DNA from: Stieleria maiorica
GTDB taxonomy: Bacteria; Planctomycetota; Planctomycetia; Pirellulales; Pirellulaceae
DNA length: 64,000 nucleotides
Direction of reading: 5' to 3'
Assembly: GCF_008035925.1 (NCBI RefSeq)
Contig: NZ_CP036264.1
Location: forward strand, 1,523,409 to 1,587,408
Positions 1-64,000 of this stretch are shown here, piece by piece; position 1 is the first letter of the stretch, and every line of letters starts with the position of its first letter. The position numbers were made by a program, and so were the translations under genes. The notes beneath the pieces are model-generated. The model was not told the DNA's origin. It did not search any database and saw only the letters and a list, made by a program, of their open reading frames with translations.

Positions 1-64
1 GGTGTCACAGGCTGTGCGTCGAAGCCCGCTTTGCGATGAATCCGCTGAGCGTTTATGACGCACA

Positions 65-3019
65 TCAGGCGACGGGGACGACGATCCGACCGGCAATCGA
101 GTGGATGTCTTGCATCACCAGTCGCGTGGTGCCTTCGTCCCCCAATTCCGCAAAGCGTTCCATCGCCAACGTCGGCGTGTTGAACTGCGGCAGTCCCAAC
201 GAGCCGCTGGTGCCGCGCAGCCAATGCGCCAGTGAGGCAACGTCGTCCCAGCGATGCTGATCAATCGCCTGATCCATTTCCGACAATTTGTCATCCAGGC
301 GTTGCAAGAAGTCGACCACGATCTCGCGGAATTCCGGATCGTCCATCGGCAGCGCCGAATGGATCGGATGTTGATCGGGATCCGCCGCCGACGATCGGTC
401 GGACGGCTCTGCGCTGCTGACCGGGGCGGCCAACGGGATCGGTGACGCGGCCACATCGCCGGGCAGGTCGATCCGTGAGGCCAGGTTATACAGCTGTTGC
501 AGGGGGGCCTGACAGGCGTCGGCATCGTGGGCCTTGGCTTGCCGCTCCAACGCATAGGCGGGATCGACAAACTGTTCAAAACCCGCGCTGCCGCTGACGC
601 CCTTCAACCAGTGGGCTTCGGCGGCCAGCTGGCTGAACTGTTGTTGCTGCAGCAGTTGCCCCAAGCCCGGCAATCGCGATCGCAAGGCATCGACGAAGTC
701 TTGGGCGATCTCCAAAAAGTCGGGGTCGTCCAGCGGATAACTGCAGGTGACTTTCTCGACGTCCGATGCGGACGATTCGGTCGCGGCGGTCGGCGTCTCG
801 ATCTCGCGTGTCTCGGTCTCCGCTGTCACCTCCGACGGGGTGTCCGGTGCAGCAGCGGACTTCGAGCTGGAATCGTCGTACGGTTCCCCATCGAGTTCTT
901 CACCGAGTTCTTCAGCAAGTTCTTCAGCAAGGGTTTCCAGCAGGTGATCGATCTTGATCGGCTTGGACAGGAATCCGCTGCAGCCGGCGTCAAAGCATTT
1001 TTCTTGATCGCCCTGCATCGCGTTTGCCGTCAGCGCGTAGATCGGTTTGGTGTACCCGTCGGCGCGCAACGTGCGTGTCGCGGTGTAGCCGTCCATCACC
1101 GGCATCTGCATGTCCATCAAGATGATGTCGAAGGATTGTTCGGTCGTCGCATCGATCGCCAGTTGGCCGTTTTCCACCGCCACGACTTCGGCGCCGGCTT
1201 GGCCCAGGACCAGTTGCAGCAGTTTTCGGTTGGGCGAACCGTCGTCGGCGACCAGAATCCTGCACGGAGGCAATTGCCGCACCTTGGCTCTCTCGGCGGT
1301 CGATTGCGTCTCCGATTCGGCCAGGTCGGCCGGGTCGATCAGTTCCAATTCGTCGGGGCTGCCGATCGTGATTCGAATCGTGAACGTCGTACCTTCGCCG
1401 GGCGTGCTGACCAGCGAGATGTCGCCACCCATCGCTTCGGCCAGTTGCTTGCTGATGGCGAGTCCCAGGCCGGTTCCGCCGAACCGTCGGGTGATCGAGG
1501 TGTCGGCTTGGGCGAACGGTTCAAACACTTTCGCTTGGGCTTCGGGAGAGATCCCAATTCCGGTGTCGGCGACATCGATCGCCAGAACGAGGTTCTTGTC
1601 GGTGCGTTGTTTGGTGGCTTCCTGATCGATCCTGGCGATGATTTCGACGCTACCTTCGTCGGTGAATTTGATCGCGTTGCCGGCCAGGTTCATGATCGCC
1701 TGACGCAGCCGTACCGAATCGCCTTGGATGGTCTTGGGCAACAGCCCGTCGTTGCGAAACTTGAGTGCGATGTCTTTTTCGTCTGCTTTGCTGCGGAGCA
1801 ATGAGACGACTTCTTTGATCAGTTTGTAGGGCGAGCAGGGGCCGAGTTCCAATTCCATCTGCCCGGATTCAACCTTGGACAAATCCAAGATGTCGTTGAT
1901 CAACGCCAGCAGGTGTTCGCCGCTGCCGTGGATTGTATCCAAGTACTCTTGTCGGTCGGCCACCGAGGTGTCGAAACCGCGGCGGAGCACGTCGGTGTAT
2001 CCCAGGATGGCGTTCATCGGGGTCCGAATCTCGTGACTCATCCGCGCCAAAAACTCACTCTTGGCCTGGTTGGCGTCGTCGGCGGCGCGTTTGGCGACCG
2101 TCAGGTCGCGTTTGGTTTCTTCCAATTGCGTCACGTCGTCGAAACTGACCAACACGCCGCGACACTTTCCTTCGGCTCCCTGCACGGGGGACGCGTTGGC
2201 GATCAAAGTGCGTGACGGTTGGCCGGGCTGTGCCAGTTCGATCATGCCGCCCGAGACGACCGATTCGGAGATCACGGCCTCGTGCCAGGGCGAACCTTCC
2301 AGGTGATCCAAGTTCCAGGGCAGCTCGTCGGCCTTCTTGCCCAACAGTTTGTCGGGGCCGCTGCCGACCCAGTCGGCGAAGGACTGGTTGGCCAACACGA
2401 CGCGCCCTTGTCGGTCCAAAACCAGCAAGCCTTCGGCCAGATTGTCGAGTGCCGTGCGTACCCGTTTGGGAACCGTTTTGGAAGGATCCAAATGGGCCAG
2501 CATCTTTTTCAGGTAAAGCTGGAAAAGCAGAAAGCTGGCCAGGCAGACGAATCCGGACATCAGCATCCAAGGGTCGGTGATCGTCGCCCACCAACTGTCA
2601 TCTTGCAGCGAACGGAAACACAGCTCGACCACGCCCCAGCTGTCTCGGCCGCTGCGAATCGGAACGCGGACGTGAGTATCGGTCGATCGACGCGACTCCT
2701 CCGCCGGCCAGACCGATTCATGGTCGCCGAACACCGAAACCAGATCACCGTTGGCGCGTCGGACGCCTGCCGAGACGACATCGTCGTTGCGGTCGACCAC
2801 CGCTTCGAGCAACTGGTCCAATCGACGGGTCTCGCCATAGGAGATGTATTCCGAACTGGCAAGCGCGATCGTTTCACACAGATTGCCGCGACCTTCGCGG
2901 ATCGCCGATTCTCGCTCCGGCACCATCCCCAGCATCATCGCTGCCGACAAGACCGACAGGAGCATGCAGACCAGGCCCAGCGAGATCCGAGTTTTGGCGT
3001 CCAGTCTCAAAAAATTCAT
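65..3019 (-). CDS. Hybrid sensor histidine kinase with PAS, receiver and two Hpt domains
   Basis: A 984-residue inner-membrane signalling protein. Two membrane segments (about 11-32 and 152-170) flank a roughly 120-residue periplasmic sensor. A PAS-like domain follows (about 185-300), then the dimerisation/phosphoacceptor box SHEIRTPMN with H329, and the ATPase domain with an N box near 443-452, DTGIGI at 485-490 and GGTGLGL at 514-520. The receiver domain (588-700) carries D636 in LMDMQMP and K686. Two Hpt modules close the protein, each with an HWL(K/R)G acceptor histidine (H803 and H932). One Hpt is usual; two in tandem is less common. The start codon overlaps the stop of the giant upstream gene (ATGA), so the two are probably co-translated. 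Family knowledge supports a multistep phosphorelay; the signal and output are unknown. No DNA-binding domain is present. Confidence 0.95.
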
Positions 3020-6000
3020 GTGAGGGTTTCCCCTGAAGCCGATGACTGGGAAGCAGTCTCGGTCGGTGTGCTCTGCTCGCGTTCTTTTTCGGTCTTGTCC
3101 AACAGTTCTTCCAGCGAGTCGTCGTCACCGTCGTCGTCATCGTCCAGTTCGTTCAGGACCAGCAGCGGATCGACAAGGCTCCATGCCGGCAAGTGGGCCA
3201 ACAAGCTGGTCGCCAACAACCCGCCACGAACGGTCCACATCACATAGCCGACCGACAGGGCGCCCGAGAAACCCGCGAAGGTCCCCGCAAAGTAGTACGG
3301 CGCGGCGTCCGATTGTTTGATATCGTCCTGCATGCCTTCCATGTCGCCCCAAAGCAGCTTGCTGTCAAATTTGACGATCCCGAGGGTCGAAACGTTTGGG
3401 CGATTCGATTGGGTCCGCGTTTGTCGATTTGCGTAGCCGTTTTGACCGTCGTCAATCCTCGCGATCCGCTCCGAATCTTGGTCGCCGTCGCTCAGATCCG
3501 GCATGCTCAGGGGGACCATGCTGAGCGTCAAAAGTTCATCGTCGGTTGTCTGGATGACCGACCCTCGCGTCAACGCCGGAGGAACGTCGACGTCCGCTTC
3601 GGCGACCGGCGTGATCTGCGTTGCCGATTCCGTCTCGACGTCTTCCTCCGTATTCTCTTCTTCGGCCGGCACCTCCGGCACGGTTTCCACTTCCGGGGCC
3701 GGGTCGGCGGCGATGCTGGCAAGGTCTCCGGGGGTGACTTCGCTCAGGTTGTTGGGTTTGGCCACCAGAATCGTGACGGTCGTCGGCGCGCTTGTCGCGA
3801 TGCCATCGGTCACGGCATAAGTGAAGGTGACCGGTCCGCTGAAGTTCGCCGCCGGCGTGAATTGAAAGGAGCCGTCGGCGGCCAGCGTCAACGTTCCTGA
3901 AATCGGGCCCGAGACGGGAATCACGGTCAGGGAGTTCCCGTCCAAGTCGACGTCATTGGCGAGCAGTCCGCCGACCCCGATCGTCAGCGTCTTCCCCGCC
4001 TGCATGGAAAAACTGTCATCGATGGCCGTCGGCGGATCGTTGACCGTCGTGATCGCGATTCGCGCCGTCGCAACGCTGCTGTTCAAGCCACCGTCGCTGG
4101 CGACCACCTGGATGACCCGAGTGCTTCCATCGGGATTGGACGAAGCATTGTGATAGGTGATGGTGCGAAGGACTTGCTGGTAGTTGGCGACCGTGTCTGT
4201 TCCCGAAAGCGTTAGCGTTCCCGCAGCATAGGCCGCGGTGATGGACGTTCCGCTGGTGTCGGCCGCAAGCGTCTCGCTGGCACCGTCAATCAGGTTCGTG
4301 ATCGTGACGGTTAAATGGGTCAAGTTCGACGTGTCGACGTCGGTCAGGATTGCGTCGGCCGCGTCGGCGATCAACACCGCCGGGCCGCCTTCGGTAAACG
4401 TCCCGGCAAAGTCTGCTCCGCTCGCGCCGCTGGAATCGTTCGTGTCCAGGTCGATCGCGGGCGCCGCATTGCTCGCCGCCACGTTGACGGTGGCGTCATG
4501 GGCGACGCTGGTTCCGCCGTCCCCGTCGTTCAGCGTGAATCGGATCGTGCGTGTGGAGGTCGTCGGATTAGTCGTGTCGGTGTTCTGATAGGTGATGTTT
4601 TCGATCAACGCGTCGGCGACGGTTGCCGTGGCGCTGGCGTTGAAGGTGACGACCAGATTTGCTCCGCCGCTGCCGCCGGCAAAGGTTCCGATCACGACGG
4701 GGCCAGCGCCGAAGTCGTATAAGACGTTGCTGCCCGAAACCGTGATGTTGCCGACGCCGGGGCCTTGATCGCGGATCGCCAAGACGTCTTCGGCGCTGTC
4801 ACCGCCGGCGAAGACCGACACGGTCAGATTGCCGGTGTCGAAGTTTGCCGAGTCGCCGTCGGTCAGCGTGACGTTGCCGTCCTGTTCGATCACCGTCGCG
4901 GCATCACCCTCGGTGTAGTTCAGTGTGTCGCCGGCCAGATTGCCGATCACTGGTGCATCGTTTTGCGGCACCACGTTGACGGTGGCGTCATGGGCGACGC
5001 TGGTTCCGCCATCCCCGTCGTTGATCGTGAAGCGGATCGTGCGTGCGGAGGTCGCCGGATCGGTGGTGTCGGTGTTCTGGTAGGTGATGTTTTCGATCAG
5101 CGCGTCGGCGGCGGTTGCCGTGGCGCTGGCGTTGAAGGTGACGAACAGATTCGCACCTCCGCTGCCACCGGCAAAGGTTCCGATCACGACGGGGCCGCCG
5201 CCGAAATCGTACAAGACGTTGCCGCCCGAGACGGTGATGTTGCCGACGCCGGGGCCTTGATCGCGGATCGATAAAACGTCTTCGGTGTTGTCACCGCCGG
5301 CGAAGACCGACACGGTCAGATTGCCGGTGTTGAAGTTTGCCGAGTCACCGTCGGTGACGGTGACGTTGCCGCCCTGTTCGATCACCGTCGCGGCGTCACC
5401 CTCGGTGTAGCTGAGCGTATCGCCCGCCAGATTGTTGATCGTTGGCGCGGCATTGGTCGGAACCGATGTCCCCAGTGAGAAATAGTTCCCGTCAGCGAGA
5501 TCCACGCCGGTGAAGGTGACGATTCCCGTCCCGGCGTCATAGCTCGCTGCGGAAACCAAGGTCGCTCCAAGATTAAAGTCTGTATTGTTATCAACGATCA
5601 GATTGAAATCTGCGGCCGTCGCCCCGCTATAGGTCAATCCGCTTAGATCAAATGAGATCGTCGTCGTGCCGATATCGCCTGCTTCGCTGACCCGCCAAAT
5701 TCGATCGAGTCGGTTTGCGATGCCCGCCGGTTCAGCGGCAACCTCACTTAATGCCCCGTCATCATTGCTCCAGAACATGAATTCACGGTCGTTTTGGTCC
5801 GAAGCCCCGGACATGGTCACGATGGCATCGGCGTTGATCGATCGAGATTGACTCTGGGCAAGTAAGGAGGCGTTGTCTTGGCCGATTCCCGCGACGTCAT
5901 GTTCGAACCCGGAGTTCGCTGCCGCATTCCAGATCGCCGTACCGGTGGAGTCGCGATAGGTTGCGGGGCTCACTTGACCGAGTGTGATGCCATACTTAAT

Positions 6001-9000
6001 CGCTAGGTAAGAGTCCACCTTCAAACGGTCGATGGTACTGAGGTCTGTCGAATAGATAACGACTTCGCCGAGGTTCAGGTCATCATTGAACCCACCGCCG
6101 GGGTACTCACCTAGGAAGAACTGTCCGAACTGGTTGTTGTCCAGGGGGCTGCCGACGCTCGCGCTACCCGAAGCGGTTAGCTGGCCATCGATGTCGATGC
6201 TCAAACCGACCGGCGTACCCGGTGACGCTTGGGCGTTGATGATGTGGTACCCCGTGCTCGGAAGCGGAGCGGTCAATTGATCGTTGTTCAAATCGCCAAA
6301 GTCGAATCGCAGGTCGTCCTCTAGGTTGACCCGGTTGCTGAGCGTGTCGATCCACTGCAGCATCACTCCGTTGGACCCGTTCGTACTTCCAGCCAGGAAA
6401 AGGGAGGCGGAATCGGATCCGAACAGGTCGGCTCCCCAAACCGAGAGGTCCGACAAGTGATCATCAATGCCGTCGAACGAAATGATCGGGTTGAAATTCA
6501 ATCCGGATGCGATCAGATCGGGGCGTTGCGTGGACAGGGCTTGTTGAAGATCAGACAGCGTCGCGTTGGTGACTTGGTTTTCCCATTGGCTGACTCCTCC
6601 CAGTCCGATCGTGACACCGGCATCGGCCTTCAACCACAACGTCAGACCGTTCGCCACTCCGCCCGGAGCGCCTTTCACGACCGTGACGGTGGCATCGTGG
6701 TTCAAGCTGACGGCGCCGTCGCCATCGTTAAGAGCGAAGCGAATCGTGCGTGCACCGGTGATCGGCGCCACGGTGTCGGTATTTTCGTACGTAATATTTC
6801 GCACCAGTGCGGTGGTCGCTGCCGCATCGGCCGCTGAGTTTAGTGTCACGACCAGGGCCGGTCCTCCCGATCCGCCGGACCAGGTTCCGATCAACACCGC
6901 TCCGGCGCCGAAGTTGTAATAAACGTTTGAGCCCGAAACGCTGATCTGACCGGGATCCGTCCCCTGATTCCGGATCGCCAGAACGTCTTCGCTGGCATCG
7001 AACCCGGCGGCGACCGAAACGGTCAGGCTGCCCGAATCGAAATCGGCCGAATCGACGTCAGAGACCGTCGCATCACCGCCAAATTCGATCGCAAGCGGGC
7101 CGGATGCGGGGAGATAGGCCAAAGTATCCCCGGCCAGATTGCTGATCGTCGGAGATGCGTTCACCCAGCCGCTGGCGGCGGATGAAAAGGAAAACGCCTC
7201 AATCGCCTCGGCCGATGCATCCAGTTTGATATCGACGCCTTCAAAGATCACCGTGCCCGTCGCCACGGTGTTGGTGCCCGCTGTCGTCACCGTCAGTGCA
7301 ACAATATCTTGCCGGTTGACTGCTCCGGCGATGCCAGCAAAACCGCTTCCGATGTCGCCATCAAGTGACACAAGGACTTGGCCTTGCGTCAATCCGGCGC
7401 CACCGAGGGTGATGGGGTTTGCGACCAGTTGAACGGAGGTGAAATCGTTCGACCCGATTCCGATGTCGGTACCGTCAACGAACACCGCTGATGTCCCCGC
7501 AGTTGTTGTGTCCCCCGCACTCGTGACGTCAAAGTAATAAATGACGTTATCCGTTCCTTTCGTTTCGACGAGCAAAAAGTTACCTGCATTGAGTGTCTGG
7601 CCACCGATGGTCATCGTCTCTTCAACGAGGCTGATGCCGCCAATGTTCGTGTCACCGAGTAAGGGATCATCGAGCACGATTTCGAATGTTCCGGTGGAGT
7701 AGTTACCCGGTGTGTCCGGTCGGAAGCGGACCACATCGCTTTCGTCGATCGTGACCGAATTGGTGCTCGTCAGCGTCGGTTGCGATCCGTTGACGGAGAA
7801 CAATACATCACCTTGCTGAAGGCTGATCGTGTTCCCCGGAGCGCCGACGGTGATCGATCGGGTGACGACATGGAGGCCTGTCAGTTCGGTGGCGCCACTG
7901 GCTCCAAAATGATCGGTGAGATCAAAAACGCTGGAAAAGGAGCCGTTGGTCACGCCCGGTTCCAACGAGAAACTTGGGTCGGCGACTTCCAGTAACGTGT
8001 CCTTATCCCAGCTTGTCAGCCCAAGCGTTCCGCTTCCGCTTTCGTCGCCCTTGGTGCTCAACCAGACCGCTTCGCGAATGAAGGAGATGGTTGCGGCGTC
8101 GGGGCCATCGGAATCCGTCCCGTCGGAAACCGCAACGTCAAAGGTTGGCGCCGAGGTGCTGCTGTCGTGGATGAATTGAATGTCACCGGCTGTGACTTCA
8201 CTCTGATTGAAGGTGAAGACCGGAACCCCCGGAGCGGACACACGCTCGAAACTGCCGCCGGTCACGCTCGACACCGTGAACGTGAGTCCCGCGTCGGGGT
8301 GGTCGACGTCGGTCGCCGACAGTGCGTTCGCCGAAAGAACGACGCTGCCGCCTTGGGAGATGACCAGTTGGTTGTTGCCAAGAATCGGGGCGTCATTGAC
8401 CGGATCGATGGTGATTCCCGCCGAGACGGTCGCGCTCAAGTCAGAATTGTTACCGGTCGCGGATGCTTGGAAACTGAATCCGGCCGCGCCGTTGTAGTTG
8501 GACGTGCCCTTGAATTTGACGCCCGCGTTGCCTTCGGCAAACGTGATGAAGCTGTTGTCGCTGATCACCGTCACGCCGTCATTCTTGTACAGTGTTCCGT
8601 TGGTGATGCCGGAGATCTTGAAGTGCGTGACCTCGGTGCCATCGGCGGCGTTGCGTTGCAGTTGAAAGCCCGTCGAAAGCACGTCTTCGTCAGTATTGGT
8701 CGGCCCGTTGAACGTCGGCGTGTCCGCTTTCGGATCGACGTCGATCGTCATCGTGTAGGTCGCGGCGCTGTACTCGGTTCCGTCATAGACTTGGAACGCA
8801 AAACTGTCGTAGGGGGCGCCATGATTCTGCGACACCGGCGTGAAGGTCAAGTTGGGGATTTGCCCCACGGAGATGACCTGTTCGTCGGTCACGTCGAACA
8901 TGCTCAACTTGAGAGTGCCGACGGATTCCAGCGACTTGATCTTGATTTGGGTCAGGCTGTCACCGATGTCCACGTCGGAGAAATTGAAGTCGGACGCCGA

Positions 9001-12000
9001 GAAGGTATAGACGCCGTCTTCGTCCATGCTGACCGTCTTGTTGCTGGCCGTCGGTGCGTCGTTGATCCGAGCCACGTTGACGGTGGTGTCGTGGGCGGCG
9101 CTGGTTCCGCCGTCACCGTCGCTGAGCGTGAATCGAATCGTTCGGACGGAGGTCGTCGGGTTGTCGGTATCGGTATTGCGGTAGGTGATGTTTTCGATCA
9201 ATGCGTCGGCCGCCGCGGTGGTGGCGTTGGCGTTGAAGGTCACCACCAGATCCGCTCCCGCGGTGCCTCCGGTGAAGGTCCCGATCACGACCGGTCCGGC
9301 GCCGAAGTCGTAGCGAACGTCGCTGCCGGAGACGCTGATGTTGCCCACACCGGCACCTTGATCACGGATGGCCAGCACGTCTTCGCCCGAGTCACCGCCG
9401 GTTGTGATGGCCACGGTCAGGTTGCCGGTGTCGAAGTCGGCCGAATCGACGTCGCCGACGGTGACGTTTCCGCCTTGCTCGATGACCGTCGCCGCATCGC
9501 CTTCGCTATAATTCAACGTGTCCCCGGTCAGATTGCTGATCGTTGGGGCATCGTTTTGCGTCGCCACGTTGACTGTGGTGTCGTGGGCGGCGCTGGTGCC
9601 ACCGTCACCGTCATTGAGCGTGAATCGAGCCGTACGGGCGGAGGTCGTCGGGTTGTCGGTATCGGTATTGCGGTAGGTGATGTTTTCGATCAATGCGTCC
9701 GCCGCCGCGGTGTTGGCGTTGGCGTTGAAGGTCACCACCAGATCCGCTCCCGCGGTGCCTCCGGTGAAGGTCCCGATCACGACCGGTCCGGCGCCGAAGT
9801 CGTAGCGAATGTCGCTGCCGGAGACGCTGATGTTGCCCACACCGACACCTTGATCACGGATGGCGAGCACGTCTTCGCCCGAGTCACCGCCGGTTATGAT
9901 GGCTACGGTCAGGTTGCCGGCGTCGAAGTCGGCCGAATCGACGTCGCCGACGGTGACGTTTCCGCCTTGCTCGATGACCGTCACCGAGTCGCCTTCGCTA
10001 TAATTCAACGTGTCCCCGGCCAAGTTGTAAATCGTTGGGGAAGCGTTGCCGGCTGCAACGTATTCAAAGGCTCCGATGTCGGGCGTCGCATCGCGCGTGG
10101 TGCCGCGTTGATCCGTCGTGGGAGCGCCGGTCAATCCCGCAGGGTCGATCGCGGCGCTTCCGACGAGCAAAGCATGTGTTTCGGTGAATCCCCCGTTGCC
10201 GGTCAGCGCACCCAGCATCGGATCGCTGACCGAATCGTCGGATCCGACCTCGACAATCGCCGCGGCACTGGCGATGTTGTATCCGGACGATGTCAATTCC
10301 GCATCCGCATCTGGGCCGATCGCCGCAGTGTTGCCGTACAAGATGCTGTTTTTCAGTGTGACGTCACCGCCGCCACCGGCAATGTGAACGCCGCCGCCGG
10401 TTCCCGTCGAAGGCGTCGTGGCCTGATTATTCGTGATCGTGACGTTGGTCGCGTCGATGTTCTGGTTTGTCCAGATGCCACCGCCCGAGTTGGTCGCCGT
10501 ATTGGTACTGATGGTGACGTTGGTCAGGGTCATCGCGGCCGAACCGCCGCCATTGTGAATGCCTGCTCCGGCCGTCGCGGAGTTACCGCTGAGCGTGACA
10601 TTGGTCAGCGTGGCCGTCCCATTGTTCCGAAGACCGCCGCCCGCATTGCCCGCATTATTTCCGGTGATGGCCACATCGGCCAGAACCAGCGTTCCGCTGT
10701 TGTCGATGCCACTGCCGCTGTTGCCGGTATTGTTTCTGATGACGGTGGTATGGGCAGTGAACATGCCGTCGTTTTGGATGGCGCCACCATTGTTGCTGTT
10801 GTTATTTTCCAGCACGACGTTGGTGACCGTCAAATCCGCTCCGGTTGCAATGTAGACGCCGCCGCCACCGCTGCCACCACTCTGTCCACCCGTGATGGTC
10901 AGGTCCGTGAAGTTGACGACGGTTCCGGCCAGCACGTCAAAGACACGGTCGGGCGATGCCCCCATTCCGCTGGCATCGATGATCGTTGTGGAAGCCGAAT
11001 CACCATGAATGTTGACGCTTTCGGTAATGTCCAGGTCACCGGTCGCTGCCAGGTTTTCGCCGTCCCCCAAAATGGACAGGGTATGTGTGCCCGCACCGAG
11101 ATAAATGTCATCGGTCCCCGACGTGTTGTTGGCCGCAAGGATCGCTTCCCTCAGCGAGATGAATCCGTCGGTCCCTTTGTTGCTCAGCAAGGCGGTGATC
11201 GATGACGTGTCACCGTCAACGGTGTCACTGGTCGTGTCGACGGTGATCGCACTGGCCGGGGGCGCCGCCTTGATCGACACAGCACCGGCGGCCCATGGGG
11301 TGGAAGCTCCATAGGTCCACGATGTCACCACCGATGCCGCACCGTCTTCGGTGGTTCCGGAACCGTTGGCTTGAGAAGAAAACAGGTCCCAATGCTCGGT
11401 CTGACCCGATCCGGGCGTGAAGTCCCAATCGCTGTTGTCGTCCACGCCGACGACGCCGAATACCAGATCGTTGTTGGTCGAAGAAACGGTTACCGAGGGC
11501 GTTCCCGATGTTCCTTGGTCGCCGGTAAACGTTCCCACAGGAGTCGTTTGATCGACGTCGGTGAAGGTCATCACACCGACGGTCGCTCCTTGGTGGTTCG
11601 TGCCGGAAAAGTTGACCACGATGTTGTGGGTGCCCACGTCCGGTGCGACCAGCGACCAGATTTCCACGCGTGACTTCGACGGATCCGCGTGCTCCTGGGT
11701 CCCAACCAAGGTTAGACTGACACCGTTGTAGGTCACCGAACTGACAACGTCACCCATGTCCTGACCAAAAGAGATGCCAACCAACATCAAACGGTCCGTT
11801 CCGGCGGTCGCGTGTGCGAACGACGTGCTTGCTGCACCGGTCCCGGCGGTGTCCGTTGTAGTGTTGTCGATCGTTACGTTCAACAAATGTGCCCAGTTTT
11901 GTTGCACGTCCAGGCTGAAGGCCAGGCTGGTTTCGATCGCTCCGGTCGAGTATTCCAGATCCCAGTCGCCGCCAAAAATCGCGTATCCCGTGTTGTCATC

Positions 12001-13134
12001 GCTGGCCGCGACGTCAGCCCCGGTCAGGCTTGCCAGGGAAGTCGACAGTGTTCGTCCGTCTTCGTCGGCTGCCAGATCACAGCCATAGATCAATAAGTCC
12101 GCGCCGTCGCCAAGCGAATCGCCCCACAGAGCGATCGCGTCGGCATGTTCGTTCAGGTTGTCGAGCGAAAGCCAAGTGTTTCCCAGTTTCAATCGGCCTG
12201 CGGTACCGTGCGTGACCAAGTGAATCGCATCGACGTCGTCATACTGCGCGAGCGCTCGGCTGATCTGATCGATCCCGTCGCTGTGACCATCCAGCAGGAT
12301 CACCTCGAACGACCGTCCGTCGCCACGTTCGCTCTGTAGATCGGCCAGCAACTGCTGGTAGTCCTCGGCGGTTTGATCCACGAGCACGATTTCACGCGAG
12401 GTGTGCTGTTCGTCCGCCGAGGCGACGTCCGCGCTGCTGTCGGCCGCAACACTCTCCGCTCGCACAGCATCTGAGGTCGGGACCGCGACGGTCGCACCGG
12501 TCAGCTCCGAGATGGCCTCCAGCATCGTGCGGCTTTCCGGCGATTGGGACGATTGAAATCCGTGCAGGATCAGGTCCGCGTCTTGCGACAAAGAAGAACC
12601 CCACGCCGCGAAGTCTCCCGCCGATCCGTCCAGATTGCCGGCGTTCACGAGGGAAGACCCTAAACGGAGTTGTCCGTCGGCGCCGTCAGTGAGCAGATGC
12701 ACGGCGTCAATGTCGTTGTAGGCCGAGTGGTTGTAGGCCGACAGGATTTCACCGATTTGCTCGATCCCGTCGCGTGATCCTTCCAGTAGGTAGATCTCCA
12801 GGTCCGCGTTGCCGCTCTCGGATCGCAGGGCATCGACCAACGGTTGATAATCCCCGATGCTGGCGTCGACGAAGGCGACCTCCAATCGCCGTTGCCGCTG
12901 TTGATCGTCCTGCGTCGGATCCCCCTGCCCCGAATGAGTCGTTGCGTCTGCCGCAGTGGCGCCGTCAGGAAAGGGCTGCTGCGTCTCCGGATCAGCGTCG
13001 ACGTGATCGACCGGTGGCGCGATCGGTGTCGCGCTAAAAAGCAACCGCTTCTCCAGAACGGCCGCGTCGAGCAGGTGGCCGCCACGCAGGATTGACGATG
13101 AATCGTGCTTGCGTTTGCGTCGGCGCCACGGCAT
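3016..13134 (-). CDS. Giant DUF4347 / tandem-repeat surface protein with LEPR-XLL-like start
   Basis: A 3372-residue protein, probably exported and cell-surface. The N-terminus is basic and carries [12 protein letters not shown] (28-39), resembling the planctomycete LEPR-XLL signal. Two DUF4347 domains follow (about 84-222 and 248-418). The second keeps a THG histidine (H309) and a GCD cysteine (C352), a possible caspase/CHAT-like dyad; the first has D150 and F193 there instead. Next come a beta-sandwich-like region, a right-handed beta-helix-like region (about 640-1010, many TNVTxxxN repeats), five copies of a repeat starting PTIxNLAGDTL, cadherin-like segments and a LamG-like domain. The C-terminus has a hydrophobic stretch (about 3280-3327) and a very acidic tail. 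The gene is divergent from an export gene set and overlaps a histidine kinase gene. Role as adhesin or surface protein is inference. Confidence 0.9.
4478..5461 (-). repeat. Tandem 492-bp coding repeats (pair 1, giant protein)
   Basis: Two adjacent copies of a 492-bp (164-codon) unit lie in frame near the C-terminal part of the giant gene. The phrase ccacgttgacggtggcgtca recurs at about 4479 and 4971, which sets the period. The protein units begin [12 protein letters not shown] and [12 protein letters not shown]. Nucleotide identity is high by eye, which suggests recent duplication or gene conversion. Confidence 0.9.
9071..10054 (-). repeat. Tandem 492-bp coding repeats (pair 2, giant protein)
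   Basis: A second pair of the same 492-bp unit lies in the middle of the giant gene; the anchor word gccacgttga recurs at 9071 and 9563. The protein copies begin [12 protein letters not shown] and [13 protein letters not shown] fifth, diverged single copy lies near 6675-7155 ([12 protein letters not shown]). Both pairs share exactly the same period. Confidence 0.9.
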
Positions 13135-13446
13135 TGCGGGATCTCAGTTGGTTTGGGACAGAAAGCGAGAATTCGTCACTTAAAGGTAGGTCAGATTCCG
13201 CCGGCGGCTTGTCCGCTTCACCTAAACACTCGTAACGCCAAGGCGGTCTTTAACGGTTGTTCCCAATGGACCGATCCCGTCAAGCCTGCCGAGCATTCCG
13301 AGGATTCATCGCGGCGGCGGATTTGCGGGGCACTTGTCTCCGCCGGTGGGAGTCCGCGAGCGGGTTGAGAACCGATGAACGACATGCGGATAGAGAATTG
13401 GCGGGAGTGCGCCCCGCATCAACAAACTCCACGGATGGAGTGCCCC
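13135..13446. promoter_or_regulatory. Divergent intergenic region between giant gene and tolC-like gene
   Basis: These 312 bases separate the giant minus-strand gene from the plus-strand tolC-like gene and must carry promoters for both. I see no clear operator palindrome or consensus promoter. GGATGGAG at 13433-13440 acts as the ribosome-binding site for the tolC-like start at 13447. An in-frame upstream ATG at 13375 would add 24 residues ahead of the signal peptide and is less likely. Confidence 0.5.
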
Positions 13447-15369
13447 ATGGGACGGACCGTTTGCAATTTCTTCATCGCGATCGCGACCTGTTTTTCGGTC
13501 GCGGGATCGGTGGGTGCGCAAACGCGGGACTTGCCCTCCTGGCTGACCGAATCGACGGTCCCATCGGCGGCCGAAGACGCGCCGGCCCCCGAGTTGACGG
13601 AAGTCTATGCCGAGCCGGTGCCCGAGATCCCGATGGCGGCCGCGCTGCAGCTTGCCGATCAATCGGATGAACATCCTGACGCGGCCCCCTCGCAGGCCAC
13701 GCCACCCTCGTACGTGGCGATGAATCCGGACCCATTGGTCGTCGGTGATGTGCCGAAGGAATGGTTGAACGAAACGACGATTTCGACGTCCGCCGGCCCG
13801 ACCCAGGTGACATCCGCTTCGGTCAAGCAATTCCTAAGGTCGATGGCGCAGCGGTCTCCGATCTCCGATACCTACCGGCCCTGGTGGGAAGCCACCGCAA
13901 CGGCGCCGTTTGAACTTTCCGCATCATCGGTGGTCGTCGACGGGGACAGTTTGATTTTGGAAGCCCTTCGCCACAGCTTTCGCATCGCGGCGGTCAACGA
14001 AAACATCTGCATCGCACGGACAGGCATCACACGCGCGGCGGCGGATTTTGACCCGACCGCGTTTGTCGAATCAAAATTCGTTCGCACCAGCGTGCCCACG
14101 GGAAGCGATCTGGACGCGGGCACTAACGTCGATCGGCTGCGTGAAGAAGACTTTTCGTTCTCCGGCGGTCTGCGACGGAAGACCCAGACCGGGGCGGAAT
14201 TTGAGATCGGACAGCAGATCGGGTTGCGGGACAGCAGCTCGCAATTCTTTACCCCGGACAACCAGGGCAATTCCAGGCTGACGCTCAGTTTCAACCAACC
14301 GTTGCTCAACGGCGCCGGTCAAGCATACAACCAAAGCCTGATCGTGTTGGCCAAGCTGGACACCCAGATCGCCAACGAAGCGGCGACGACCACGATTCAA
14401 GATCATTTGCTACGTGTCCAGGAATCGATGTGGAACCTGTACTACCAGCGGGCGTCTTTGTTGCTGCGGATCCGCCATTTGAATCAAGCCAAATCGATTC
14501 ACGACTGGTTGGAGAATCGACAGGACTTGGACGCTTTGCAGAGCCAGCTCAAACGCGCCGAGGCGGCGATTGCGACGCGGAATTCTGAACTGGCTCGGGC
14601 GGTGACGGCGATCCGTAACGCGGAAGACCAACTGCGGATGCTTGTCAATTCGCCTCGCTTGAGTGATGACAAGACCGTGGAGATCATTCCCGCTCGACCG
14701 CCCTCGCTGACGCTCGTCCCGGTGTCGATGGAAGACGCCGTCGTCACGGCACTGCAGCAGCGGAGTGAAATGAATGAGGTCGCCCGCGAATTGGACACCG
14801 CACGCGTCCGATTGAACGTCGCCTGCAACGAATTGTTGCCGATGTTGGATCTGGTGCTGGAAACCTATGTCAGCGGTTTGCGGGGAAGCCAAGACATCGG
14901 CGGTTCCTGGATCGACCAATTCAGCGTCGGTGAGCCCAGCTATAGCGCCGGGTTGCTCTTTGAAGTGCCGTTGCAACGCCGCGCGGCTAAGGCCAACGTG
15001 ATACGTCGTCAAGCCGAACTGCGTAAGCTGGCCGGCCGTTTGGGCGAAACGATCGCCAAACTGCACGCCGAGGTGGCCGCTGCAGTCCGCGAAGTCGAAA
15101 CCAGCCACCGAGAACTCGGCGCACGCTATGTCGCGATGGTTTCTGCCCAAGAGTATGTCGATCTGATATCCAATCGCTGGCGTGAACTGCCCGGCGACGG
15201 CTTTTCGGCCAACTCCCTGTTGGAGGACCTGCTGGATGCCCAGGATCGATTGTTGTTGGAAGAGGTCGGATTCGCTCGGGCGCAAATCGACTACACGCTC
15301 AGCACCTCGCGACTGAAACGCGCCACCGGCACGCTGCTGCAGATCCAACCGGTCGGTGCGGCGAACTAA
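13447..15369 (+). CDS. TolC-family outer-membrane efflux protein
   Basis: About 640 residues. The chosen start follows a good ribosome-binding site (GGAG six bases upstream) and yields a clean signal peptide with a cut after SVAGSVGA. After a Pro/Ala-rich spacer of about 130 residues, the protein shows the outer-membrane efflux pattern: two halves rich in long helices, for example the Ala/Gln/Arg-rich coil around LDALQSQLKRAEAAIATRN, and shorter beta-like segments with small and aromatic residues. The family forms trimeric channels that join a periplasmic adaptor to an energised inner-membrane unit. Three adaptor-type genes follow on the same strand, interrupted by a RAYT locus. This is probably the outer-membrane pore of the local export system; its substrate is unknown, and the giant protein is the obvious candidate. 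Confidence 0.88.
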   Translation: MGRTVCNFFIAIATCFSVAGSVGAQTRDLPSWLTESTVPSAAEDAPAPELTEVYAEPVPEIPMAAALQLADQSDEHPDAAPSQATPPSYVAMNPDPLVVGDVPKEWLNETTISTSAGPTQVTSASVKQFLRSMAQRSPISDTYRPWWEATATAPFELSASSVVVDGDSLILEALRHSFRIAAVNENICIARTGITRAAADFDPTAFVESKFVRTSVPTGSDLDAGTNVDRLREEDFSFSGGLRRKTQTGAEFEIGQQIGLRDSSSQFFTPDNQGNSRLTLSFNQPLLNGAGQAYNQSLIVLAKLDTQIANEAATTTIQDHLLRVQESMWNLYYQRASLLLRIRHLNQAKSIHDWLENRQDLDALQSQLKRAEAAIATRNSELARAVTAIRNAEDQLRMLVNSPRLSDDKTVEIIPARPPSLTLVPVSMEDAVVTALQQRSEMNEVARELDTARVRLNVACNELLPMLDLVLETYVSGLRGSQDIGGSWIDQFSVGEPSYSAGLLFEVPLQRRAAKANVIRRQAELRKLAGRLGETIAKLHAEVAAAVREVETSHRELGARYVAMVSAQEYVDLISNRWRELPGDGFSANSLLEDLLDAQDRLLLEEVGFARAQIDYTLSTSRLKRATGTLLQIQPVGAAN

Positions 15370-15373
15370 CGGG

Positions 15374-15535
15374 CGCGCTGGTGTTTAGCCTTTAGGCGAC
15401 TCCCTGTCGCTGCTTTGCAGCGAGTGTGTGCGGCTAAAGCCTGGACACCAGCGCGTTGGTGTTTAGCCTTTAGGCGACTCCCTTGTCGCTGCTTCGCAGC
15501 GAGCGTGTGCGGCTAAAGCCTGGACACCAGCGCGC
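15374..15535. repeat. REP family A, two palindromic units (left of RAYT gene)
   Basis: Two adjacent units of about 82 bases (15374-15455 and 15453-15535). Each starts with a GCTGGTGTTTAGCCTTTAGGC-like arm and ends with GGCTAAAGCCTGGACACCAGC, nearly its reverse complement. A small inner hairpin CGCTGC-TTC-GCAGCG lies between. The block lies immediately past the end of the RAYT gene. Confidence 0.93.
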
Positions 15536-15540
15536 TCGGT

Positions 15541-16173
15541 TCAAAGCTCGGGCGGATCCCAGTCTTGGCCATAGTCGTAAATCGGGTATGCACGCCAGAT
15601 CCGCAGCGCATGCTCGCGACCAACATGTTCCACGTACTCGTTTGCACTGCTGTACGGCCACTCGGTCCACTTCCGACAATATCCGTGGTGCACGGGATTG
15701 TGCAGAATGTAGTTCCACGTCGCGTAGTAGTGACCCTCGGATTTCATCGCGGTCTCCGCTGCGTTGCACCACACCTTGCGACCACGTTGTGATTCTTCAC
15801 CGTTCCAATCGAACGATGAGCGACCGTGTAGCGTTCCAATTTGTTTGAGGACGTGCGTCAAATCAGGTGCGTCGACGAGAGCGTGGTAATGGTTGGGCAG
15901 CACGACCCACGCAAACAGGGTTTGGCAAAACTCTTCCAGCAATTCAGACAAACTGTTTGAAAACGCTTCTATTCGTCGATCGGTGATGCCGATGACCGGC
16001 ACATGTTCGAAGCACGCTGCGGTGATCATGTAGAGCGACGTGCGATCGCTTTGAATGTGTGCCGGTGAATGGGGCGGATGATTTCGCTGTCGCCGTTCAT
16101 CGAGAATCTTCTGACGCTGCTGTGGTGTCCAGCGCCGCCATCGGTACATCGATTCGGGATCTTGCGGCATCAC
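15541..16173 (-). CDS. REP-associated tyrosine transposase (RAYT, Y1/HUH family)
   Basis: A 210-residue single-strand-specific transposase-like protein. The HUH metal-binding motif is LPNHYHALVD (H95, H97). The family motif YIxxNPVxxG follows at 155-164, and Y155 is the likely catalytic tyrosine. An N-terminal basic stretch (WRRWTPQQRQKILDERRQR) precedes the core. Family knowledge: RAYTs recognise and cut REP hairpins and are usually single-copy, domesticated genes. Here the gene is framed on both sides by copies of one palindromic repeat (family A), the arrangement expected of a REP/RAYT pair. It lies antisense between the tolC-like gene and the first adaptor gene, so it probably entered a previously compact export locus. 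The reading frame and motifs are intact. Confidence 0.9.
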   Translation of the reverse strand: MMPQDPESMYRWRRWTPQQRQKILDERRQRNHPPHSPAHIQSDRTSLYMITAACFEHVPVIGITDRRIEAFSNSLSELLEEFCQTLFAWVVLPNHYHALVDAPDLTHVLKQIGTLHGRSSFDWNGEESQRGRKVWCNAAETAMKSEGHYYATWNYILHNPVHHGYCRKWTEWPYSSANEYVEHVGREHALRIWRAYPIYDYGQDWDPPEL

Positions 16174-16638
16174 TTCCCCCGTGCAGCAGAAGGATCATCG
16201 ATTCGGAACGAATGATTCTATCGCGGTGAAAGGTTGAATACCAGCGCGCGTTGGTGTTTCGCCTTGAGGCGACTCCCCGTCGCTGCTTCGCAGCGAGCGT
16301 GTGCGGCTAAAGCCTGAACACCAGCGCGTTGGTGTTTCGCCTTGAGGCGACTCTCTTGTCGCTGCTTCGCAGCGAGTGTGTGCGGCTAAAGCCTGAACAC
16401 CAGCGCATGTTGGTGTTTAGCCTTGAGGCGATTCCTCTCGCTGCGAAGCAGCGACCCCCGTGCGGCTAAAGCCTGAACACCAGCGCGTTGGTGTCTAGCC
16501 TTGAGGCGACAGCCGCGGGTCGGGGGGCATTTTTTCGGGTTGTGTCGCTTATTGGTGTCCTAAACTTGCCTCGGGCGAGCTGTTTCATGCAGCCAGACCT
16601 CCATTCCCACCGGCACCCTTCCTGCTTTCCGCGACGCC
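16174..16638. other. Intergenic region: REP array and leader of first adaptor gene
   Basis: These 465 bases upstream of both the RAYT gene (minus) and the adaptor gene (plus) consist mostly of the family A array. The last 128 bases (16511-16638) are non-repetitive and should hold the promoter or at least the translation start signals of the adaptor gene. I see no clear consensus promoter. Confidence 0.7.
16236..16510. repeat. REP family A array, three full and two partial units (right of RAYT gene)
   Basis: A partial tail at 16236-16250, full units at about 16245-16328, 16324-16407 and 16409-16487, and a truncated head at 16485-16510. The units match those left of the RAYT gene but use GTTTCGCCTTGAGGC in place of GTTTAGCCTTTAGGC in two of them. 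In the unit at 16409-16487 the inner hairpin is flipped (CTGCGAAGCAG instead of CTGCTTCGCAG). Spacing is too regular and the arms too palindromic for unrelated sequence. Confidence 0.93.
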
Positions 16639-17472
16639 ATGAAATCCTGCCACCGTTCCGCTGACGTGCGATTGCTCTCGTTCCAAACCGTTTTGATTGC
16701 GGGGATCGCATTGGTCTGTCGGTCTTCCCTCGCGACCGAGGTCCAAGGGTACACCGAACCCGTCCGGACCATCGAAGTCGCGTCGGATGAAACCGGAACG
16801 GTGGACGAGGTGTTGGTGCATTTGGGCCAGAAGATCGAACAAGGCCAACCACTTCTGCGACTGAACAGTCAAGTCCACCTGGCCCAGATCGAAGTTGCCA
16901 AGCAACAGATGAACGCCCAGGGCAGGTTGGATGCCGCCAAGGCGGAGGTCGAATTGACGTCCGCACGGTTGGAAAAACTCGAGTCGCTGCGCAAATCGGG
17001 GCATGCCCGCCAAGCCGAACTTCACCGCGCCGCGAAAGAATTCAAGGTTGCCGAGGCGAATCTGCGCAGTGTCGTCGAAGAGATGGAGACTCGACGGCTG
17101 GAACACGACCGTCTGCTCACGCAAATGCGTCGCCGCGTGATTCACGCCCCGGTCACGGGGATCGTCACCGAACTGCACAAGGAACCCGGGGAGTTCGTCG
17201 CTCCAAATAAGCCGGAGATCATTACCCTGGTTCAATTGGACACCTTGCTGGCCAACTTTGCCCTGCTTGGCTCCCAAGCCGAACAGCTGACGACGGGGCA
17301 GGAAATCGAATTGCAGTTCTCCGAATCGGGGCAAGTGACCTCCGGCAAGGTCCACTTCATCTCGCCGGTGACCGACGCCGAAAGCGGAACGGTGTTGGTC
17401 AAAATCGCGATCGACAATGCCGACGGGATGATCCGCAGCGGCGCCCGCTGCGCGATCCAATTGAAGGATTGA
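16639..17472 (+). CDS. Periplasmic adaptor protein (HlyD/RND adaptor-like)
   Basis: 277 residues with an N-terminal signal sequence (hydrophobic FQTVLIAGIALVC, likely cut after SSLA). A lipoyl/biotinyl half-motif (VDEVLVHLGQKIEQGQPLLRL) is followed by a long coiled-coil hairpin (about 75-165) and the second half (APVTGIVTELHKEPGEFV). A short beta-barrel region ends the protein. In this family the coil docks on TolC and the barrel on an inner-membrane partner. The gene ends six bases before the next adaptor gene, so they form an operon. It is shorter than most RND adaptors and lacks an obvious lipobox or membrane anchor. Confidence 0.88.
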   Translation: MKSCHRSADVRLLSFQTVLIAGIALVCRSSLATEVQGYTEPVRTIEVASDETGTVDEVLVHLGQKIEQGQPLLRLNSQVHLAQIEVAKQQMNAQGRLDAAKAEVELTSARLEKLESLRKSGHARQAELHRAAKEFKVAEANLRSVVEEMETRRLEHDRLLTQMRRRVIHAPVTGIVTELHKEPGEFVAPNKPEIITLVQLDTLLANFALLGSQAEQLTTGQEIELQFSESGQVTSGKVHFISPVTDAESGTVLVKIAIDNADGMIRSGARCAIQLKD

Positions 17473-17478
17473 GCAAAC

Positions 17479-19425
17479 GTGGCGACCGAGATCTCCAACA
17501 CCGGATCCGGCACCGGCGATCCGATCCTGGTCGGCGCCGGCCCCGATTCTACCGGCCCCAAACTCTCTGCACCCAAGCTCGCTGTACCGGATCCGGACGT
17601 ACCGGATGGTTGTGACGGTCTTGCTGCACCGCGTCGCCGCGCGGCCGACGTCGCCGGTATCGCTTCTTCGAACTCTCCGTTCGGATCGGCGGTCAACCAC
17701 CAGGACGCTTCTGAGCGTCTGTTGGAACGGCTGGACGAACTCTCGGTCGTTATCGCGGCCGTGATTTTTGGCATCGATTCTGACGACCAACTGGTTCTTC
17801 CCCAACCGCTGCGTTTGGATCCGAGCGACCGAAACGCGCAACCGCAGTTGGCACAGTTGATGTCGGTCTGTCAACAAACCGCCAGCAGCGGCCAAGTTCA
17901 CTCTCGACGTCAACTTTCCCCAGAACGCGTCCTCATTGCATTTCCGATCGCAACGGGATCGGACTTGCCACAGGTGCTCGGTCTGATGGTTGCGTTGCCG
18001 GACGACCTGCAGCGTTTCACCCAATCCGTCCTTGGGTTGACCGAACAGTTTGCCATCGATCATCTTCAGCATCGTTTGCAACGGCAGGCGGAACTCGCAT
18101 CCGATGCCGCCGCGACCGTTGAACTGTTGACCCGCGCGTTGGCGACCGAGGATCACAAGGAGGCCTGTCAGGTGATCGTGACGGAACTGGCCGATCACTT
18201 GCAACTGCGGCGGGCGGCGATCGGGATGACGTCGAAGGGATCACGAAGTTGCCGGCTGGTGGCGCTCAGCGATTCGACTCGAATCGATGCCTCGACCGCC
18301 CAGACCCGATTGATCGAGAACGTGATGGACGAAGCGTTGCTCTCGGGGGCGATCACGATGGCCGGCTCGGCCACCGGCGGACACGACGCGGCGCGCAACG
18401 CGGCCGAACTGGCCCGCCTACACGCCGCAACCGTCCTGGTTGTGCCGTTGGCCGACGCGCCCGAACAACCCCGCGCTGTGTTGTTGGCCATCATCGATTC
18501 GGATCGGTCGGTCCAGCCGGTTCGGCAGTTTTTGCACGCGGCGCAAAACTCGCTCGGCGCTGTCTTGAATGCACTGCAAACACCGCGTTCCTCTCAAACG
18601 GTTCGACGATTGGGCCGCGCCGTGAAATCGCGATCCGGCAGCCTTGCCATCGCGGCCGGTGTTCTGCTGCTGGCGTCGCTGTTCATACGCATTCCCCACC
18701 GCGAAACCTGCGACGTGCGAGTCGAACCGCGTACCAAACGATTCGTGGCGGCCCCGTTCGATGCGACGCTGAAAGAGTGTTTCGTTGAACCGGGCGATGT
18801 GGTCCGTCAGGGCGATCTGCTGGCAACGCTGGACGGCCGGGAATTGAAATGGAAACGAGAGTCGCTGCAAGCCGATCATGATCAGGCCGTCAAGAAACGC
18901 GATGCCGCCCAGGCATCACGGGCCTACGCCGATCAACGGATCGCACAACTGGAGATCGACGCTCTGCGGTCGGAACTGAATCTGCTGGACCTTCGTTTGA
19001 GTGAATTGCAGCTGCGCAGTCCCGTCGACGGGATGGTCGTGGCGGGGGATCTGAAGCGTGCCACGGGCGCTCCGTTGACGACCGGGCAGTCGCTGTTCGA
19101 GGTCGCGCCGCTGGACGAAATGATCATCGAAGCGTCCGTCAGGGACGACCGGATCGCGTACGTCCAAAAAGACCAACCCGCCCGACTGCGGCTGAACGCC
19201 TATCCCCAACGCAGCTGGGACGCGCGGATCGAAATCGTCAATCCACGCAGCGAGATTCGCGATGAAGAAAACGTGTTCATCGCCCAGTGCACGCTGCCCA
19301 ACGAGCAACAGTTGCTGCGTCCGGGGATGAAAGGGACGCTCAAAATCGACTGTGGCCGTCGTGCGCTCGGCTGGGTTTGGTTTCACCGACCCGCCGAAGC
19401 CGTTTCACAGTGGTTCTGGTGGTAG
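17479..19425 (+). CDS. Sensor-like cytosolic region fused to membrane-anchored HlyD adaptor
   Basis: 648 residues from a GTG start, six bases after the previous stop. The first 380 residues have no signal peptide and look cytosolic: a Pro/Gly-rich leader, then one or two alpha/beta modules resembling GAF domains (about 75-205 and 215-360; for example RLHAATVLVVPLAD). A single membrane helix follows (about 387-405, SLAIAAGVLLLASLFI). The remainder is HlyD: VKECFVEP-type lipoyl half (ECFVEPGDVVRQGDLLATLDG), a short coil, RSPVDGMVVAGDL, and a beta-barrel ending RPGMKGTLKI. A GAF-like cytosolic sensor on an export adaptor is unusual. The GAF call rests on fold pattern only and is moderate. The gene ends five bases before the M50-HlyD gene. 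Confidence 0.8.
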   Translation: MATEISNTGSGTGDPILVGAGPDSTGPKLSAPKLAVPDPDVPDGCDGLAAPRRRAADVAGIASSNSPFGSAVNHQDASERLLERLDELSVVIAAVIFGIDSDDQLVLPQPLRLDPSDRNAQPQLAQLMSVCQQTASSGQVHSRRQLSPERVLIAFPIATGSDLPQVLGLMVALPDDLQRFTQSVLGLTEQFAIDHLQHRLQRQAELASDAAATVELLTRALATEDHKEACQVIVTELADHLQLRRAAIGMTSKGSRSCRLVALSDSTRIDASTAQTRLIENVMDEALLSGAITMAGSATGGHDAARNAAELARLHAATVLVVPLADAPEQPRAVLLAIIDSDRSVQPVRQFLHAAQNSLGAVLNALQTPRSSQTVRRLGRAVKSRSGSLAIAAGVLLLASLFIRIPHRETCDVRVEPRTKRFVAAPFDATLKECFVEPGDVVRQGDLLATLDGRELKWKRESLQADHDQAVKKRDAAQASRAYADQRIAQLEIDALRSELNLLDLRLSELQLRSPVDGMVVAGDLKRATGAPLTTGQSLFEVAPLDEMIIEASVRDDRIAYVQKDQPARLRLNAYPQRSWDARIEIVNPRSEIRDEENVFIAQCTLPNEQQLLRPGMKGTLKIDCGRRALGWVWFHRPAEAVSQWFWW

Positions 19426-19430
19426 CCGCC

Positions 19431-21596
19431 ATGTCGGACGACCAGCAGCATTTTGCAAGCGACCAAAGCACGACGTCGGTGGTGCTTCGCCAGGATTTGC
19501 GGGTGACGCCGTGTGAGGATGCACGGCAGCCCCACGTGGTCGTCGAAGATCCGGTTGCGGGAGCGTTTTATCGGCTCGGCCGGATCGAGTACGCGTTGGC
19601 GTCTCGCCTGACCGCCTCGCGGACGATCGCCCAGGCCTATCGGGACGTGTGCGAGCAATACCCTGACCATCGCGTGTCCGAGGACGATGCGGCCGATCTG
19701 TGCCGCTGGTTGATCGACAACCAATTGGCGCACACCGAGTCGTCCAAGTCCTCGGCACGACTGCATCGCTCGGCCGAGAAATCCGAAACGGATCGGTTCA
19801 AACAACGCGTCAACCCGATCGCGATCCGAATCCCGCTGCTACATCCCGATCGGATGGTCGGCAGCTTAGTGCAGTTTACGGGTTGGATCTTCTCGGTGCC
19901 CGCGACCGCCGTCGGCGTCCTGGTGATGCTGTTCAGTGGATGCTTGGCACTGATGCACTGGGAGCAACTAACCGCATCCACACAGTATTTGTTTGCGCCA
20001 TCATCGCTGTCGCTGTTGCTGTTGCTGGCTGTGACCGTTGGCTTGAAAGTGATTCACGAATTTGCCCATGCGATCGTTTGCAAACGCTACGGCGGAGACG
20101 TCGGCGAGATGGGGGTGTTGCTGATCTTGTTGGCACCGCTGGCCTATGTCGACGTCAGCTCGGTTTGGCGGTTCCGTCGCCGCTGGCAACGCATTCACGT
20201 CGCGTCGGCGGGGATCTATCTGGAACTGCTAGTCGCCGCGATCGCGATGTTGGTTTGGCGCTCCGCCGATTCAGCGTTGGTCCGACACGTGTGCACCAGC
20301 GTGATGCTCTCGGCCGGCGTCGCGACGCTGGTGTTCAATGCCAATCCGCTGATGAAGTTCGACGGCTACTTCATGCTGGTCGACTGGGCCCGGGCGCCGA
20401 ACTTGTACACGGACAGCCAGAACCAGTTGCGACGATTGCTGCGACGCCTGTTTCTGGGCGGCGAGGTCAAAGAGCCTCAATGGACACCCGGCTATCGGAT
20501 TGCCGTCGGTGTTTACGCACCGCTGGCATTGTTTTGGAAAGGTTTTGTATGTCTGGGGCTGACGCTTGCCGCGACGAAACTCTTTCACGGGCTGGGAACG
20601 CTGCTGGCGGTCGTCGCCTGTGTGTGCTGGATCGGCGGTCCGGCGTGGCGTGGTTTTTCGATGATTCGCAAGGCCCCACGGTCCGGGCGGCGACGGTTCG
20701 CGCTGGCCGCGGCCGGATCGCTGGCGCTGGCCGGTGCCCTGTCGGTGGTGGTCCCCTGGCCGGGAGCGACGCCGGTCCACGCGGTGGTGGAGTATTCGCC
20801 GCACGAAGTGGTGCGGGCCGAGGTGCCGGGATTTGTCCACGCGATCCATGTCGACACGGGACAGTGGGTGTCCGAGGGCGAGCAGCTGTTGACGCTTCGC
20901 AACCCGGAACTGGTCCTCGAAGCCGAGCAGTTGGAAACGAAGATTCAACAATCGACGTTGCGCAGGCGCCAACAGACGCTTCGAGGGAAACACGCCGCCG
21001 CGCAAGCCGAGGCGACCGAGTGGGAGTCGTTGACAAGACGGCTGCAAGACGCGAACGAACAAATCGATTCACTGGTCGTCCGTGCGTCCCGTTCCGGCGT
21101 GGTCGTTCGCCGACGATTGCAGGAGTTGCAAGGAACCTATGTCGCCCAGGGCGATGAGTTGCTGGTGATCGGAGACGAATCACAAAAGGAACTTCGGCTG
21201 CTGATTCCGCAGGACAGATACGACCAGTTTCGCGATCAGGCCGGTACCGCGGTTCGGTTTCGCGCCCCCGGACAGCCGACGCAAATGTCTGCGTTGTCAA
21301 CGATCATCCCGCGGGCGCGGACCGAGGTGGATTATCCGTCGTTGCTGGCCAGTAACGGAGGTCCGCTGGCGGTCAAACACGTTTCCAACGATGCATCGCA
21401 AGCTGCTGCGGAATTCGAATTGCTGGTGCCCCACTTCGAAGCCATCGTTCCGCTCGATGCGTCGCAAGGCGCCGGTTTGCATAGCGGACAACGAGCCAGT
21501 GTCTCGATCGGGGGACTCGACCGGACGATCGGATCGCACCTGTGGCGGGTGACGGCGGAGTGGATCGACCAGGCGGTTCAAGCGACAGACCGCTGA
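19431..21596 (+). CDS. PqqD-like / M50 site-2 protease / HlyD fusion membrane protein
   Basis: 721 residues; ATG at 19431, five bases after the upstream stop. The first about 110 residues resemble a PqqD-type winged helix (YRLGRIEYALASRL, then a helical DDAADLCRWLIDNQLA). Membrane segments follow with the zinc-protease motif HEFAH (H209, E210, H213) and the partner motif NANPLMKFDG (303-312, D311 as third ligand), both hallmarks of site-2 proteases. More membrane helices lead to a C-terminal HlyD region with a lipoyl half (VPGFVHAIHVDTGQWVSEGEQLL) and a coil. Related fusions occur in bacterial peptide and protein export loci. With TolC-like and HlyD genes upstream and no ABC ATPase, this is the best candidate for the inner-membrane component. 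Energy source and substrate are unknown. Confidence 0.88.
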   Translation: MSDDQQHFASDQSTTSVVLRQDLRVTPCEDARQPHVVVEDPVAGAFYRLGRIEYALASRLTASRTIAQAYRDVCEQYPDHRVSEDDAADLCRWLIDNQLAHTESSKSSARLHRSAEKSETDRFKQRVNPIAIRIPLLHPDRMVGSLVQFTGWIFSVPATAVGVLVMLFSGCLALMHWEQLTASTQYLFAPSSLSLLLLLAVTVGLKVIHEFAHAIVCKRYGGDVGEMGVLLILLAPLAYVDVSSVWRFRRRWQRIHVASAGIYLELLVAAIAMLVWRSADSALVRHVCTSVMLSAGVATLVFNANPLMKFDGYFMLVDWARAPNLYTDSQNQLRRLLRRLFLGGEVKEPQWTPGYRIAVGVYAPLALFWKGFVCLGLTLAATKLFHGLGTLLAVVACVCWIGGPAWRGFSMIRKAPRSGRRRFALAAAGSLALAGALSVVVPWPGATPVHAVVEYSPHEVVRAEVPGFVHAIHVDTGQWVSEGEQLLTLRNPELVLEAEQLETKIQQSTLRRRQQTLRGKHAAAQAEATEWESLTRRLQDANEQIDSLVVRASRSGVVVRRRLQELQGTYVAQGDELLVIGDESQKELRLLIPQDRYDQFRDQAGTAVRFRAPGQPTQMSALSTIIPRARTEVDYPSLLASNGGPLAVKHVSNDASQAAAEFELLVPHFEAIVPLDASQGAGLHSGQRASVSIGGLDRTIGSHLWRVTAEWIDQAVQATDR

Positions 21597-21711
21597 TTCG
21601 GTTTTGCGGGTCGTATCGAACGTGCGGACACCGTTTAAGAATCCAAATTGTTAGCCCAGTGCGAATTTGCAACATCACCTCCAACGTCGACAGATTGACT
21701 TACGGTTTCCT

Positions 21712-21728
21712 GCGAGAGCAGCTCTCGC
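21712..21728. promoter_or_regulatory. Perfect palindrome upstream of HD-GYP regulator gene
   Basis: GCGAGAGC-A-GCTCTCGC, two perfect 8-base arms around one base, lies 28 bases before the chosen start of the response-regulator gene and overlaps alternative upstream starts. It could be an operator for a dimeric regulator or an RNA hairpin; chance cannot be excluded. Confidence 0.35.
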
Positions 21729-21756
21729 GATGATTTCTAGGCAACCCCAAGAGCGG

Positions 21757-22938
21757 ATGAACGCGACGACTCCATCAACGTTGGCCTGTGCCGTGGCCCC
21801 CCCGGCACCCGTCGCTTCGCAGAGGTCCAAGGAGACCGGCTGCACGAAGTCCGGTCGTGTCATGATCGCCGACGATGAGCCGATCAACATCAAGTTGATT
21901 CAAAAGTACCTCCGCAGCGCGGGGTACCACGAGTTTGTCACGACGAGCGAGTCGCGTGAGGTGGTTGATCTGGTGCGGTCGACGCGGCCCGATATCTTGA
22001 TTCTCGATGTCGTGATGCCGCACGTCACGGGGTTGGACATCCTGGAGATCATCCGCAACGATCCCGATCAGGCTCATCTGCCGGTTCTGATCGTGACCGC
22101 ATCGACCGACGAGCAAACCAAGATCGATGCGTTGGAACTGGGGGCGACCGACTTTTTGCATAAACCGGTCAAACCGACCGAGTTGTTGCCGCGGGTGCGA
22201 AACTCGCTGGTGCTCAAGGCGCACCACGACCAGATGGCCGCCTACTCCAAACGACTGGAAGCCGAAGTCGCCCAGCGGACCGCCGATCTGGCCCAGTCAC
22301 GCGAAGAAGTCATCCATGTGCTCGCCTGTGCGGCCGAGTACCGTGACCAAGAAACCGGCAACCACGTCATTCGTGTCGGACGGTTCGCGGGAATCATCGC
22401 GCGCGAATTGGGCTGTTCGGAATCCGATTCCGAACTGATCGAACACGCCGCGATCTTGCACGACGCCGGCAAGATCGGCATCTCCGATTCGATCCTGTTG
22501 AAACCGGGTCGGCTGTCGCCCGACGAGTTTGAGTTGATGAAACGGCACTGTGAATTCGGCGAGCGGATTCTAAAAGCCCAGCCGAGCGATGAAAGCGAAC
22601 CGTTTCTGTTGCACAGTCGTCGTCCCGTGACGCGTTCACCCGTCTTGCGAATGGCGTCGGTGATCGCGAGGACGCATCACGAACGTTGGGACGGAACCGG
22701 ATACCCCGAGCAACTGGCCGGGGAAGAGATTCCGATCGTCGGCAGGATCACAGCGGTCGCCGATGTCTTCGATGCACTCAGCAGCAAACGCTGCTACAAA
22801 GACGCATTGCCGCTGGAGCAATGTATCGAAATCATGCGCAAGGAACGCGGCAAGCACTTCGATCCCAAGGTCCTGGACGCGTTCCTGGCAAGGATCGACG
22901 AAGCCTCCCAGATCGTCGTCAGCCTGGCCGACCAATAG
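21757..22938 (+). CDS. Response regulator with HD-GYP phosphodiesterase domain
   Basis: 393 residues from ATG 21757; in-frame ATGs at 21667 and 21730 would add 30 or 9 residues of low-complexity sequence, so the start is uncertain. A CheY-like receiver (about 34-150) has acidic D39/D40 and phosphoacceptor D84 in LILDVVMP. A coiled linker joins a complete HD-GYP domain with HD at 235-236 (ILHDAGKIG), HHERWDGTGYP with GYP at 315-317, and ADVFDAL. Family knowledge: HD-GYP domains hydrolyse cyclic di-GMP to pGpG or GMP. It lies 160 bases after the M50-HlyD gene on the same strand and is a plausible partner of the hybrid kinase at the other end of the locus, linking export or adhesion to cyclic di-GMP. 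That link is inference. Confidence 0.93.
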   Translation: MNATTPSTLACAVAPPAPVASQRSKETGCTKSGRVMIADDEPINIKLIQKYLRSAGYHEFVTTSESREVVDLVRSTRPDILILDVVMPHVTGLDILEIIRNDPDQAHLPVLIVTASTDEQTKIDALELGATDFLHKPVKPTELLPRVRNSLVLKAHHDQMAAYSKRLEAEVAQRTADLAQSREEVIHVLACAAEYRDQETGNHVIRVGRFAGIIARELGCSESDSELIEHAAILHDAGKIGISDSILLKPGRLSPDEFELMKRHCEFGERILKAQPSDESEPFLLHSRRPVTRSPVLRMASVIARTHHERWDGTGYPEQLAGEEIPIVGRITAVADVFDALSSKRCYKDALPLEQCIEIMRKERGKHFDPKVLDAFLARIDEASQIVVSLADQ

Positions 22939-22975
22939 CGCACGTTGGTGTTTAGCCTTTAGGCGATTCCGCTCG
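22939..22975. repeat. Solo half-unit of REP family A
   Basis: The left arm of the RAYT-linked repeat (TTGGTGTTTAGCCTTTAGGC) occurs alone, overlapping the final base of the HD-GYP gene's stop region, in the space between the convergent HD-GYP and feoB genes. The right half is missing. Confidence 0.85.
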
Positions 22976-23011
22976 ACAAACGCAATGCGAAAACATGATG
23001 CGGACAGAGCG

Positions 23012-25150
23012 TTAGGCGTAACCGGCTGCGGCGAGCGATTGATAGACGATCAGTGCCGCGACGTAAGCCATCACGGTCATGTAGACGAACTGGAAGATCG
23101 CCCACCGCCAGCTTCCCGTTTCGCGTTTGGTCACCACCTGGGTCGGCAAGCACTGCATCGCCAACACAAAGAACACCAGCAAGCTCAACCCGGTCGCGGT
23201 TGAGAACACCAGCGTGCCATCGGGGTTTCGTTGTCGTCGGAGCGTTTCGACCAACCCAGCCGGTTCCTCCGCGCCGTCTTCGCCCAGTCCATAGACGATC
23301 GACAGCGTGGACACCAAGACCTCACGGGCGGCGAATGAAGTGATGATGCCGACGTCGATCTTCCAGTCGAATCCCAGGGGTTTAAACACGGGTTCGACGA
23401 TCTGGCCGACGCGTCCGGCCATCGAGTACTCCAGTGCCGCTTGAGCTTGTTCCTGGTCGGAGGAAAACGTTCGGTCGTTGGGTAGTTTCGGATACGTTGC
23501 CGAGGCCCACAGCACGACCGAGATCAACAGGATGGTGGTGCCGGCCCCGCGCAAGAACACCGTCGCCCGTTCCACCGTCGTGAACCACGCATTGCGAAGA
23601 CTGGGCATTCGATAGTTCGGCAGCTCCAACACCAACGGTGCCGCTTCGCCCGGGACCACCGTCTTCTTCAGCAGGAACGCCGTGGAAAACGCCGCCAACA
23701 ACCCCAGCAAATAGGCCCCGGCGAACATCAACGACGCTTTCCATGGGCTGTCACCGAACAACAGCGCGGCCACCATCACATAGACCGGCAAACGTGCCGA
23801 ACACGTCAGCAGCGGTAAGACCAGAATCGTCACCAAGCGGTCACGCCATGTTTCGATCGTCCGTGCGGCCATGATCCCCGGGATCGCACAGGCGTGGGCC
23901 GACAGCATCGGAACGAATGCTTTGCCGGGCAGCCCGACGCGTCGCATCAATCGCTCCATCACGAACGCACCGCGGGCCATGTAGCCGGAATCTTCCAGCA
24001 GCGTGATGAAAAAGAACAGGATGCAGATCTGTGGCAGGAACACGACGACGCCTGCCACACCGCCGATCACACCGTCGATCGCCAGAGACCGAAAGTCCTC
24101 CAGCGGCAAACAACCGATCACCAACGACGTCACCGCCGCGATCGATGTCGAGGTGCGCGTCCATTTCGTTTCATTCAACCAATACGCCAACGCAAAGACC
24201 GACATCGAGATCCCGGTCGCGATCGGAAGCCAGATCAGCGTCGACAAAGGACTGGTCGGCAGCAGGTTGCCGACCACCTCGCCGGCCCAACCGAAGCCGT
24301 CTTCGATCGCCGACATCGGCACGTCGGCCAACGAAAAAATCAAAAAGAAGACCGACAGCATCACGCCCAACAACGCCGCCAGGCCGATCCCCCGCGACGT
24401 CAACAGCCGATCGAGCCATTCCAGTTTGACGCCCTTGCCCGGCGTCTGACGGACCGATGCACCGGCTACCCCATCGGCCCACTCGAACCGAGCCGCGAAC
24501 GGACAGCCGCTGCAACCCGCCACGCAGGGCTGGCGGGCGATCGGAAGCTGTGGCTTGCTGGGTTTGGTCAACTCGTAGATCGATTCACGGAGCTCGCCCA
24601 GCCCACGGGCTTTGCGGGCACTGACCGGAATCACCGGGCAGCCCAGTTTTTCACTCAGCTCCTCAAACTGGATTTCCGTCCCGGAGGCTTCCGCCGCGTC
24701 GATCAAATTGACCGCGATGATCGTCGGCAGGTTTTGATCCAAGATCTCGCCTGCCAAGACCAACGTGCGGGCCAGGTTTGTGGCGTCGACGACGACCACC
24801 ACGGCATCGGGCAAACGACTCAGTTCACCCCGAAACTCACCACGGATGCTCCGCGCGGCGACCTCTTCCTCCGGACTGGCCGTCTCCAGAGAGTAAAGCC
24901 CCGGCAGGTCCACTAATTCAATTTCATTGGTCGCCTGGCAACGCGAATCCTTGTCCACCGCCGCGACGTGAATCATCGCTTTTCGCAGGTCGACGGTGAT
25001 GCCCGGGTAGTTGGCGGTCTTGGCACGCATTCCCGCCAGTGCATTGAACAACGACGTCTTGCCGACATTGGGATTGCCGACCAGAAGCACCACCGGTGGC
25101 GCGGTCACATCGTCCGATGCGGGCATCGAACTAACAGTCGGAAGACTCAA
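23012..25150 (-). CDS. feoB: Ferrous iron transporter B
   Basis: 712 residues. An N-terminal G-protein domain has the P-loop GNPNVGKTS (25-33), VDLPGLYSL (G3) and NLID (G4). A helical spacer follows, then two Gate-type membrane regions with about eight to ten helices, for example VVFLPQICILFFFITLLEDSGYMAR split over two helices. Family knowledge: FeoB moves Fe2+ across the inner membrane with GTP hydrolysis controlling the channel. A Cys cluster CVAGCSGC sits in the spacer between the G domain and the membrane region. An in-frame ATG at residue 9 could be the real start. feoA lies 15 bases upstream on the same strand. Iron regulation is suggested by a Fur-like box before feoA. Confidence 0.96.
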   Translation of the reverse strand: MSLPTVSSMPASDDVTAPPVVLLVGNPNVGKTSLFNALAGMRAKTANYPGITVDLRKAMIHVAAVDKDSRCQATNEIELVDLPGLYSLETASPEEEVAARSIRGEFRGELSRLPDAVVVVVDATNLARTLVLAGEILDQNLPTIIAVNLIDAAEASGTEIQFEELSEKLGCPVIPVSARKARGLGELRESIYELTKPSKPQLPIARQPCVAGCSGCPFAARFEWADGVAGASVRQTPGKGVKLEWLDRLLTSRGIGLAALLGVMLSVFFLIFSLADVPMSAIEDGFGWAGEVVGNLLPTSPLSTLIWLPIATGISMSVFALAYWLNETKWTRTSTSIAAVTSLVIGCLPLEDFRSLAIDGVIGGVAGVVVFLPQICILFFFITLLEDSGYMARGAFVMERLMRRVGLPGKAFVPMLSAHACAIPGIMAARTIETWRDRLVTILVLPLLTCSARLPVYVMVAALLFGDSPWKASLMFAGAYLLGLLAAFSTAFLLKKTVVPGEAAPLVLELPNYRMPSLRNAWFTTVERATVFLRGAGTTILLISVVLWASATYPKLPNDRTFSSDQEQAQAALEYSMAGRVGQIVEPVFKPLGFDWKIDVGIITSFAAREVLVSTLSIVYGLGEDGAEEPAGLVETLRRQRNPDGTLVFSTATGLSLLVFFVLAMQCLPTQVVTKRETGSWRWAIFQFVYMTVMAYVAALIVYQSLAAAGYA

Positions 25151-25165
25151 GGGACGGACTCTGCC

Positions 25166-25465
25166 TCAATACGCCGACGCCGGAAGCGTTTCCGGCAAGG
25201 ACTGGGACGGGGGACTCGAATTCGAAACGCCGGCCGAATCGACCAAGACCGACTTGGCCAATTGACGCGACAGGCCGACACGTGACGCGCCGATCTTCAC
25301 AATCATCGGGTCTCCGCGTCCGACCAATTCGATCATGCGACCCTGGCAGACGCCCAAACGCTTCAGCCGGACCGCGTCTTGCCCCTCGGCATGGACCTCT
25401 CGGCAAACGTAGGGACCGGGTGGGACGTCAGCGAGCGAGGAAGCGGGCACCTGGACGATTGCCAT
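25166..25465 (-). CDS. feoA: Ferrous iron transport protein A
   Basis: 99 residues with the FeoA SH3-like fold pattern: a VKRLGVCQGRMIELVGRGDP-type core (read as LKRLGVCQGRMIELV) and a final strand with VGLSRQLAKSVLV. A Ser/Pro-rich C-terminal tail of about 20 residues exceeds the usual 75-80 residue length. FeoA is a small cytosolic partner of FeoB. The gene is 15 bases before feoB and begins 61 bases downstream of a Fur-like palindrome. Confidence 0.92.
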   Translation of the reverse strand: MAIVQVPASSLADVPPGPYVCREVHAEGQDAVRLKRLGVCQGRMIELVGRGDPMIVKIGASRVGLSRQLAKSVLVDSAGVSNSSPPSQSLPETLPASAY

Positions 25466-25525
25466 CGAGTTCGACCATCCGATTCATCTGGCGGGGCGGG
25501 GGCTGTCACCGGGACAGCGGCTGGA

Positions 25526-25544
25526 ATTGAGAATCACTCTCAAT
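25526..25544 (-). promoter_or_regulatory. Fur-box-like palindrome upstream of feoAB
   Basis: ATTGAGAATCACTCTCAAT is a 19-base near-perfect inverted repeat. Its core TGAGAAT-C-ACTCTCA fits the 7-1-7 Fur pattern TGATAAT-N-ATTATCA at 11 of 14 arm positions. It lies 61 bases upstream of feoA, where a repressor would block transcription when iron is plentiful. The site is seen; the regulator is inferred. Confidence 0.75.
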
Positions 25545-25669
25545 AGAATGGCAGCCGGCTGCCGACCTGTCAAGCGCTACCGTCGGCCCGCACTCGGCCG
25601 CCAGGAGGCAGGAATCGCAGCGGTCGAGCCGGACGCGAGTCGACAAGAAGAAGTCAACAGACTGTGGTT

Positions 25670-25732
25670 TCGTAGCTACGCTCGCCAGAGCGTGGTCAAG
25701 CGGGGATCCGCCTTCCGGTGAAGGCAGCTACG
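25670..25732. repeat. Imperfect inverted repeat (family G)
   Basis: The arm CGTAGCTACGCTCGCCAGAG is mirrored imperfectly by CGCCTTCCGGTGAAGGCAGCTACG-like sequence (split here: CCTTCCGGTGAAGG, then CAGCTACG). It looks like one of several REP-like intergenic elements in the window. Confidence 0.6.
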
Positions 25733-25769
25733 TCTGACCGATGAAAACCTGAGCGGCTAAGAATCGCCC

Positions 25770-27170
25770 TTACGCCCCCGCGGCCAGCCCGGAGGGCGAG
25801 GGGATGTCCGGCAGCGTTTTTTCCACCACGGCCGCACCGACACTATCCCCCAAGACGTTGACCGCCGTGCGGAATCGGTCCAACAACCAGTCAACCGACA
25901 GGATCAGCCCCATGTATTCCAACGGCAATCCGACGGCGTTGAGCACGATCAGCATGGTGACCAGTCCGGCTTCGGGGATCCCGGCCGCCCCGATGGCCGC
26001 CAGCGTCGCCGTGACCGCCACGATCACTTGTTGCCAAAACCCCAGATCGATTCCTGGTACGACTTGGGCGATGAAAATCGCGGCGGCGGCTTCGTAAAGC
26101 GCAGTCCCGTCCATGTTGATGGTCGCTCCCAAGGGGACGACGAACTCGGTGGAACGATTCGAGATCCCGGCTTCTTCGCTGCATTCCAATGTGACGGGCA
26201 ACGTCGCCGAAGAACTGGCCGTTGAAAACGCGGTCAGCAGGGCCTTGGACATCGCCAGCATGTAGCGATAGGGATTCTCTCGCCGGACCAGATAGAAGAT
26301 CGCCGGCAGGGTGACGAAGGCGTGGATCGCGAGGCCTCCGAGAACGGATCCGAAGTACCAACCGATTTGGGCAAGTTCCTGCAGAAATTTCCCATCGGCC
26401 TGGGCTTCGCCGAATCGCGCCGCGACCAGGCAAAAAATCCCCAGCGGGGCGAAGTTCATCAGCAACATCACGAATTGCATCAACGCCTTGTTGGCTTGGG
26501 TGATCAGCTTGGTGATGCTGCTGACGTCCTCGTGCATCGTCGTCAGCATGCCGGCAAACACGATGGCGAACACGATGATCGGCAGCAGCTGTGTTTTGGC
26601 GGCCGAGACGATCAGGTTGTCGGTCACCAGCATCAAGACCAGGTTCTTGAAGATCGTGCCGATCTCCGGCTGTACCGATTCGCCCTTCGGCAAATCCGCC
26701 AGCACACCGCCGATCTCCGTCTTGCTCAGCCCCGTCGACTCGGCCAAAGCGTCGACGATCTTGGACTTTGGCGATCCCGTACCACCCGTGTTCATCGCTT
26801 GGACCGCCGCTTCGTCCACCGTGCCGACCCCCGGTTGCACCACGTTGACCACCACCAAGCCCACGACAACGGCCAGGATGGTCGTGACCAGATAGAATCC
26901 GATCGCCGCGGCGCCGGGACGCCCGAGTTTTCGAACATCCCCCATACCCAACACGCCGCACATCACCGAGGTGAAGACGAGCGGGACGACGATCATCTTT
27001 AACATCCGCAAAAAGACTTCCCCGCCGATCTCCAGTGACGCCGCCAAGTGGGGCTGGATCAACGCCAGTGCGATCGCAGCGATGATCGAAAAGAAGATCG
27101 CATAGGCCAGCCAATTGCTGTGCGGAGTATTGTCAGAGGCCGGAGCGGAACCTGGATTGTCGGCGGACAT
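25770..27170 (-). CDS. Dicarboxylate/amino acid:cation symporter (DAACS family)
   Basis: 466 residues with about eight hydrophobic helices, starting WLAYAIFFSIIAAIALAL. The family signature PLGATINMDGTALYE contains the NMDGT motif that binds substrate and Na+ or H+. The helical hairpin Ser-rich region appears as AFSTASSSATLPVTLE. Family knowledge: GltP/DctA-type carriers import glutamate, aspartate or C4-dicarboxylates with cations. The region between helices 3 and 4 (about 115-180) is longer than in DctA. The gene stands alone, convergent with nothing and divergent from the next plus-strand gene. Substrate cannot be fixed from sequence. Confidence 0.93.
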   Translation of the reverse strand: MSADNPGSAPASDNTPHSNWLAYAIFFSIIAAIALALIQPHLAASLEIGGEVFLRMLKMIVVPLVFTSVMCGVLGMGDVRKLGRPGAAAIGFYLVTTILAVVVGLVVVNVVQPGVGTVDEAAVQAMNTGGTGSPKSKIVDALAESTGLSKTEIGGVLADLPKGESVQPEIGTIFKNLVLMLVTDNLIVSAAKTQLLPIIVFAIVFAGMLTTMHEDVSSITKLITQANKALMQFVMLLMNFAPLGIFCLVAARFGEAQADGKFLQELAQIGWYFGSVLGGLAIHAFVTLPAIFYLVRRENPYRYMLAMSKALLTAFSTASSSATLPVTLECSEEAGISNRSTEFVVPLGATINMDGTALYEAAAAIFIAQVVPGIDLGFWQQVIVAVTATLAAIGAAGIPEAGLVTMLIVLNAVGLPLEYMGLILSVDWLLDRFRTAVNVLGDSVGAAVVEKTLPDIPSPSGLAAGA

Positions 27171-27324
27171 GACAGCCAGAGGGGTGCGAGGTTGAGAATC
27201 GGCGATCGATCATTCCTTGAAATCGATCGTTGCCAACATACCAGAGTTTCCCCGTCGTCGTCTGCCGAATTGATGCGATCAAACAACGCGCCCACCGAGA
27301 TTGGTAAACTATGTTGCTCTCGAG

Positions 27325-27400
27325 CGGAAAAGGGGTCAGGTACCAAAAACCAAATGGCCCGAAGGGTGCTCCGCATTCTTGGTACCTGACCCCTTTTCCG
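27325..27400. repeat. REP-like perfect inverted repeat (family B)
   Basis: Two perfect 22-base arms, CGGAAAAGGGGTCAGGTACC plus AA and its reverse complement, at 27325-27346 and 27379-27400, around a 32-base core. A second member of the family lies at 56657-56733. The element lies in the leader before the Tat-protein gene. Confidence 0.9.
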
Positions 27401-27450
27401 CAGCACTGGCTTCCCACCTGACTCCCCTGCCCCTGCCACCCGACCGGTTC

Positions 27451-28740
27451 ATGAAACTCTCACGACGTCAATTCGGCGCGATCGCCGCTGCCTCCGCAAT
27501 CGCCACGACCCAGAAACCTCTTTCGGCGGCCGAGACCGGACCGCTGGAAACCTTCGTCCCCTGTCGCGCGATCACCAAAGGCCCCCAACACCACTGGTTC
27601 GGTTACTACGACAAGCGAGAATTTGATCCCACCAACACGCGGGTGCTGTCCAACGAAGTCTCTTTCGAAGGCCGCTCGCCGACCGGTGAGGACACGATCG
27701 CGGTCGGCTATGTGGATACCAGCGATAAAGACCGTTGGCACCCGATCGGGACCAGCAACGCTTGGGGATGGCAGCAGGGATGCATGCTGCAATGGCTGGG
27801 CGACGATGGAAAACGGATCTTGTGGAATGACCGCCAAGGCGACTCGTTTGTCGCCCGCATTTATTCGACCGAGACCGGCAAGACGCGTACGCTGGGCAAA
27901 CCGATCTACACCGTTTCTCCCGATGGAACGTTTGGCTTGTCGGCCGACTTTCGACGCATCGACAATCTGCGTCCGGGCTACGGATACGATGGTCTGGCCG
28001 ACCCGAACGTCGCGAATCGCGCGCCGGCCGATTCCGGCATTTGGCGCGTCGATTTGCAGACGGGCGAAGAGGAGTTGATTCTATCGTTGGCCGACGTCGC
28101 CGCGATGCCATGGCCCGATGGCGACACGCATGCCCAGGCCTGGCATTACTTCAATCACTTGCTGATCAGCCCGGACTCCCAGCGTTTCATCGTCTTGCAT
28201 CGCTATCGTCCGGAATTCGATCCGCAGACGTTGCAATTCAAAGGCGGCTTCGTCACCCGGATGCTGACCGCGGCGGTCGACGGCAGCGATCGATACGTCC
28301 TGGACCCGTCCGGTTACACGTCGCACTTCATCTGGAAAGGCAGCGACGCGGTCACGATGTGGACCAAACCGGCCGGCCAGCGGGCGGGATTCTATGAGTT
28401 CGTCGACAAGACCGATCAGGTCCGCCCGGTCGGACACGACAAGATGCCGACCAACGGCCACAACACCTACTTGCCGGCTCCCTACCAGGACTGGATCCTC
28501 AACGACACCTACCCCGATCGCAAGACACGCCGCCAGACGGTTTATCTTTATCACGTACCCTCGGGGCGTCGGTTCGACCTCGGACACTTTCCCTCGCCGC
28601 CGGCCTACAGCGGCGAATGGCGCTGTGACACGCACCCCCGCAGCAGCAACGACGGCACCAAGGTCGCCATCGACAGCCCACACGACGGAGGCCGCCAGGT
28701 GTACCTGTTGGACATCGCCGACGTGCTGAAACAGGCCTAG
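27451..28740 (+). CDS. Tat-exported protein, propeller-like, unknown function
   Basis: 429 residues from ATG 27451, which begins a twin-arginine signal (MKLSRRQFGAIAAASA, cut near LSAAE). An in-frame upstream extension to 27301 runs through a REP-like repeat and is unlikely. The mature protein has repeated short beta-strand patterns with conserved polar turns (HHWFGYYDKREFDP, LLISPDSQRFIVLHR), reminiscent of TolB/WD40-type or oligogalacturonate-lyase-type propellers. I do not recognise a catalytic motif. It precedes a sulfatase gene on the same strand by 119 bases, so a link to sulfated-polysaccharide use is possible but unproven. Periplasmic location is well supported. Confidence 0.8.
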   Translation: MKLSRRQFGAIAAASAIATTQKPLSAAETGPLETFVPCRAITKGPQHHWFGYYDKREFDPTNTRVLSNEVSFEGRSPTGEDTIAVGYVDTSDKDRWHPIGTSNAWGWQQGCMLQWLGDDGKRILWNDRQGDSFVARIYSTETGKTRTLGKPIYTVSPDGTFGLSADFRRIDNLRPGYGYDGLADPNVANRAPADSGIWRVDLQTGEEELILSLADVAAMPWPDGDTHAQAWHYFNHLLISPDSQRFIVLHRYRPEFDPQTLQFKGGFVTRMLTAAVDGSDRYVLDPSGYTSHFIWKGSDAVTMWTKPAGQRAGFYEFVDKTDQVRPVGHDKMPTNGHNTYLPAPYQDWILNDTYPDRKTRRQTVYLYHVPSGRRFDLGHFPSPPAYSGEWRCDTHPRSSNDGTKVAIDSPHDGGRQVYLLDIADVLKQA

Positions 28741-28746
28741 GTTCCC

Positions 28747-28814
28747 GTACGACGGTCCCTTCCGGGCCGTCGAGCGAGGGACGTCTGTGCGACAGCCCGG
28801 AAGGGCCGTCGTAC
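28747..28814. repeat. REP-like inverted repeat (family C)
   Basis: Arm GTACGACGGTCCCTTCCGGG (28747 on) is matched by GCCCGGAAGGGCCGTCGTAC (28795-28814). The same family occurs at 45508-45574. It fills most of the space between the Tat-protein and sulfatase genes. Confidence 0.85.
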
Positions 28815-28859
28815 AACGAACAACGATCGTCTCTTCTCTCCCCCACTCCAAAGCCCATC

Positions 28860-30317
28860 ATGAACCAAACCATCCGCTCTCTCGTCGCTTTCCTTGCGTG
28901 TTGGATCGTTCTGATCACCACCGCCGGCGCGGCCGAACGTCCCAACATCGTCATCATGTTGGCCGACGACATGGGATTCGGCGAGTTGCAGTGTTTGAAT
29001 CCCCGCCGCGGCAAAATCCCGACGCCACAGCTTGATGCGATCGCAGCGAGCGGCATGGTGTTCACCGACGCCCACAGCGGTTCGTCGGTCTGCACGCCGA
29101 CGCGTTACGGATTGCTGACCGGACGTTACGCCTGGCGGACGCGTCTGCACAGCGGAGTGCTGACCGGCGGCCCATCGTTGATCGCACCCGATCGGTTGAC
29201 GCTGGCGAAACTGCTCTCTGCCCAGGGGTACCACACGGCGGTCATCGGCAAGTGGCACCTGGGGATGTTGTTTGATGGAAAACATTTGCCCAAAAAGGTC
29301 CCGGTCGGCGCCAAGGTCACGCACGGGCCGATCGACCGCGGTGGCTTTGACGAATTTCATGGGTTTCACCACGCACGGCAAATCGAAACGTGGATCGACA
29401 ATGATGTGGTTACCGAAACCATCGAGCCGATCGAGATGCTGCCGCGTCTGACGAAGTCCGCCGTCGACTACATCGAATCTCGCAAAGACAAGCGCGAGCC
29501 GTTTTTTCTGTACGTCCCCTGGAGCTCACCGCACAGCCCCGTTGTTCCGTCAAAAGAATGGCAAGGCAAAAGCGGGCTGAATGCCCACGCGGACTTCGTT
29601 ATGCAAACCGACGACAGTTTCGGCCGAGTCGTGCAGGCGCTGCGTGAGGCCGGCTTGCTGGACAACACGTTGATCCTGTGCAGCAGCGACAACGGCACCT
29701 CGGGGCCGACGTCAAAGATCGGTCAGTTGCAGGAGATGGGGCACTATCCCAGTGGCGACTTGCGCGGTTCCAAGGCAGACATTTGGGACGGTGGTCACCG
29801 CGTTCCGTTCCTGGTGTCCTGGCCCGGCGTGGTGCGATCTGGTTCACGATCTAGCGGCCTGGTTTGTCTGTCCGATGTCGTTCGCACCGTCGCCGATATT
29901 TTGGATGTGGACCTCCCCGACAATGCCGGCGAGGACAGCATCAGTTTCCTGCCGCTATTGAAAGGAGAGGTCGAGCATGAGCGGCAAGACGTGATCCATC
30001 ACAGCGTCAGCGGGTACTTCGCGATCCGGCAGGGCAAATGGAAACTTTCGTTGTGTCCCGATTCCGGCGGATGGACGGGAACGCGGCCGTCCAAGAAGTC
30101 CTGGGCACGCTACGAAAAAGAAGGCTTGCCGATGGTGCAATTGATCGACATGGACGGGGACTTGGGCGAGCAACACAACTTGGCACGCGACTATCCGGGC
30201 AAGGTCGACGAACTGCGTGAGTTGTTGGAAGAACAAGTCAACCGTGGCCGCAGCACGCCGGGATTGCCGCAAACCAATGACGCCGAAATCGTGATCAACA
30301 AGCGACCGGGGAAGTAG
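28860..30317 (+). CDS. Type I (formylglycine) sulfatase, exported
   Basis: 485 residues. Signal peptide FLACWIVLITTAGAA. The metal-binding start is RPNIVIMLADDMGFGE. The sulfatase signature S-V-C78-T-P-T-R gives Cys78 as the residue converted to formylglycine, followed by GLLTGRY. Further family motifs are GKWHLG (substrate and metal side) and SSDNGT (D and N metal ligands). The family hydrolyses sulfate esters in the periplasm or outside; planctomycetes carry many for algal polysaccharides. Activation would need a formylglycine-generating enzyme encoded elsewhere. The exact substrate is unknown. Length is typical. Confidence 0.96.
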   Translation: MNQTIRSLVAFLACWIVLITTAGAAERPNIVIMLADDMGFGELQCLNPRRGKIPTPQLDAIAASGMVFTDAHSGSSVCTPTRYGLLTGRYAWRTRLHSGVLTGGPSLIAPDRLTLAKLLSAQGYHTAVIGKWHLGMLFDGKHLPKKVPVGAKVTHGPIDRGGFDEFHGFHHARQIETWIDNDVVTETIEPIEMLPRLTKSAVDYIESRKDKREPFFLYVPWSSPHSPVVPSKEWQGKSGLNAHADFVMQTDDSFGRVVQALREAGLLDNTLILCSSDNGTSGPTSKIGQLQEMGHYPSGDLRGSKADIWDGGHRVPFLVSWPGVVRSGSRSSGLVCLSDVVRTVADILDVDLPDNAGEDSISFLPLLKGEVEHERQDVIHHSVSGYFAIRQGKWKLSLCPDSGGWTGTRPSKKSWARYEKEGLPMVQLIDMDGDLGEQHNLARDYPGKVDELRELLEEQVNRGRSTPGLPQTNDAEIVINKRPGK

Positions 30318-30407
30318 GGGCCGGTCGATGCGACGGCCGCTGGGCAAACGACTCACCGTCGGGTACCGGAGTTCGCCAACGGCTTGTGTCCGCCACAACG
30401 GATCAAC

Positions 30408-30479
30408 CCCACGGATGGCAGAGCGTACCTACGGATCCCCGATAGTTTTCATCCGTGGGTACGCCTTGCTATCCGTGGG
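30408..30479. repeat. Imperfect inverted repeat between convergent genes (family I)
   Basis: CCCACGGATGGCAGAGCGTA at 30408 pairs with TACGCCTTGCTATCCGTGGG ending 30479, with two mismatches. It lies between the convergent sulfatase and low-complexity protein genes and may serve as a bidirectional terminator, though no U-run follows. Confidence 0.7.
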
Positions 30480-30489
30480 CTGACTTCAT

Positions 30490-32286
30490 TCAATCGAAAG
30501 GGTCCGCACCAGATGGGGCCCCGTTGTTATCGCCAGCGCTAAACGGATCAGTAGAACCGGGGGTGCCCCCGAACGAATCGCCCGATCCGCCTTCACCGAA
30601 CGGATTGTCGCTGGCGTTGCCGCTTCCACCGCCGAACGGATCGTCGCTGGCGCTGCCACCACGGCCGAATGGATCATTCATCCCATCCGGGCCGCCGAAG
30701 GGATCGGCCAGCGGATCGGTCGGCGTCTGTTCGGGTTGGAGTTTGGCTTCGAGTTCCAACAGCCGTTTGCGGTGCTGCACCAACCTCGTCACCGTCGCTT
30801 CGATCTCGCTTCGCATGGTTCGGATCAACTTCAGTTTTTCGGCGTCAGATCTCTGATTGCTGGCGGACTGACCGAGTGTGGTTTCGGCGGACTGATTGGT
30901 GCGGAAGGTGGCTCGCCCGGACGTGGAGATGGCAAATTCCAACGCGCCGTCGACTCCCTTGATCTTTTCATCGGCCAAGACTGCCGTCGTGACGCCATTG
31001 CCCTGTTCCCAATCGATCACCGGAATGCCCCGCGTCATGAGTCCGTCTTCACCGATCCGGTTGATGACGTACCAACCGGGCCGAAGCAGATCGAAACGCA
31101 GGTTTCTGCCATCGGTCGAAGATGGCAATTGCACGCCTTGATAGGCAGCCCGCTCGTCACGACGTTCGTTCAAAAATTTGGCCATGGATGACCGTGAGGC
31201 TACTGCCGACGCGGGAGGAGACGTCAGCGTTGGCGTGTCCCCGTACGACTGGCGTTGAAACGGTTCCAGGTGATAGCGAGGCGGCGGTTGGTCGCCCCAT
31301 TCGGGCAGCGCGTCATCGCTTTTTTCCGGCGCACGCAGGACCAACGACCGAAGCGGCGGGAAGTCGACGGTGATCGGCTGGGGCGTCTTTCCGGATACCA
31401 AAACGATCGTGCTGGGACCGCGGGACGTCAGAAGCTCAAAAATCTGCGCCGCACCGAGGTCCGCGTAGTCGGATGCGTCGTGTGGTTTGGGCACGATCGT
31501 CACGCGAACCTCACCCGGCGGGACCGAGATCACTTCGCCCAGGTCCGCGGTCTGGTACCAGCGAAACCGCGGGCTGAATCGCCAATCGTCGTCGTCAAGC
31601 TGTTTGCCAAGCTTTTGCGATGATCCGAGTTGTTGTTTGTATTCCTCCAGGCTGGGATAGGCGAACCCGTTTTGCCAACAGGTCAGGACGTGGTACCGGG
31701 AGGTGTCGATGCCCGACGGCGGGGCGACCACGATCTTGCCACCGCTGCGCAGTGTGACCTTTGGCGAGAGTGTCGTGTCGGCCGGGATGAAGCTGAATCC
31801 CGATTCATGAACGGCCAAGGCAGACACCGTGTGCACGCTGACTCCACGCCGACGCCGCGAGCCCTCGTTCAGTTCAATGGTTCCGTCGTCTGCGGCGGTC
31901 CAAGTTTCGCCCTGCGGCGGCGTGATCGGTTGCAGTGGTTCTGCGTTGAGGAACGCGAGGTGCGGTTCAGACGGAGGTGCTCCCGCCCCCATTTCTCCAT
32001 ACCCCATGTCCATGCCGCCTCCCATGCCCATTCCCATCGCACCGCCCATTTCCATCTCCATGCCATACATGTCCCCACCACCGCCGTCGCTGTCCATCAT
32101 CATGTCGCCCATGCCGCCCATCATCATCTCCATGTCGTAACCCGACTCTTGATCTTGAAACGTCCGATAGAACTTGGTGCCGCCGGCCGGTTTGCCGTCG
32201 GGGGTCAAGAACGTGATGTTCTCCGCGATCGCGAGCGGGGACACGAGCAGGCATCCAATGAGCATCAAGAGTGTCGCGCGATTCAT
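30490..32286 (-). CDS. Exported protein with Met/Gly-rich segment and DPFG-type tail
   Basis: 598 residues, not a family I recognise. Signal peptide MNRATLLMLIGCLLVSPLAIA. Residues about 50-105 are a Gly/Met/Asp low-complexity stretch (for example GGMGDMMMD, MGMGMGGGMDMGYGEMG). A middle beta-rich domain (about 140-400) follows with mixed charged turns. A coiled coil (about 470-515, LKLIRTMRSEIEATVTRL) comes next. The C-terminal 80 residues repeat DPFGG/NPFGEGG units. A similar DPFG tail ends the PQQ-propeller protein at 61281-62903. The ECF sigma/kinase pair lies 280 bases upstream on the same strand; a regulatory link is possible. The periplasmic or surface location rests on the signal peptide. 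Confidence 0.75.
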   Translation of the reverse strand: MNRATLLMLIGCLLVSPLAIAENITFLTPDGKPAGGTKFYRTFQDQESGYDMEMMMGGMGDMMMDSDGGGGDMYGMEMEMGGAMGMGMGGGMDMGYGEMGAGAPPSEPHLAFLNAEPLQPITPPQGETWTAADDGTIELNEGSRRRRGVSVHTVSALAVHESGFSFIPADTTLSPKVTLRSGGKIVVAPPSGIDTSRYHVLTCWQNGFAYPSLEEYKQQLGSSQKLGKQLDDDDWRFSPRFRWYQTADLGEVISVPPGEVRVTIVPKPHDASDYADLGAAQIFELLTSRGPSTIVLVSGKTPQPITVDFPPLRSLVLRAPEKSDDALPEWGDQPPPRYHLEPFQRQSYGDTPTLTSPPASAVASRSSMAKFLNERRDERAAYQGVQLPSSTDGRNLRFDLLRPGWYVINRIGEDGLMTRGIPVIDWEQGNGVTTAVLADEKIKGVDGALEFAISTSGRATFRTNQSAETTLGQSASNQRSDAEKLKLIRTMRSEIEATVTRLVQHRKRLLELEAKLQPEQTPTDPLADPFGGPDGMNDPFGRGGSASDDPFGGGSGNASDNPFGEGGSGDSFGGTPGSTDPFSAGDNNGAPSGADPFD

Positions 32287-32355
32287 GAGTAGGCACCGTA
32301 GGTACGTGTGTTGATTCGGGATGTTTCGAACGGGGAATACTTTCGATCACAAACT

Positions 32356-32430
32356 GAGCCGTAGGCGCTAGCCTCGGGCCTTACAAGTCTCGAAGAGCAA
32401 TCCAAGGCCCGCGGCTAGCGCCGTCGGCTC
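32356..32430. repeat. REP-like inverted repeat (family D)
   Basis: GAGCCGTAGGCGCTAGCCTC at 32356 is mirrored by GCGGCTAGCGCCGTCGGCTC ending 32430, around a short AT-richer core. It stands in the space between the kinase gene and the low-complexity protein gene. Confidence 0.85.
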
Positions 32431-32538
32431 ATAAAGTAGGTGCCATTGGGCCGGCGCCAGCCGACGCGCACCCCATCATTCTGCCATCTCTCCCCACATT
32501 CCCACCGGCCCGACAGGACACGGTCGATACAAGGGAGA

Positions 32539-32568
32539 GGTAAGAAGATTTTTGGGGTAAGAAGATTT
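32539..32568. repeat. Short direct repeat at kinase gene end
   Basis: GGTAAGAAGATTT occurs at 32539-32551 and again at 32556-32568, where it overlaps the kinase stop codon. It looks like a local duplication at the gene end. Confidence 0.75.
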
Positions 32569-34114
32569 AGGGCGGATCAGAGAGCAACGATTCCATTTCG
32601 GATTCCAATTGCGGTAGCGTGGTTTGGTTCAATTGATCAAGTTCCGCTTGGAGTTGATCGAGATAGATGTCGGTTTCGTCGGCAACCAAGTTCGACGGCG
32701 TCGATTGGGGCGGCGTTGCTGGTTCATGCGCCTGCGGTTCAGACGCGTGCTCATCACTCGCTGTAGTTGCAGGTGACTGGTCTGCACTGGGTTCTTCCGC
32801 CTGCGGCGCAGCTCGGGAGACACCGCCGGACGCGTCAAACATCATCCAGCCCGCTCCGGCGATCAGGAGTGTCGCCAGGCAAACGGCGGAGATTGCGACC
32901 GTGCGTTTCGGTTTGGGATCGTTCACGGACAACTCCTCGGGAATCGGGGCGGATCCGCCTTCGGCAAGATGTCGCTGGCAGGCTTCGATCCACTCGGTCA
33001 ATTGTTCCGCCGAAGGCCGATCCGCTGGGACGGTTGCGTGCAGTTTCGCGATCAAGCGATTCACCCAGTCGGGGAGGTCACGGCAATGGTCGGACAGGAC
33101 GGGAAGCTGAGCGTCAGCGATCTTGCGAACGATCGCGTGCGTGTGCATGCCGGACATCGGCGGTTGGCCGACCAGCATGGTCCACAGCACGGTACCCAAA
33201 GAATAGAGATCCCCGGCCGGGCCCGCGCCGCAACCGGAGGCTTGTTCGGGCGACAGGTAGATCGGCGTGCCGGCGAAGGTCCCCGTCGCGGTGCAGGTAG
33301 CATCGGATTGCACTTTGGCCAATCCGAAATCCGACAACACCGCGCGTTCGGTCCCCGCACCGAGCAGGATGTTGGCGGGTTTGACGTCTCGATGCACGAC
33401 GCCACAGGCGTGCGCCGCGGCTAGTGCCGAAGCGACTTGACGGGCGATCCGCAAGGCCTGGTCGATCGGCAGGGGGCCTTCATCGCGGATCCGTTGTTCC
33501 AGCGATCGGCCGGCGACATAGGGCATCACCAGGTAGGGCACGTCGCGGTAACGATCGACGTGATAGATCGAGATCACGTTGGGATGCACGACCGCGGCGG
33601 CCGAGCGAGCTTCGCGCTCAAGCGTCAACAAGGTTTCCGGCGATTGCCAGTACTGTGGCTGTGGGATCTTGATCGCGACGACGCGGTCCATGTCGATGCT
33701 GCGCGCCTTGAGCACGATGCCCATGCCGCCGCTGCCGACGATGCCCAGGACTTCGAAGCGTCCCAAGCGGCCGAGGGAGCGATCGTCATCGGTGGGTCCG
33801 AGCAGTGTTTTCACCAGTGACACGATCGCACGGTTCGATGTCCGACCGGATTGCTGTTCCGCGCCTTCCAGGGCAGTCGTGGTTGTGGCGCCGCCCTGCC
33901 AGTCGTGACTGCTGAGCCCCGTCGAACGCAGTGCATCGCGCGACTGGCAATAAAACGGGTCGTCCGCGGAGATCCGGGCGACGACGCTTTGGCACGCCAT
34001 GCAATCATCCAAATGATCCAGCAGCGATTGCTGGTCGACGGCGACATCGCCACCATCGAGCAGCCAATGGTGCCACGTTACTTCGTCAGGGCATTTCGAT
34101 CGCGTTTCCATCAT
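32567..34114 (-). CDS. Membrane Ser/Thr protein kinase with anti-sigma-like zinc-finger N-terminus
   Basis: 515 residues. The first 50 residues contain H34-x3-C38-x2-C41, the zf-HC2 pattern of zinc-binding anti-sigma factors. A Hanks-type kinase domain follows: glycine loop GSGGMG (127-132), catalytic lysine in VAIKI (K149), HRDVKPAN (241-248), SDFGLAK (DFG 262-264) and APE-like SPEQ. One membrane helix lies at about 405-427. The external tail of about 85 residues is Ser/Pro/Gln-rich and ends in a short coiled coil. The start overlaps the ECF sigma gene stop by ATGA. Family knowledge: planctomycetes have ECF groups genetically tied to Ser/Thr kinases. Phosphorylation or sequestration of the sigma factor is inferred. 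Confidence 0.93.
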   Translation of the reverse strand: MMETRSKCPDEVTWHHWLLDGGDVAVDQQSLLDHLDDCMACQSVVARISADDPFYCQSRDALRSTGLSSHDWQGGATTTTALEGAEQQSGRTSNRAIVSLVKTLLGPTDDDRSLGRLGRFEVLGIVGSGGMGIVLKARSIDMDRVVAIKIPQPQYWQSPETLLTLEREARSAAAVVHPNVISIYHVDRYRDVPYLVMPYVAGRSLEQRIRDEGPLPIDQALRIARQVASALAAAHACGVVHRDVKPANILLGAGTERAVLSDFGLAKVQSDATCTATGTFAGTPIYLSPEQASGCGAGPAGDLYSLGTVLWTMLVGQPPMSGMHTHAIVRKIADAQLPVLSDHCRDLPDWVNRLIAKLHATVPADRPSAEQLTEWIEACQRHLAEGGSAPIPEELSVNDPKPKRTVAISAVCLATLLIAGAGWMMFDASGGVSRAAPQAEEPSADQSPATTASDEHASEPQAHEPATPPQSTPSNLVADETDIYLDQLQAELDQLNQTTLPQLESEMESLLSDPP

Positions 34115-34800
34115 TCGACCTCCACGGGATCAGTACCCTCGAGGTTGCTCTCCTCCAGTCTTTCGATCCGCGTGACGGTGTCACGGAGCCGGCGGACGAT
34201 GCGGCTGCGGATGGCATACACCGATCCGACCGAGCGCCCCGATTGACGCGCCGCCTGTTCGATCGCCAGGCCATCGACATGCGTTTGCCAAAACAGCTTC
34301 CAGTGTTCGGCGTCGACTTGTGATTGAACCTGTCCGGCGGCGGTGACAAACAGGTGCTGCTGGTGCTGATGATTCCATTGGCGACGCGACACATCATCGG
34401 CGATCGCGCGTTGCGACAGGCTGATCTGTGCACTCGTCCCGCCGGTGCCACGTTTGGACAGCTGGCGCGTGACCAGATTCAGCAAAACGTTTTCCGCGAT
34501 CCGCCGCAGCCAGGCGCGAAAGCGGAGCGGACGTGATTCCGGGCCGCTGTCTTGCGGGTCGCTGTCGGGATCGCCCGACCAGCGTTTGGCGGCGCGAAAC
34601 ACACGCGACATCACTTCGGCGACCAACGTTTCGGCATCGCTGTGCTGCAATCCACGGCCCCGGGCGTAGCGGTAAATGACGGGGCGGTAGAGCGCATCAA
34701 AACGGTTCCAGGCGGCGTCATCGCGGGGGTCGGCCAAGCGCTGGACGAGCTTCGATTCGGTGTCGGGCCAGGGGGACATGCCAATGGGTGCTTGCGACAA
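34111..34800 (-). CDS. ECF-type RNA polymerase sigma factor
   Basis: 229 residues. Region 2 is visible as FDALYRPVIYRYARGRGL and DAETLVAEVMSRVFRAAKRW. A linker of about 60 residues (unusually long and Asp/Ser-rich after region 2) leads to region 4, a helix-turn-helix with EQAARQSGRSVGSVYAIRSR. An in-frame ATG eight residues in (34779) is an alternative start. The gene overlaps the kinase gene by four bases, so the products are made together. The sigma factor probably directs a small regulon under kinase control; target promoters cannot be named from this window. Confidence 0.93.
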   Translation of the reverse strand: MSQAPIGMSPWPDTESKLVQRLADPRDDAAWNRFDALYRPVIYRYARGRGLQHSDAETLVAEVMSRVFRAAKRWSGDPDSDPQDSGPESRPLRFRAWLRRIAENVLLNLVTRQLSKRGTGGTSAQISLSQRAIADDVSRRQWNHQHQQHLFVTAAGQVQSQVDAEHWKLFWQTHVDGLAIEQAARQSGRSVGSVYAIRSRIVRRLRDTVTRIERLEESNLEGTDPVEVE

Positions 34801-35267
34801 GGGAGGACAAGATGCTCGTGGGACACATCCATGACCCCACCTGAGGGCAATTCTGACAAGAAAAACCTAGGGATGTTGAGAAAGCGGCGAAGCTGTCAAT
34901 CTGGCAATCCCTGTCACCACGCCAAATCTCGTGTTTTGGTGATGCTGCCAAAAAAGGTTTTTCGCCGAATTGGTTCGCTGCAAAACTTGGTTTTCGCGGC
35001 GGAAACGCATCATTCGAACTGGCAGAGCGAGTTTTTCTCGCGACCCAACCGACGACTGGCACGGGCTTTGCTTTTCCACCACTCCGACGCCTCAAAAGGC
35101 GAAATCGACAGGCGGATCGGACCGCGATCGCCCGTCATGAACACCCTCAACTTTGACACGTTCAGCACAACCCACCCACGGCCCGACGAGCGGAAATCCC
35201 AACGCGGTTGATCGCCACGGCCGAAACCGAACTCGAACAATCCACTTTTTCACGGAGACGAAGCGTT
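34801..35267. promoter_or_regulatory. Divergent region between ECF sigma gene and dnaK
   Basis: 467 bases separate the divergent sigma and dnaK genes. The dnaK-proximal half carries a consensus sigma-54-type element at 35057-35072. No CIRCE inverted repeat is visible. GGAG at 35254-35257 is the likely dnaK ribosome-binding site. The rest shows no gene that I can support. Confidence 0.6.
35057..35072 (+). promoter_or_regulatory. Candidate sigma-54 (-24/-12) promoter for dnaK
   Basis: TGGCACGGGCTTTGCT fits the RpoN consensus TGGCACG-N4-TTGCW exactly, with the invariant GG and GC ten bases apart. Transcription would start near 35084, giving a leader of about 185 bases before dnaK. Activator sites upstream are not evident. 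Sigma-54 control of dnaK would be unusual. Confidence 0.5.
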
Positions 35268-37205
35268 ATGGCTCAGGGCGAAAAAATCATCGGCATTGAC
35301 CTCGGGACGACCAACAGTGTGGTCGCCATCATGGAAGGCAGTGAGCCCAAGGTGATCCCGAACCCCGAAGGCAACCGGCTGACGCCCAGCGTGGTCGCAT
35401 TCACCGACAAGAAGGAAACGATCGTCGGCGAGCCCGCGCGACGCCAAGCCGTCACCAACCCCAAGCGGACCGTTTACTCGGCAAAACGCTTCATGGGGCG
35501 ACGCCATCACGAGGTCGAATCGGAAGAAAAGATGGTCCCCTACGGTGTCGTCGGGGCGGCCGACGAGTACGTCAAGATCCAAGTCGGCGACGAAACCTTC
35601 ACGCCGCAAGAAATCTCGGCCAAGGTGCTTCGCAAGCTGAAGGAATCTGCCGAGTCGTACCTCGGTCACAAGGTCAACAAGGCCGTGATCACGGTCCCCG
35701 CCTACTTCAACGACGCCCAGCGCCAGGCGACCAAGGACGCCGGTCAGATCGCCGGGTTGGAAGTCGCACGGATCATCAACGAGCCGACCGCCGCTGCACT
35801 CGCCTACGGGCTGGACAAGGCCAAAGACGAAAAGATCATCGTCTTTGACCTCGGCGGTGGTACCTTCGACGTGTCCGTGTTGGAAGTCGCTGACAGTGGT
35901 GATGAAGAAAACGAAAGCCGCGTTTTCCAGGTGATCAGCACCTCCGGGAACACCCACCTGGGCGGTGACGACTTCGACGAAGCATTGATCAACTACGTCG
36001 CCGGCGAATTCAAGAAAGAAAACGCGATCGATCTTCGCAACGATCCGATGGCGCTGCAGCGTCTTCAAGAAGCCTGTGAAAAGGCCAAGAAAGAGCTGTC
36101 GACGCTGCCCGAGACCGACATCAACTTGCCCTTCATCACGATGGACCAATCCGGTCCGAAGCACCTGACGATGAAGATCACCCGCAGCAAGTTCGAAGAG
36201 TTGATCGACGACCTGGTCGAACAGTGCAAGACCCCCGTCAAGCAGGCGCTCAAGGACGCCGGGTTCTCGCCGAGCGACATCGACGAAATCGTTTTGGTCG
36301 GCGGTAGCACGCGGGTTCCCAAGGTCCGCCAAATCGTCAAAGAGATCTTCGGCAAAGAGCCCCACCAGGGCGTCAACCCGGATGAAGTCGTCGCCATCGG
36401 TGCCGCGATCCAAGGGAGCGTCTTGGCCGGTGACCGAACCGACGTCTTGTTGCTGGACGTAACGCCATTGACCCTGGGCATCGAAACCGAAGGCGGTGTG
36501 ATGACCGCATTGGTCGAACGTAACACCACCGTTCCGGTCGAAAAGAAGAACGTGTTCAGCACCGCGGCGGACAACCAAACCGCCGTGACCGTCCGCGTCT
36601 TCCAAGGGGAACGAAAGATGGCCGCCAACAACCGGCTGCTCGGCGAGTTCAACCTCGAAGGCATCCCCGCCCAGCCGCGTGGCGTGCCGCAAATCGAAGT
36701 GAAGTTCGACATCGACCAAAACGGCATCTTGAGCGTTTCGGCCAAAGAGCTGAAGACGGGCAAAGAAGCCAAGGTCGAGATCAAGGAAGCCGGCGCGCTG
36801 AACGAAGACGAGATCGAAAAGATGCGCCGCGATGCCGAACAGAACGCCGAAGAGGACCGCAAGCAGTTCGAATTGGCCGAAGCACGCAACAAGGCGAACC
36901 AGCAGGTTCACCAGTTGGAAAAGGAGATGGCCGAACATGCCGACAAGCTGTCCGACGACGACAAAGAACCGTTGAATAAGGCGATCGAAAAGGTCAAGAC
37001 GGCTTCGGGCACCGACGATGTCGAGGCCATCAAGCAGGCAACCGAGGAATTGGATGCCGCCGCCAAAGCGTTCAGCAAGGTGCTGTACGAAAAGACGGCA
37101 GCAGCCGGAGGCGATGCGGACGCCGCAGCCGCCGGAGCGGCATCGCCCGCGGGCGACGCCGATGACGACGACGCCATCGACGCCGATTTCGAAGTCAAAA
37201 GCTAA
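35268..37205 (+). CDS. dnaK: Molecular chaperone DnaK (Hsp70)
   Basis: 645 residues from the ATG at 35268, which follows GGAG and starts directly before the ATPase motif [10 protein letters not shown] 20-residue in-frame extension from 35208 is unlikely. Actin-fold motifs are [27 protein letters not shown] and the adenosine motif [10 protein letters not shown]. The substrate-binding domain begins after the linker [13 protein letters not shown]; the helical lid and the acidic end [14 protein letters not shown] are complete. It works with DnaJ and GrpE, neither encoded here, and with ClpB, encoded next. A terminator lies 68 bases downstream, so dnaK may also be transcribed alone. Confidence 0.98.
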
Positions 37206-37272
37206 ACGACGACCATTTGTCTAACCGATGAAACGTCACCGCCGGCATCCCGCCGGCACCGTGACGAAGAGA

Positions 37273-37301
37273 GACGGGTGACACGTCGCCCGTCTTTTTT
37301 T
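37273..37301 (+). terminator. Rho-independent terminator after dnaK
   Basis: GACGGGTGAC-ac-GTCGCCCGTC forms a 10-bp stem (one G-U type pair), followed at once by seven T residues. It lies between dnaK and clpB, 35 bases before the clpB start, so clpB expression needs read-through or its own promoter. Confidence 0.88.
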
Positions 37302-37336
37302 ACGCACCGACCGAACCTGTCGCAGGAGCAATCGAG

Positions 37337-39982
37337 ATGGCCTTCCGATTCGATAAACTGACCACCAAAGCCCAGGGCTTGATCGCCGAAGCACAAGGGC
37401 GTGCGACATCGGCTGGCAATCCCGAAATCACCTCCCTGCACCTGCTGGCGGCGATGCTGGATGAAAGCGACGGCATCACCGGCGCCCTGCTGGCCAAAAT
37501 GAAGGCCGACGCAAAGCAGTTGCGCGAATTGACCGCCAGCGAAGCCGACAAGCTGCCCAAGGTCTCCGGCGGACGCCAACCGGGAATCTCCGCCGAACTG
37601 CAATCGGCACTCAACGAATCCGCCGCCACCGCACAATCCCTGAAAGACGAGTTCGTCAGCACCGAGCATTTGCTGTTGGGACTGGCCAAGGCAAAGACCA
37701 AAGCACAAAGTCTGCTTTCGCTGTGCGGCGTCAATGCCGACGACGTGTTGAAAGCGGCCAGCGAAATCCGTGGCAGCGCACGCGTCACCGACCAGAACGC
37801 CGAGGACACCTATCAAGCGCTGGAAAAATACGGCGTCGACCTGACGCAGTTGGCCGCCAGCGGAAAACTGGATCCGGTCATCGGCCGCGACAATGAGATC
37901 CGCCGTGTCATCCAGGTGCTGTCGCGACGAACCAAGAACAACCCGGTCCTGATCGGGCAACCGGGAGTGGGCAAGACCGCGATCGCCGAAGGATTGGCGC
38001 TGCGGATTTTCGAAGCCGACGTTCCGCAAAGCCTGAAGAACAAACGCGTCATCGCACTCGACATGGGCGCGCTGGTCGCCGGCGCAAAATTCCGAGGTGA
38101 CTTCGAAGAACGGCTCAAAGCCGTGCTCCGTGAGGTCAAGGATTCCGACGGCCGTGTGATCCTGTTCATCGACGAACTTCATCTGGTCGTCGGTGCGGGG
38201 AAGGCGGAAGGTTCGCCCGACGCGGCCAACTTGCTCAAGCCCGAACTCGCCCGCGGTGCGCTGCGTTGTGTCGGTGCGACGACCTTGGACGAATATCGCC
38301 AGCACATCGAAAAGGACGCCGCGCTGGAGCGACGATTCCAACCGGTATATGTCGAAGAACCGTCGGTGGAGGATTCGATCGCGATCTTGCGCGGTTTAAA
38401 GTCGCGCTATGAATCACACCACGGTGTGCGGATCACCGACAGCGCCCTGGTCGCCGCCGCGACGCTGGCCAACCGCTACATCGCCGATCGCTTCTTGCCC
38501 GACAAGGCGATCGACCTGGTCGACGAAGCAACCAGCCGATTGGCGATGGAAAAGGAGAGTGTTCCCGAACCCATCGACCGCATCCAACGCCGCTTGCGAC
38601 AACTGGAACTCGCGGCACGACAACTTCAAGACGAAGACGCCACCGATGCGTCCATCATTTCGCGACGCGAAGAAATCCAAGACGAAATGGAATCGCTCGG
38701 GAAAGAACTCGCCGACCTGCGTGAACAATGGGAAAGCGAAAAAATCGGACTCGACGGCGTTCAATCGATCCGCCAGGAAGCCGAAACGCTGGCCCACCGC
38801 TTTGCGACCCTGGACGCCGAAGCCAAACAGACTCAGCTCCGTGGCGAGAACCCGGAAAACCTGTATCGCGAAATGCTGGAGGTGCAATCACGCCAGGCGG
38901 AACTGGAATCCAAGCTGGAGGAAATCGAAAAACGTGACGACGGTTCATCGGCCGGGGAGCCGTCCGGGGAACCCGAACGGAGATTGCTGCGGCGTGAAGT
39001 CACCGCCGATGAAATCGCCGAGGTCGTTTCGGCCTGGACCGGCGTTCCCGTCAGCCGCATGATGGAAACCGAGCGGGCCAAGTTGCTGGTCATGGAAGAG
39101 CGGTTGCACACCCGCGTGATCGGCCAAGACGAAGCCGTTCGCGCGGTGTCCGATGCCGTCCGCCGCAGCCGCAGCGGTCTGGCCGACCCCAACCGGCCGA
39201 TCGGATCGTTCCTGTTCCTCGGACCGACCGGGGTTGGGAAAACCGAACTGTGCAAGGCACTGGCGGAAATCATGTTCGACGACGAGAACGCAATGGTGCG
39301 GATCGACATGTCCGAGTTCATGGAACGGCACAGCGTCGCCCGCATGATCGGTGCCCCGCCCGGATACGTCGGTTACGAAGAGGGCGGGAAGCTGACCGAA
39401 GCGGTCCGCCGTCGACCCTATAGCGTCATCTTGCTTGATGAGATCGAAAAGGCCCACCCGGATGTGTTCAACATTTTGTTGCAGGTCCTGGATGACGGTC
39501 GCTTGACCGACGGGCATGGTCGCACGGTTAACTTTGCAAATGCGGTGATCGTGATGACCAGCAACGCGGGAAGCCAGGAAATCCAACAGATCGCGGCCGA
39601 CGGCGGCGACGAAGAGGAGATGCGGGAGGCGGTCGAGCAGGCGTTGCGGACACGGTTCCTGCCCGAGTTCCTGAACCGGATCGACGACACCGTGATTTTC
39701 CGGCCGTTGGATAAGCGTCAAATTCGCCAGATCGTCAAACTGCAACTGGCTCACTTGGGACGCCGTTTGCAGGACAACGGATTGACGTTGGAGGTAACCG
39801 ACGCGGCCATCGATCAGATCGCCAAGACCGGCTACGACCCGACCTACGGCGCCCGTCCGCTGAAACGAGTAATCCAACGCGAAGTCCAGAACGAACTGGC
39901 CACCGCGCTACTGAAAAGCGAGTACGCCGAGGGCAGCACCGTCACGGTCGACCATGACGGGACGGGGTATGTGTTCCGGTAG
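37337..39982 (+). CDS. clpB: ATP-dependent disaggregase ClpB
   Basis: 881 residues, typical of ClpB. The N domain (about 1-150) has the paired Clp repeats. The first AAA+ module has Walker [10 protein letters not shown] (207-215) and Walker [16 protein letters not shown]. The coiled-coil middle domain (about 405-535) identifies ClpB rather than ClpA or ClpC. The second AAA+ module has GPTGVGKTE (about 631-639), the pore loop GYVGYEEGG and the sensor SNAGS. No ClpP-binding loop is seen. ClpB acts with DnaK to extract polypeptides from aggregates. The gene is convergent with rplK; an inverted repeat follows its stop. Confidence 0.98.
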
Positions 39983-40056
39983 CGGAACTCGCCAAGAGTT
40001 TCGCCCCGGCGCGGCGGGGCGTACGTTGGTGCGAAAGCCTTGGCGGCTTCCGCTAC
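39979..40056. repeat. Inverted repeat between convergent clpB and rplK (family H)
   Basis: GTAGCGGAACTCGCCAAG at 39979 is mirrored by CTTGGCGGCTTCCGCTAC ending 40056, with a GC-rich inner hairpin (GCCCCGGCGCGGCGGGGC). The repeat overlaps the clpB stop codon and almost reaches the rplK stop, so it may end transcription from both sides. A related half (GGAGTTCGCCAACGGCTTG) occurs near 30367. Confidence 0.8.
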
Positions 40057-40064
40057 GACGAGTA

Positions 40065-40490
40065 TCAGCCTTCGACGTCGATGCCCATGCTGCGGGCCGT
40101 GCCTTCGATCATGCGGACGGCTTGGTCCATGCTGCGGGCGTTCAGGTCGGCCATCTTCTTGGTGGCGATGTCCTCGCACTGGGCGCGGGTGACCTTGGCG
40201 ACTTTGTTGATGTTCGGCACACCGCTGCCCTTGGCGATTCCGGCGGCTTGCTTCAGCAACGAAGCGGCCGGCGGGCTTTTGGTGACGAACTCAAAACTGC
40301 GGTCGTTGTAGACCGTGACGATCACGGGGATCGGGGTGCCGTTGTATTCTTTGGTGCGATCGTTGAACGCTTGGACGAATTGGCCCAGGTTCACCCCGAA
40401 CTTACCCAGGGAGGTACCAACGGGAGGAGCGGGGGTGGCTTGACCGCCGGGAACTTGAAACTTTGCCTGTCCAGTAACTTGCTTTGCCAT
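40065..40490 (-). CDS. rplK: 50S ribosomal protein L11
   Basis: 141 residues, the usual length. The N-terminal domain holds the proline-rich PVGTSLGKFGVNLGQFVQAFN (read in two parts: PPVGTSLGKFGVN and LGQFVQAFN) and the C-terminal RNA-binding domain TKSPPAASLLKQAAGI and NINKVAKVT. L11 binds the GTPase-associated centre of 23S rRNA. It is the last gene of the secE-nusG-rplK run; rplA, which normally follows, is absent and the convergent clpB gene begins 82 bases away. Confidence 0.98.
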   Translation of the reverse strand: MAKQVTGQAKFQVPGGQATPAPPVGTSLGKFGVNLGQFVQAFNDRTKEYNGTPIPVIVTVYNDRSFEFVTKSPPAASLLKQAAGIAKGSGVPNINKVAKVTRAQCEDIATKKMADLNARSMDQAVRMIEGTARSMGIDVEG

Positions 40491-40545
40491 GGTCGGATGC
40501 TTGCTATACGATTGAGTTGGTTGTGGTGTTTCGGCGTTAGGTTAA

Positions 40546-41298
40546 CTACACCGGTTCGACTTGCCAGTGATCCAATTCCATGGGAACACTGCGGCCGAAA
40601 ATGTTGATGATCACGGTGATTCGGCCGTTGGCTTCATCGACGGCATCGACATCACCTTCCTGGTTTTCAAAATTGCCTTCCTTGACGCGAACACGATCGC
40701 CGACCTTGAACGGAATCGCCGTCTTGATCGGGGCCTCTTCTTCGTCTTCGGCGATCGGTCGGTTGATGAACCGATCCACGTCCGCCGGGTCCATCGGCAT
40801 GGGTTTGCCCGCCGATCCGGTGAAGTCGCTGATTCCGCCGGTTTCACGGACCAGGAACCAGGTGTCATCGTTGATGGCCATCCGAGCCATGATGTAACCG
40901 GGCAAGAGCTTTCGCTTCGTGATTCGTTTTTTGCCGTCACGGGTGAACGTGGCGACATCTTCGCTGGGGACGACCACGTCGCCGAAGTATTCCTCCATGC
41001 CTTCCATTGCGATTTTCTTGCGCAACGCGTCGGCGATGGAATCTTCACGGTTGAACGCGACCTTCAGGATGTACCAGTCCATCTCGATTTCATCGGACGG
41101 CTGGTCGTCGTCGTCATCGTCGCTGTCCAGGAACACTTCGCCGGTGGATTCGCTGCCCGAATCGTCCGTTTCGGCCGCTTGCACGGCTTCGTTTTCTCCG
41201 GCACCCGCGTCCGCGGAATCGGTTTCCTCAAGCACTTCGCTGGACTCGTCAATCACTTCAGAGTCATCGGTGTTGGGGGATCGGGATTCGTCGGTCAT
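40546..41298 (-). CDS. nusG: Transcription antitermination factor NusG with acidic extension
   Basis: 250 residues, about 70 longer than E. coli NusG. Residues 1-75 are an acidic, Ser/Glu-rich low-complexity arm (for example DSDDDDDDQPSDEIEMD). The NGN domain follows (WYILKVAFNREDSIADAL, then LLPGYIMARMAINDDTWFLV), with a short insert before the KOW domain (FKVGDRVRVKEGNFENQEG, IFGRSVPMELDHWQVE). NusG binds the RNA polymerase clamp and couples transcription to Rho or ribosomes. It is flanked by secE and rplK in the conserved order. The acidic arm is likely disordered; its role is unknown. Confidence 0.97.
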   Translation of the reverse strand: MTDESRSPNTDDSEVIDESSEVLEETDSADAGAGENEAVQAAETDDSGSESTGEVFLDSDDDDDDQPSDEIEMDWYILKVAFNREDSIADALRKKIAMEGMEEYFGDVVVPSEDVATFTRDGKKRITKRKLLPGYIMARMAINDDTWFLVRETGGISDFTGSAGKPMPMDPADVDRFINRPIAEDEEEAPIKTAIPFKVGDRVRVKEGNFENQEGDVDAVDEANGRITVIINIFGRSVPMELDHWQVEPV

Positions 41299-41405
41299 TG
41301 GAGCACTGAAAACGGCTTGGGCGTGAATACGTCAGGAGTGGTGGGGGCGCGATCGGCGAGCGACAAGATCTCAAATCTACCAGCAAATCGATCCAGGGCA
41401 ATCGG

Positions 41406-41864
41406 TTAGGCCGTTGCCCACAAGGCATTGAAGAATGCTTGCCAAAACACGTCGAACAGGAACAGCGAGATGGCCAGGATCGCGATCGTGACGATCACGA
41501 CCACCGACGCCCGCTTGACCTCTTCGCGGCTCGGCCAAGTCACCTTCTTCATTTCCGCTTCGACGGCGATCAGAAAGTCGGCAAAGCGAGGCCAATTGAT
41601 CAGCCGATAGCCGATCCACAAGCCGGCCAGCAGGATGCCGGCGGGGATCCCGACGGCGATCGCCTTGTTGGCGGTGGAGCTGTCCAGCGTGGCGTAAAGA
41701 CGCCAGGCCCCGAGTGCTACGATCAACCAGATCGCCAGCACGGTCAGCTGGCGGACGATGCGTCCTTGGTTCGGTTTGTAAACGGAGGCGTGCAGTAGCT
41801 CGCTCGAAAGCGAACTGCCACTTGCGGCGGTGTTCGCTTTGCTCCCGGCGATGTCTCGAGACAC
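41406..41864 (-). CDS. secE: Preprotein translocase subunit SecE
   Basis: 152 residues with three predicted membrane helices (about 40-58, 68-86 and 118-140), as in enterobacterial SecE, and the conserved amphipathic segment EMKKVTWPSREEVKRAS before the last helix. SecE clamps SecY in the inner-membrane translocon. The N-terminal 30 residues are Ser/Ala-rich. It lies between tRNA-Trp and nusG in the standard order. Confidence 0.96.
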   Translation of the reverse strand: MSRDIAGSKANTAASGSSLSSELLHASVYKPNQGRIVRQLTVLAIWLIVALGAWRLYATLDSSTANKAIAVGIPAGILLAGLWIGYRLINWPRFADFLIAVEAEMKKVTWPSREEVKRASVVVIVTIAILAISLFLFDVFWQAFFNALWATA

Positions 41865-42021
41865 TCGATTGTCCTTACGTTCGAATCAGCCGGCTTTTTC
41901 AAAGGCCGGCTTCTGTTCAGCCAGTACAAGTCGGAGGAATGCAGTGCCCTCCGCGTCAAGCACATCGTACCGCCGCCCCGGGTCTTGGCACCAGAGCAGC
42001 GAGATGGGCGGAAAAATCAAG

Positions 42022-42094
42022 CAGGAGTGGAGGGACTTGAACCCGCAACCGCTGGTTTTGGAAACCAGTGCTCTGCCAATTGAGCTACACTCCT
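42022..42094 (-). tRNA. tRNA-Trp (CCA anticodon)
   Basis: 73 bases. Acceptor stem AGGAGTG/CACTCCT is perfect, D-arm GCTC...GAGC, anticodon arm CTGGT-TTCCAAA-ACCAG with anticodon CCA, T-loop TTCAAGT. The T-stem has one C/T mismatch. The discriminator is G and the 3' CCA is not encoded. It lies between tuf and secE. Confidence 0.97.
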
Positions 42095-42138
42095 TCGCTC
42101 GGTCCGAACCGGAATTCGGCTTCGCGTAGTTTAAAGCA

Positions 42139-42175
42139 GAGAACCAACGAACCGCTAGGTGATTCGTTGGTTCTC
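42139..42175 (-). terminator. Strong stem-loop between tuf and tRNA-Trp
   Basis: GAGAACCAACGAA and TTCGTTGGTTCTC form a perfect 13-bp stem around an 11-base loop, 57 bases past the tuf stop and 45 bases before tRNA-Trp. There is no T-run after it, so it may be an RNA processing or partial termination signal. Confidence 0.6.
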
Positions 42176-42231
42176 GCGATGTCTTTCTTCGAGATTGACG
42201 CCGGCGAGGGCGTCAAAGCGTCCCGCGGGGA

Positions 42232-43841
<1,610 letters not shown>

Positions 43842-43850
43842 GACGGGCAG

Positions 43851-43921
43851 AGCGGGTGAAGGGAATCGAACCCTCGTATTCAGCTTGGAAGGCTGCTGCA
43901 CTACCATTGTGCTACACCCGC
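43851..43921 (-). tRNA. tRNA-Gly (UCC anticodon)
   Basis: 71 bases. Acceptor GCGGGTG/CACCCGC, anticodon loop CTTCCAA with anticodon TCC, T-arm GAGGG-TTCGATT-CCCTT with a terminal G-T pair, discriminator T. It lies nine bases upstream of tRNA-Thr(GGU) in the transcript. Confidence 0.97.
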
Positions 43922-43982
43922 TTGATCGTGCCGGTGACACGAATCGCAAAATCGAGCCTCTCGATTTGCGATTATCTCTCTA

Positions 43983-44064
43983 TGGGGGCTATTGGATTCG
44001 AACCAATGTAGGCGTAGCCAGCGGATTTACAGTCCGCCCCCTTTAACCACTCGGGCAAACCCCC
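43983..44064 (-). tRNA. tRNA-Tyr (GUA anticodon)
   Basis: 82 bases with a long variable arm, as expected for class II tRNA-Tyr. Acceptor GGGGGTT/AGCCCCC, anticodon arm GCGGA-CTGTAAA-TCCGC with anticodon GTA, T-arm ATTGG-TTCGAAT-CCAAT, discriminator A. Confidence 0.98.
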
Positions 44065-44297
44065 TTTTTGTTTGTCGATCGTGTTGCTTAAGTCTTGCTG
44101 TCGGTCTCGTCGTGCAAATGGATCGGTAAATTCTCGGTCGGATCGTGTTTCGCCAGGAAGTGTGCCTTGTCAGGCCGTCGCTGGCAAGGTGGCTTGCCGG
44201 CCGGCCCGCGCGGTTGCACCACCTGAACCGTTTCGGACTCTCAGCACGCAGTCTCTCAGCCCGCAGTGGTGTCACCCGTTAGTGGTGGCCACGCCAA

Positions 44298-44370
44298 AGC
44301 CAGCGGAGGGATTCGAACCCACGACCGGCTGATTACAAATCAGCTGCTCTGCCAACTGAGCTACGCTGGC
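44298..44370 (-). tRNA. tRNA-Thr (UGU anticodon)
   Basis: 73 bases. Acceptor GCCAGCG/CGCTGGC, anticodon arm GCTGA-TTTGTAA-TCAGC with anticodon TGT, T-loop TTCGAAT, discriminator T. It is the first gene of the tRNA-tuf series. The T-stem has one T/T mismatch. A gap of 233 bases separates it from tRNA-Tyr. Confidence 0.97.
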
Positions 44371-44640
44371 GAATCGATCGCCCAATCGCCAGGATCATCG
44401 TCCCGGCACTGTCCTGCCCTCGGGGCCGCTGCAACGCAGCTTCCCTCGAGAGAGGGCAGAGTTTAGCAATCGATCGTTCTGGGGCAAGCCGGATTTGGGG
44501 TCTGGCGACCGCAAACCACCAGATCGCCGCCGGAACCTTCCAGCCGCCGGCCTCTGTGACAGCCGGTTGAACGCTCGGGTTCACCGCGTGAAGCACTGTT
44601 TCGGCGTTCCCCGCGGCCGATCATGAGGCAATTCGCGTTT

Positions 44641-45402
44641 TCAGCCGCCGAATTCGATCACATCGCGATCGGACGCCAAGCGGACCGGGATTTTTCGCCG
44701 CCGGAGCGCCTCGCTGACTTCCCGGAGCATCACATCGGGCTGCGGATCGACCGGGTTGACGTGGGTCAGGACCAGCTGTTGCGGCGCCGACGCGGCAGCA
44801 ATCCGCGCCACGCGGCTGCTGTAGGTGTGCCCTGTTTTGGTCGCCCACTGGGCTTTGGCGTCCGGAAAATAGCACTCGTGCATCATCAGATCCGCCCCCG
44901 AATTCCAGCGAATCGCCTCGCCGCTGTCGTCGCCCGTCGTGTCGGTCAAGTACAACAACCGTGTGCCGTCGTCCCAGCGGATTCGATAGCCGACCGATGC
45001 CCCGGGGTGTTGCTGGTGACGCCAGTCGATCGTGCAGTCGCCGATCGCAAACTGACGCAAATCGTCGATTTCTCGGAATTCCGCGTCGATCTGGACGGGG
45101 AACAACAATCGCGAAAACAAGTGCTGTTTGATCGCCGCCAGTTTCTCCTTTTCTCCCCAAATCCGCAGCCGATCGACGGGGCGTTGATGCAGAACGTCCA
45201 GCAAGAACGTCAGCCCGGCGACATGATCCAAGTGGGCGTGGCTGAGCAGAATGTCCAGCGTCGGCGTCCGAATCAGCTCCGTCAACCGAAACAGCCCCGT
45301 TCCCGCGTCGAGCACGATCCCGCTTTGCGGCAAGAAATAGCAGCTCGTGTGTCGATCCTCGTTGGGGTGATACCCGGCCGTTCCGAGGCAATGCAGTTGC
45401 AT
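44641..45402 (-). CDS. MBL-fold metallo-hydrolase (RNase Z-like)
   Basis: About 253 residues from ATG 45402 (MQLHCLGTAGYHPNED); an 18-residue in-frame extension upstream is less likely. The metal motif HAHLDH (SHAHLDHVAGL) and later ligands YLTDTTGDD and LTHVNP are those of the metallo-beta-lactamase fold in the RNase Z/phosphodiesterase branch. The short CLGTAGYHP start is typical. No exosite insertion for tRNA is obvious, so tRNA 3' processing is not certain; a phosphodiesterase or hydrolase role is equally possible. It is the last gene of a minus-strand run and lies near the tRNA cluster. Confidence 0.85.
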   Translation of the reverse strand: MQLHCLGTAGYHPNEDRHTSCYFLPQSGIVLDAGTGLFRLTELIRTPTLDILLSHAHLDHVAGLTFLLDVLHQRPVDRLRIWGEKEKLAAIKQHLFSRLLFPVQIDAEFREIDDLRQFAIGDCTIDWRHQQHPGASVGYRIRWDDGTRLLYLTDTTGDDSGEAIRWNSGADLMMHECYFPDAKAQWATKTGHTYSSRVARIAAASAPQQLVLTHVNPVDPQPDVMLREVSEALRRRKIPVRLASDRDVIEFGG

Positions 45403-45507
45403 GGTCGACGTTGCTGGCGAGCGGAGAAAGCGGTGAAGGCTGACCTGGAGCGACAATTGTAGTGCAAGCGGTGCCCGGTTTGCTATCGCTTGCCGTCAGG
45501 CTCGGAT

Positions 45508-45574
45508 GTACGACGTCCTTTCCAGGTCGTCGCGGCGAGTTCTACTCGCGACGGCCCGGAGGGGACCGTCGTAC
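45508..45574. repeat. REP-like inverted repeat (family C)
   Basis: GTACGACG at 45508 and CGTCGTAC ending 45574 bracket longer imperfect arms (TCCTTTCCAGGTCGTCGCG against CGCGACGGCCCGGAGGGGA). It belongs to the same family as 28747-28814 and lies between the SpoU methyltransferase and MBL genes. Confidence 0.8.
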
Positions 45575-45640
45575 TCGAGGGGCGCGGGTGGTTGTACGAC
45601 GTCGAAAGGCTGGAAGCCTATTCCACACCAACCCGGCTCG

Positions 45641-46468
45641 TTACACCTGTCGTGTCAACTCGTACAGCAAGATCGCGGCCGCCACCGAGACGTTCAGGCT
45701 GTCGACCAACTGCCCGCAACCCGAGGCGGTGGCCATCGGGATGGTCACCCGACGCGTCGCCGCCTGCTGCACCTCGGTCGGCAACCCTTGGGCCTCGTTC
45801 CCCATCACCAAAACCATCGGATCCGCATTCCGCGCGACCTGATCGATGGAGACGGCATCGGATGCCAGCGTCGAAGCCAGACTGACGACTCCACGACTTG
45901 CCAGTGTTCGCAGATCGTCGGCCGGTTGGTTCATCGCCAGCCAACGCATGCCCAGGACCGCCCCCATGCTGACTCGCATCGCTCGCCGAGAAAACGGGTC
46001 GACCGATCGGGGGTCGATCAGGACCTGGCGGATCCCCAACGCCGCAGCCGTACGCACCATTGAGCCCAAGTTCTCCATGTCCGTCGTCTGGACCAGCGCC
46101 AGTGACACCGGATCGTCGTGGAAGTCACTGATCGCGCCCGGAGGTTGACGATCGGCGCTGGCCAGAAAGCCGCGATGAAAATCGAACCCCGACAGCTGAC
46201 GCATCTGATCACGTGAAAGCACGTACACGGGCATTCGGCCGCCGAGCCCGCCGAGCACGCTGAGGTCGCGGCCGTCTTCGACCACCACCGATCGCAGCGG
46301 ATAATCGCTGGCGATCAACCGCTGTGTGATCAATTGCCCCTCGACGACAAAGTGAGACGAGTCGAACACGCGTCCGGTCGGGCGCCGTCTCAGGTTTCGA
46401 AAGTCAGCAAGACGCGGGTCGTCGATCGAATCGATCGTGACACATTCCAGCGGGCCGCGGTCGGTCAT
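45641..46468 (-). CDS. TrmH/SpoU-family RNA 2'-O-methyltransferase
   Basis: 275 residues. An N-terminal substrate-binding region (about 1-95) precedes the SPOUT knot domain with motif 1 DMENLGSMVRTAAALG, motif 2 VMGNEAQGLP and motif 3 IPMATASGCGQLVDSLNVSVAAA (read in parts: IPMA and DSLNVSVAAAILLYEL). The family methylates ribose 2'-OH in rRNA or tRNA with S-adenosylmethionine; which RNA is not decided. Its start overlaps the preceding gene by ATGA. Confidence 0.93.
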   Translation of the reverse strand: MTDRGPLECVTIDSIDDPRLADFRNLRRRPTGRVFDSSHFVVEGQLITQRLIASDYPLRSVVVEDGRDLSVLGGLGGRMPVYVLSRDQMRQLSGFDFHRGFLASADRQPPGAISDFHDDPVSLALVQTTDMENLGSMVRTAAALGIRQVLIDPRSVDPFSRRAMRVSMGAVLGMRWLAMNQPADDLRTLASRGVVSLASTLASDAVSIDQVARNADPMVLVMGNEAQGLPTEVQQAATRRVTIPMATASGCGQLVDSLNVSVAAAILLYELTRQV

Positions 46469-47412
46469 GGGGCAACCGTCAGCCGCTGCATCTTCGCCGG
46501 TCTGCCTTCGCTGGTCACCCAGACACGCCCCTGGTCATCGACCGCGATCGCTTCGACTTGTTTCAACATCGGCAACTCGACGATGCCCGGCATCTGTCGC
46601 AATCGCGTTTCCAGAGGAAGGCGTTCGGAGTAGGGAAAGTGATACGCCTGCAGGTAGTTGGCAATCCACAGGTCTCCCGTTTTCGCGCACAGATCCATGC
46701 CGGTCGCCAATGGGATCGCAAGCGTTTGAACTCGCTTGGCGTCCACCTGGATGACCGAGCCGTCCAGCTCGGATGATTCGCTCGCGTTGCCGCGTTTCGG
46801 CAGTGGGACCTCGAACATCGTTGCCATCAACGGCGATTTGGCCAGCAGCAGAATTCGCCGCCGTGGAACATCGACCGCCACGGATTCACAGTTCAGCGGA
46901 CCGCCCGGATAACGCACGACCAATTGCTGGAATGATGCAACCAGGGTTCTCGCGCGGGGGCTGGGTTCATCGAAAATGTACATCGAAACCGATTGGCGGC
47001 GGGAGTCGTTGTCACCCACATCGGCCACCAGCAGCCGTGGCCCGTCGTCGTCAAAGGAGGCCATGTCTTCCCAGTCGTGAGCCTTGACCCCACGCAGCGC
47101 CAAGCGTCCGCAATGCCGGCCGTTAACGGTAAAGGCGTACAGTCTGGCCTTGTCGCCGGAATCATTGTGGGACCAAACGCATTGGGGGTCGACGCCCGAA
47201 AACGCCAGTCCGCTGCTTTCGGTCAGCGTCGGGGAGTCCAGTTCCAGTGCGATCTGACCCGCCAAGACCGGCTTGTTCTTCGGTTCCCAAGCTCCGGCAT
47301 TAGTCGCGGCGCCGTTTGCCACAGCGGCGATCAGTCCAAGCCACAATGTTCCATTGCAGATCGTCACCGAGAGGTGGTGGGTGAATCCATTTGTTGTCAT
47401 TGCCATGCTCAC
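46465..47412 (-). CDS. Exported propeller-like protein, unknown function
   Basis: 315 residues. A hydrophobic stretch (GTLWLGLIAAVANGAA) suggests a signal peptide or anchor; alternative starts exist among the three early Met codons. The body has propeller-like repeats: ESSGLAFSG, CVWSHNDSGDKARLYAF, DWEDMASF, LLVADVGDN, NCESVAVD and EAIAVDDQGRVWVTSEG. This HNDSG/DVGDN pattern resembles periplasmic phytase-like or SdiA-regulated propellers. No catalytic role can be assigned. It overlaps the SpoU methyltransferase gene by four bases and follows the DapA-like gene by 58 bases. Confidence 0.75.
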   Translation of the reverse strand: MSMAMTTNGFTHHLSVTICNGTLWLGLIAAVANGAATNAGAWEPKNKPVLAGQIALELDSPTLTESSGLAFSGVDPQCVWSHNDSGDKARLYAFTVNGRHCGRLALRGVKAHDWEDMASFDDDGPRLLVADVGDNDSRRQSVSMYIFDEPSPRARTLVASFQQLVVRYPGGPLNCESVAVDVPRRRILLLAKSPLMATMFEVPLPKRGNASESSELDGSVIQVDAKRVQTLAIPLATGMDLCAKTGDLWIANYLQAYHFPYSERLPLETRLRQMPGIVELPMLKQVEAIAVDDQGRVWVTSEGRPAKMQRLTVAP

Positions 47413-47470
47413 ACTGCCATCGAATGCGATTCCGCCAGTTGAGATGAAACTTCCGTCGAGTGTGATGTGG

Positions 47471-48451
47471 TCAGTGTGTCTTCAGTTGCGACATCACCTG
47501 ATGCACGATTTTTTCGATCACTAAATTGGACACGCCGGGTGTCGGCGCGTCGACGAACTCGTTCAGTAAATCATCGATCTGCAGCTGAGCCGCTGCAATG
47601 GCGTCACGTTGCCGCTCGGAAATCGGGACGCGTCCCGGGCCGAGGTCCCAGCCACGCGATCGGGCGCCCGCACGAAACCCTTCGGGGAATTCGCCGATGG
47701 AGAGCATGGCGTCGAATAGCGGCAGCAACTGGTATTGCAACTTCATCGCTTGTTCGATGTCCCCGGCGACCACGCTGCGGTGGATCGCACGGGTCAATTC
47801 GGGAACGACGCCGCTGGTCGCGTTGGTTCCGCCGTTGGCGCCGGCCACCAGCATCGGCACCAACGCCGCATCCCAACCGGTGAGAAAACAAAAGTCTTCG
47901 CGCAGGGGGCGGATCTGCGAAATCATCCGCATCATGTTCGGCAGGTCACCCGAGCTGTCTTTGATGCCGACGACACGCGGGCATTCCGACGCCAGCCGCA
48001 CGACGGTTTCGACGGAAATCGGCGAGGCGAATTGGGGGATGTTGTACAGCGTGACGTCGACCGAGACGGCATCGGCGATTTCACGGAAATACGCGTACAC
48101 GCCTTGGTCGGAAAGCCGGTAATAAAACGGGGCCACGATCGCGACTGCCCGCACACCCATCGCGCCATACGCCTCACACGCCGCAATCGTCTCCTTGGAA
48201 TTGGCTTCGGCCGCACCGGCCAAGACCGGCACTCGGCCGTCGGTCTGGTCCACCACGACCTCGACGATTCGCCGGCGTTCCTCGGCGGTAAACCGGATGA
48301 ATTCCCCCGTGCTGCCGTTGGGGTACAAGCCGTCGACGCCTTTCTCGATCAACCAATCCACGTACCGACGCAGCGTGTCTTCGTCCACACGACCGTCACG
48401 ATCGACAGGCGTGATGTTGGGGGTCAGGATTCCAGAGATCGGTTTGGGCAT
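47471..48451 (-). CDS. DapA-family aldolase (dihydrodipicolinate synthase / N-acetylneuraminate lyase type)
   Basis: 326 residues from ATG 48451 ([20 protein letters not shown]); a TTG 66 bases upstream would add 22 residues. TIM-barrel motifs: GSTGE (46-50), Tyr136 in LYNIP, and the Schiff-base Lys164 in [10 protein letters not shown]. The family condenses or cleaves pyruvate with an aldehyde. Because it sits in a catabolic-looking planctomycete gene set rather than near lysine genes, a sugar-acid or sialic-acid type lyase is more likely than lysine biosynthesis, though dapF lies 8 kb away. The C-terminal 20 residues are slightly extended. Confidence 0.9.
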
Positions 48452-48550
48452 CGAAAAATGGTCGGATTCGAGGGGCAAAGGTGACGGATCGAGATGGTTT
48501 TCGAAAGAATAGTTCAACGCTAGCCGGGGGTGAACGAATCTTGGGGCATC

Positions 48551-49957
48551 CTACGCCAGGATCTCCCGCACCACGCGTGCCGGTTCGACACCGGTGAGCC
48601 GTTGATCGAGACCCTGGAACTTGACGCTCAATCGGGTGTGGTCGAACCCCAGCAGGTTCAGGATCGTCGCGTGAAGGTCGCGGACATGCACGCGATCGCG
48701 GGTGACGTTGAATCCGAAATCGTCGCTCTCCCCGAGTGTCGTCCCGGGACGCATCCCGCCGCCGGCCATCCACATCGTGAATGCGTTGGGATGGTGGTCG
48801 CGGCCGTCATTGCCGCCGCCTTGGACCATCGGCGTGCGTCCGAATTCGCCGCCCCAAATCACCAGCGTCTCGTCCAACATTCCACGCCGCTTTAAGTCCT
48901 GGACCAGCGCCGCACAGGCCTGGTCGGTGTCTCGGCAATTGGTTTTCAAGCCGCCGACCAGATTGCCGTGTTGGTCCCACGCTTCATGGAACAGCTGCAC
49001 AAATCTCACCCCACGTTCGACCAACCGGCGCGCCAACAAACAGTTCTTGGCAAACGAAGGTTTGTCGGGGTCGGCGCCGTACAGGTCCAGCGTTTGCCGG
49101 GTCTCGGATCGAATGTCCATCAATTCCGGCGCCGACGACTGCATGCGGTAAGCCATCTCGAACGAATTGATCCGCGTCGCAATCTCCGGATCGCCGGTCA
49201 CCGACAAACGTTGCTCATTGAGCTGTGTGATCGCGTCGAGTGCGTCACGCTGGGCCCGCGAATCCACGCCCGGCGGGTTGGACAGATACAGCACCGGATC
49301 ACCGACGCTGCGGAGCTGGACACCGGAGTACACGGTCGGCAAGAATCCGCTGCCCCAATTGCTGTTGCCGCCGCTGGGGCCTTTGCTGCCGCTGCTGAAC
49401 ACGACGAATCCCGGCAAGTCTTTCGACTCGCTGCCCAATCCGTACAACGTCCACGATCCCAGGCTGGGTTTGCCGAACAACTGGGATCCGGTGTTCATCA
49501 TGATTTGCGCCGGCGCGTGGTTGAACGCGTCGGTCGTCATCGATTTGACGATCGTCAAGTCATCGGCGACCTTGGCCGTGTGCGGCAAGATCTCGCTGAT
49601 TTCCGCTCCACACTGGCCGTGACGGGCGAATTTGAATTTCGGCCCCAATAACTTTGAATTCGGATCGATGAACGCCGCACGATAACCATCCAGCAATTCT
49701 GCCGGCGGCAACGTGCCATCGAACTTGGCCAACTGGGGCTTGTGATCGAACAGTTCTAAATGGCTGGGCGCGCCGGCCATGAACAGAAAGATCACGTTCT
49801 TGACTTTGGCCGGAAAGTGCGGCGCGCGGACCGCCAGCGGGTCGCCCGGCGACGTTGCCGTCGATTGGTCGGCCATCAACTGCGCCGCCGCGATCGCTCC
49901 CAGGCCGACGCCGCAATCTCGCAAGAACCAGCGCCGTGATCGATTCAAAGGGTTCAT
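48551..49957 (-). CDS. DUF1501 (sulfatase-like fold) protein, Tat-exported
   Basis: 468 residues. The N-terminus is a twin-arginine signal (SRRWFLRDCGVGLGAIAAA). The body matches DUF1501 in planctomycetes: NVIFLFMAGAPSHLELFDHKP near the start, MTTDAFNHAPAQI, LVERGVRFVQLFHEAWDQHG, and WGGEFGRTPMVQGGGNDGRDHHP near the end, which resemble alkaline phosphatase/sulfatase metal motifs. Family function is not established. It starts three bases after the stop of the PSD1 gene, the pairing seen in many planctomycete genomes. Confidence 0.95.
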   Translation of the reverse strand: MNPLNRSRRWFLRDCGVGLGAIAAAQLMADQSTATSPGDPLAVRAPHFPAKVKNVIFLFMAGAPSHLELFDHKPQLAKFDGTLPPAELLDGYRAAFIDPNSKLLGPKFKFARHGQCGAEISEILPHTAKVADDLTIVKSMTTDAFNHAPAQIMMNTGSQLFGKPSLGSWTLYGLGSESKDLPGFVVFSSGSKGPSGGNSNWGSGFLPTVYSGVQLRSVGDPVLYLSNPPGVDSRAQRDALDAITQLNEQRLSVTGDPEIATRINSFEMAYRMQSSAPELMDIRSETRQTLDLYGADPDKPSFAKNCLLARRLVERGVRFVQLFHEAWDQHGNLVGGLKTNCRDTDQACAALVQDLKRRGMLDETLVIWGGEFGRTPMVQGGGNDGRDHHPNAFTMWMAGGGMRPGTTLGESDDFGFNVTRDRVHVRDLHATILNLLGFDHTRLSVKFQGLDQRLTGVEPARVVREILA

Positions 49958-49960
49958 CTT

Positions 49961-53062
<3,102 letters not shown>

Positions 53063-53141
53063 GGGCGGGGGTGTGTTGGGGAGGGAGGAAGGGACTGTAT
53101 TGTAACAGCCCAAGCCCATGTGGCGAGGTTTGATCGATCGG

Positions 53142-53234
53142 ATGCCAGCCCGTCGCGTCAGCAAGGGGCACGGTGTTGACGTGGCGGGGGGCGTACACCG
53201 CGGGGTGCCGGTCGCTCACGCGTCCCGCTGGCAT
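53142..53234. repeat. REP-like inverted repeat (family F)
   Basis: ATGCCAGCCCGTCGCGTCAG at 53142 is mirrored imperfectly by CACGCGTCCCGCTGGCAT ending 53234, around a GC-rich core with GGTGT words. It occupies the divergent space between the PSD1 and 2-hydroxyacid dehydrogenase genes and can be read through as a false N-terminal extension of either. Confidence 0.8.
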
Positions 53235-53324
53235 GGCTCGTACCAAACCGGTGACGGATTGAGCAGACGTGCCCGGTCGTGGATACTCGTCGTGCAATCC
53301 ACTGCACCTCCACGGAACCGCCCC

Positions 53325-54308
53325 ATGCGAATCGTTCTTTGTTACCCCGTCGGCCAGAAACACATCGACCAGATTCAAGCCGCTGCGCCGGACTATGAAG
53401 TGGTCAATGCCGGCCAGGAACGCATCGACGAGTTGCTGCCGACGGCGGAGATCTTCATCGGGCACGCCAAAGTTCCCGTCAACTGGGACCGCGTGCTCGA
53501 GGCCGGCAAGTTGCGTTGGATTCAGTCCTCCGCGGCCGGGCTGGACCACTGTTTGGTGCCCGGCGTGATCGAAAACGACGCCATCGTCGTCAGCAGCGCG
53601 TCGGGGCTGTTCGCCCCCCAGGTCGCCGAGCAGACGTTTTCGTTACTGTTCGGGGTGATCCGCCGCGCCCCGTTGTTTTTTCGCGCCGAAGCACGGCGTG
53701 AATTTGTCCGCTTGCCCACCGATGATCTGCGTGGCAAAACGGTCGGGATCGTCGGCCTAGGTGGCAACGGTCGCTTCCTGGCCCGTGTGCTGGCACCTTG
53801 GGACGTGCGTCTGGTTGCCACCGATTACTACCCGGTCGATTGCCCACCGGAGGTTTCCCAGCTGTGGCCGGCCGACCAACTGGATCGGCTGTTGGCCGAA
53901 AGCGATGTGGTGATCTTGACGCTGCCGCTGAACGCCGGAACCAAGGGTGTGTTTGATGCCGAGCGGTTCGCGAAAATGAAACGCGGTTCGTACTTGATCA
54001 ACGTCGCGCGGGGATCGGTGGTTCAGGAACAGGCCTTGTGCGACGCATTGGCCAGCGGTCATTTGGCCGGCGCAGGATTGGACGTGACGGAGGTGGAACC
54101 GTTGCCGCCTGAGAGCAAGCTGTGGGACGACCCCAAGGTCATGATCTCGCCGCATGTCGGAGCGCAGTCCCATCGCCGCGTCGACGACTCGACCGCTCTG
54201 GCGGTCATCAATCTGAAACGCTATCAGGCGGGAGAACCCGTTTACAACCGTGTCGACAAACGTTTGGGGTTTCCCCATCCGTCGGCGGTCTACCGTGGGC
54301 AAGCATGA
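53325..54308 (+). CDS. D-2-hydroxyacid dehydrogenase
   Basis: 327 residues from ATG 53325. The NAD-binding motif is GIVGLGGNGRFLA (141-153) with D167 (ATD) at the end of strand 2, indicating NAD. Catalytic residues follow the family pattern: Arg229 in NVARGS, Glu near 256-258 in TEVEPL, His277 in SPHVGAQ. The family reduces 2-keto acids or oxidises D-2-hydroxyacids (glyoxylate, hydroxypyruvate, phosphoglycerate); the substrate is not clear. ATG of a small gene overlaps the stop (ATGA). Confidence 0.93.
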   Translation: MRIVLCYPVGQKHIDQIQAAAPDYEVVNAGQERIDELLPTAEIFIGHAKVPVNWDRVLEAGKLRWIQSSAAGLDHCLVPGVIENDAIVVSSASGLFAPQVAEQTFSLLFGVIRRAPLFFRAEARREFVRLPTDDLRGKTVGIVGLGGNGRFLARVLAPWDVRLVATDYYPVDCPPEVSQLWPADQLDRLLAESDVVILTLPLNAGTKGVFDAERFAKMKRGSYLINVARGSVVQEQALCDALASGHLAGAGLDVTEVEPLPPESKLWDDPKVMISPHVGAQSHRRVDDSTALAVINLKRYQAGEPVYNRVDKRLGFPHPSAVYRGQA

Positions 54309-54505
54309 GCAGCAGCAATCGAACCGCCGTCCCCTGTGAAGCGGCCATCTATCGCAACGATCATCCCGTCGGGCCGATGAGGTTGCCGATCAAGGAACAA
54401 GCCTCGTTCGTCGAAGAATTCAACCGGTTGTATCGCCGCGCGGGCATCGTCATCGAGCGGTTTGAGCGTTCAGCTGCCAGTTGTAATCCAAATAAGAAAG
54501 GCTGA
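54305..54505 (+). CDS. Small protein gene coupled to dehydrogenase gene
   Basis: 66 residues (start MSSSNRTAVPCEAAIYRN, end NPNKKG). Its ATG overlaps the dehydrogenase stop in an ATGA junction, the usual sign of translational coupling, and the codon use resembles its neighbours. It is mostly helical by pattern (FVEEFNRLYRRAGIVIERFER), with two Cys. I do not recognise it. Its last 56 bases overlap the end of the opposing DUF547 gene, so the C-terminus may be secondary. Could be a chance frame. Confidence 0.5.
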   Translation: MSSSNRTAVPCEAAIYRNDHPVGPMRLPIKEQASFVEEFNRLYRRAGIVIERFERSAASCNPNKKG

Positions 54506-55298
54506 CGGCGTTGTCCATCGCCGCACGCCGCGCTGTCTCATCGGGCAACCACACGGCGATGCGTTTGAGAACCTGCGATTGGTCGTCACCGAAATCTTCG
54601 GCGAACCATTTCAAGATCGCCGACAGATAAAAACGTTTTCCGGCGACGTCGTGGCGAAAGTTCTGACGCCGCGTGAAAAAGTCTTTCGCGTTCGCCGTCA
54701 ATTGCTCGTCGACCCGCTCCGGCACATAGGCTTCGTTTAATAGTCGCGGACAACCGATCGACGCACAAACGATCGCGAAATGGATCCGCGGTTCCCCCAT
54801 TTTTCGCAACACCTGATGCTCGATTTCGTCCAGCGAGAACGGTTGGTGTCCGACGTGCAGTTTCAAGTCGTGCCAGATGTGATATCCCCACAGCCGCGGC
54901 GTGTGATTGCGAATGCTGGTGGTCGGGTATTCGCGCAAGATCCCTTTGATGGTCAGCGCGTTGTAGGCGTTGATCCAGAACGCCAGTCGAGGTGAGCGGG
55001 TGGATTTCGTGTCTGTCGCAATGGATGCCGTGGAGAGTGTTTGCAGGTAGTCGTCAAGCAACGCCTGATCTTCACCGCTCGCGTGCCATCCTTGGTAGTC
55101 CACCCTGCCGTCGGAATCGACATATTTGCCCAGCAATTTGTTCCACGCCGAATGGTCGATCGTGTGCATCGGAACCAATTGGGGCTTGGCCTGGCCGACG
55201 TAGACCGGCGTTCCCGCCGCGGCATTCCGGATAGAGACGCCGCCCGGAAAAAGCACAGCGGCGAACATCATTGCAGTGGAGACAATCAGTCGATTCAT
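54450..55298 (-). CDS. DUF547 protein, exported
   Basis: 282 residues from ATG 55298 (signal sequence MNRLIVSTAMMFAAVLF); the frame stays open further upstream to 55475 but through non-conserved sequence. DUF547 hallmarks are AFWINAYNALTIKGIL, SLDEIEHQVLR and the motif IHFAIVCASIGCPRLLNEAY with its two cysteines, then FFTRRQNFRHD. The family fold is thought to be papain/transglutaminase-like but no activity is established. It is convergent with the small gene. Confidence 0.93.
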   Translation of the reverse strand: MNRLIVSTAMMFAAVLFPGGVSIRNAAAGTPVYVGQAKPQLVPMHTIDHSAWNKLLGKYVDSDGRVDYQGWHASGEDQALLDDYLQTLSTASIATDTKSTRSPRLAFWINAYNALTIKGILREYPTTSIRNHTPRLWGYHIWHDLKLHVGHQPFSLDEIEHQVLRKMGEPRIHFAIVCASIGCPRLLNEAYVPERVDEQLTANAKDFFTRRQNFRHDVAGKRFYLSAILKWFAEDFGDDQSQVLKRIAVWLPDETARRAAMDNAVSLSYLDYNWQLNAQTAR

Positions 55299-55704
55299 CG
55301 GCAAAGGACTATGTTTCGGGACGCTTGATTGTAGCCGGCGGCTGTTTCGATCCGCTACAGTGGCCAATGACCGCCCGGCTACAGACTCCGCCGACAGGCG
55401 CAGGGAGATCATCATGGCGGAGACGCGATGCCGAAATGCATTCCTCTTGTTCCCCGGCTCCGCCTGGGAACACACTGATTCGAAGGCTTCGCCTCTGTGA
55501 AATGGCTCCCCTTCTCCCTAAAACAGATCGCGTGAACGACACCGATCGTTGAGTGAGTTTGACCGCGATCTGTTTTGGGGAGAGGGGTTGGGGGTGAGGG
55601 GCTCGGTATCGATCAGCTGCACATCAATGGACACGGCAAATCCTGAAGGATCCTGCAATGCATTTCTTGCTGGAGCAATTTATCTCTGCAGGGAGTCTCG
55701 TCGT
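55299..55704. other. Intergenic region with REP-like hairpins upstream of TVP38 gene
   Basis: About 400 bases between the divergent DUF547 and TVP38 genes. One perfect-arm hairpin lies at 55506-55587, and a second member of the family lies just downstream at 55761-55818 inside the open frame of the TVP38 gene. The remainder shows no gene. Confidence 0.6.
55506..55587. repeat. REP-like inverted repeat (family E, copy 1)
   Basis: CCTAAAACAGATCGCG (within the arm at 55506-55532) is matched by CGCGATCTGTTTTGGGGAGA (55564-55583); the outer part CTCCCCTTCTCC pairs with GGGGAGAGGGG. The central 31 bases differ from copy 2. Confidence 0.82.
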
Positions 55705-56652
55705 ATGACCGTTCATGCTCCAATGCGTCACCGACGCCTGGAAATCCCCCTCACCCCCGGCCCCTCTCCCCCAAAAAACTGGCTCGCTGGAGCTCGCCAG
55801 CTTTTTGGGGGAGAGGGGAGCCAGAATCAATCAAATGGTCCTGCAACTAGACAAGCATCGCTATGCCAAACGAACGCGGTCCGGCGAGATGCTCATTCCA
55901 ATCCCCAGGCCGTTGACATAGCGTCAACCGAGACTCCCCAACCGCCCAAGTCCCCGTCGGGTGCGACGTGGAAATTGATCCTCTTTGTGCTGCTGGCCGT
56001 GACGGTGGCGACCGTGGGATTCTTGTATCGCGATATGATTTCGCTGCAGTCGCTGGCCGAGCGTGAATCCCAATTGCGGACGTTTCAAAGCGAACATCCG
56101 TTGGCGGTCTATGCGATCGCGTTCGGTGTCTACGTCGCCGTCACGGGATTGTCGCTGCCGGGGGCGGCGGCGTTGACATTGGTCTACGGTTGGTACTTCG
56201 GTTTCGCCCGTGCGATTGTGCTGGTCAGTTTCGCATCGACGGCCGGGGCGACGTTGGCGTTTCTCAGCAGCCGCTATCTGCTTCGCGATGCCGTCCAACA
56301 GCGGTACGGCGAATCGATGAAGACGTTTGAGAAACGGCTGGCTGACGAGGGGGCGTTCTACCTGTTCACGCTGCGGCTGATCCCGGCCGTTCCGTTTTTC
56401 GTAATCAATTTGGTGATGGGATTGACGCCGATTCGGGTCTGGACGTTTTGGTGGGTCAGCCAATTGGGCATGTTGGCCGGGACGGCGGTCTATGTTTACG
56501 CCGGGTCCCGCGTCCCCAACCTGACCGTGCTGGCCGAAGAGGGAGTCGGTGCCGTGATCGCGCCCGCCCAGTTGCTGCAATTGACCGTCGCCTTTGCCCT
56601 GCTGGGGATTTTCCCGCTGGGGGCGCGGAAGATCCTGGCGGCGTTCCGCTAG
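55705..56652 (+). CDS. TVP38/TMEM64 (VTT-domain) membrane protein; start uncertain
   Basis: The conserved part begins near 55960 with a helix WKLILFVLLAVTVATVGFL and contains the VTT/DedA-like motifs YVAVTGLSLPGAAALTLVYG, FLSSRYLLRD and FTLRLIPAVPFFVINLVMG with their re-entrant helices; about five or six membrane segments in 230 residues. Family knowledge: TVP38/DedA proteins move lipids such as undecaprenyl phosphate or phospholipids across membranes. The open frame extends upstream through a REP-like hairpin to ATGs at 55705, 55627 and 55549; none is convincing and no ATG stands close to the first helix, so I list 55705 as the least extended. The real start may be a non-ATG codon near 55900-55960. 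Confidence 0.75.
   Translation: MTVHAPMRHRRLEIPLTPGPSPPKNWLAGARQLFGGEGSQNQSNGPATRQASLCQTNAVRRDAHSNPQAVDIASTETPQPPKSPSGATWKLILFVLLAVTVATVGFLYRDMISLQSLAERESQLRTFQSEHPLAVYAIAFGVYVAVTGLSLPGAAALTLVYGWYFGFARAIVLVSFASTAGATLAFLSSRYLLRDAVQQRYGESMKTFEKRLADEGAFYLFTLRLIPAVPFFVINLVMGLTPIRVWTFWWVSQLGMLAGTAVYVYAGSRVPNLTVLAEEGVGAVIAPAQLLQLTVAFALLGIFPLGARKILAAFR
55761..55818. repeat. REP-like inverted repeat (family E, copy 2)
   Basis: CCCCTCTCCCCCAAAAAACT at 55761 and its mirror AGCTTTTTGGGGGAGAGGGG ending 55818 form a long stem. The outer arms share the CCCCTCTCCCC word with copy 1. It lies in the N-terminal open frame of the TVP38 gene. Confidence 0.85.
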
Positions 56653-56656
56653 TGCG

Positions 56657-56733
56657 GCGAAAAGGGGACGGGGGTCAATAGTGCGAAGCACCCGAAGGGC
56701 CGTGCCGGCTATTGACCCCCGTCCCCTTTTCGC
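56657..56733. repeat. REP-like perfect inverted repeat (family B)
   Basis: GCGAAAAGGGGACGGGGGTC plus AATAG (56657-56681) and its exact reverse complement (56709-56733) surround a 27-base core. The arms share GAAAAGGGG and the core shares GCACCC/GGGCC words with 27325-27400. It lies between the TVP38 gene and dapF and may help terminate transcription. Confidence 0.9.
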
Positions 56734-56787
56734 TCGACGTTTGGCCGGCGCGAACCCCGGTTTGTTTTTGGGCGTCGGTGTTTTAGC

Positions 56788-57651
56788 ATGCACACCATGA
56801 AATTCACCAAAATGCACGGCGCCGGCAACGACTACGTTTACGTCGATTGCTTTTCGCAGCCCGCCCCCGAAAATGCCCCCGAATTGGCTCGCCAAATCTC
56901 CCACCGACACTTCGGGGTCGGCGGCGACGGTTTGATCCTGATCCGCCCCAGCGAATCGGGCGACGCGCGGATGCAGATGTTCAATGCCGACGGCAGTGAA
57001 AGCGAGATGTGTGGCAACGGGGTCCGCTGCGTGGCAAAGTTCGTCCACGACCACGGTATCGCCAAGCGGGACGCGCTGAAAATCGAAACCGGTGCCGGCG
57101 TGTTGGATTTGAAGCTTCACCTGGGCGAGGACGGCTTGGTCGATCAGGTGACCGTGGACATGGGCATTCCCGAACTGGTCGGTCCCAAGGTGCCCACCAC
57201 GATCCCCAGCACGCGTGACGACGGCCGCGTGGTGACCGCGCCCGTCGAATTCGGCGGTCAGACGCTGGAGGTGACGTGTGTGTCGATGGGCAATCCCCAC
57301 TGCGTGATCTTCGTCGAACAGGCCAGCGACGATCTGGTCCTGGGGTTGGGGCCGAAAATCGAAACCGACCCCCGATTTCCCAATCGCATCAACGTCGAAT
57401 TTGTCGAAATCCTGTCGCCGACCGAGGTGCGTCAGCGGACTTGGGAACGCGGTTCGGGCGAGACCTGGGCCTGCGGGACCGGCGCCTCGGCGGTCTGTGT
57501 CGCCGGCGTGTTGGCCGGCCGCACCGAGCGAAAGATCTTGAACCATCTGCTCGGCGGCGATCTGACGCTTCAGTGGCTGGCCGAAAACGATCACGTGATG
57601 ATGACCGGGCCGGCGACGGAAGTTTTTTCGGGTGAGTGGCCGGTCCGTTGA
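56788..57651 (+). CDS. dapF: Diaminopimelate epimerase
   Basis: 287 residues (ATG 56797, three codons on, is an equal start candidate). Two pseudo-symmetric halves each supply a catalytic cysteine: C75 in MCGNGVRC and C229 in [10 protein letters not shown]. The opening [17 protein letters not shown] and the motif [11 protein letters not shown] are typical. It converts LL- to meso-diaminopimelate for lysine and peptidoglycan, consistent with planctomycetes having a DAP-type peptidoglycan. Its end overlaps xseA by 16 bases. Confidence 0.97.
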
Positions 57652-58880
57652 ATGAGTTCCTGGAGTCCGAATCCGATGGCCTGACCCAAGCCGTTTCCGT
57701 CAGCGAGCTAAACCACCAGCTCAAGGCGGTCGTCGAAGGCACGTTTCCGATGATGTGGGTCGCCGGCGAAGTGACCGATGTGGCCAAACCACGCAGCGGG
57801 CACATCTATTTCACGCTCAAGGACGACGACTCTCAGATCCGCGCGGTGATGTGGCGAAACGTGGCCTCGCGTTTGAGGTTCGAACTGGAAAACGGCCAGT
57901 CCATCCTGTGCTTCGGCGGGCTGGAAATTTACACCGTTCGCGGCACCTACCAGATCGTCGTCCGCAAAGCACAACCGCAAGGCGTCGGTGCGCTTCAACT
58001 GGCGTTCGAAAAACTCAAGGCACGCTTGAACGCCGAGGGGTTGTTTTCGATCGAGCGAAAACAGTCGCTGCCGAAGCACCCGCGACGCGTCGGTGTGATC
58101 ACCAGCCCCAGCGGCGCGGCGGTTCATGATTTCCTGGTCGCGGCCGATGATCGCATGGTCGGAGCGGAAATCTTTGTCATCCCCGCACAAGTCCAAGGCA
58201 ACGGGGCGGCCGAAACGATCGTTCGCGGTTTGAAGGCCGCGGCGATGATTCGTCCCAAACTGGATGTCGTGATCGTGGCCCGCGGCGGCGGCAGTTTGGA
58301 AGACCTGTGGTGTTTCAATGAAGAAGCGGTGGTCCGCGCGATCGCCCAGTGCCCCATTCCCACCGTGTCGGCGGTCGGGCACGAAGTCGACGTCACGCTG
58401 TCGGACTTGGCAGCCGACGTCCGAGCGTTGACCCCGACCGATGCGGCCACCAAAGTCTTTGCCGATCGATCGGGGATGGTGCAGCGGGTCAGGGATTTGG
58501 ACCGGCGGTTGCGGCGGGCGATGCGGTACGAGATCGAACGACGACGAATGGCGCTCCAGTCGCTCGCGGGCCATCCGGCGATGACCAAGCCGATGGAAAT
58601 CGTGCACCTTCGCTCACGATTGGTCGATGAACTCGATCAACGCGCCAAATCGGCAATCGATCGGCGACTGCAACAATCCAAATCGGATGTCGCGACCCTG
58701 GCGGCAAGCCTGGCGGCGTTGTCTCCGCTGAACACGTTGGCCAGGGGGTACAGCGTGACCAGCGATTCCGGCGGCAACGCGATCAGTCACGCGTCCCAGC
58801 TGAAAGCCGGTCAGCGGGTCACCACACGCCTGGCAAACGGTTCGTTCGAATCGGTCGTCGACAAGATTGATTCGGATTGA
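57636..58880 (+). CDS. xseA: Exodeoxyribonuclease VII large subunit
   Basis: 414 residues from a GTG start that overlaps dapF by 16 bases. The OB-fold opens the protein ([28 protein letters not shown], read in parts), followed by the catalytic core with [37 protein letters not shown] and [28 protein letters not shown] (read in parts). The coiled-coil region that binds the small subunit follows. The enzyme degrades single-stranded DNA. It is slightly shorter than the E. coli protein, mostly in the coil. No xseB gene is visible in the window. Confidence 0.95.
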
Positions 58881-58887
58881 TTGGCCG

Positions 58888-59664
58888 ATGTCCGCGACGT
58901 GGGAAATGACGTGCCGATTCATCGCGTGGTTCATCACCTGCTTCGTCTCGATGAGGCTTTGGCAGATCGTGTTGCGTTTGCGCCACGATCGGGATTCGGT
59001 CCGAAGCGTCTTGGTTTCACCGCTGTTGTCGATTCGGATTTGGGACCAACGACGACCGGCGACTCGCCGTGATTGGGGCCACTGGATCGCCGAAGCGGCG
59101 TGGACGTTTCCGCTGGCGGTTGCGGTGTACTGTTTTTTTCCCCGCTGGCTGTCGGCACAGACGGATGCTTGGTGGATACGTGGCTATCTCGCCGTGGTGC
59201 CGTTCCTTATCTTTGCGAAGTCGCTGGGCACGGTGATGCAGTTGATCCTGATGCCGTGTTGCGGACGGTTGCCACCGTTTATCGACCAGTCGTATCGATC
59301 GCGGAGCTTGGCGGAATTTTGGGGAAAGCGTTGGAACACATGGCACGGGGGTTGGTTCTGGGAAGCGGTGTTCCCCTGGTTTAGACGTCGCCCGGCGTTG
59401 GGTTTGATGATGGTGTTCTTTTTGTCGGGACTGTGGCACGAATTGTTGATCGCAGTGCCGTTGTGGAACGTCTTCGGAGAAAGTGTCTTCGGCATGATGA
59501 CGGCCTACTTCATGCTCCAGGCGGTCGGGCTGTATTTGGAGCGACGTTGGCTTCGGAAACACCCGCGGGCAAGACATCTCTGCACGTGGTTGTTCGTGCT
59601 GGCCCCGATTCCTTTGATGCTGAACCGGGCCACGTTGCTTGTGTTCCATTTGGTGCTGCCGTGA
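58888..59664 (+). CDS. MBOAT-family membrane protein (wax-synthase-like)
   Basis: 258 residues from ATG 58888, seven bases after the xseA stop; a TTG at 58867 inside xseA would add seven residues. About six to seven hydrophobic helices. The segment SLAEFWGKRWNTWHGGWFWE and FFLSGLWHELLIAVPL contain the FWGxRWN and conserved membrane His of the MBOAT_2/wax-synthase type. The family transfers acyl groups to lipids, sugars or alcohols. The length is short for MBOAT (usually 300-450 residues), so it may be a compact member. Substrate unknown. Confidence 0.75.
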   Translation: MSATWEMTCRFIAWFITCFVSMRLWQIVLRLRHDRDSVRSVLVSPLLSIRIWDQRRPATRRDWGHWIAEAAWTFPLAVAVYCFFPRWLSAQTDAWWIRGYLAVVPFLIFAKSLGTVMQLILMPCCGRLPPFIDQSYRSRSLAEFWGKRWNTWHGGWFWEAVFPWFRRRPALGLMMVFFLSGLWHELLIAVPLWNVFGESVFGMMTAYFMLQAVGLYLERRWLRKHPRARHLCTWLFVLAPIPLMLNRATLLVFHLVLP

Positions 59665-59791
59665 GTTTCCAAGACTGAAATCGGCGTGTGATCGGGGCAT
59701 CCGACCGGCTGACACATTCCGACCCATCGCGAACGAACGCGTTGCCACTGTGTAAGCACGTCGTTTAGACTGAAGGCTGTGGAGGTTTGTG

Positions 59792-61120
59792 ATGCACGAC
59801 GAATCTGATGACCGACCGGTCGGCGACGGCTGCCGATCGCCGCTCGAGCAGCACCTGGATCGGCTGGACGTGCTGAAGGTCGGTTTGTGGAACTCCTTCG
59901 GAATCGACCTGCGGACCGCTACACGCAGGGTCCAAGAAGACGACGGGCAAACGCGATCCGAACGGTTTCATTACTTGCCGGAACTGATCCCGTTTCTCCA
60001 CGCCCGCGTGATAACGCTCGAAACGAAACAACGTCGCGCCTATGAATCAGTCAAAGAGCGGGCGACCGAGTCGTTTTGGAAACTGTACTCCGATTTCCAA
60101 CCGATGGTGCATGTGGTCGCCGAATCCACCGGCATCGACGCCGATCGGCTAGACCCGGTCCTGGGGCGGTCACTGTTGTTGTTTGATGCATCGCGGCGGA
60201 CGAAGTTTGTGACCTACTTGGAGAAATCGCTGCGGGAGTCGGTCAAGAACCTTCGTGGGGAAGATCACGCGAGGCAGCTGGGACTGCCGCTGTCGGCCGG
60301 CCGGTTGGTGCCGCAAATGCAGTGGGTGTTGCAGCGGGCCGCGATGGAGGCAGGGCGGCAATTGTCGGCCGAGGAGTCGGATGCGGTCGTGATCGAGTTT
60401 CTGACGCAGCACCGATGTAAATTCAGCAACGATTCGATGCGTCGGATCGCCGAAGTCATGCGACGCGGTCGCGGTGATGTTTCGCTCCAGTCGTGTCGCG
60501 AGTGGCTGGAACCTTCAGTCAATCCCGCCTCGGGCGTGTCGGCGGCGGGGAACGATGGTTGGCTGGAGGCGCAGGAGGAACATGACGCCCAACTGCGACA
60601 GGTCCATGCCGCGATCGACCGGGCGGGGTTCGACGCTGACGAGCAATGCATCGTGCTGCATCGGTTAGGCCTGCCGCATGATCAAACGAGATATGATCGC
60701 GTCGCATCGGCGGTGACTTCGGCGTCGCTGCGGAAACGGGCGGCGCGGTTGTTGGTCCGCTTGATGGCGGCCCGCTACGCGCCGCAGGCCCCCCGATTCG
60801 GCGGGCTTCTCCATTCCACGTCTTCGCAGGCGAAAGATGCCCTGCACGGGACACTCGCGGCGTTGGCGACGGAAAACGGCATGGAGCCGGAGGTGTTGGC
60901 GACCGATCTGCTCAATTGGATGTCACTGAGTGAGTCGGTTTATCGAGTTTCGATCGCCCAGCGGGGCAGAGTCGCGGAGTACCTTTGCGGCGATTCCATC
61001 GCCACGCTCCCCTCGGGAACCTTTCAAAAACTCAAAGCCGCCCTGATCGAACAGGAGCGGCTCGGCTTTCCCTGTTGGGACGAATCAGCGAGCACTCGGC
61101 AGCAGAATCGCTTCTTTTGA
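59792..61120 (+). CDS. Divergent sigma-70-like protein
   Basis: 442 residues; start at ATG 59792, six bases after GGAGG (59781-59785). The middle looks like a sigma factor: QPMVHVVAESTGIDADRLD followed by LLLFDASRRTKFVTYLEKSL parallels regions 2.1-2.4 (FDPxRGxxFSTYAxWWIRQ in group 1). A helical stretch AMEAGRQLSAEESD with later GDVSLQS resembles region 3. Near the C-terminus FDADEQCIVLHRLGLP resembles the start of region 4, followed by helices rich in Arg. Aromatic DNA-melting residues and the WIRQ motif are degenerate (YLEKSLRES). I see no anti-sigma gene beside it. The sigma relation is by pattern only; it may be an unrecognised regulator. Confidence 0.6.
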   Translation: MHDESDDRPVGDGCRSPLEQHLDRLDVLKVGLWNSFGIDLRTATRRVQEDDGQTRSERFHYLPELIPFLHARVITLETKQRRAYESVKERATESFWKLYSDFQPMVHVVAESTGIDADRLDPVLGRSLLLFDASRRTKFVTYLEKSLRESVKNLRGEDHARQLGLPLSAGRLVPQMQWVLQRAAMEAGRQLSAEESDAVVIEFLTQHRCKFSNDSMRRIAEVMRRGRGDVSLQSCREWLEPSVNPASGVSAAGNDGWLEAQEEHDAQLRQVHAAIDRAGFDADEQCIVLHRLGLPHDQTRYDRVASAVTSASLRKRAARLLVRLMAARYAPQAPRFGGLLHSTSSQAKDALHGTLAALATENGMEPEVLATDLLNWMSLSESVYRVSIAQRGRVAEYLCGDSIATLPSGTFQKLKAALIEQERLGFPCWDESASTRQQNRFF

Positions 61121-61135
61121 GCGGAGAACCGCTTG

Positions 61136-61152
61136 CAAAAGCATGGCTTTTG
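61136..61152. other. Short hairpin after sigma-like gene
   Basis: CAAAAGC-atg-GCTTTTG forms a 7-bp stem with a 3-base loop, 16 bases past the stop. No T-run follows, so it is a weak terminator at best. The rest of 61121-61280 shows nothing clear. Confidence 0.35.
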
Positions 61153-61280
61153 ATGGCCAAGCGTGCCAGATCGACTAAAATTTGTTCATGGTGCCGCAGC
61201 GCCAGCTTCTTCTGGCCCCTATTCAGGGGGTTCTCGCTGTGGTTTGCCCGATGCCTGTCAAATCCTCTCTTCCACTTTGA

Positions 61281-62903
61281 ATGATGAAACGAATCACCCA
61301 TCTCACGGCGATGGTCTTGCTCGCGTTAGGACTGCAGCACGGAGCCTTGGTCGATAGCGCGTCGGTGAATTGCGCCGCGGGGGAACTGATGTCGCCCCAG
61401 ACGGCGTCCCGATTGGGGTTGGAAGAGGTTTGGCGACGTCAAATGCGCGTTCCCGCCGGGGCCGGATCGATCGTCGATCAGCAGATCATCGTGCACGAGG
61501 CCGATCCGCGTGAGTACGTCGAAGTGGTGACCAAGGCGGCCGAGGGAGAGCAGCCGACGGTGATGTTCCGCATTCCGACCGATCAGGTCGGCCCGGACGG
61601 CCAGCCGATCGGCAAAGAGGAAGCCGAACGACTCGCCCGCCGCGAAGTCCGCCGATTGGCACGCCGCAAGTTGGATCTGTCGATCACATCCAGTACGGTC
61701 CCCCGAATCAAGCTTTACACGGCCGCCAACAACGGGACGCTTGAGTGTCGCGACGCGGAAACGGGGACGCCGATTTGGATGTCGCAGGTCGGTGACCCGC
61801 AACTGAACTTTGGACGGATGGGCATCGATGACGAGTTTGTGACCATCACCAACGGCGGCAACTTGGTCAAGATCGACGCCACCAACGGCGAGCCGATCAA
61901 CAGTGTGCGGACGACCAGCATGCCGCTTTACGGAGCGATCCATGCCGGAGATTTTTCGTTGGTGCCGACGATCCGCAACGGCGTCGAAGGTTATCCGCTG
62001 GCCGATACCACGCGCGACCCGTTCATGGAAATCGTTTCCGGACTGGCGCTCGAACCGCCGACCAAATCACCGACGTCGACCAAAGTCGCCTGGGCGACCG
62101 ATCGCGGATTCGTCTACGTGATGGAACTTTCCGGTGAACCGTCCGTGCTGTTCCGGCTGAACACCGACGGCATCGTCAGCGGCCGGATCGCAGCCGCCGA
62201 CGGCGACCGATTCTTCTTCGGCAGCGAGTCGGGGCAGGTCTATGGTTTGCGTGCGACCCGAACCGGGCGTGTCCTGTGGAGCCAGCCTTATGGCGAACCG
62301 TTCTACAAGGCCCCGTTCCTGGTCAACGGCATGGTGCTGCTGCCGTCGGCCTACGGCAACCTGTACGCGATCGACGAAAAGACCGGCTTGGGCGTCTGGG
62401 ATCAACCGATTCCCAATGTGGACGAAATCATCGGCGGGTTCGACCAGATGTTGTTCGTTCGACTGCTCAGCCAAAGCTTTGCCGCGATCGACCTGGAAAC
62501 CGGCAGCGTGATCGAGGTCGACAACACGCTCAAACCTGTCAAGTTGCTGGTCAACCGAACCACCGATCGGCTGTACCTGGTCAATGCGATCGGCACGGTC
62601 CAGTGCTTGCGGGCGATCGGTGCGGACAACCCCACCATCCGACGTGCCGTTGATACGGGAGACCCCGAGGAGGCCGAGGAGGCGACCGAAAAGCCAGAAG
62701 CCGAAGCGCCCAAGGCGGCTCCGGCCGATCCGTTTGGTGCCGGTGGTGATCCCTTCGGTGCCGGTGGGGCGGACCCGTTCGGCGCCGGTGGGGCGGATCC
62801 CTTCGGTGCTGGTGACGCGGGCGGCGGCGAAATGGCCGATCCGTTTGGTGCCCCGGCCGGCGGCGGGAATGATCCCTTCGGTGGCGATCCGTTCGGGAAT
62901 TGA
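61281..62903 (+). CDS. Exported PQQ-type beta-propeller protein with DPFG-repeat tail
   Basis: 540 residues (ATG at 61281; 61284 equally possible). An N-terminal hydrophobic segment (THLTAMVLLALGLQ) acts as a signal sequence. From about residue 140 the protein has propeller blades with the pattern xLYxxxxNGTLxCxDAxTGxxIW (TAANNGTLECRDAETG, GQVYGLRATRTGRVLWSQ, GNLYAIDEKTGLGVWDQ). The C-terminal about 75 residues are Pro/Glu-rich then repeat DPFGAGG units (seven or so DPFG). Propellers of this type assist outer-membrane or periplasmic assembly or bind quinone; no active-site residues are clear. A matching tail is on the 30490-32286 protein. Confidence 0.85.
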   Translation: MMKRITHLTAMVLLALGLQHGALVDSASVNCAAGELMSPQTASRLGLEEVWRRQMRVPAGAGSIVDQQIIVHEADPREYVEVVTKAAEGEQPTVMFRIPTDQVGPDGQPIGKEEAERLARREVRRLARRKLDLSITSSTVPRIKLYTAANNGTLECRDAETGTPIWMSQVGDPQLNFGRMGIDDEFVTITNGGNLVKIDATNGEPINSVRTTSMPLYGAIHAGDFSLVPTIRNGVEGYPLADTTRDPFMEIVSGLALEPPTKSPTSTKVAWATDRGFVYVMELSGEPSVLFRLNTDGIVSGRIAAADGDRFFFGSESGQVYGLRATRTGRVLWSQPYGEPFYKAPFLVNGMVLLPSAYGNLYAIDEKTGLGVWDQPIPNVDEIIGGFDQMLFVRLLSQSFAAIDLETGSVIEVDNTLKPVKLLVNRTTDRLYLVNAIGTVQCLRAIGADNPTIRRAVDTGDPEEAEEATEKPEAEAPKAAPADPFGAGGDPFGAGGADPFGAGGADPFGAGDAGGGEMADPFGAPAGGGNDPFGGDPFGN

Positions 62904-63098
62904 GCGTCGCCACAAGGCGTTCAAGCGACACAACCGGAATTCCTGCGAGGGGGATTTCGGGTACGCAGGGGGAGAACGGTCACGGTGATGCTGTGGCGCA
63001 TCTAGCTTTCAGAGTCATGTCGTGCGAGCCGGTTCGGGATTCCGATCCGGCTCGTTTTGTCGACACCTCTGCCTCGGAAACCCATTCGCGGTGCAGCC

Positions 63099-64000
63099 AT
63101 GTCTTTGCCACCCTCGTCGCCATCGACCGACCCCGCATCGCCGCCCCCGCCGGTCACCGACTGGGCAGCGATTTCCTCCGTCGAAAACCCCGAGGAGCCG
63201 TCTCTGGCGTCCGAGGTCGATCAGCTGGCCGATGCGTTGGCGGCGCGGTTCGAAGAATTGACGCTGATCCACGGCCTGACACAACGCTTGGCTAGCAGTT
63301 TGACGCTGACGGAGCAGTCGCATCAGGTCGCCCGTTCGCTGCTCGATGAATTGGCGCCCTGCATCACGTCCTCGGTTCTGGCGATCCATTTGTTCCCGAG
63401 TGCCGAGCACGACCAACGGCCGACGCAGCGATCCGGGTTGCTTTCACCGCGACATTCCGACGAGATTTTCGAGATCGTCGGCCATGCGGTGACCGACAAC
63501 GAACTGGTCGCCATTGTTGAAGCCACCCGAGCGAAGTCGAAAGAACGCACCGGCGACGCCGGCGGCGTCGCTCTGGTCAACGATCTGCAACTGGCCGGCG
63601 GGACGCGCCTGCGATCGGTTGTCGTTCCCATTCATCGGGGCAGCACCTCGTTGGGCCAGATGGTCGCGATCCGAACCGCCGACCAGCCCGAGTTCGGGAC
63701 GATCGAAGCCAACATGATGTCGTCGACGTCCACCATGCTGGCCGTCCACCTGCTGAACCAACAACAGTATCAGCAGATGCAAGGGATGTTCGAAAGCATG
63801 ATCCAATCGCTGGCGTCGGCATTGGATGCGAAAGACGCCTACACCTGTGGTCACAGCAATCGCGTCGCCGAACTGTCGTTCCAACTCGCCGCACGTCTGG
63901 GCTATGACGATCACGCGCTGGCCAACATCCGGATGGGCGGAATCCTTCACGACATCGGCAAAATCGGCGTCGACGATTCGGTGCTGCGCAAACCCACGCG
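63099..64000 (+). CDS. GAF / HD-GYP phosphodiesterase protein, cut by window end
   Basis: The frame opens at ATG 63099 (MSLPPSSPSTDPASPPPP) and runs off the right edge after 300 complete codons. A Pro/Ser-rich leader precedes a coiled start (about 38-70) and a GAF-like domain (about 70-218: SSVLAIHLFP, GTRLRSVVVPIHRG, SLGQMVAIR). The HD-GYP domain begins at about 225 with DAKDAYTCGHSNRVAEL and GILHDIGKIG (H284, D285). The GYP motif would lie beyond the window. The family degrades cyclic di-GMP. It is a second HD-GYP gene in the window but has GAF rather than a receiver, so it senses a small molecule or partner rather than phosphorylation. Confidence 0.9.
   Translation, partial: MSLPPSSPSTDPASPPPPVTDWAAISSVENPEEPSLASEVDQLADALAARFEELTLIHGLTQRLASSLTLTEQSHQVARSLLDELAPCITSSVLAIHLFPSAEHDQRPTQRSGLLSPRHSDEIFEIVGHAVTDNELVAIVEATRAKSKERTGDAGGVALVNDLQLAGGTRLRSVVVPIHRGSTSLGQMVAIRTADQPEFGTIEANMMSSTSTMLAVHLLNQQQYQQMQGMFESMIQSLASALDAKDAYTCGHSNRVAELSFQLAARLGYDDHALANIRMGGILHDIGKIGVDDSVLRKPT

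Follow-up and report, generated by a model that had tools for sequence, protein, structure and literature searches.

The window, a stretch of 64,000 nucleotides of the Stieleria maiorica genome (NZ_CP036264.1, positions 1,523,409 to 1,587,408), carries the gene of a giant protein and, divergent to it, a set of TolC, HlyD, GAF-HlyD and M50-HlyD genes, as had been proposed in a first-pass annotation and was confirmed here by open reading frames and profile matches. The features are as follows (positions are those of the window):

65-3019, minus strand: histidine kinase of hybrid type (PAS-HisKA-HATPase-REC-Hpt), its gene lying behind that of the giant
3016-13134, minus strand: giant protein of 3372 aa, the predicted cargo
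3097-3372, minus strand: conserved C-terminal domain of the giant, ~95 aa (GYVxWxxRGG...PAWxxxDPL)
11881-12390, minus strand: DUF4347 copy 2, caspase-like fold, His and Cys kept
12472-12879, minus strand: DUF4347 copy 1, degenerate, with TDG / HGF in place of THG / YGC
13006-13056, minus strand: LEPR-XLL N-terminal tag (aa 27-43), NF012209 18.0 bits, over the cut-off of 17
13375-15369, plus strand: TolC-like outer-membrane channel ORF, PF02321 2.6e-18
15373-16510: RAYT transposase gene (15541-16173, minus strand) with arrays of REP-like repeats on either side
16639-17472, plus strand: small HlyD-type adaptor, N-terminus signal-peptide-like, RND_mfp 1.1e-36, over the cut-off
17479-19425, plus strand: GAF-HlyD adaptor, with GAF, hydrophobic segment (about aa 387-405) and HlyD
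19431-21596, plus strand: M50-HlyD, with putative RRE/PqqD-like head (about aa 1-110), M50 site-2 protease and HlyD adaptor
20055-20069, plus strand: HEFAH zinc motif, invariant in 45 aligned relatives
20337-20366, plus strand: NANPLMKFDG, with the third zinc ligand Asp
21667-22938, plus strand: response regulator with HD-GYP domain, in the same position in relatives L031, L032 and L063

The transport genes had been described as four in a row. This holds for the three adaptor genes, which are 6 and 5 bases apart, but the TolC gene is set off from them by a gap of 1.27 kb with the RAYT gene and the REP-like repeats. A broken pump hidden in this gap was rejected in view of that content. The gap measures 138 and 209 bases in relatives L063 and L032, with no SecA gene in either, and the RAYT/REP patch of the window occupies the position that SecA has in many relatives. 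The start at 13447 given earlier for the TolC-like gene is an in-frame ATG followed by a signal-peptide-like stretch. The GAF domain stays below the cut-off in the window protein (E 0.0028) and is over it in relative L064. M50-HlyD proteins of the window's type are here called class A, delimited by an arbitrary bit-score cut of 240 in one search, with borderline cases assigned to class B. M50-HlyD, GAF-HlyD and HlyD are encoded together in the window, and all three are present in 41 of the 44 class A loci, the window included.

The giant protein consists of the LEPR-XLL tag, two DUF4347 domains, cadherin/Ig repeats, a choice-of-anchor Q part and the conserved C-terminal domain. Ten N-termini were scanned with NF012209, a model of 24 positions that gave no match even in controls when used genome-wide; five were over the cut-off, two below it and three without a match. 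By computation, DUF4347 has a caspase/CHAT-like fold with a His/Cys pair. The DUF4347 alignment comprised 48 of 56 fragments, three of the other eight being degenerate. The C-terminal domain is previously undescribed: Pfam and NCBIfam hold no family common to it, and single-member weak matches only were obtained among 22 sequences. Both ends tend to occur together, since 19 of the 31 complete DUF4347 ORFs from the fetched loci have a LEPR-type motif (called by our own regular expression) as well as the C-terminal domain, 11 have neither and one has the tag alone. The giants appear mostly to lack signal-peptide-like starts; a strongly hydrophobic N-terminal stretch was absent in 24 of 25 ORFs, those of L207, L209 and L211 probably not having their true starts.

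The same gene set was found beside DUF4347 genes in many other genomes. When 150 M50-HlyD and 150 DUF4347 matches were listed, DUF4347 lay within 15 kb of 32 of the 79 class A matches versus 0 of the 71 others. The remaining 47 class A matches had none at that distance among the matches listed, in some cases because of contig ends. The 40 loci that were fetched had been chosen by DUF4347 linkage or size of contig, and only the 79-versus-71 count is unbiased for linkage. In nine single-contig class A genomes, 13 of 21 class A loci were linked to DUF4347, with 0.46 expected by position, and none of ten class B loci. The C-terminal domain was present in 46 of 100 genomes of the host's family: 41 had both domain and class A module, 5 the domain only, 8 class A only (8 of the 49 class A genomes thus lack the domain) and 46 neither. 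The corresponding counts for the 57 genomes that are at least 95% complete were 27, 1, 3 and 26. The distribution of the domain thus follows that of the class A module, Fisher counts on these numbers ignoring shared ancestry. Outside the host's family, M50-HlyD was found in 8 of 20 DUF4347 stretches (7 of 17 genomes), two of them with SecA (one genus), and not in the other 12; the 20 stretches represent 23 of the 34 DUF4347 places beyond the host genome, the selection having passed over weak matches and part of those near the end of a contig. The deltaproteobacterial MAG L033 encodes giant, HlyD, OEP, M50-HlyD and HlyD consecutively. The C-terminal domain is absent from L033 and from nine outside-family DUF4347 ORFs that end inside their stretch, and is therefore not a universal signal. 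The assignment of the giants as cargo of the module is well supported by these data.

The M50-HlyD protein has the HExxH motif and distal Asp of site-2 proteases, and both motifs read earlier, HEFAH and NxxPxxxxDG, are in place. Residues H209, E210, H213, N303 and D311 are invariant in an alignment of 45 of the 50 M50 ORFs listed. HExxH is present in each of the 79 M50 ORFs that were located, a set in which certain genes are counted twice. The profile match to the MJ0392 S2P is 7.4e-4, and the Pfam M50 score of the window protein is 25.0-25.5 with a cut-off of 27.2. Proteolysis by M50-HlyD is likely, as the metal ligands are kept in all 45 aligned proteins. The earlier proposal that cleavage is coupled to export of the giant is plausible, given the invariant ligands and the recurrence of the set beside DUF4347. 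The PqqD-like head was weak in a single-sequence search. A profile of 29 N-termini gave 14 matches, with TfuB1 at E 0.04, TbiB1 at 0.13 and PqqD at 0.28, two designed repeat proteins scoring far above these; PF05402 matches 3 of 45 M50-HlyD members, and the predicted structure of the head has strands followed by three helices.

Such a head on an M50 protease raises the question of whether the locus matures and exports a small modified peptide in the daptide/epipeptide style, the giants being incidental. The best NCBIfam match of M50-HlyD is indeed the daptide protease NF041824 (2.1e-49), and the match with the daptide and epipeptide proteases (NF041824, NF058609) spans aa 30-400, the RRE-like head included. 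However, the 168.7 bits obtained for NF041824 fall short of the cut-off of 300, the protein is below both cut-offs and has an HlyD tail, and the recurrent partner gene is that of a giant with an N-terminal tag, which makes peptide maturation very improbable.

The earlier reading that no ABC or RND gene belongs to the locus stands. Neither ABC_tran nor the local ABC profile has a match in the window; with 150 of 197 candidates scored, the nearest ABC_tran matches are at 1488739-1489191 and 1613048-1613449 (genome coordinates), ~48 and 68 kb away from the module, and no RND match was found near the window. The locus thus has neither the ABC transporter of canonical type I secretion with HlyD and TolC, within about 48 kb, nor the linked pump of RND tripartite efflux. 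No such pump is routinely linked to the module elsewhere. Among 48 stretches around M50-HlyD genes, taken from relatives and from the host's own paralogues, 5 contain ABC ORFs and one (L094) has an RND ORF at its edge; the profiles were built from 22 of 30 (ABC) and 8 of 12 (RND) seed loci, minus-strand seeds being dropped. ABC linkage was rejected, 5 of 48 being at the level of the background (~0.16 per 20 kb, from 77 matches in 9.9 Mb). RND ORFs also lie at the edges of L242 and L243, and a further ABC ORF occurs in the stretch of L252, from outside the host's family.

Adaptors may also borrow a distant pump, and the set could serve ordinary small-molecule or metal efflux through an RND or ABC pump whose genes lie elsewhere, with the giant a mere neighbour. 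The small HlyD exceeds the RND_mfp cut-off, the host genome is rich in RND and ABC genes, and the HlyD part of M50-HlyD is MacA-like in fold comparison, the fold matches of the model covering residues 434-708 almost alone and barely sampling the membrane part. Unlike the MacAB-TolC/MexA-type adaptors (9qgy, 3fpp), the window set has no MacB and has an adaptor fused to a protease. Efflux is unlikely, as ABC ORFs do not exceed background around M50-HlyD genes and the linkage and co-occurrence with the cargo are far from chance.

To describe the module as "pump-less" is nevertheless incomplete. In 18 of the 44 class A loci, the window being counted among the 44, the cluster includes the gene of a short SecA ATPase, and the five of these loci examined by Pfam matched SecA_DEAD with 1e-70 to 1e-83. 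SecA was also present in six class B clusters, which had been chosen because SecA is near. The window locus has no SecA gene, nor is there one in the 20-kb stretches of four other M50-HlyD loci of the host genome (L021-L024). The host genome does hold a class A-type SecA (G000:C1:499943-502288), about 1.03 Mb from the window module; in the tree, the basal node of the class A SecAs has a support of only 0.105. The class A genomes G004, G070 and G077 have two SecA proteins each, one of which was judged to be housekeeping and the other class B by their lengths and scores and, in the case of G070 and G077, by their place in the tree. A dedicated SecA is thus not always present, the window and L021-L024 lacking a local one and these three genomes having only two SecAs.

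The first-pass annotation had let the M50 fusion replace the pump as inner-membrane part. On this reading the fusion would by itself be an inner-membrane engine that needs no ATPase and derives directionality from cleavage. A locus with neither ABC, RND nor SecA genes, an invariant protease site fused to an adaptor and four other host stretches without SecA would fit this. The proposal is quite unlikely in view of the SecA-like ATPases in class A and class B clusters and the class A-type SecA retained by the host. Site-2 proteases are not known to power transport.

A module of SecA, HlyD, M50 and GAF proteins has already been described by Kamneva, Poudel and Ward (2015; PMC4452313), who suggested that SecA may be its ATPase and supply the energy and that M50 may form the pore. 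Their secondary SecA lacks all or most of the wing/scaffold, SecA and its partners are encoded apart in some genomes, and the broader role of the module was called "completely unknown" (PMC4452313). Like that module, the window set has HlyD, M50 with HlyD, GAF-HlyD, an OEP (there sometimes present) and no ABC; unlike there, no SecA_DEAD gene stands in the window locus, SecA being encoded in trans, and the window's class is linked to tagged giants. DUF4347, giant, cadherin, adhesin and PqqD are absent from the main text of PMC4452313, and no cargo for the secondary-SecA module was found in searches of open-access literature. What is new here is the cargo; the module itself and the suggested roles of SecA and M50 are already published (PMC4452313). 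It is reasonably probable that the window set represents class A of this secondary-SecA, type-I-like module, that the neighbouring giant and its kin are its cargo, and that export would be driven by SecA.

The evidence is comparative: gene anatomy, invariant protease ligands, SecA linkage, linkage and co-occurrence of the cargo features and the caspase-like fold of DUF4347 were established by computation; the direction of transport, the partner of each tag, the substrate of the protease and SecA as motor are inferred. In such a system, the giant would be synthesized without a signal peptide. Its LEPR-XLL tag may bind to the putative RRE (PqqD-like) head of M50-HlyD, and/or its C-terminal domain may be recognized at the inner membrane. 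The chain would then be driven by the SecA-type ATPase, encoded locally in many relatives and elsewhere in the host genome, into a periplasmic conduit of M50-HlyD, GAF-HlyD and small HlyD leading to TolC, which the GAF domain could gate through a cytoplasmic signal. By trimming a C-terminal (or N-terminal) segment of moderate hydrophobicity, the site-2 protease might couple passage to release or anchoring. That M50 cuts a C-terminal membrane segment is a guess, because the hydrophobicity of this segment is no more than moderate: its best 19-mer scores 1.34 in the window protein, and over 43 rows, one of them a cut copy of another, the median is 1.66, with 26 rows at least 1.6.

It was also considered that the locus is a regulatory device, in which a giant that surfaces by another route is displayed or shed under the control of GAF sensing and intramembrane proteolysis. 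GAF-HlyD, the invariant protease site, the hybrid kinase adjoining the giant, the HD-GYP regulator downstream and the caspase-like DUF4347 of the cargo would all suit such a device. It is quite improbable, as TolC and three HlyD-type proteins, a conduit-like set, are encoded in 38 of the 44 class A loci and the cargo mostly seems to have no signal-peptide-like start.

LapA is a giant adhesin of canonical type I secretion, and the SecA2-type accessory Sec systems of Gram-positives use a second SecA, sometimes for large surface proteins. The window set resembles the canonical type I systems that secrete giant adhesins (LapA, SiiE) in its TolC, HlyD, repeat giant with no apparent signal peptide and conserved C-terminal region; unlike there, no ABC is linked, M50 and GAF are fused to adaptors and the ATPase is of the SecA type. 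A second SecA is shared with the SecA2-type systems, which are mentioned in PMC4452313, but here it is joined to HlyD/TolC and an M50 protease. Tentatively, the set may be a distinct secretion system of SecA-type ATPase, RRE-headed M50-HlyD, GAF-gated adaptor and TolC. It would read a two-part address, with LEPR-XLL in front and the new C-terminal domain behind, and surface display versus release would be set by intramembrane cleavage of one end together with DUF4347 self-cleavage. If so, LEPR-XLL, the DUF4347 of the giants and the orphan module of 2015 would gain a function at once, and it would be explained how planctomycetes, with no ABC exporter linked, export proteins that are 2,000 to about 9,000 residues long. 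Now that its cargo and address are likely ones, the orphan locus becomes a testable secretion pathway.

No role for the LEPR-XLL tag or DUF4347 in giant proteins was found in the literature consulted, where one paper regards a protein with DUF4347 as a putative toxin of the T6SS. Here DUF4347 follows an N-terminal tag inside a giant, which sets it apart from Tce1 (9qpe_G), the DUF4347 protein of the T6SS in Pseudomonas aeruginosa, and from the CHAT/caspase proteases. In several relatives, too, kinase-type genes adjoin either the giant or the module, and proteins that carry the C-terminal domain without DUF4347 (L204-L206) likewise start with LEPR-like letters.

The window corresponds to positions 1523409-1587408 of a 9.89-Mb single-contig genome and carries the following genes in and around the export module:

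3016-13134, minus strand: giant protein of 3372 aa, with two DUF4347 domains and cadherin/Ig repeats
next after the giant gene, minus strand: hybrid kinase
13375-15369, plus strand: TolC-like protein
15373-16510, between the TolC-like and adaptor genes: REP-associated transposase (RAYT) gene with REP-like repeat copies on either side (direct spacing 78-80)
16639-17472, plus strand: small HlyD protein
17479-19425, plus strand: GAF-HlyD protein
19431-21596, plus strand: M50-HlyD protein
after the M50-HlyD gene, plus strand: response regulator with HD-GYP

The adaptor genes are separated by gaps of 6 and 5 bases. The interval between the TolC-like gene and the first HlyD gene holds the repeats and the transposase gene, which at 75.6 bits falls short of the cut-off of 80. 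The set of TolC, HlyD, GAF-HlyD and M50-HlyD described in the first-pass annotation stands. Among the 150 of 197 candidates that were scored, the nearest ABC ATPase matches lie approximately 48 and 68 kb away from the module.

The module itself is already known. According to the main text of Kamneva, Poudel and Ward (2015; PMC4452313), secondary SecA_DEAD genes cluster with HlyD, Peptidase_M50 and GAF-HlyD genes in five phyla, sometimes with OEP and without ABC genes; SecA was proposed to be the ATPase and M50 the pore, which partly anticipates the core idea of the first-pass annotation, and the wider role of the module was left as unknown. None of the terms DUF4347, giant, cadherin, adhesin or PqqD is used in that main text. 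In the open-access literature searched, no earlier account was found of the cargo assignment, of the C-terminal domain or of the two-end signature presented below.

The M50-HlyD protein was matched in 99 of 100 family genomes, some matches possibly representing the HlyD part alone. The 150 matches listed were split at 240 bits into class A, the kind present in the window (79), and class B (71). The proposal that M50 replaces the pump has to be read differently, as 18 of the 44 class A loci, the window being counted among the 44, have a SecA gene in the cluster and a class A-type SecA is encoded elsewhere in the genome; the class A family is not pump-less. The cluster gene in question often accompanies the module in relatives and encodes 600-750 aa; all five examples checked by Pfam were SecA_DEAD proteins with the SecA P-loop and preprotein cross-linking domains, a wing/scaffold fragment being visible in one. 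In a FastTree phylogeny of 41 sequences, the SecA encoded at genome positions 499943-502288 grouped among class A-linked SecAs (support of 1.0 with those of G055 and G086), next to one of genome G086, of which the closest module (L063) likewise has no local SecA; the base of the whole class A group had a weak support of 0.105. Given this grouping, the SecA gene was probably moved away from the module in this lineage. The second SecA of the genome, at 2080 kb, was placed with class B SecAs. A strict need for SecA is counted against by three genomes with class A modules that have only two SecA proteins each, judged to be the housekeeping and class B ones, and by four other M50-HlyD loci of the window genome, none of which has SecA within its 20 kb. 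Six class B clusters (L214-L218 and L220), picked because SecA was near, have SecA, GAF-HlyD, HlyD and M50-HlyD in one row, and no DUF4347 giant in their stretches.

The suggestion to look for the module beside DUF4347 genes elsewhere was borne out: among the matches listed (the first 150 for M50-HlyD and for DUF4347 alike), 32 of 79 class A genes have DUF4347 no more than 15 kb away, versus 0 of 71 class B genes. In the nine single-contig genomes having class A, it was found at 13 of 21 class A loci (0.46 expected) and at 0 of 10 class B loci. The giants are likely to be the cargo. At 668-695 kb, the window genome has three further giants in tandem that carry the tag, DUF4347 and the C-terminal domain; the nearest M50-HlyD match is some 150 kb away, so that one exporter may serve several cargoes. 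Beside one class A module in G077 (L083; C3, 476-544 kb), consecutive giant frames of 7323, 6649 and 8619 aa all carry DUF4347 and the C-terminal domain.

The module would represent a class of SecA-linked, type-I-like modules, with SecA in trans, dedicated to tagged giant proteins. SecA is the favoured candidate for the motor; catalytic residues are conserved, and cleavage of the cargo by M50 is marginally preferred, while a pore formed by M50 seems doubtful. These roles of SecA and M50, like that of the giants as cargo, are inferences; the gene layout, the linkage, the co-occurrence, the conservation of the catalytic residues and the placement of the SecAs are results of the computation itself.

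The linked giants share a C-terminal domain of approximately 95 aa, for which no Pfam or NCBIfam model was found. Its distance from the stop codon is 0-34 residues in 40 of the 42 distinct cases and 86 residues in the other two. It occurs in 46 of the 100 family genomes searched; class A is present in 41 of these versus 8 of the 54 without it. Using a regular expression devised for this analysis, 19 of 31 complete DUF4347 ORFs had both a LEPR-type N-terminus and the C-terminal domain, 11 had neither and one had the tag only. The window tag passes the LEPR-XLL model NF012209 (18.0; cut-off 17), as do 5 of the 10 N-termini scanned. The shorter proteins L204, L205 and L206 (944-1038 aa) combine a LEPR-like start and the C-terminal domain without DUF4347, or any other Pfam family above its cut-off. 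Of the two tandem DUF4347 copies in the window, the second retains both residues of the catalytic type (THG, YGC), which are missing from the first (12472-12879; TDG, HGF). Tandem copies were also seen, among the matches listed, in G013, G077, G096 and G010, and the first copy in L082 has lost its Cys.

DUF4347 was present in 28 of 392 phylum genomes drawn, including that of the window. Twenty stretches from other families (17 genomes) had M50-HlyD beside the giant in 8 cases (7 genomes) and not in 12; SecA was also present in two of the eight, both from one genus. In a deltaproteobacterial MAG (L033), a LEPR-like/DUF4347 giant, HlyD, OEP, M50-HlyD and HlyD form one row, its tag scoring 14.7, under the NF012209 cut-off. 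Since the C-terminal domain is absent from L033 and from all nine non-family DUF4347 ORFs with visible ends, the N-terminal tag is the wider of the two signatures.

Among named organisms, Rhodopirellula sp. JC639 (87 %) and Stieleria neptunia (75 %) have the closest relatives of the M50-HlyD protein, so that the genome probably belongs to the Pirellulaceae, in the vicinity of Stieleria. Within 10 kb upstream of the JC639 gene (L031, 1-7000), neither TolC nor a giant was found; the genes in that interval include one for a sulfatase and one of TPR/redoxin-like type. A 127-base piece of the M50-HlyD gene (window 20925-21051) has a second copy of 99.2 % identity some 4.5 Mb away (L030, 7769-7895; about G000:C1:6045769-6045895), with no longer match found in the 15-kb L030 stretch and REP-like repeats approximately 4 kb from the copy. 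At 42021-44370, the minus strand of the window encodes five tRNAs (Trp, Thr, Gly, Tyr and Thr).
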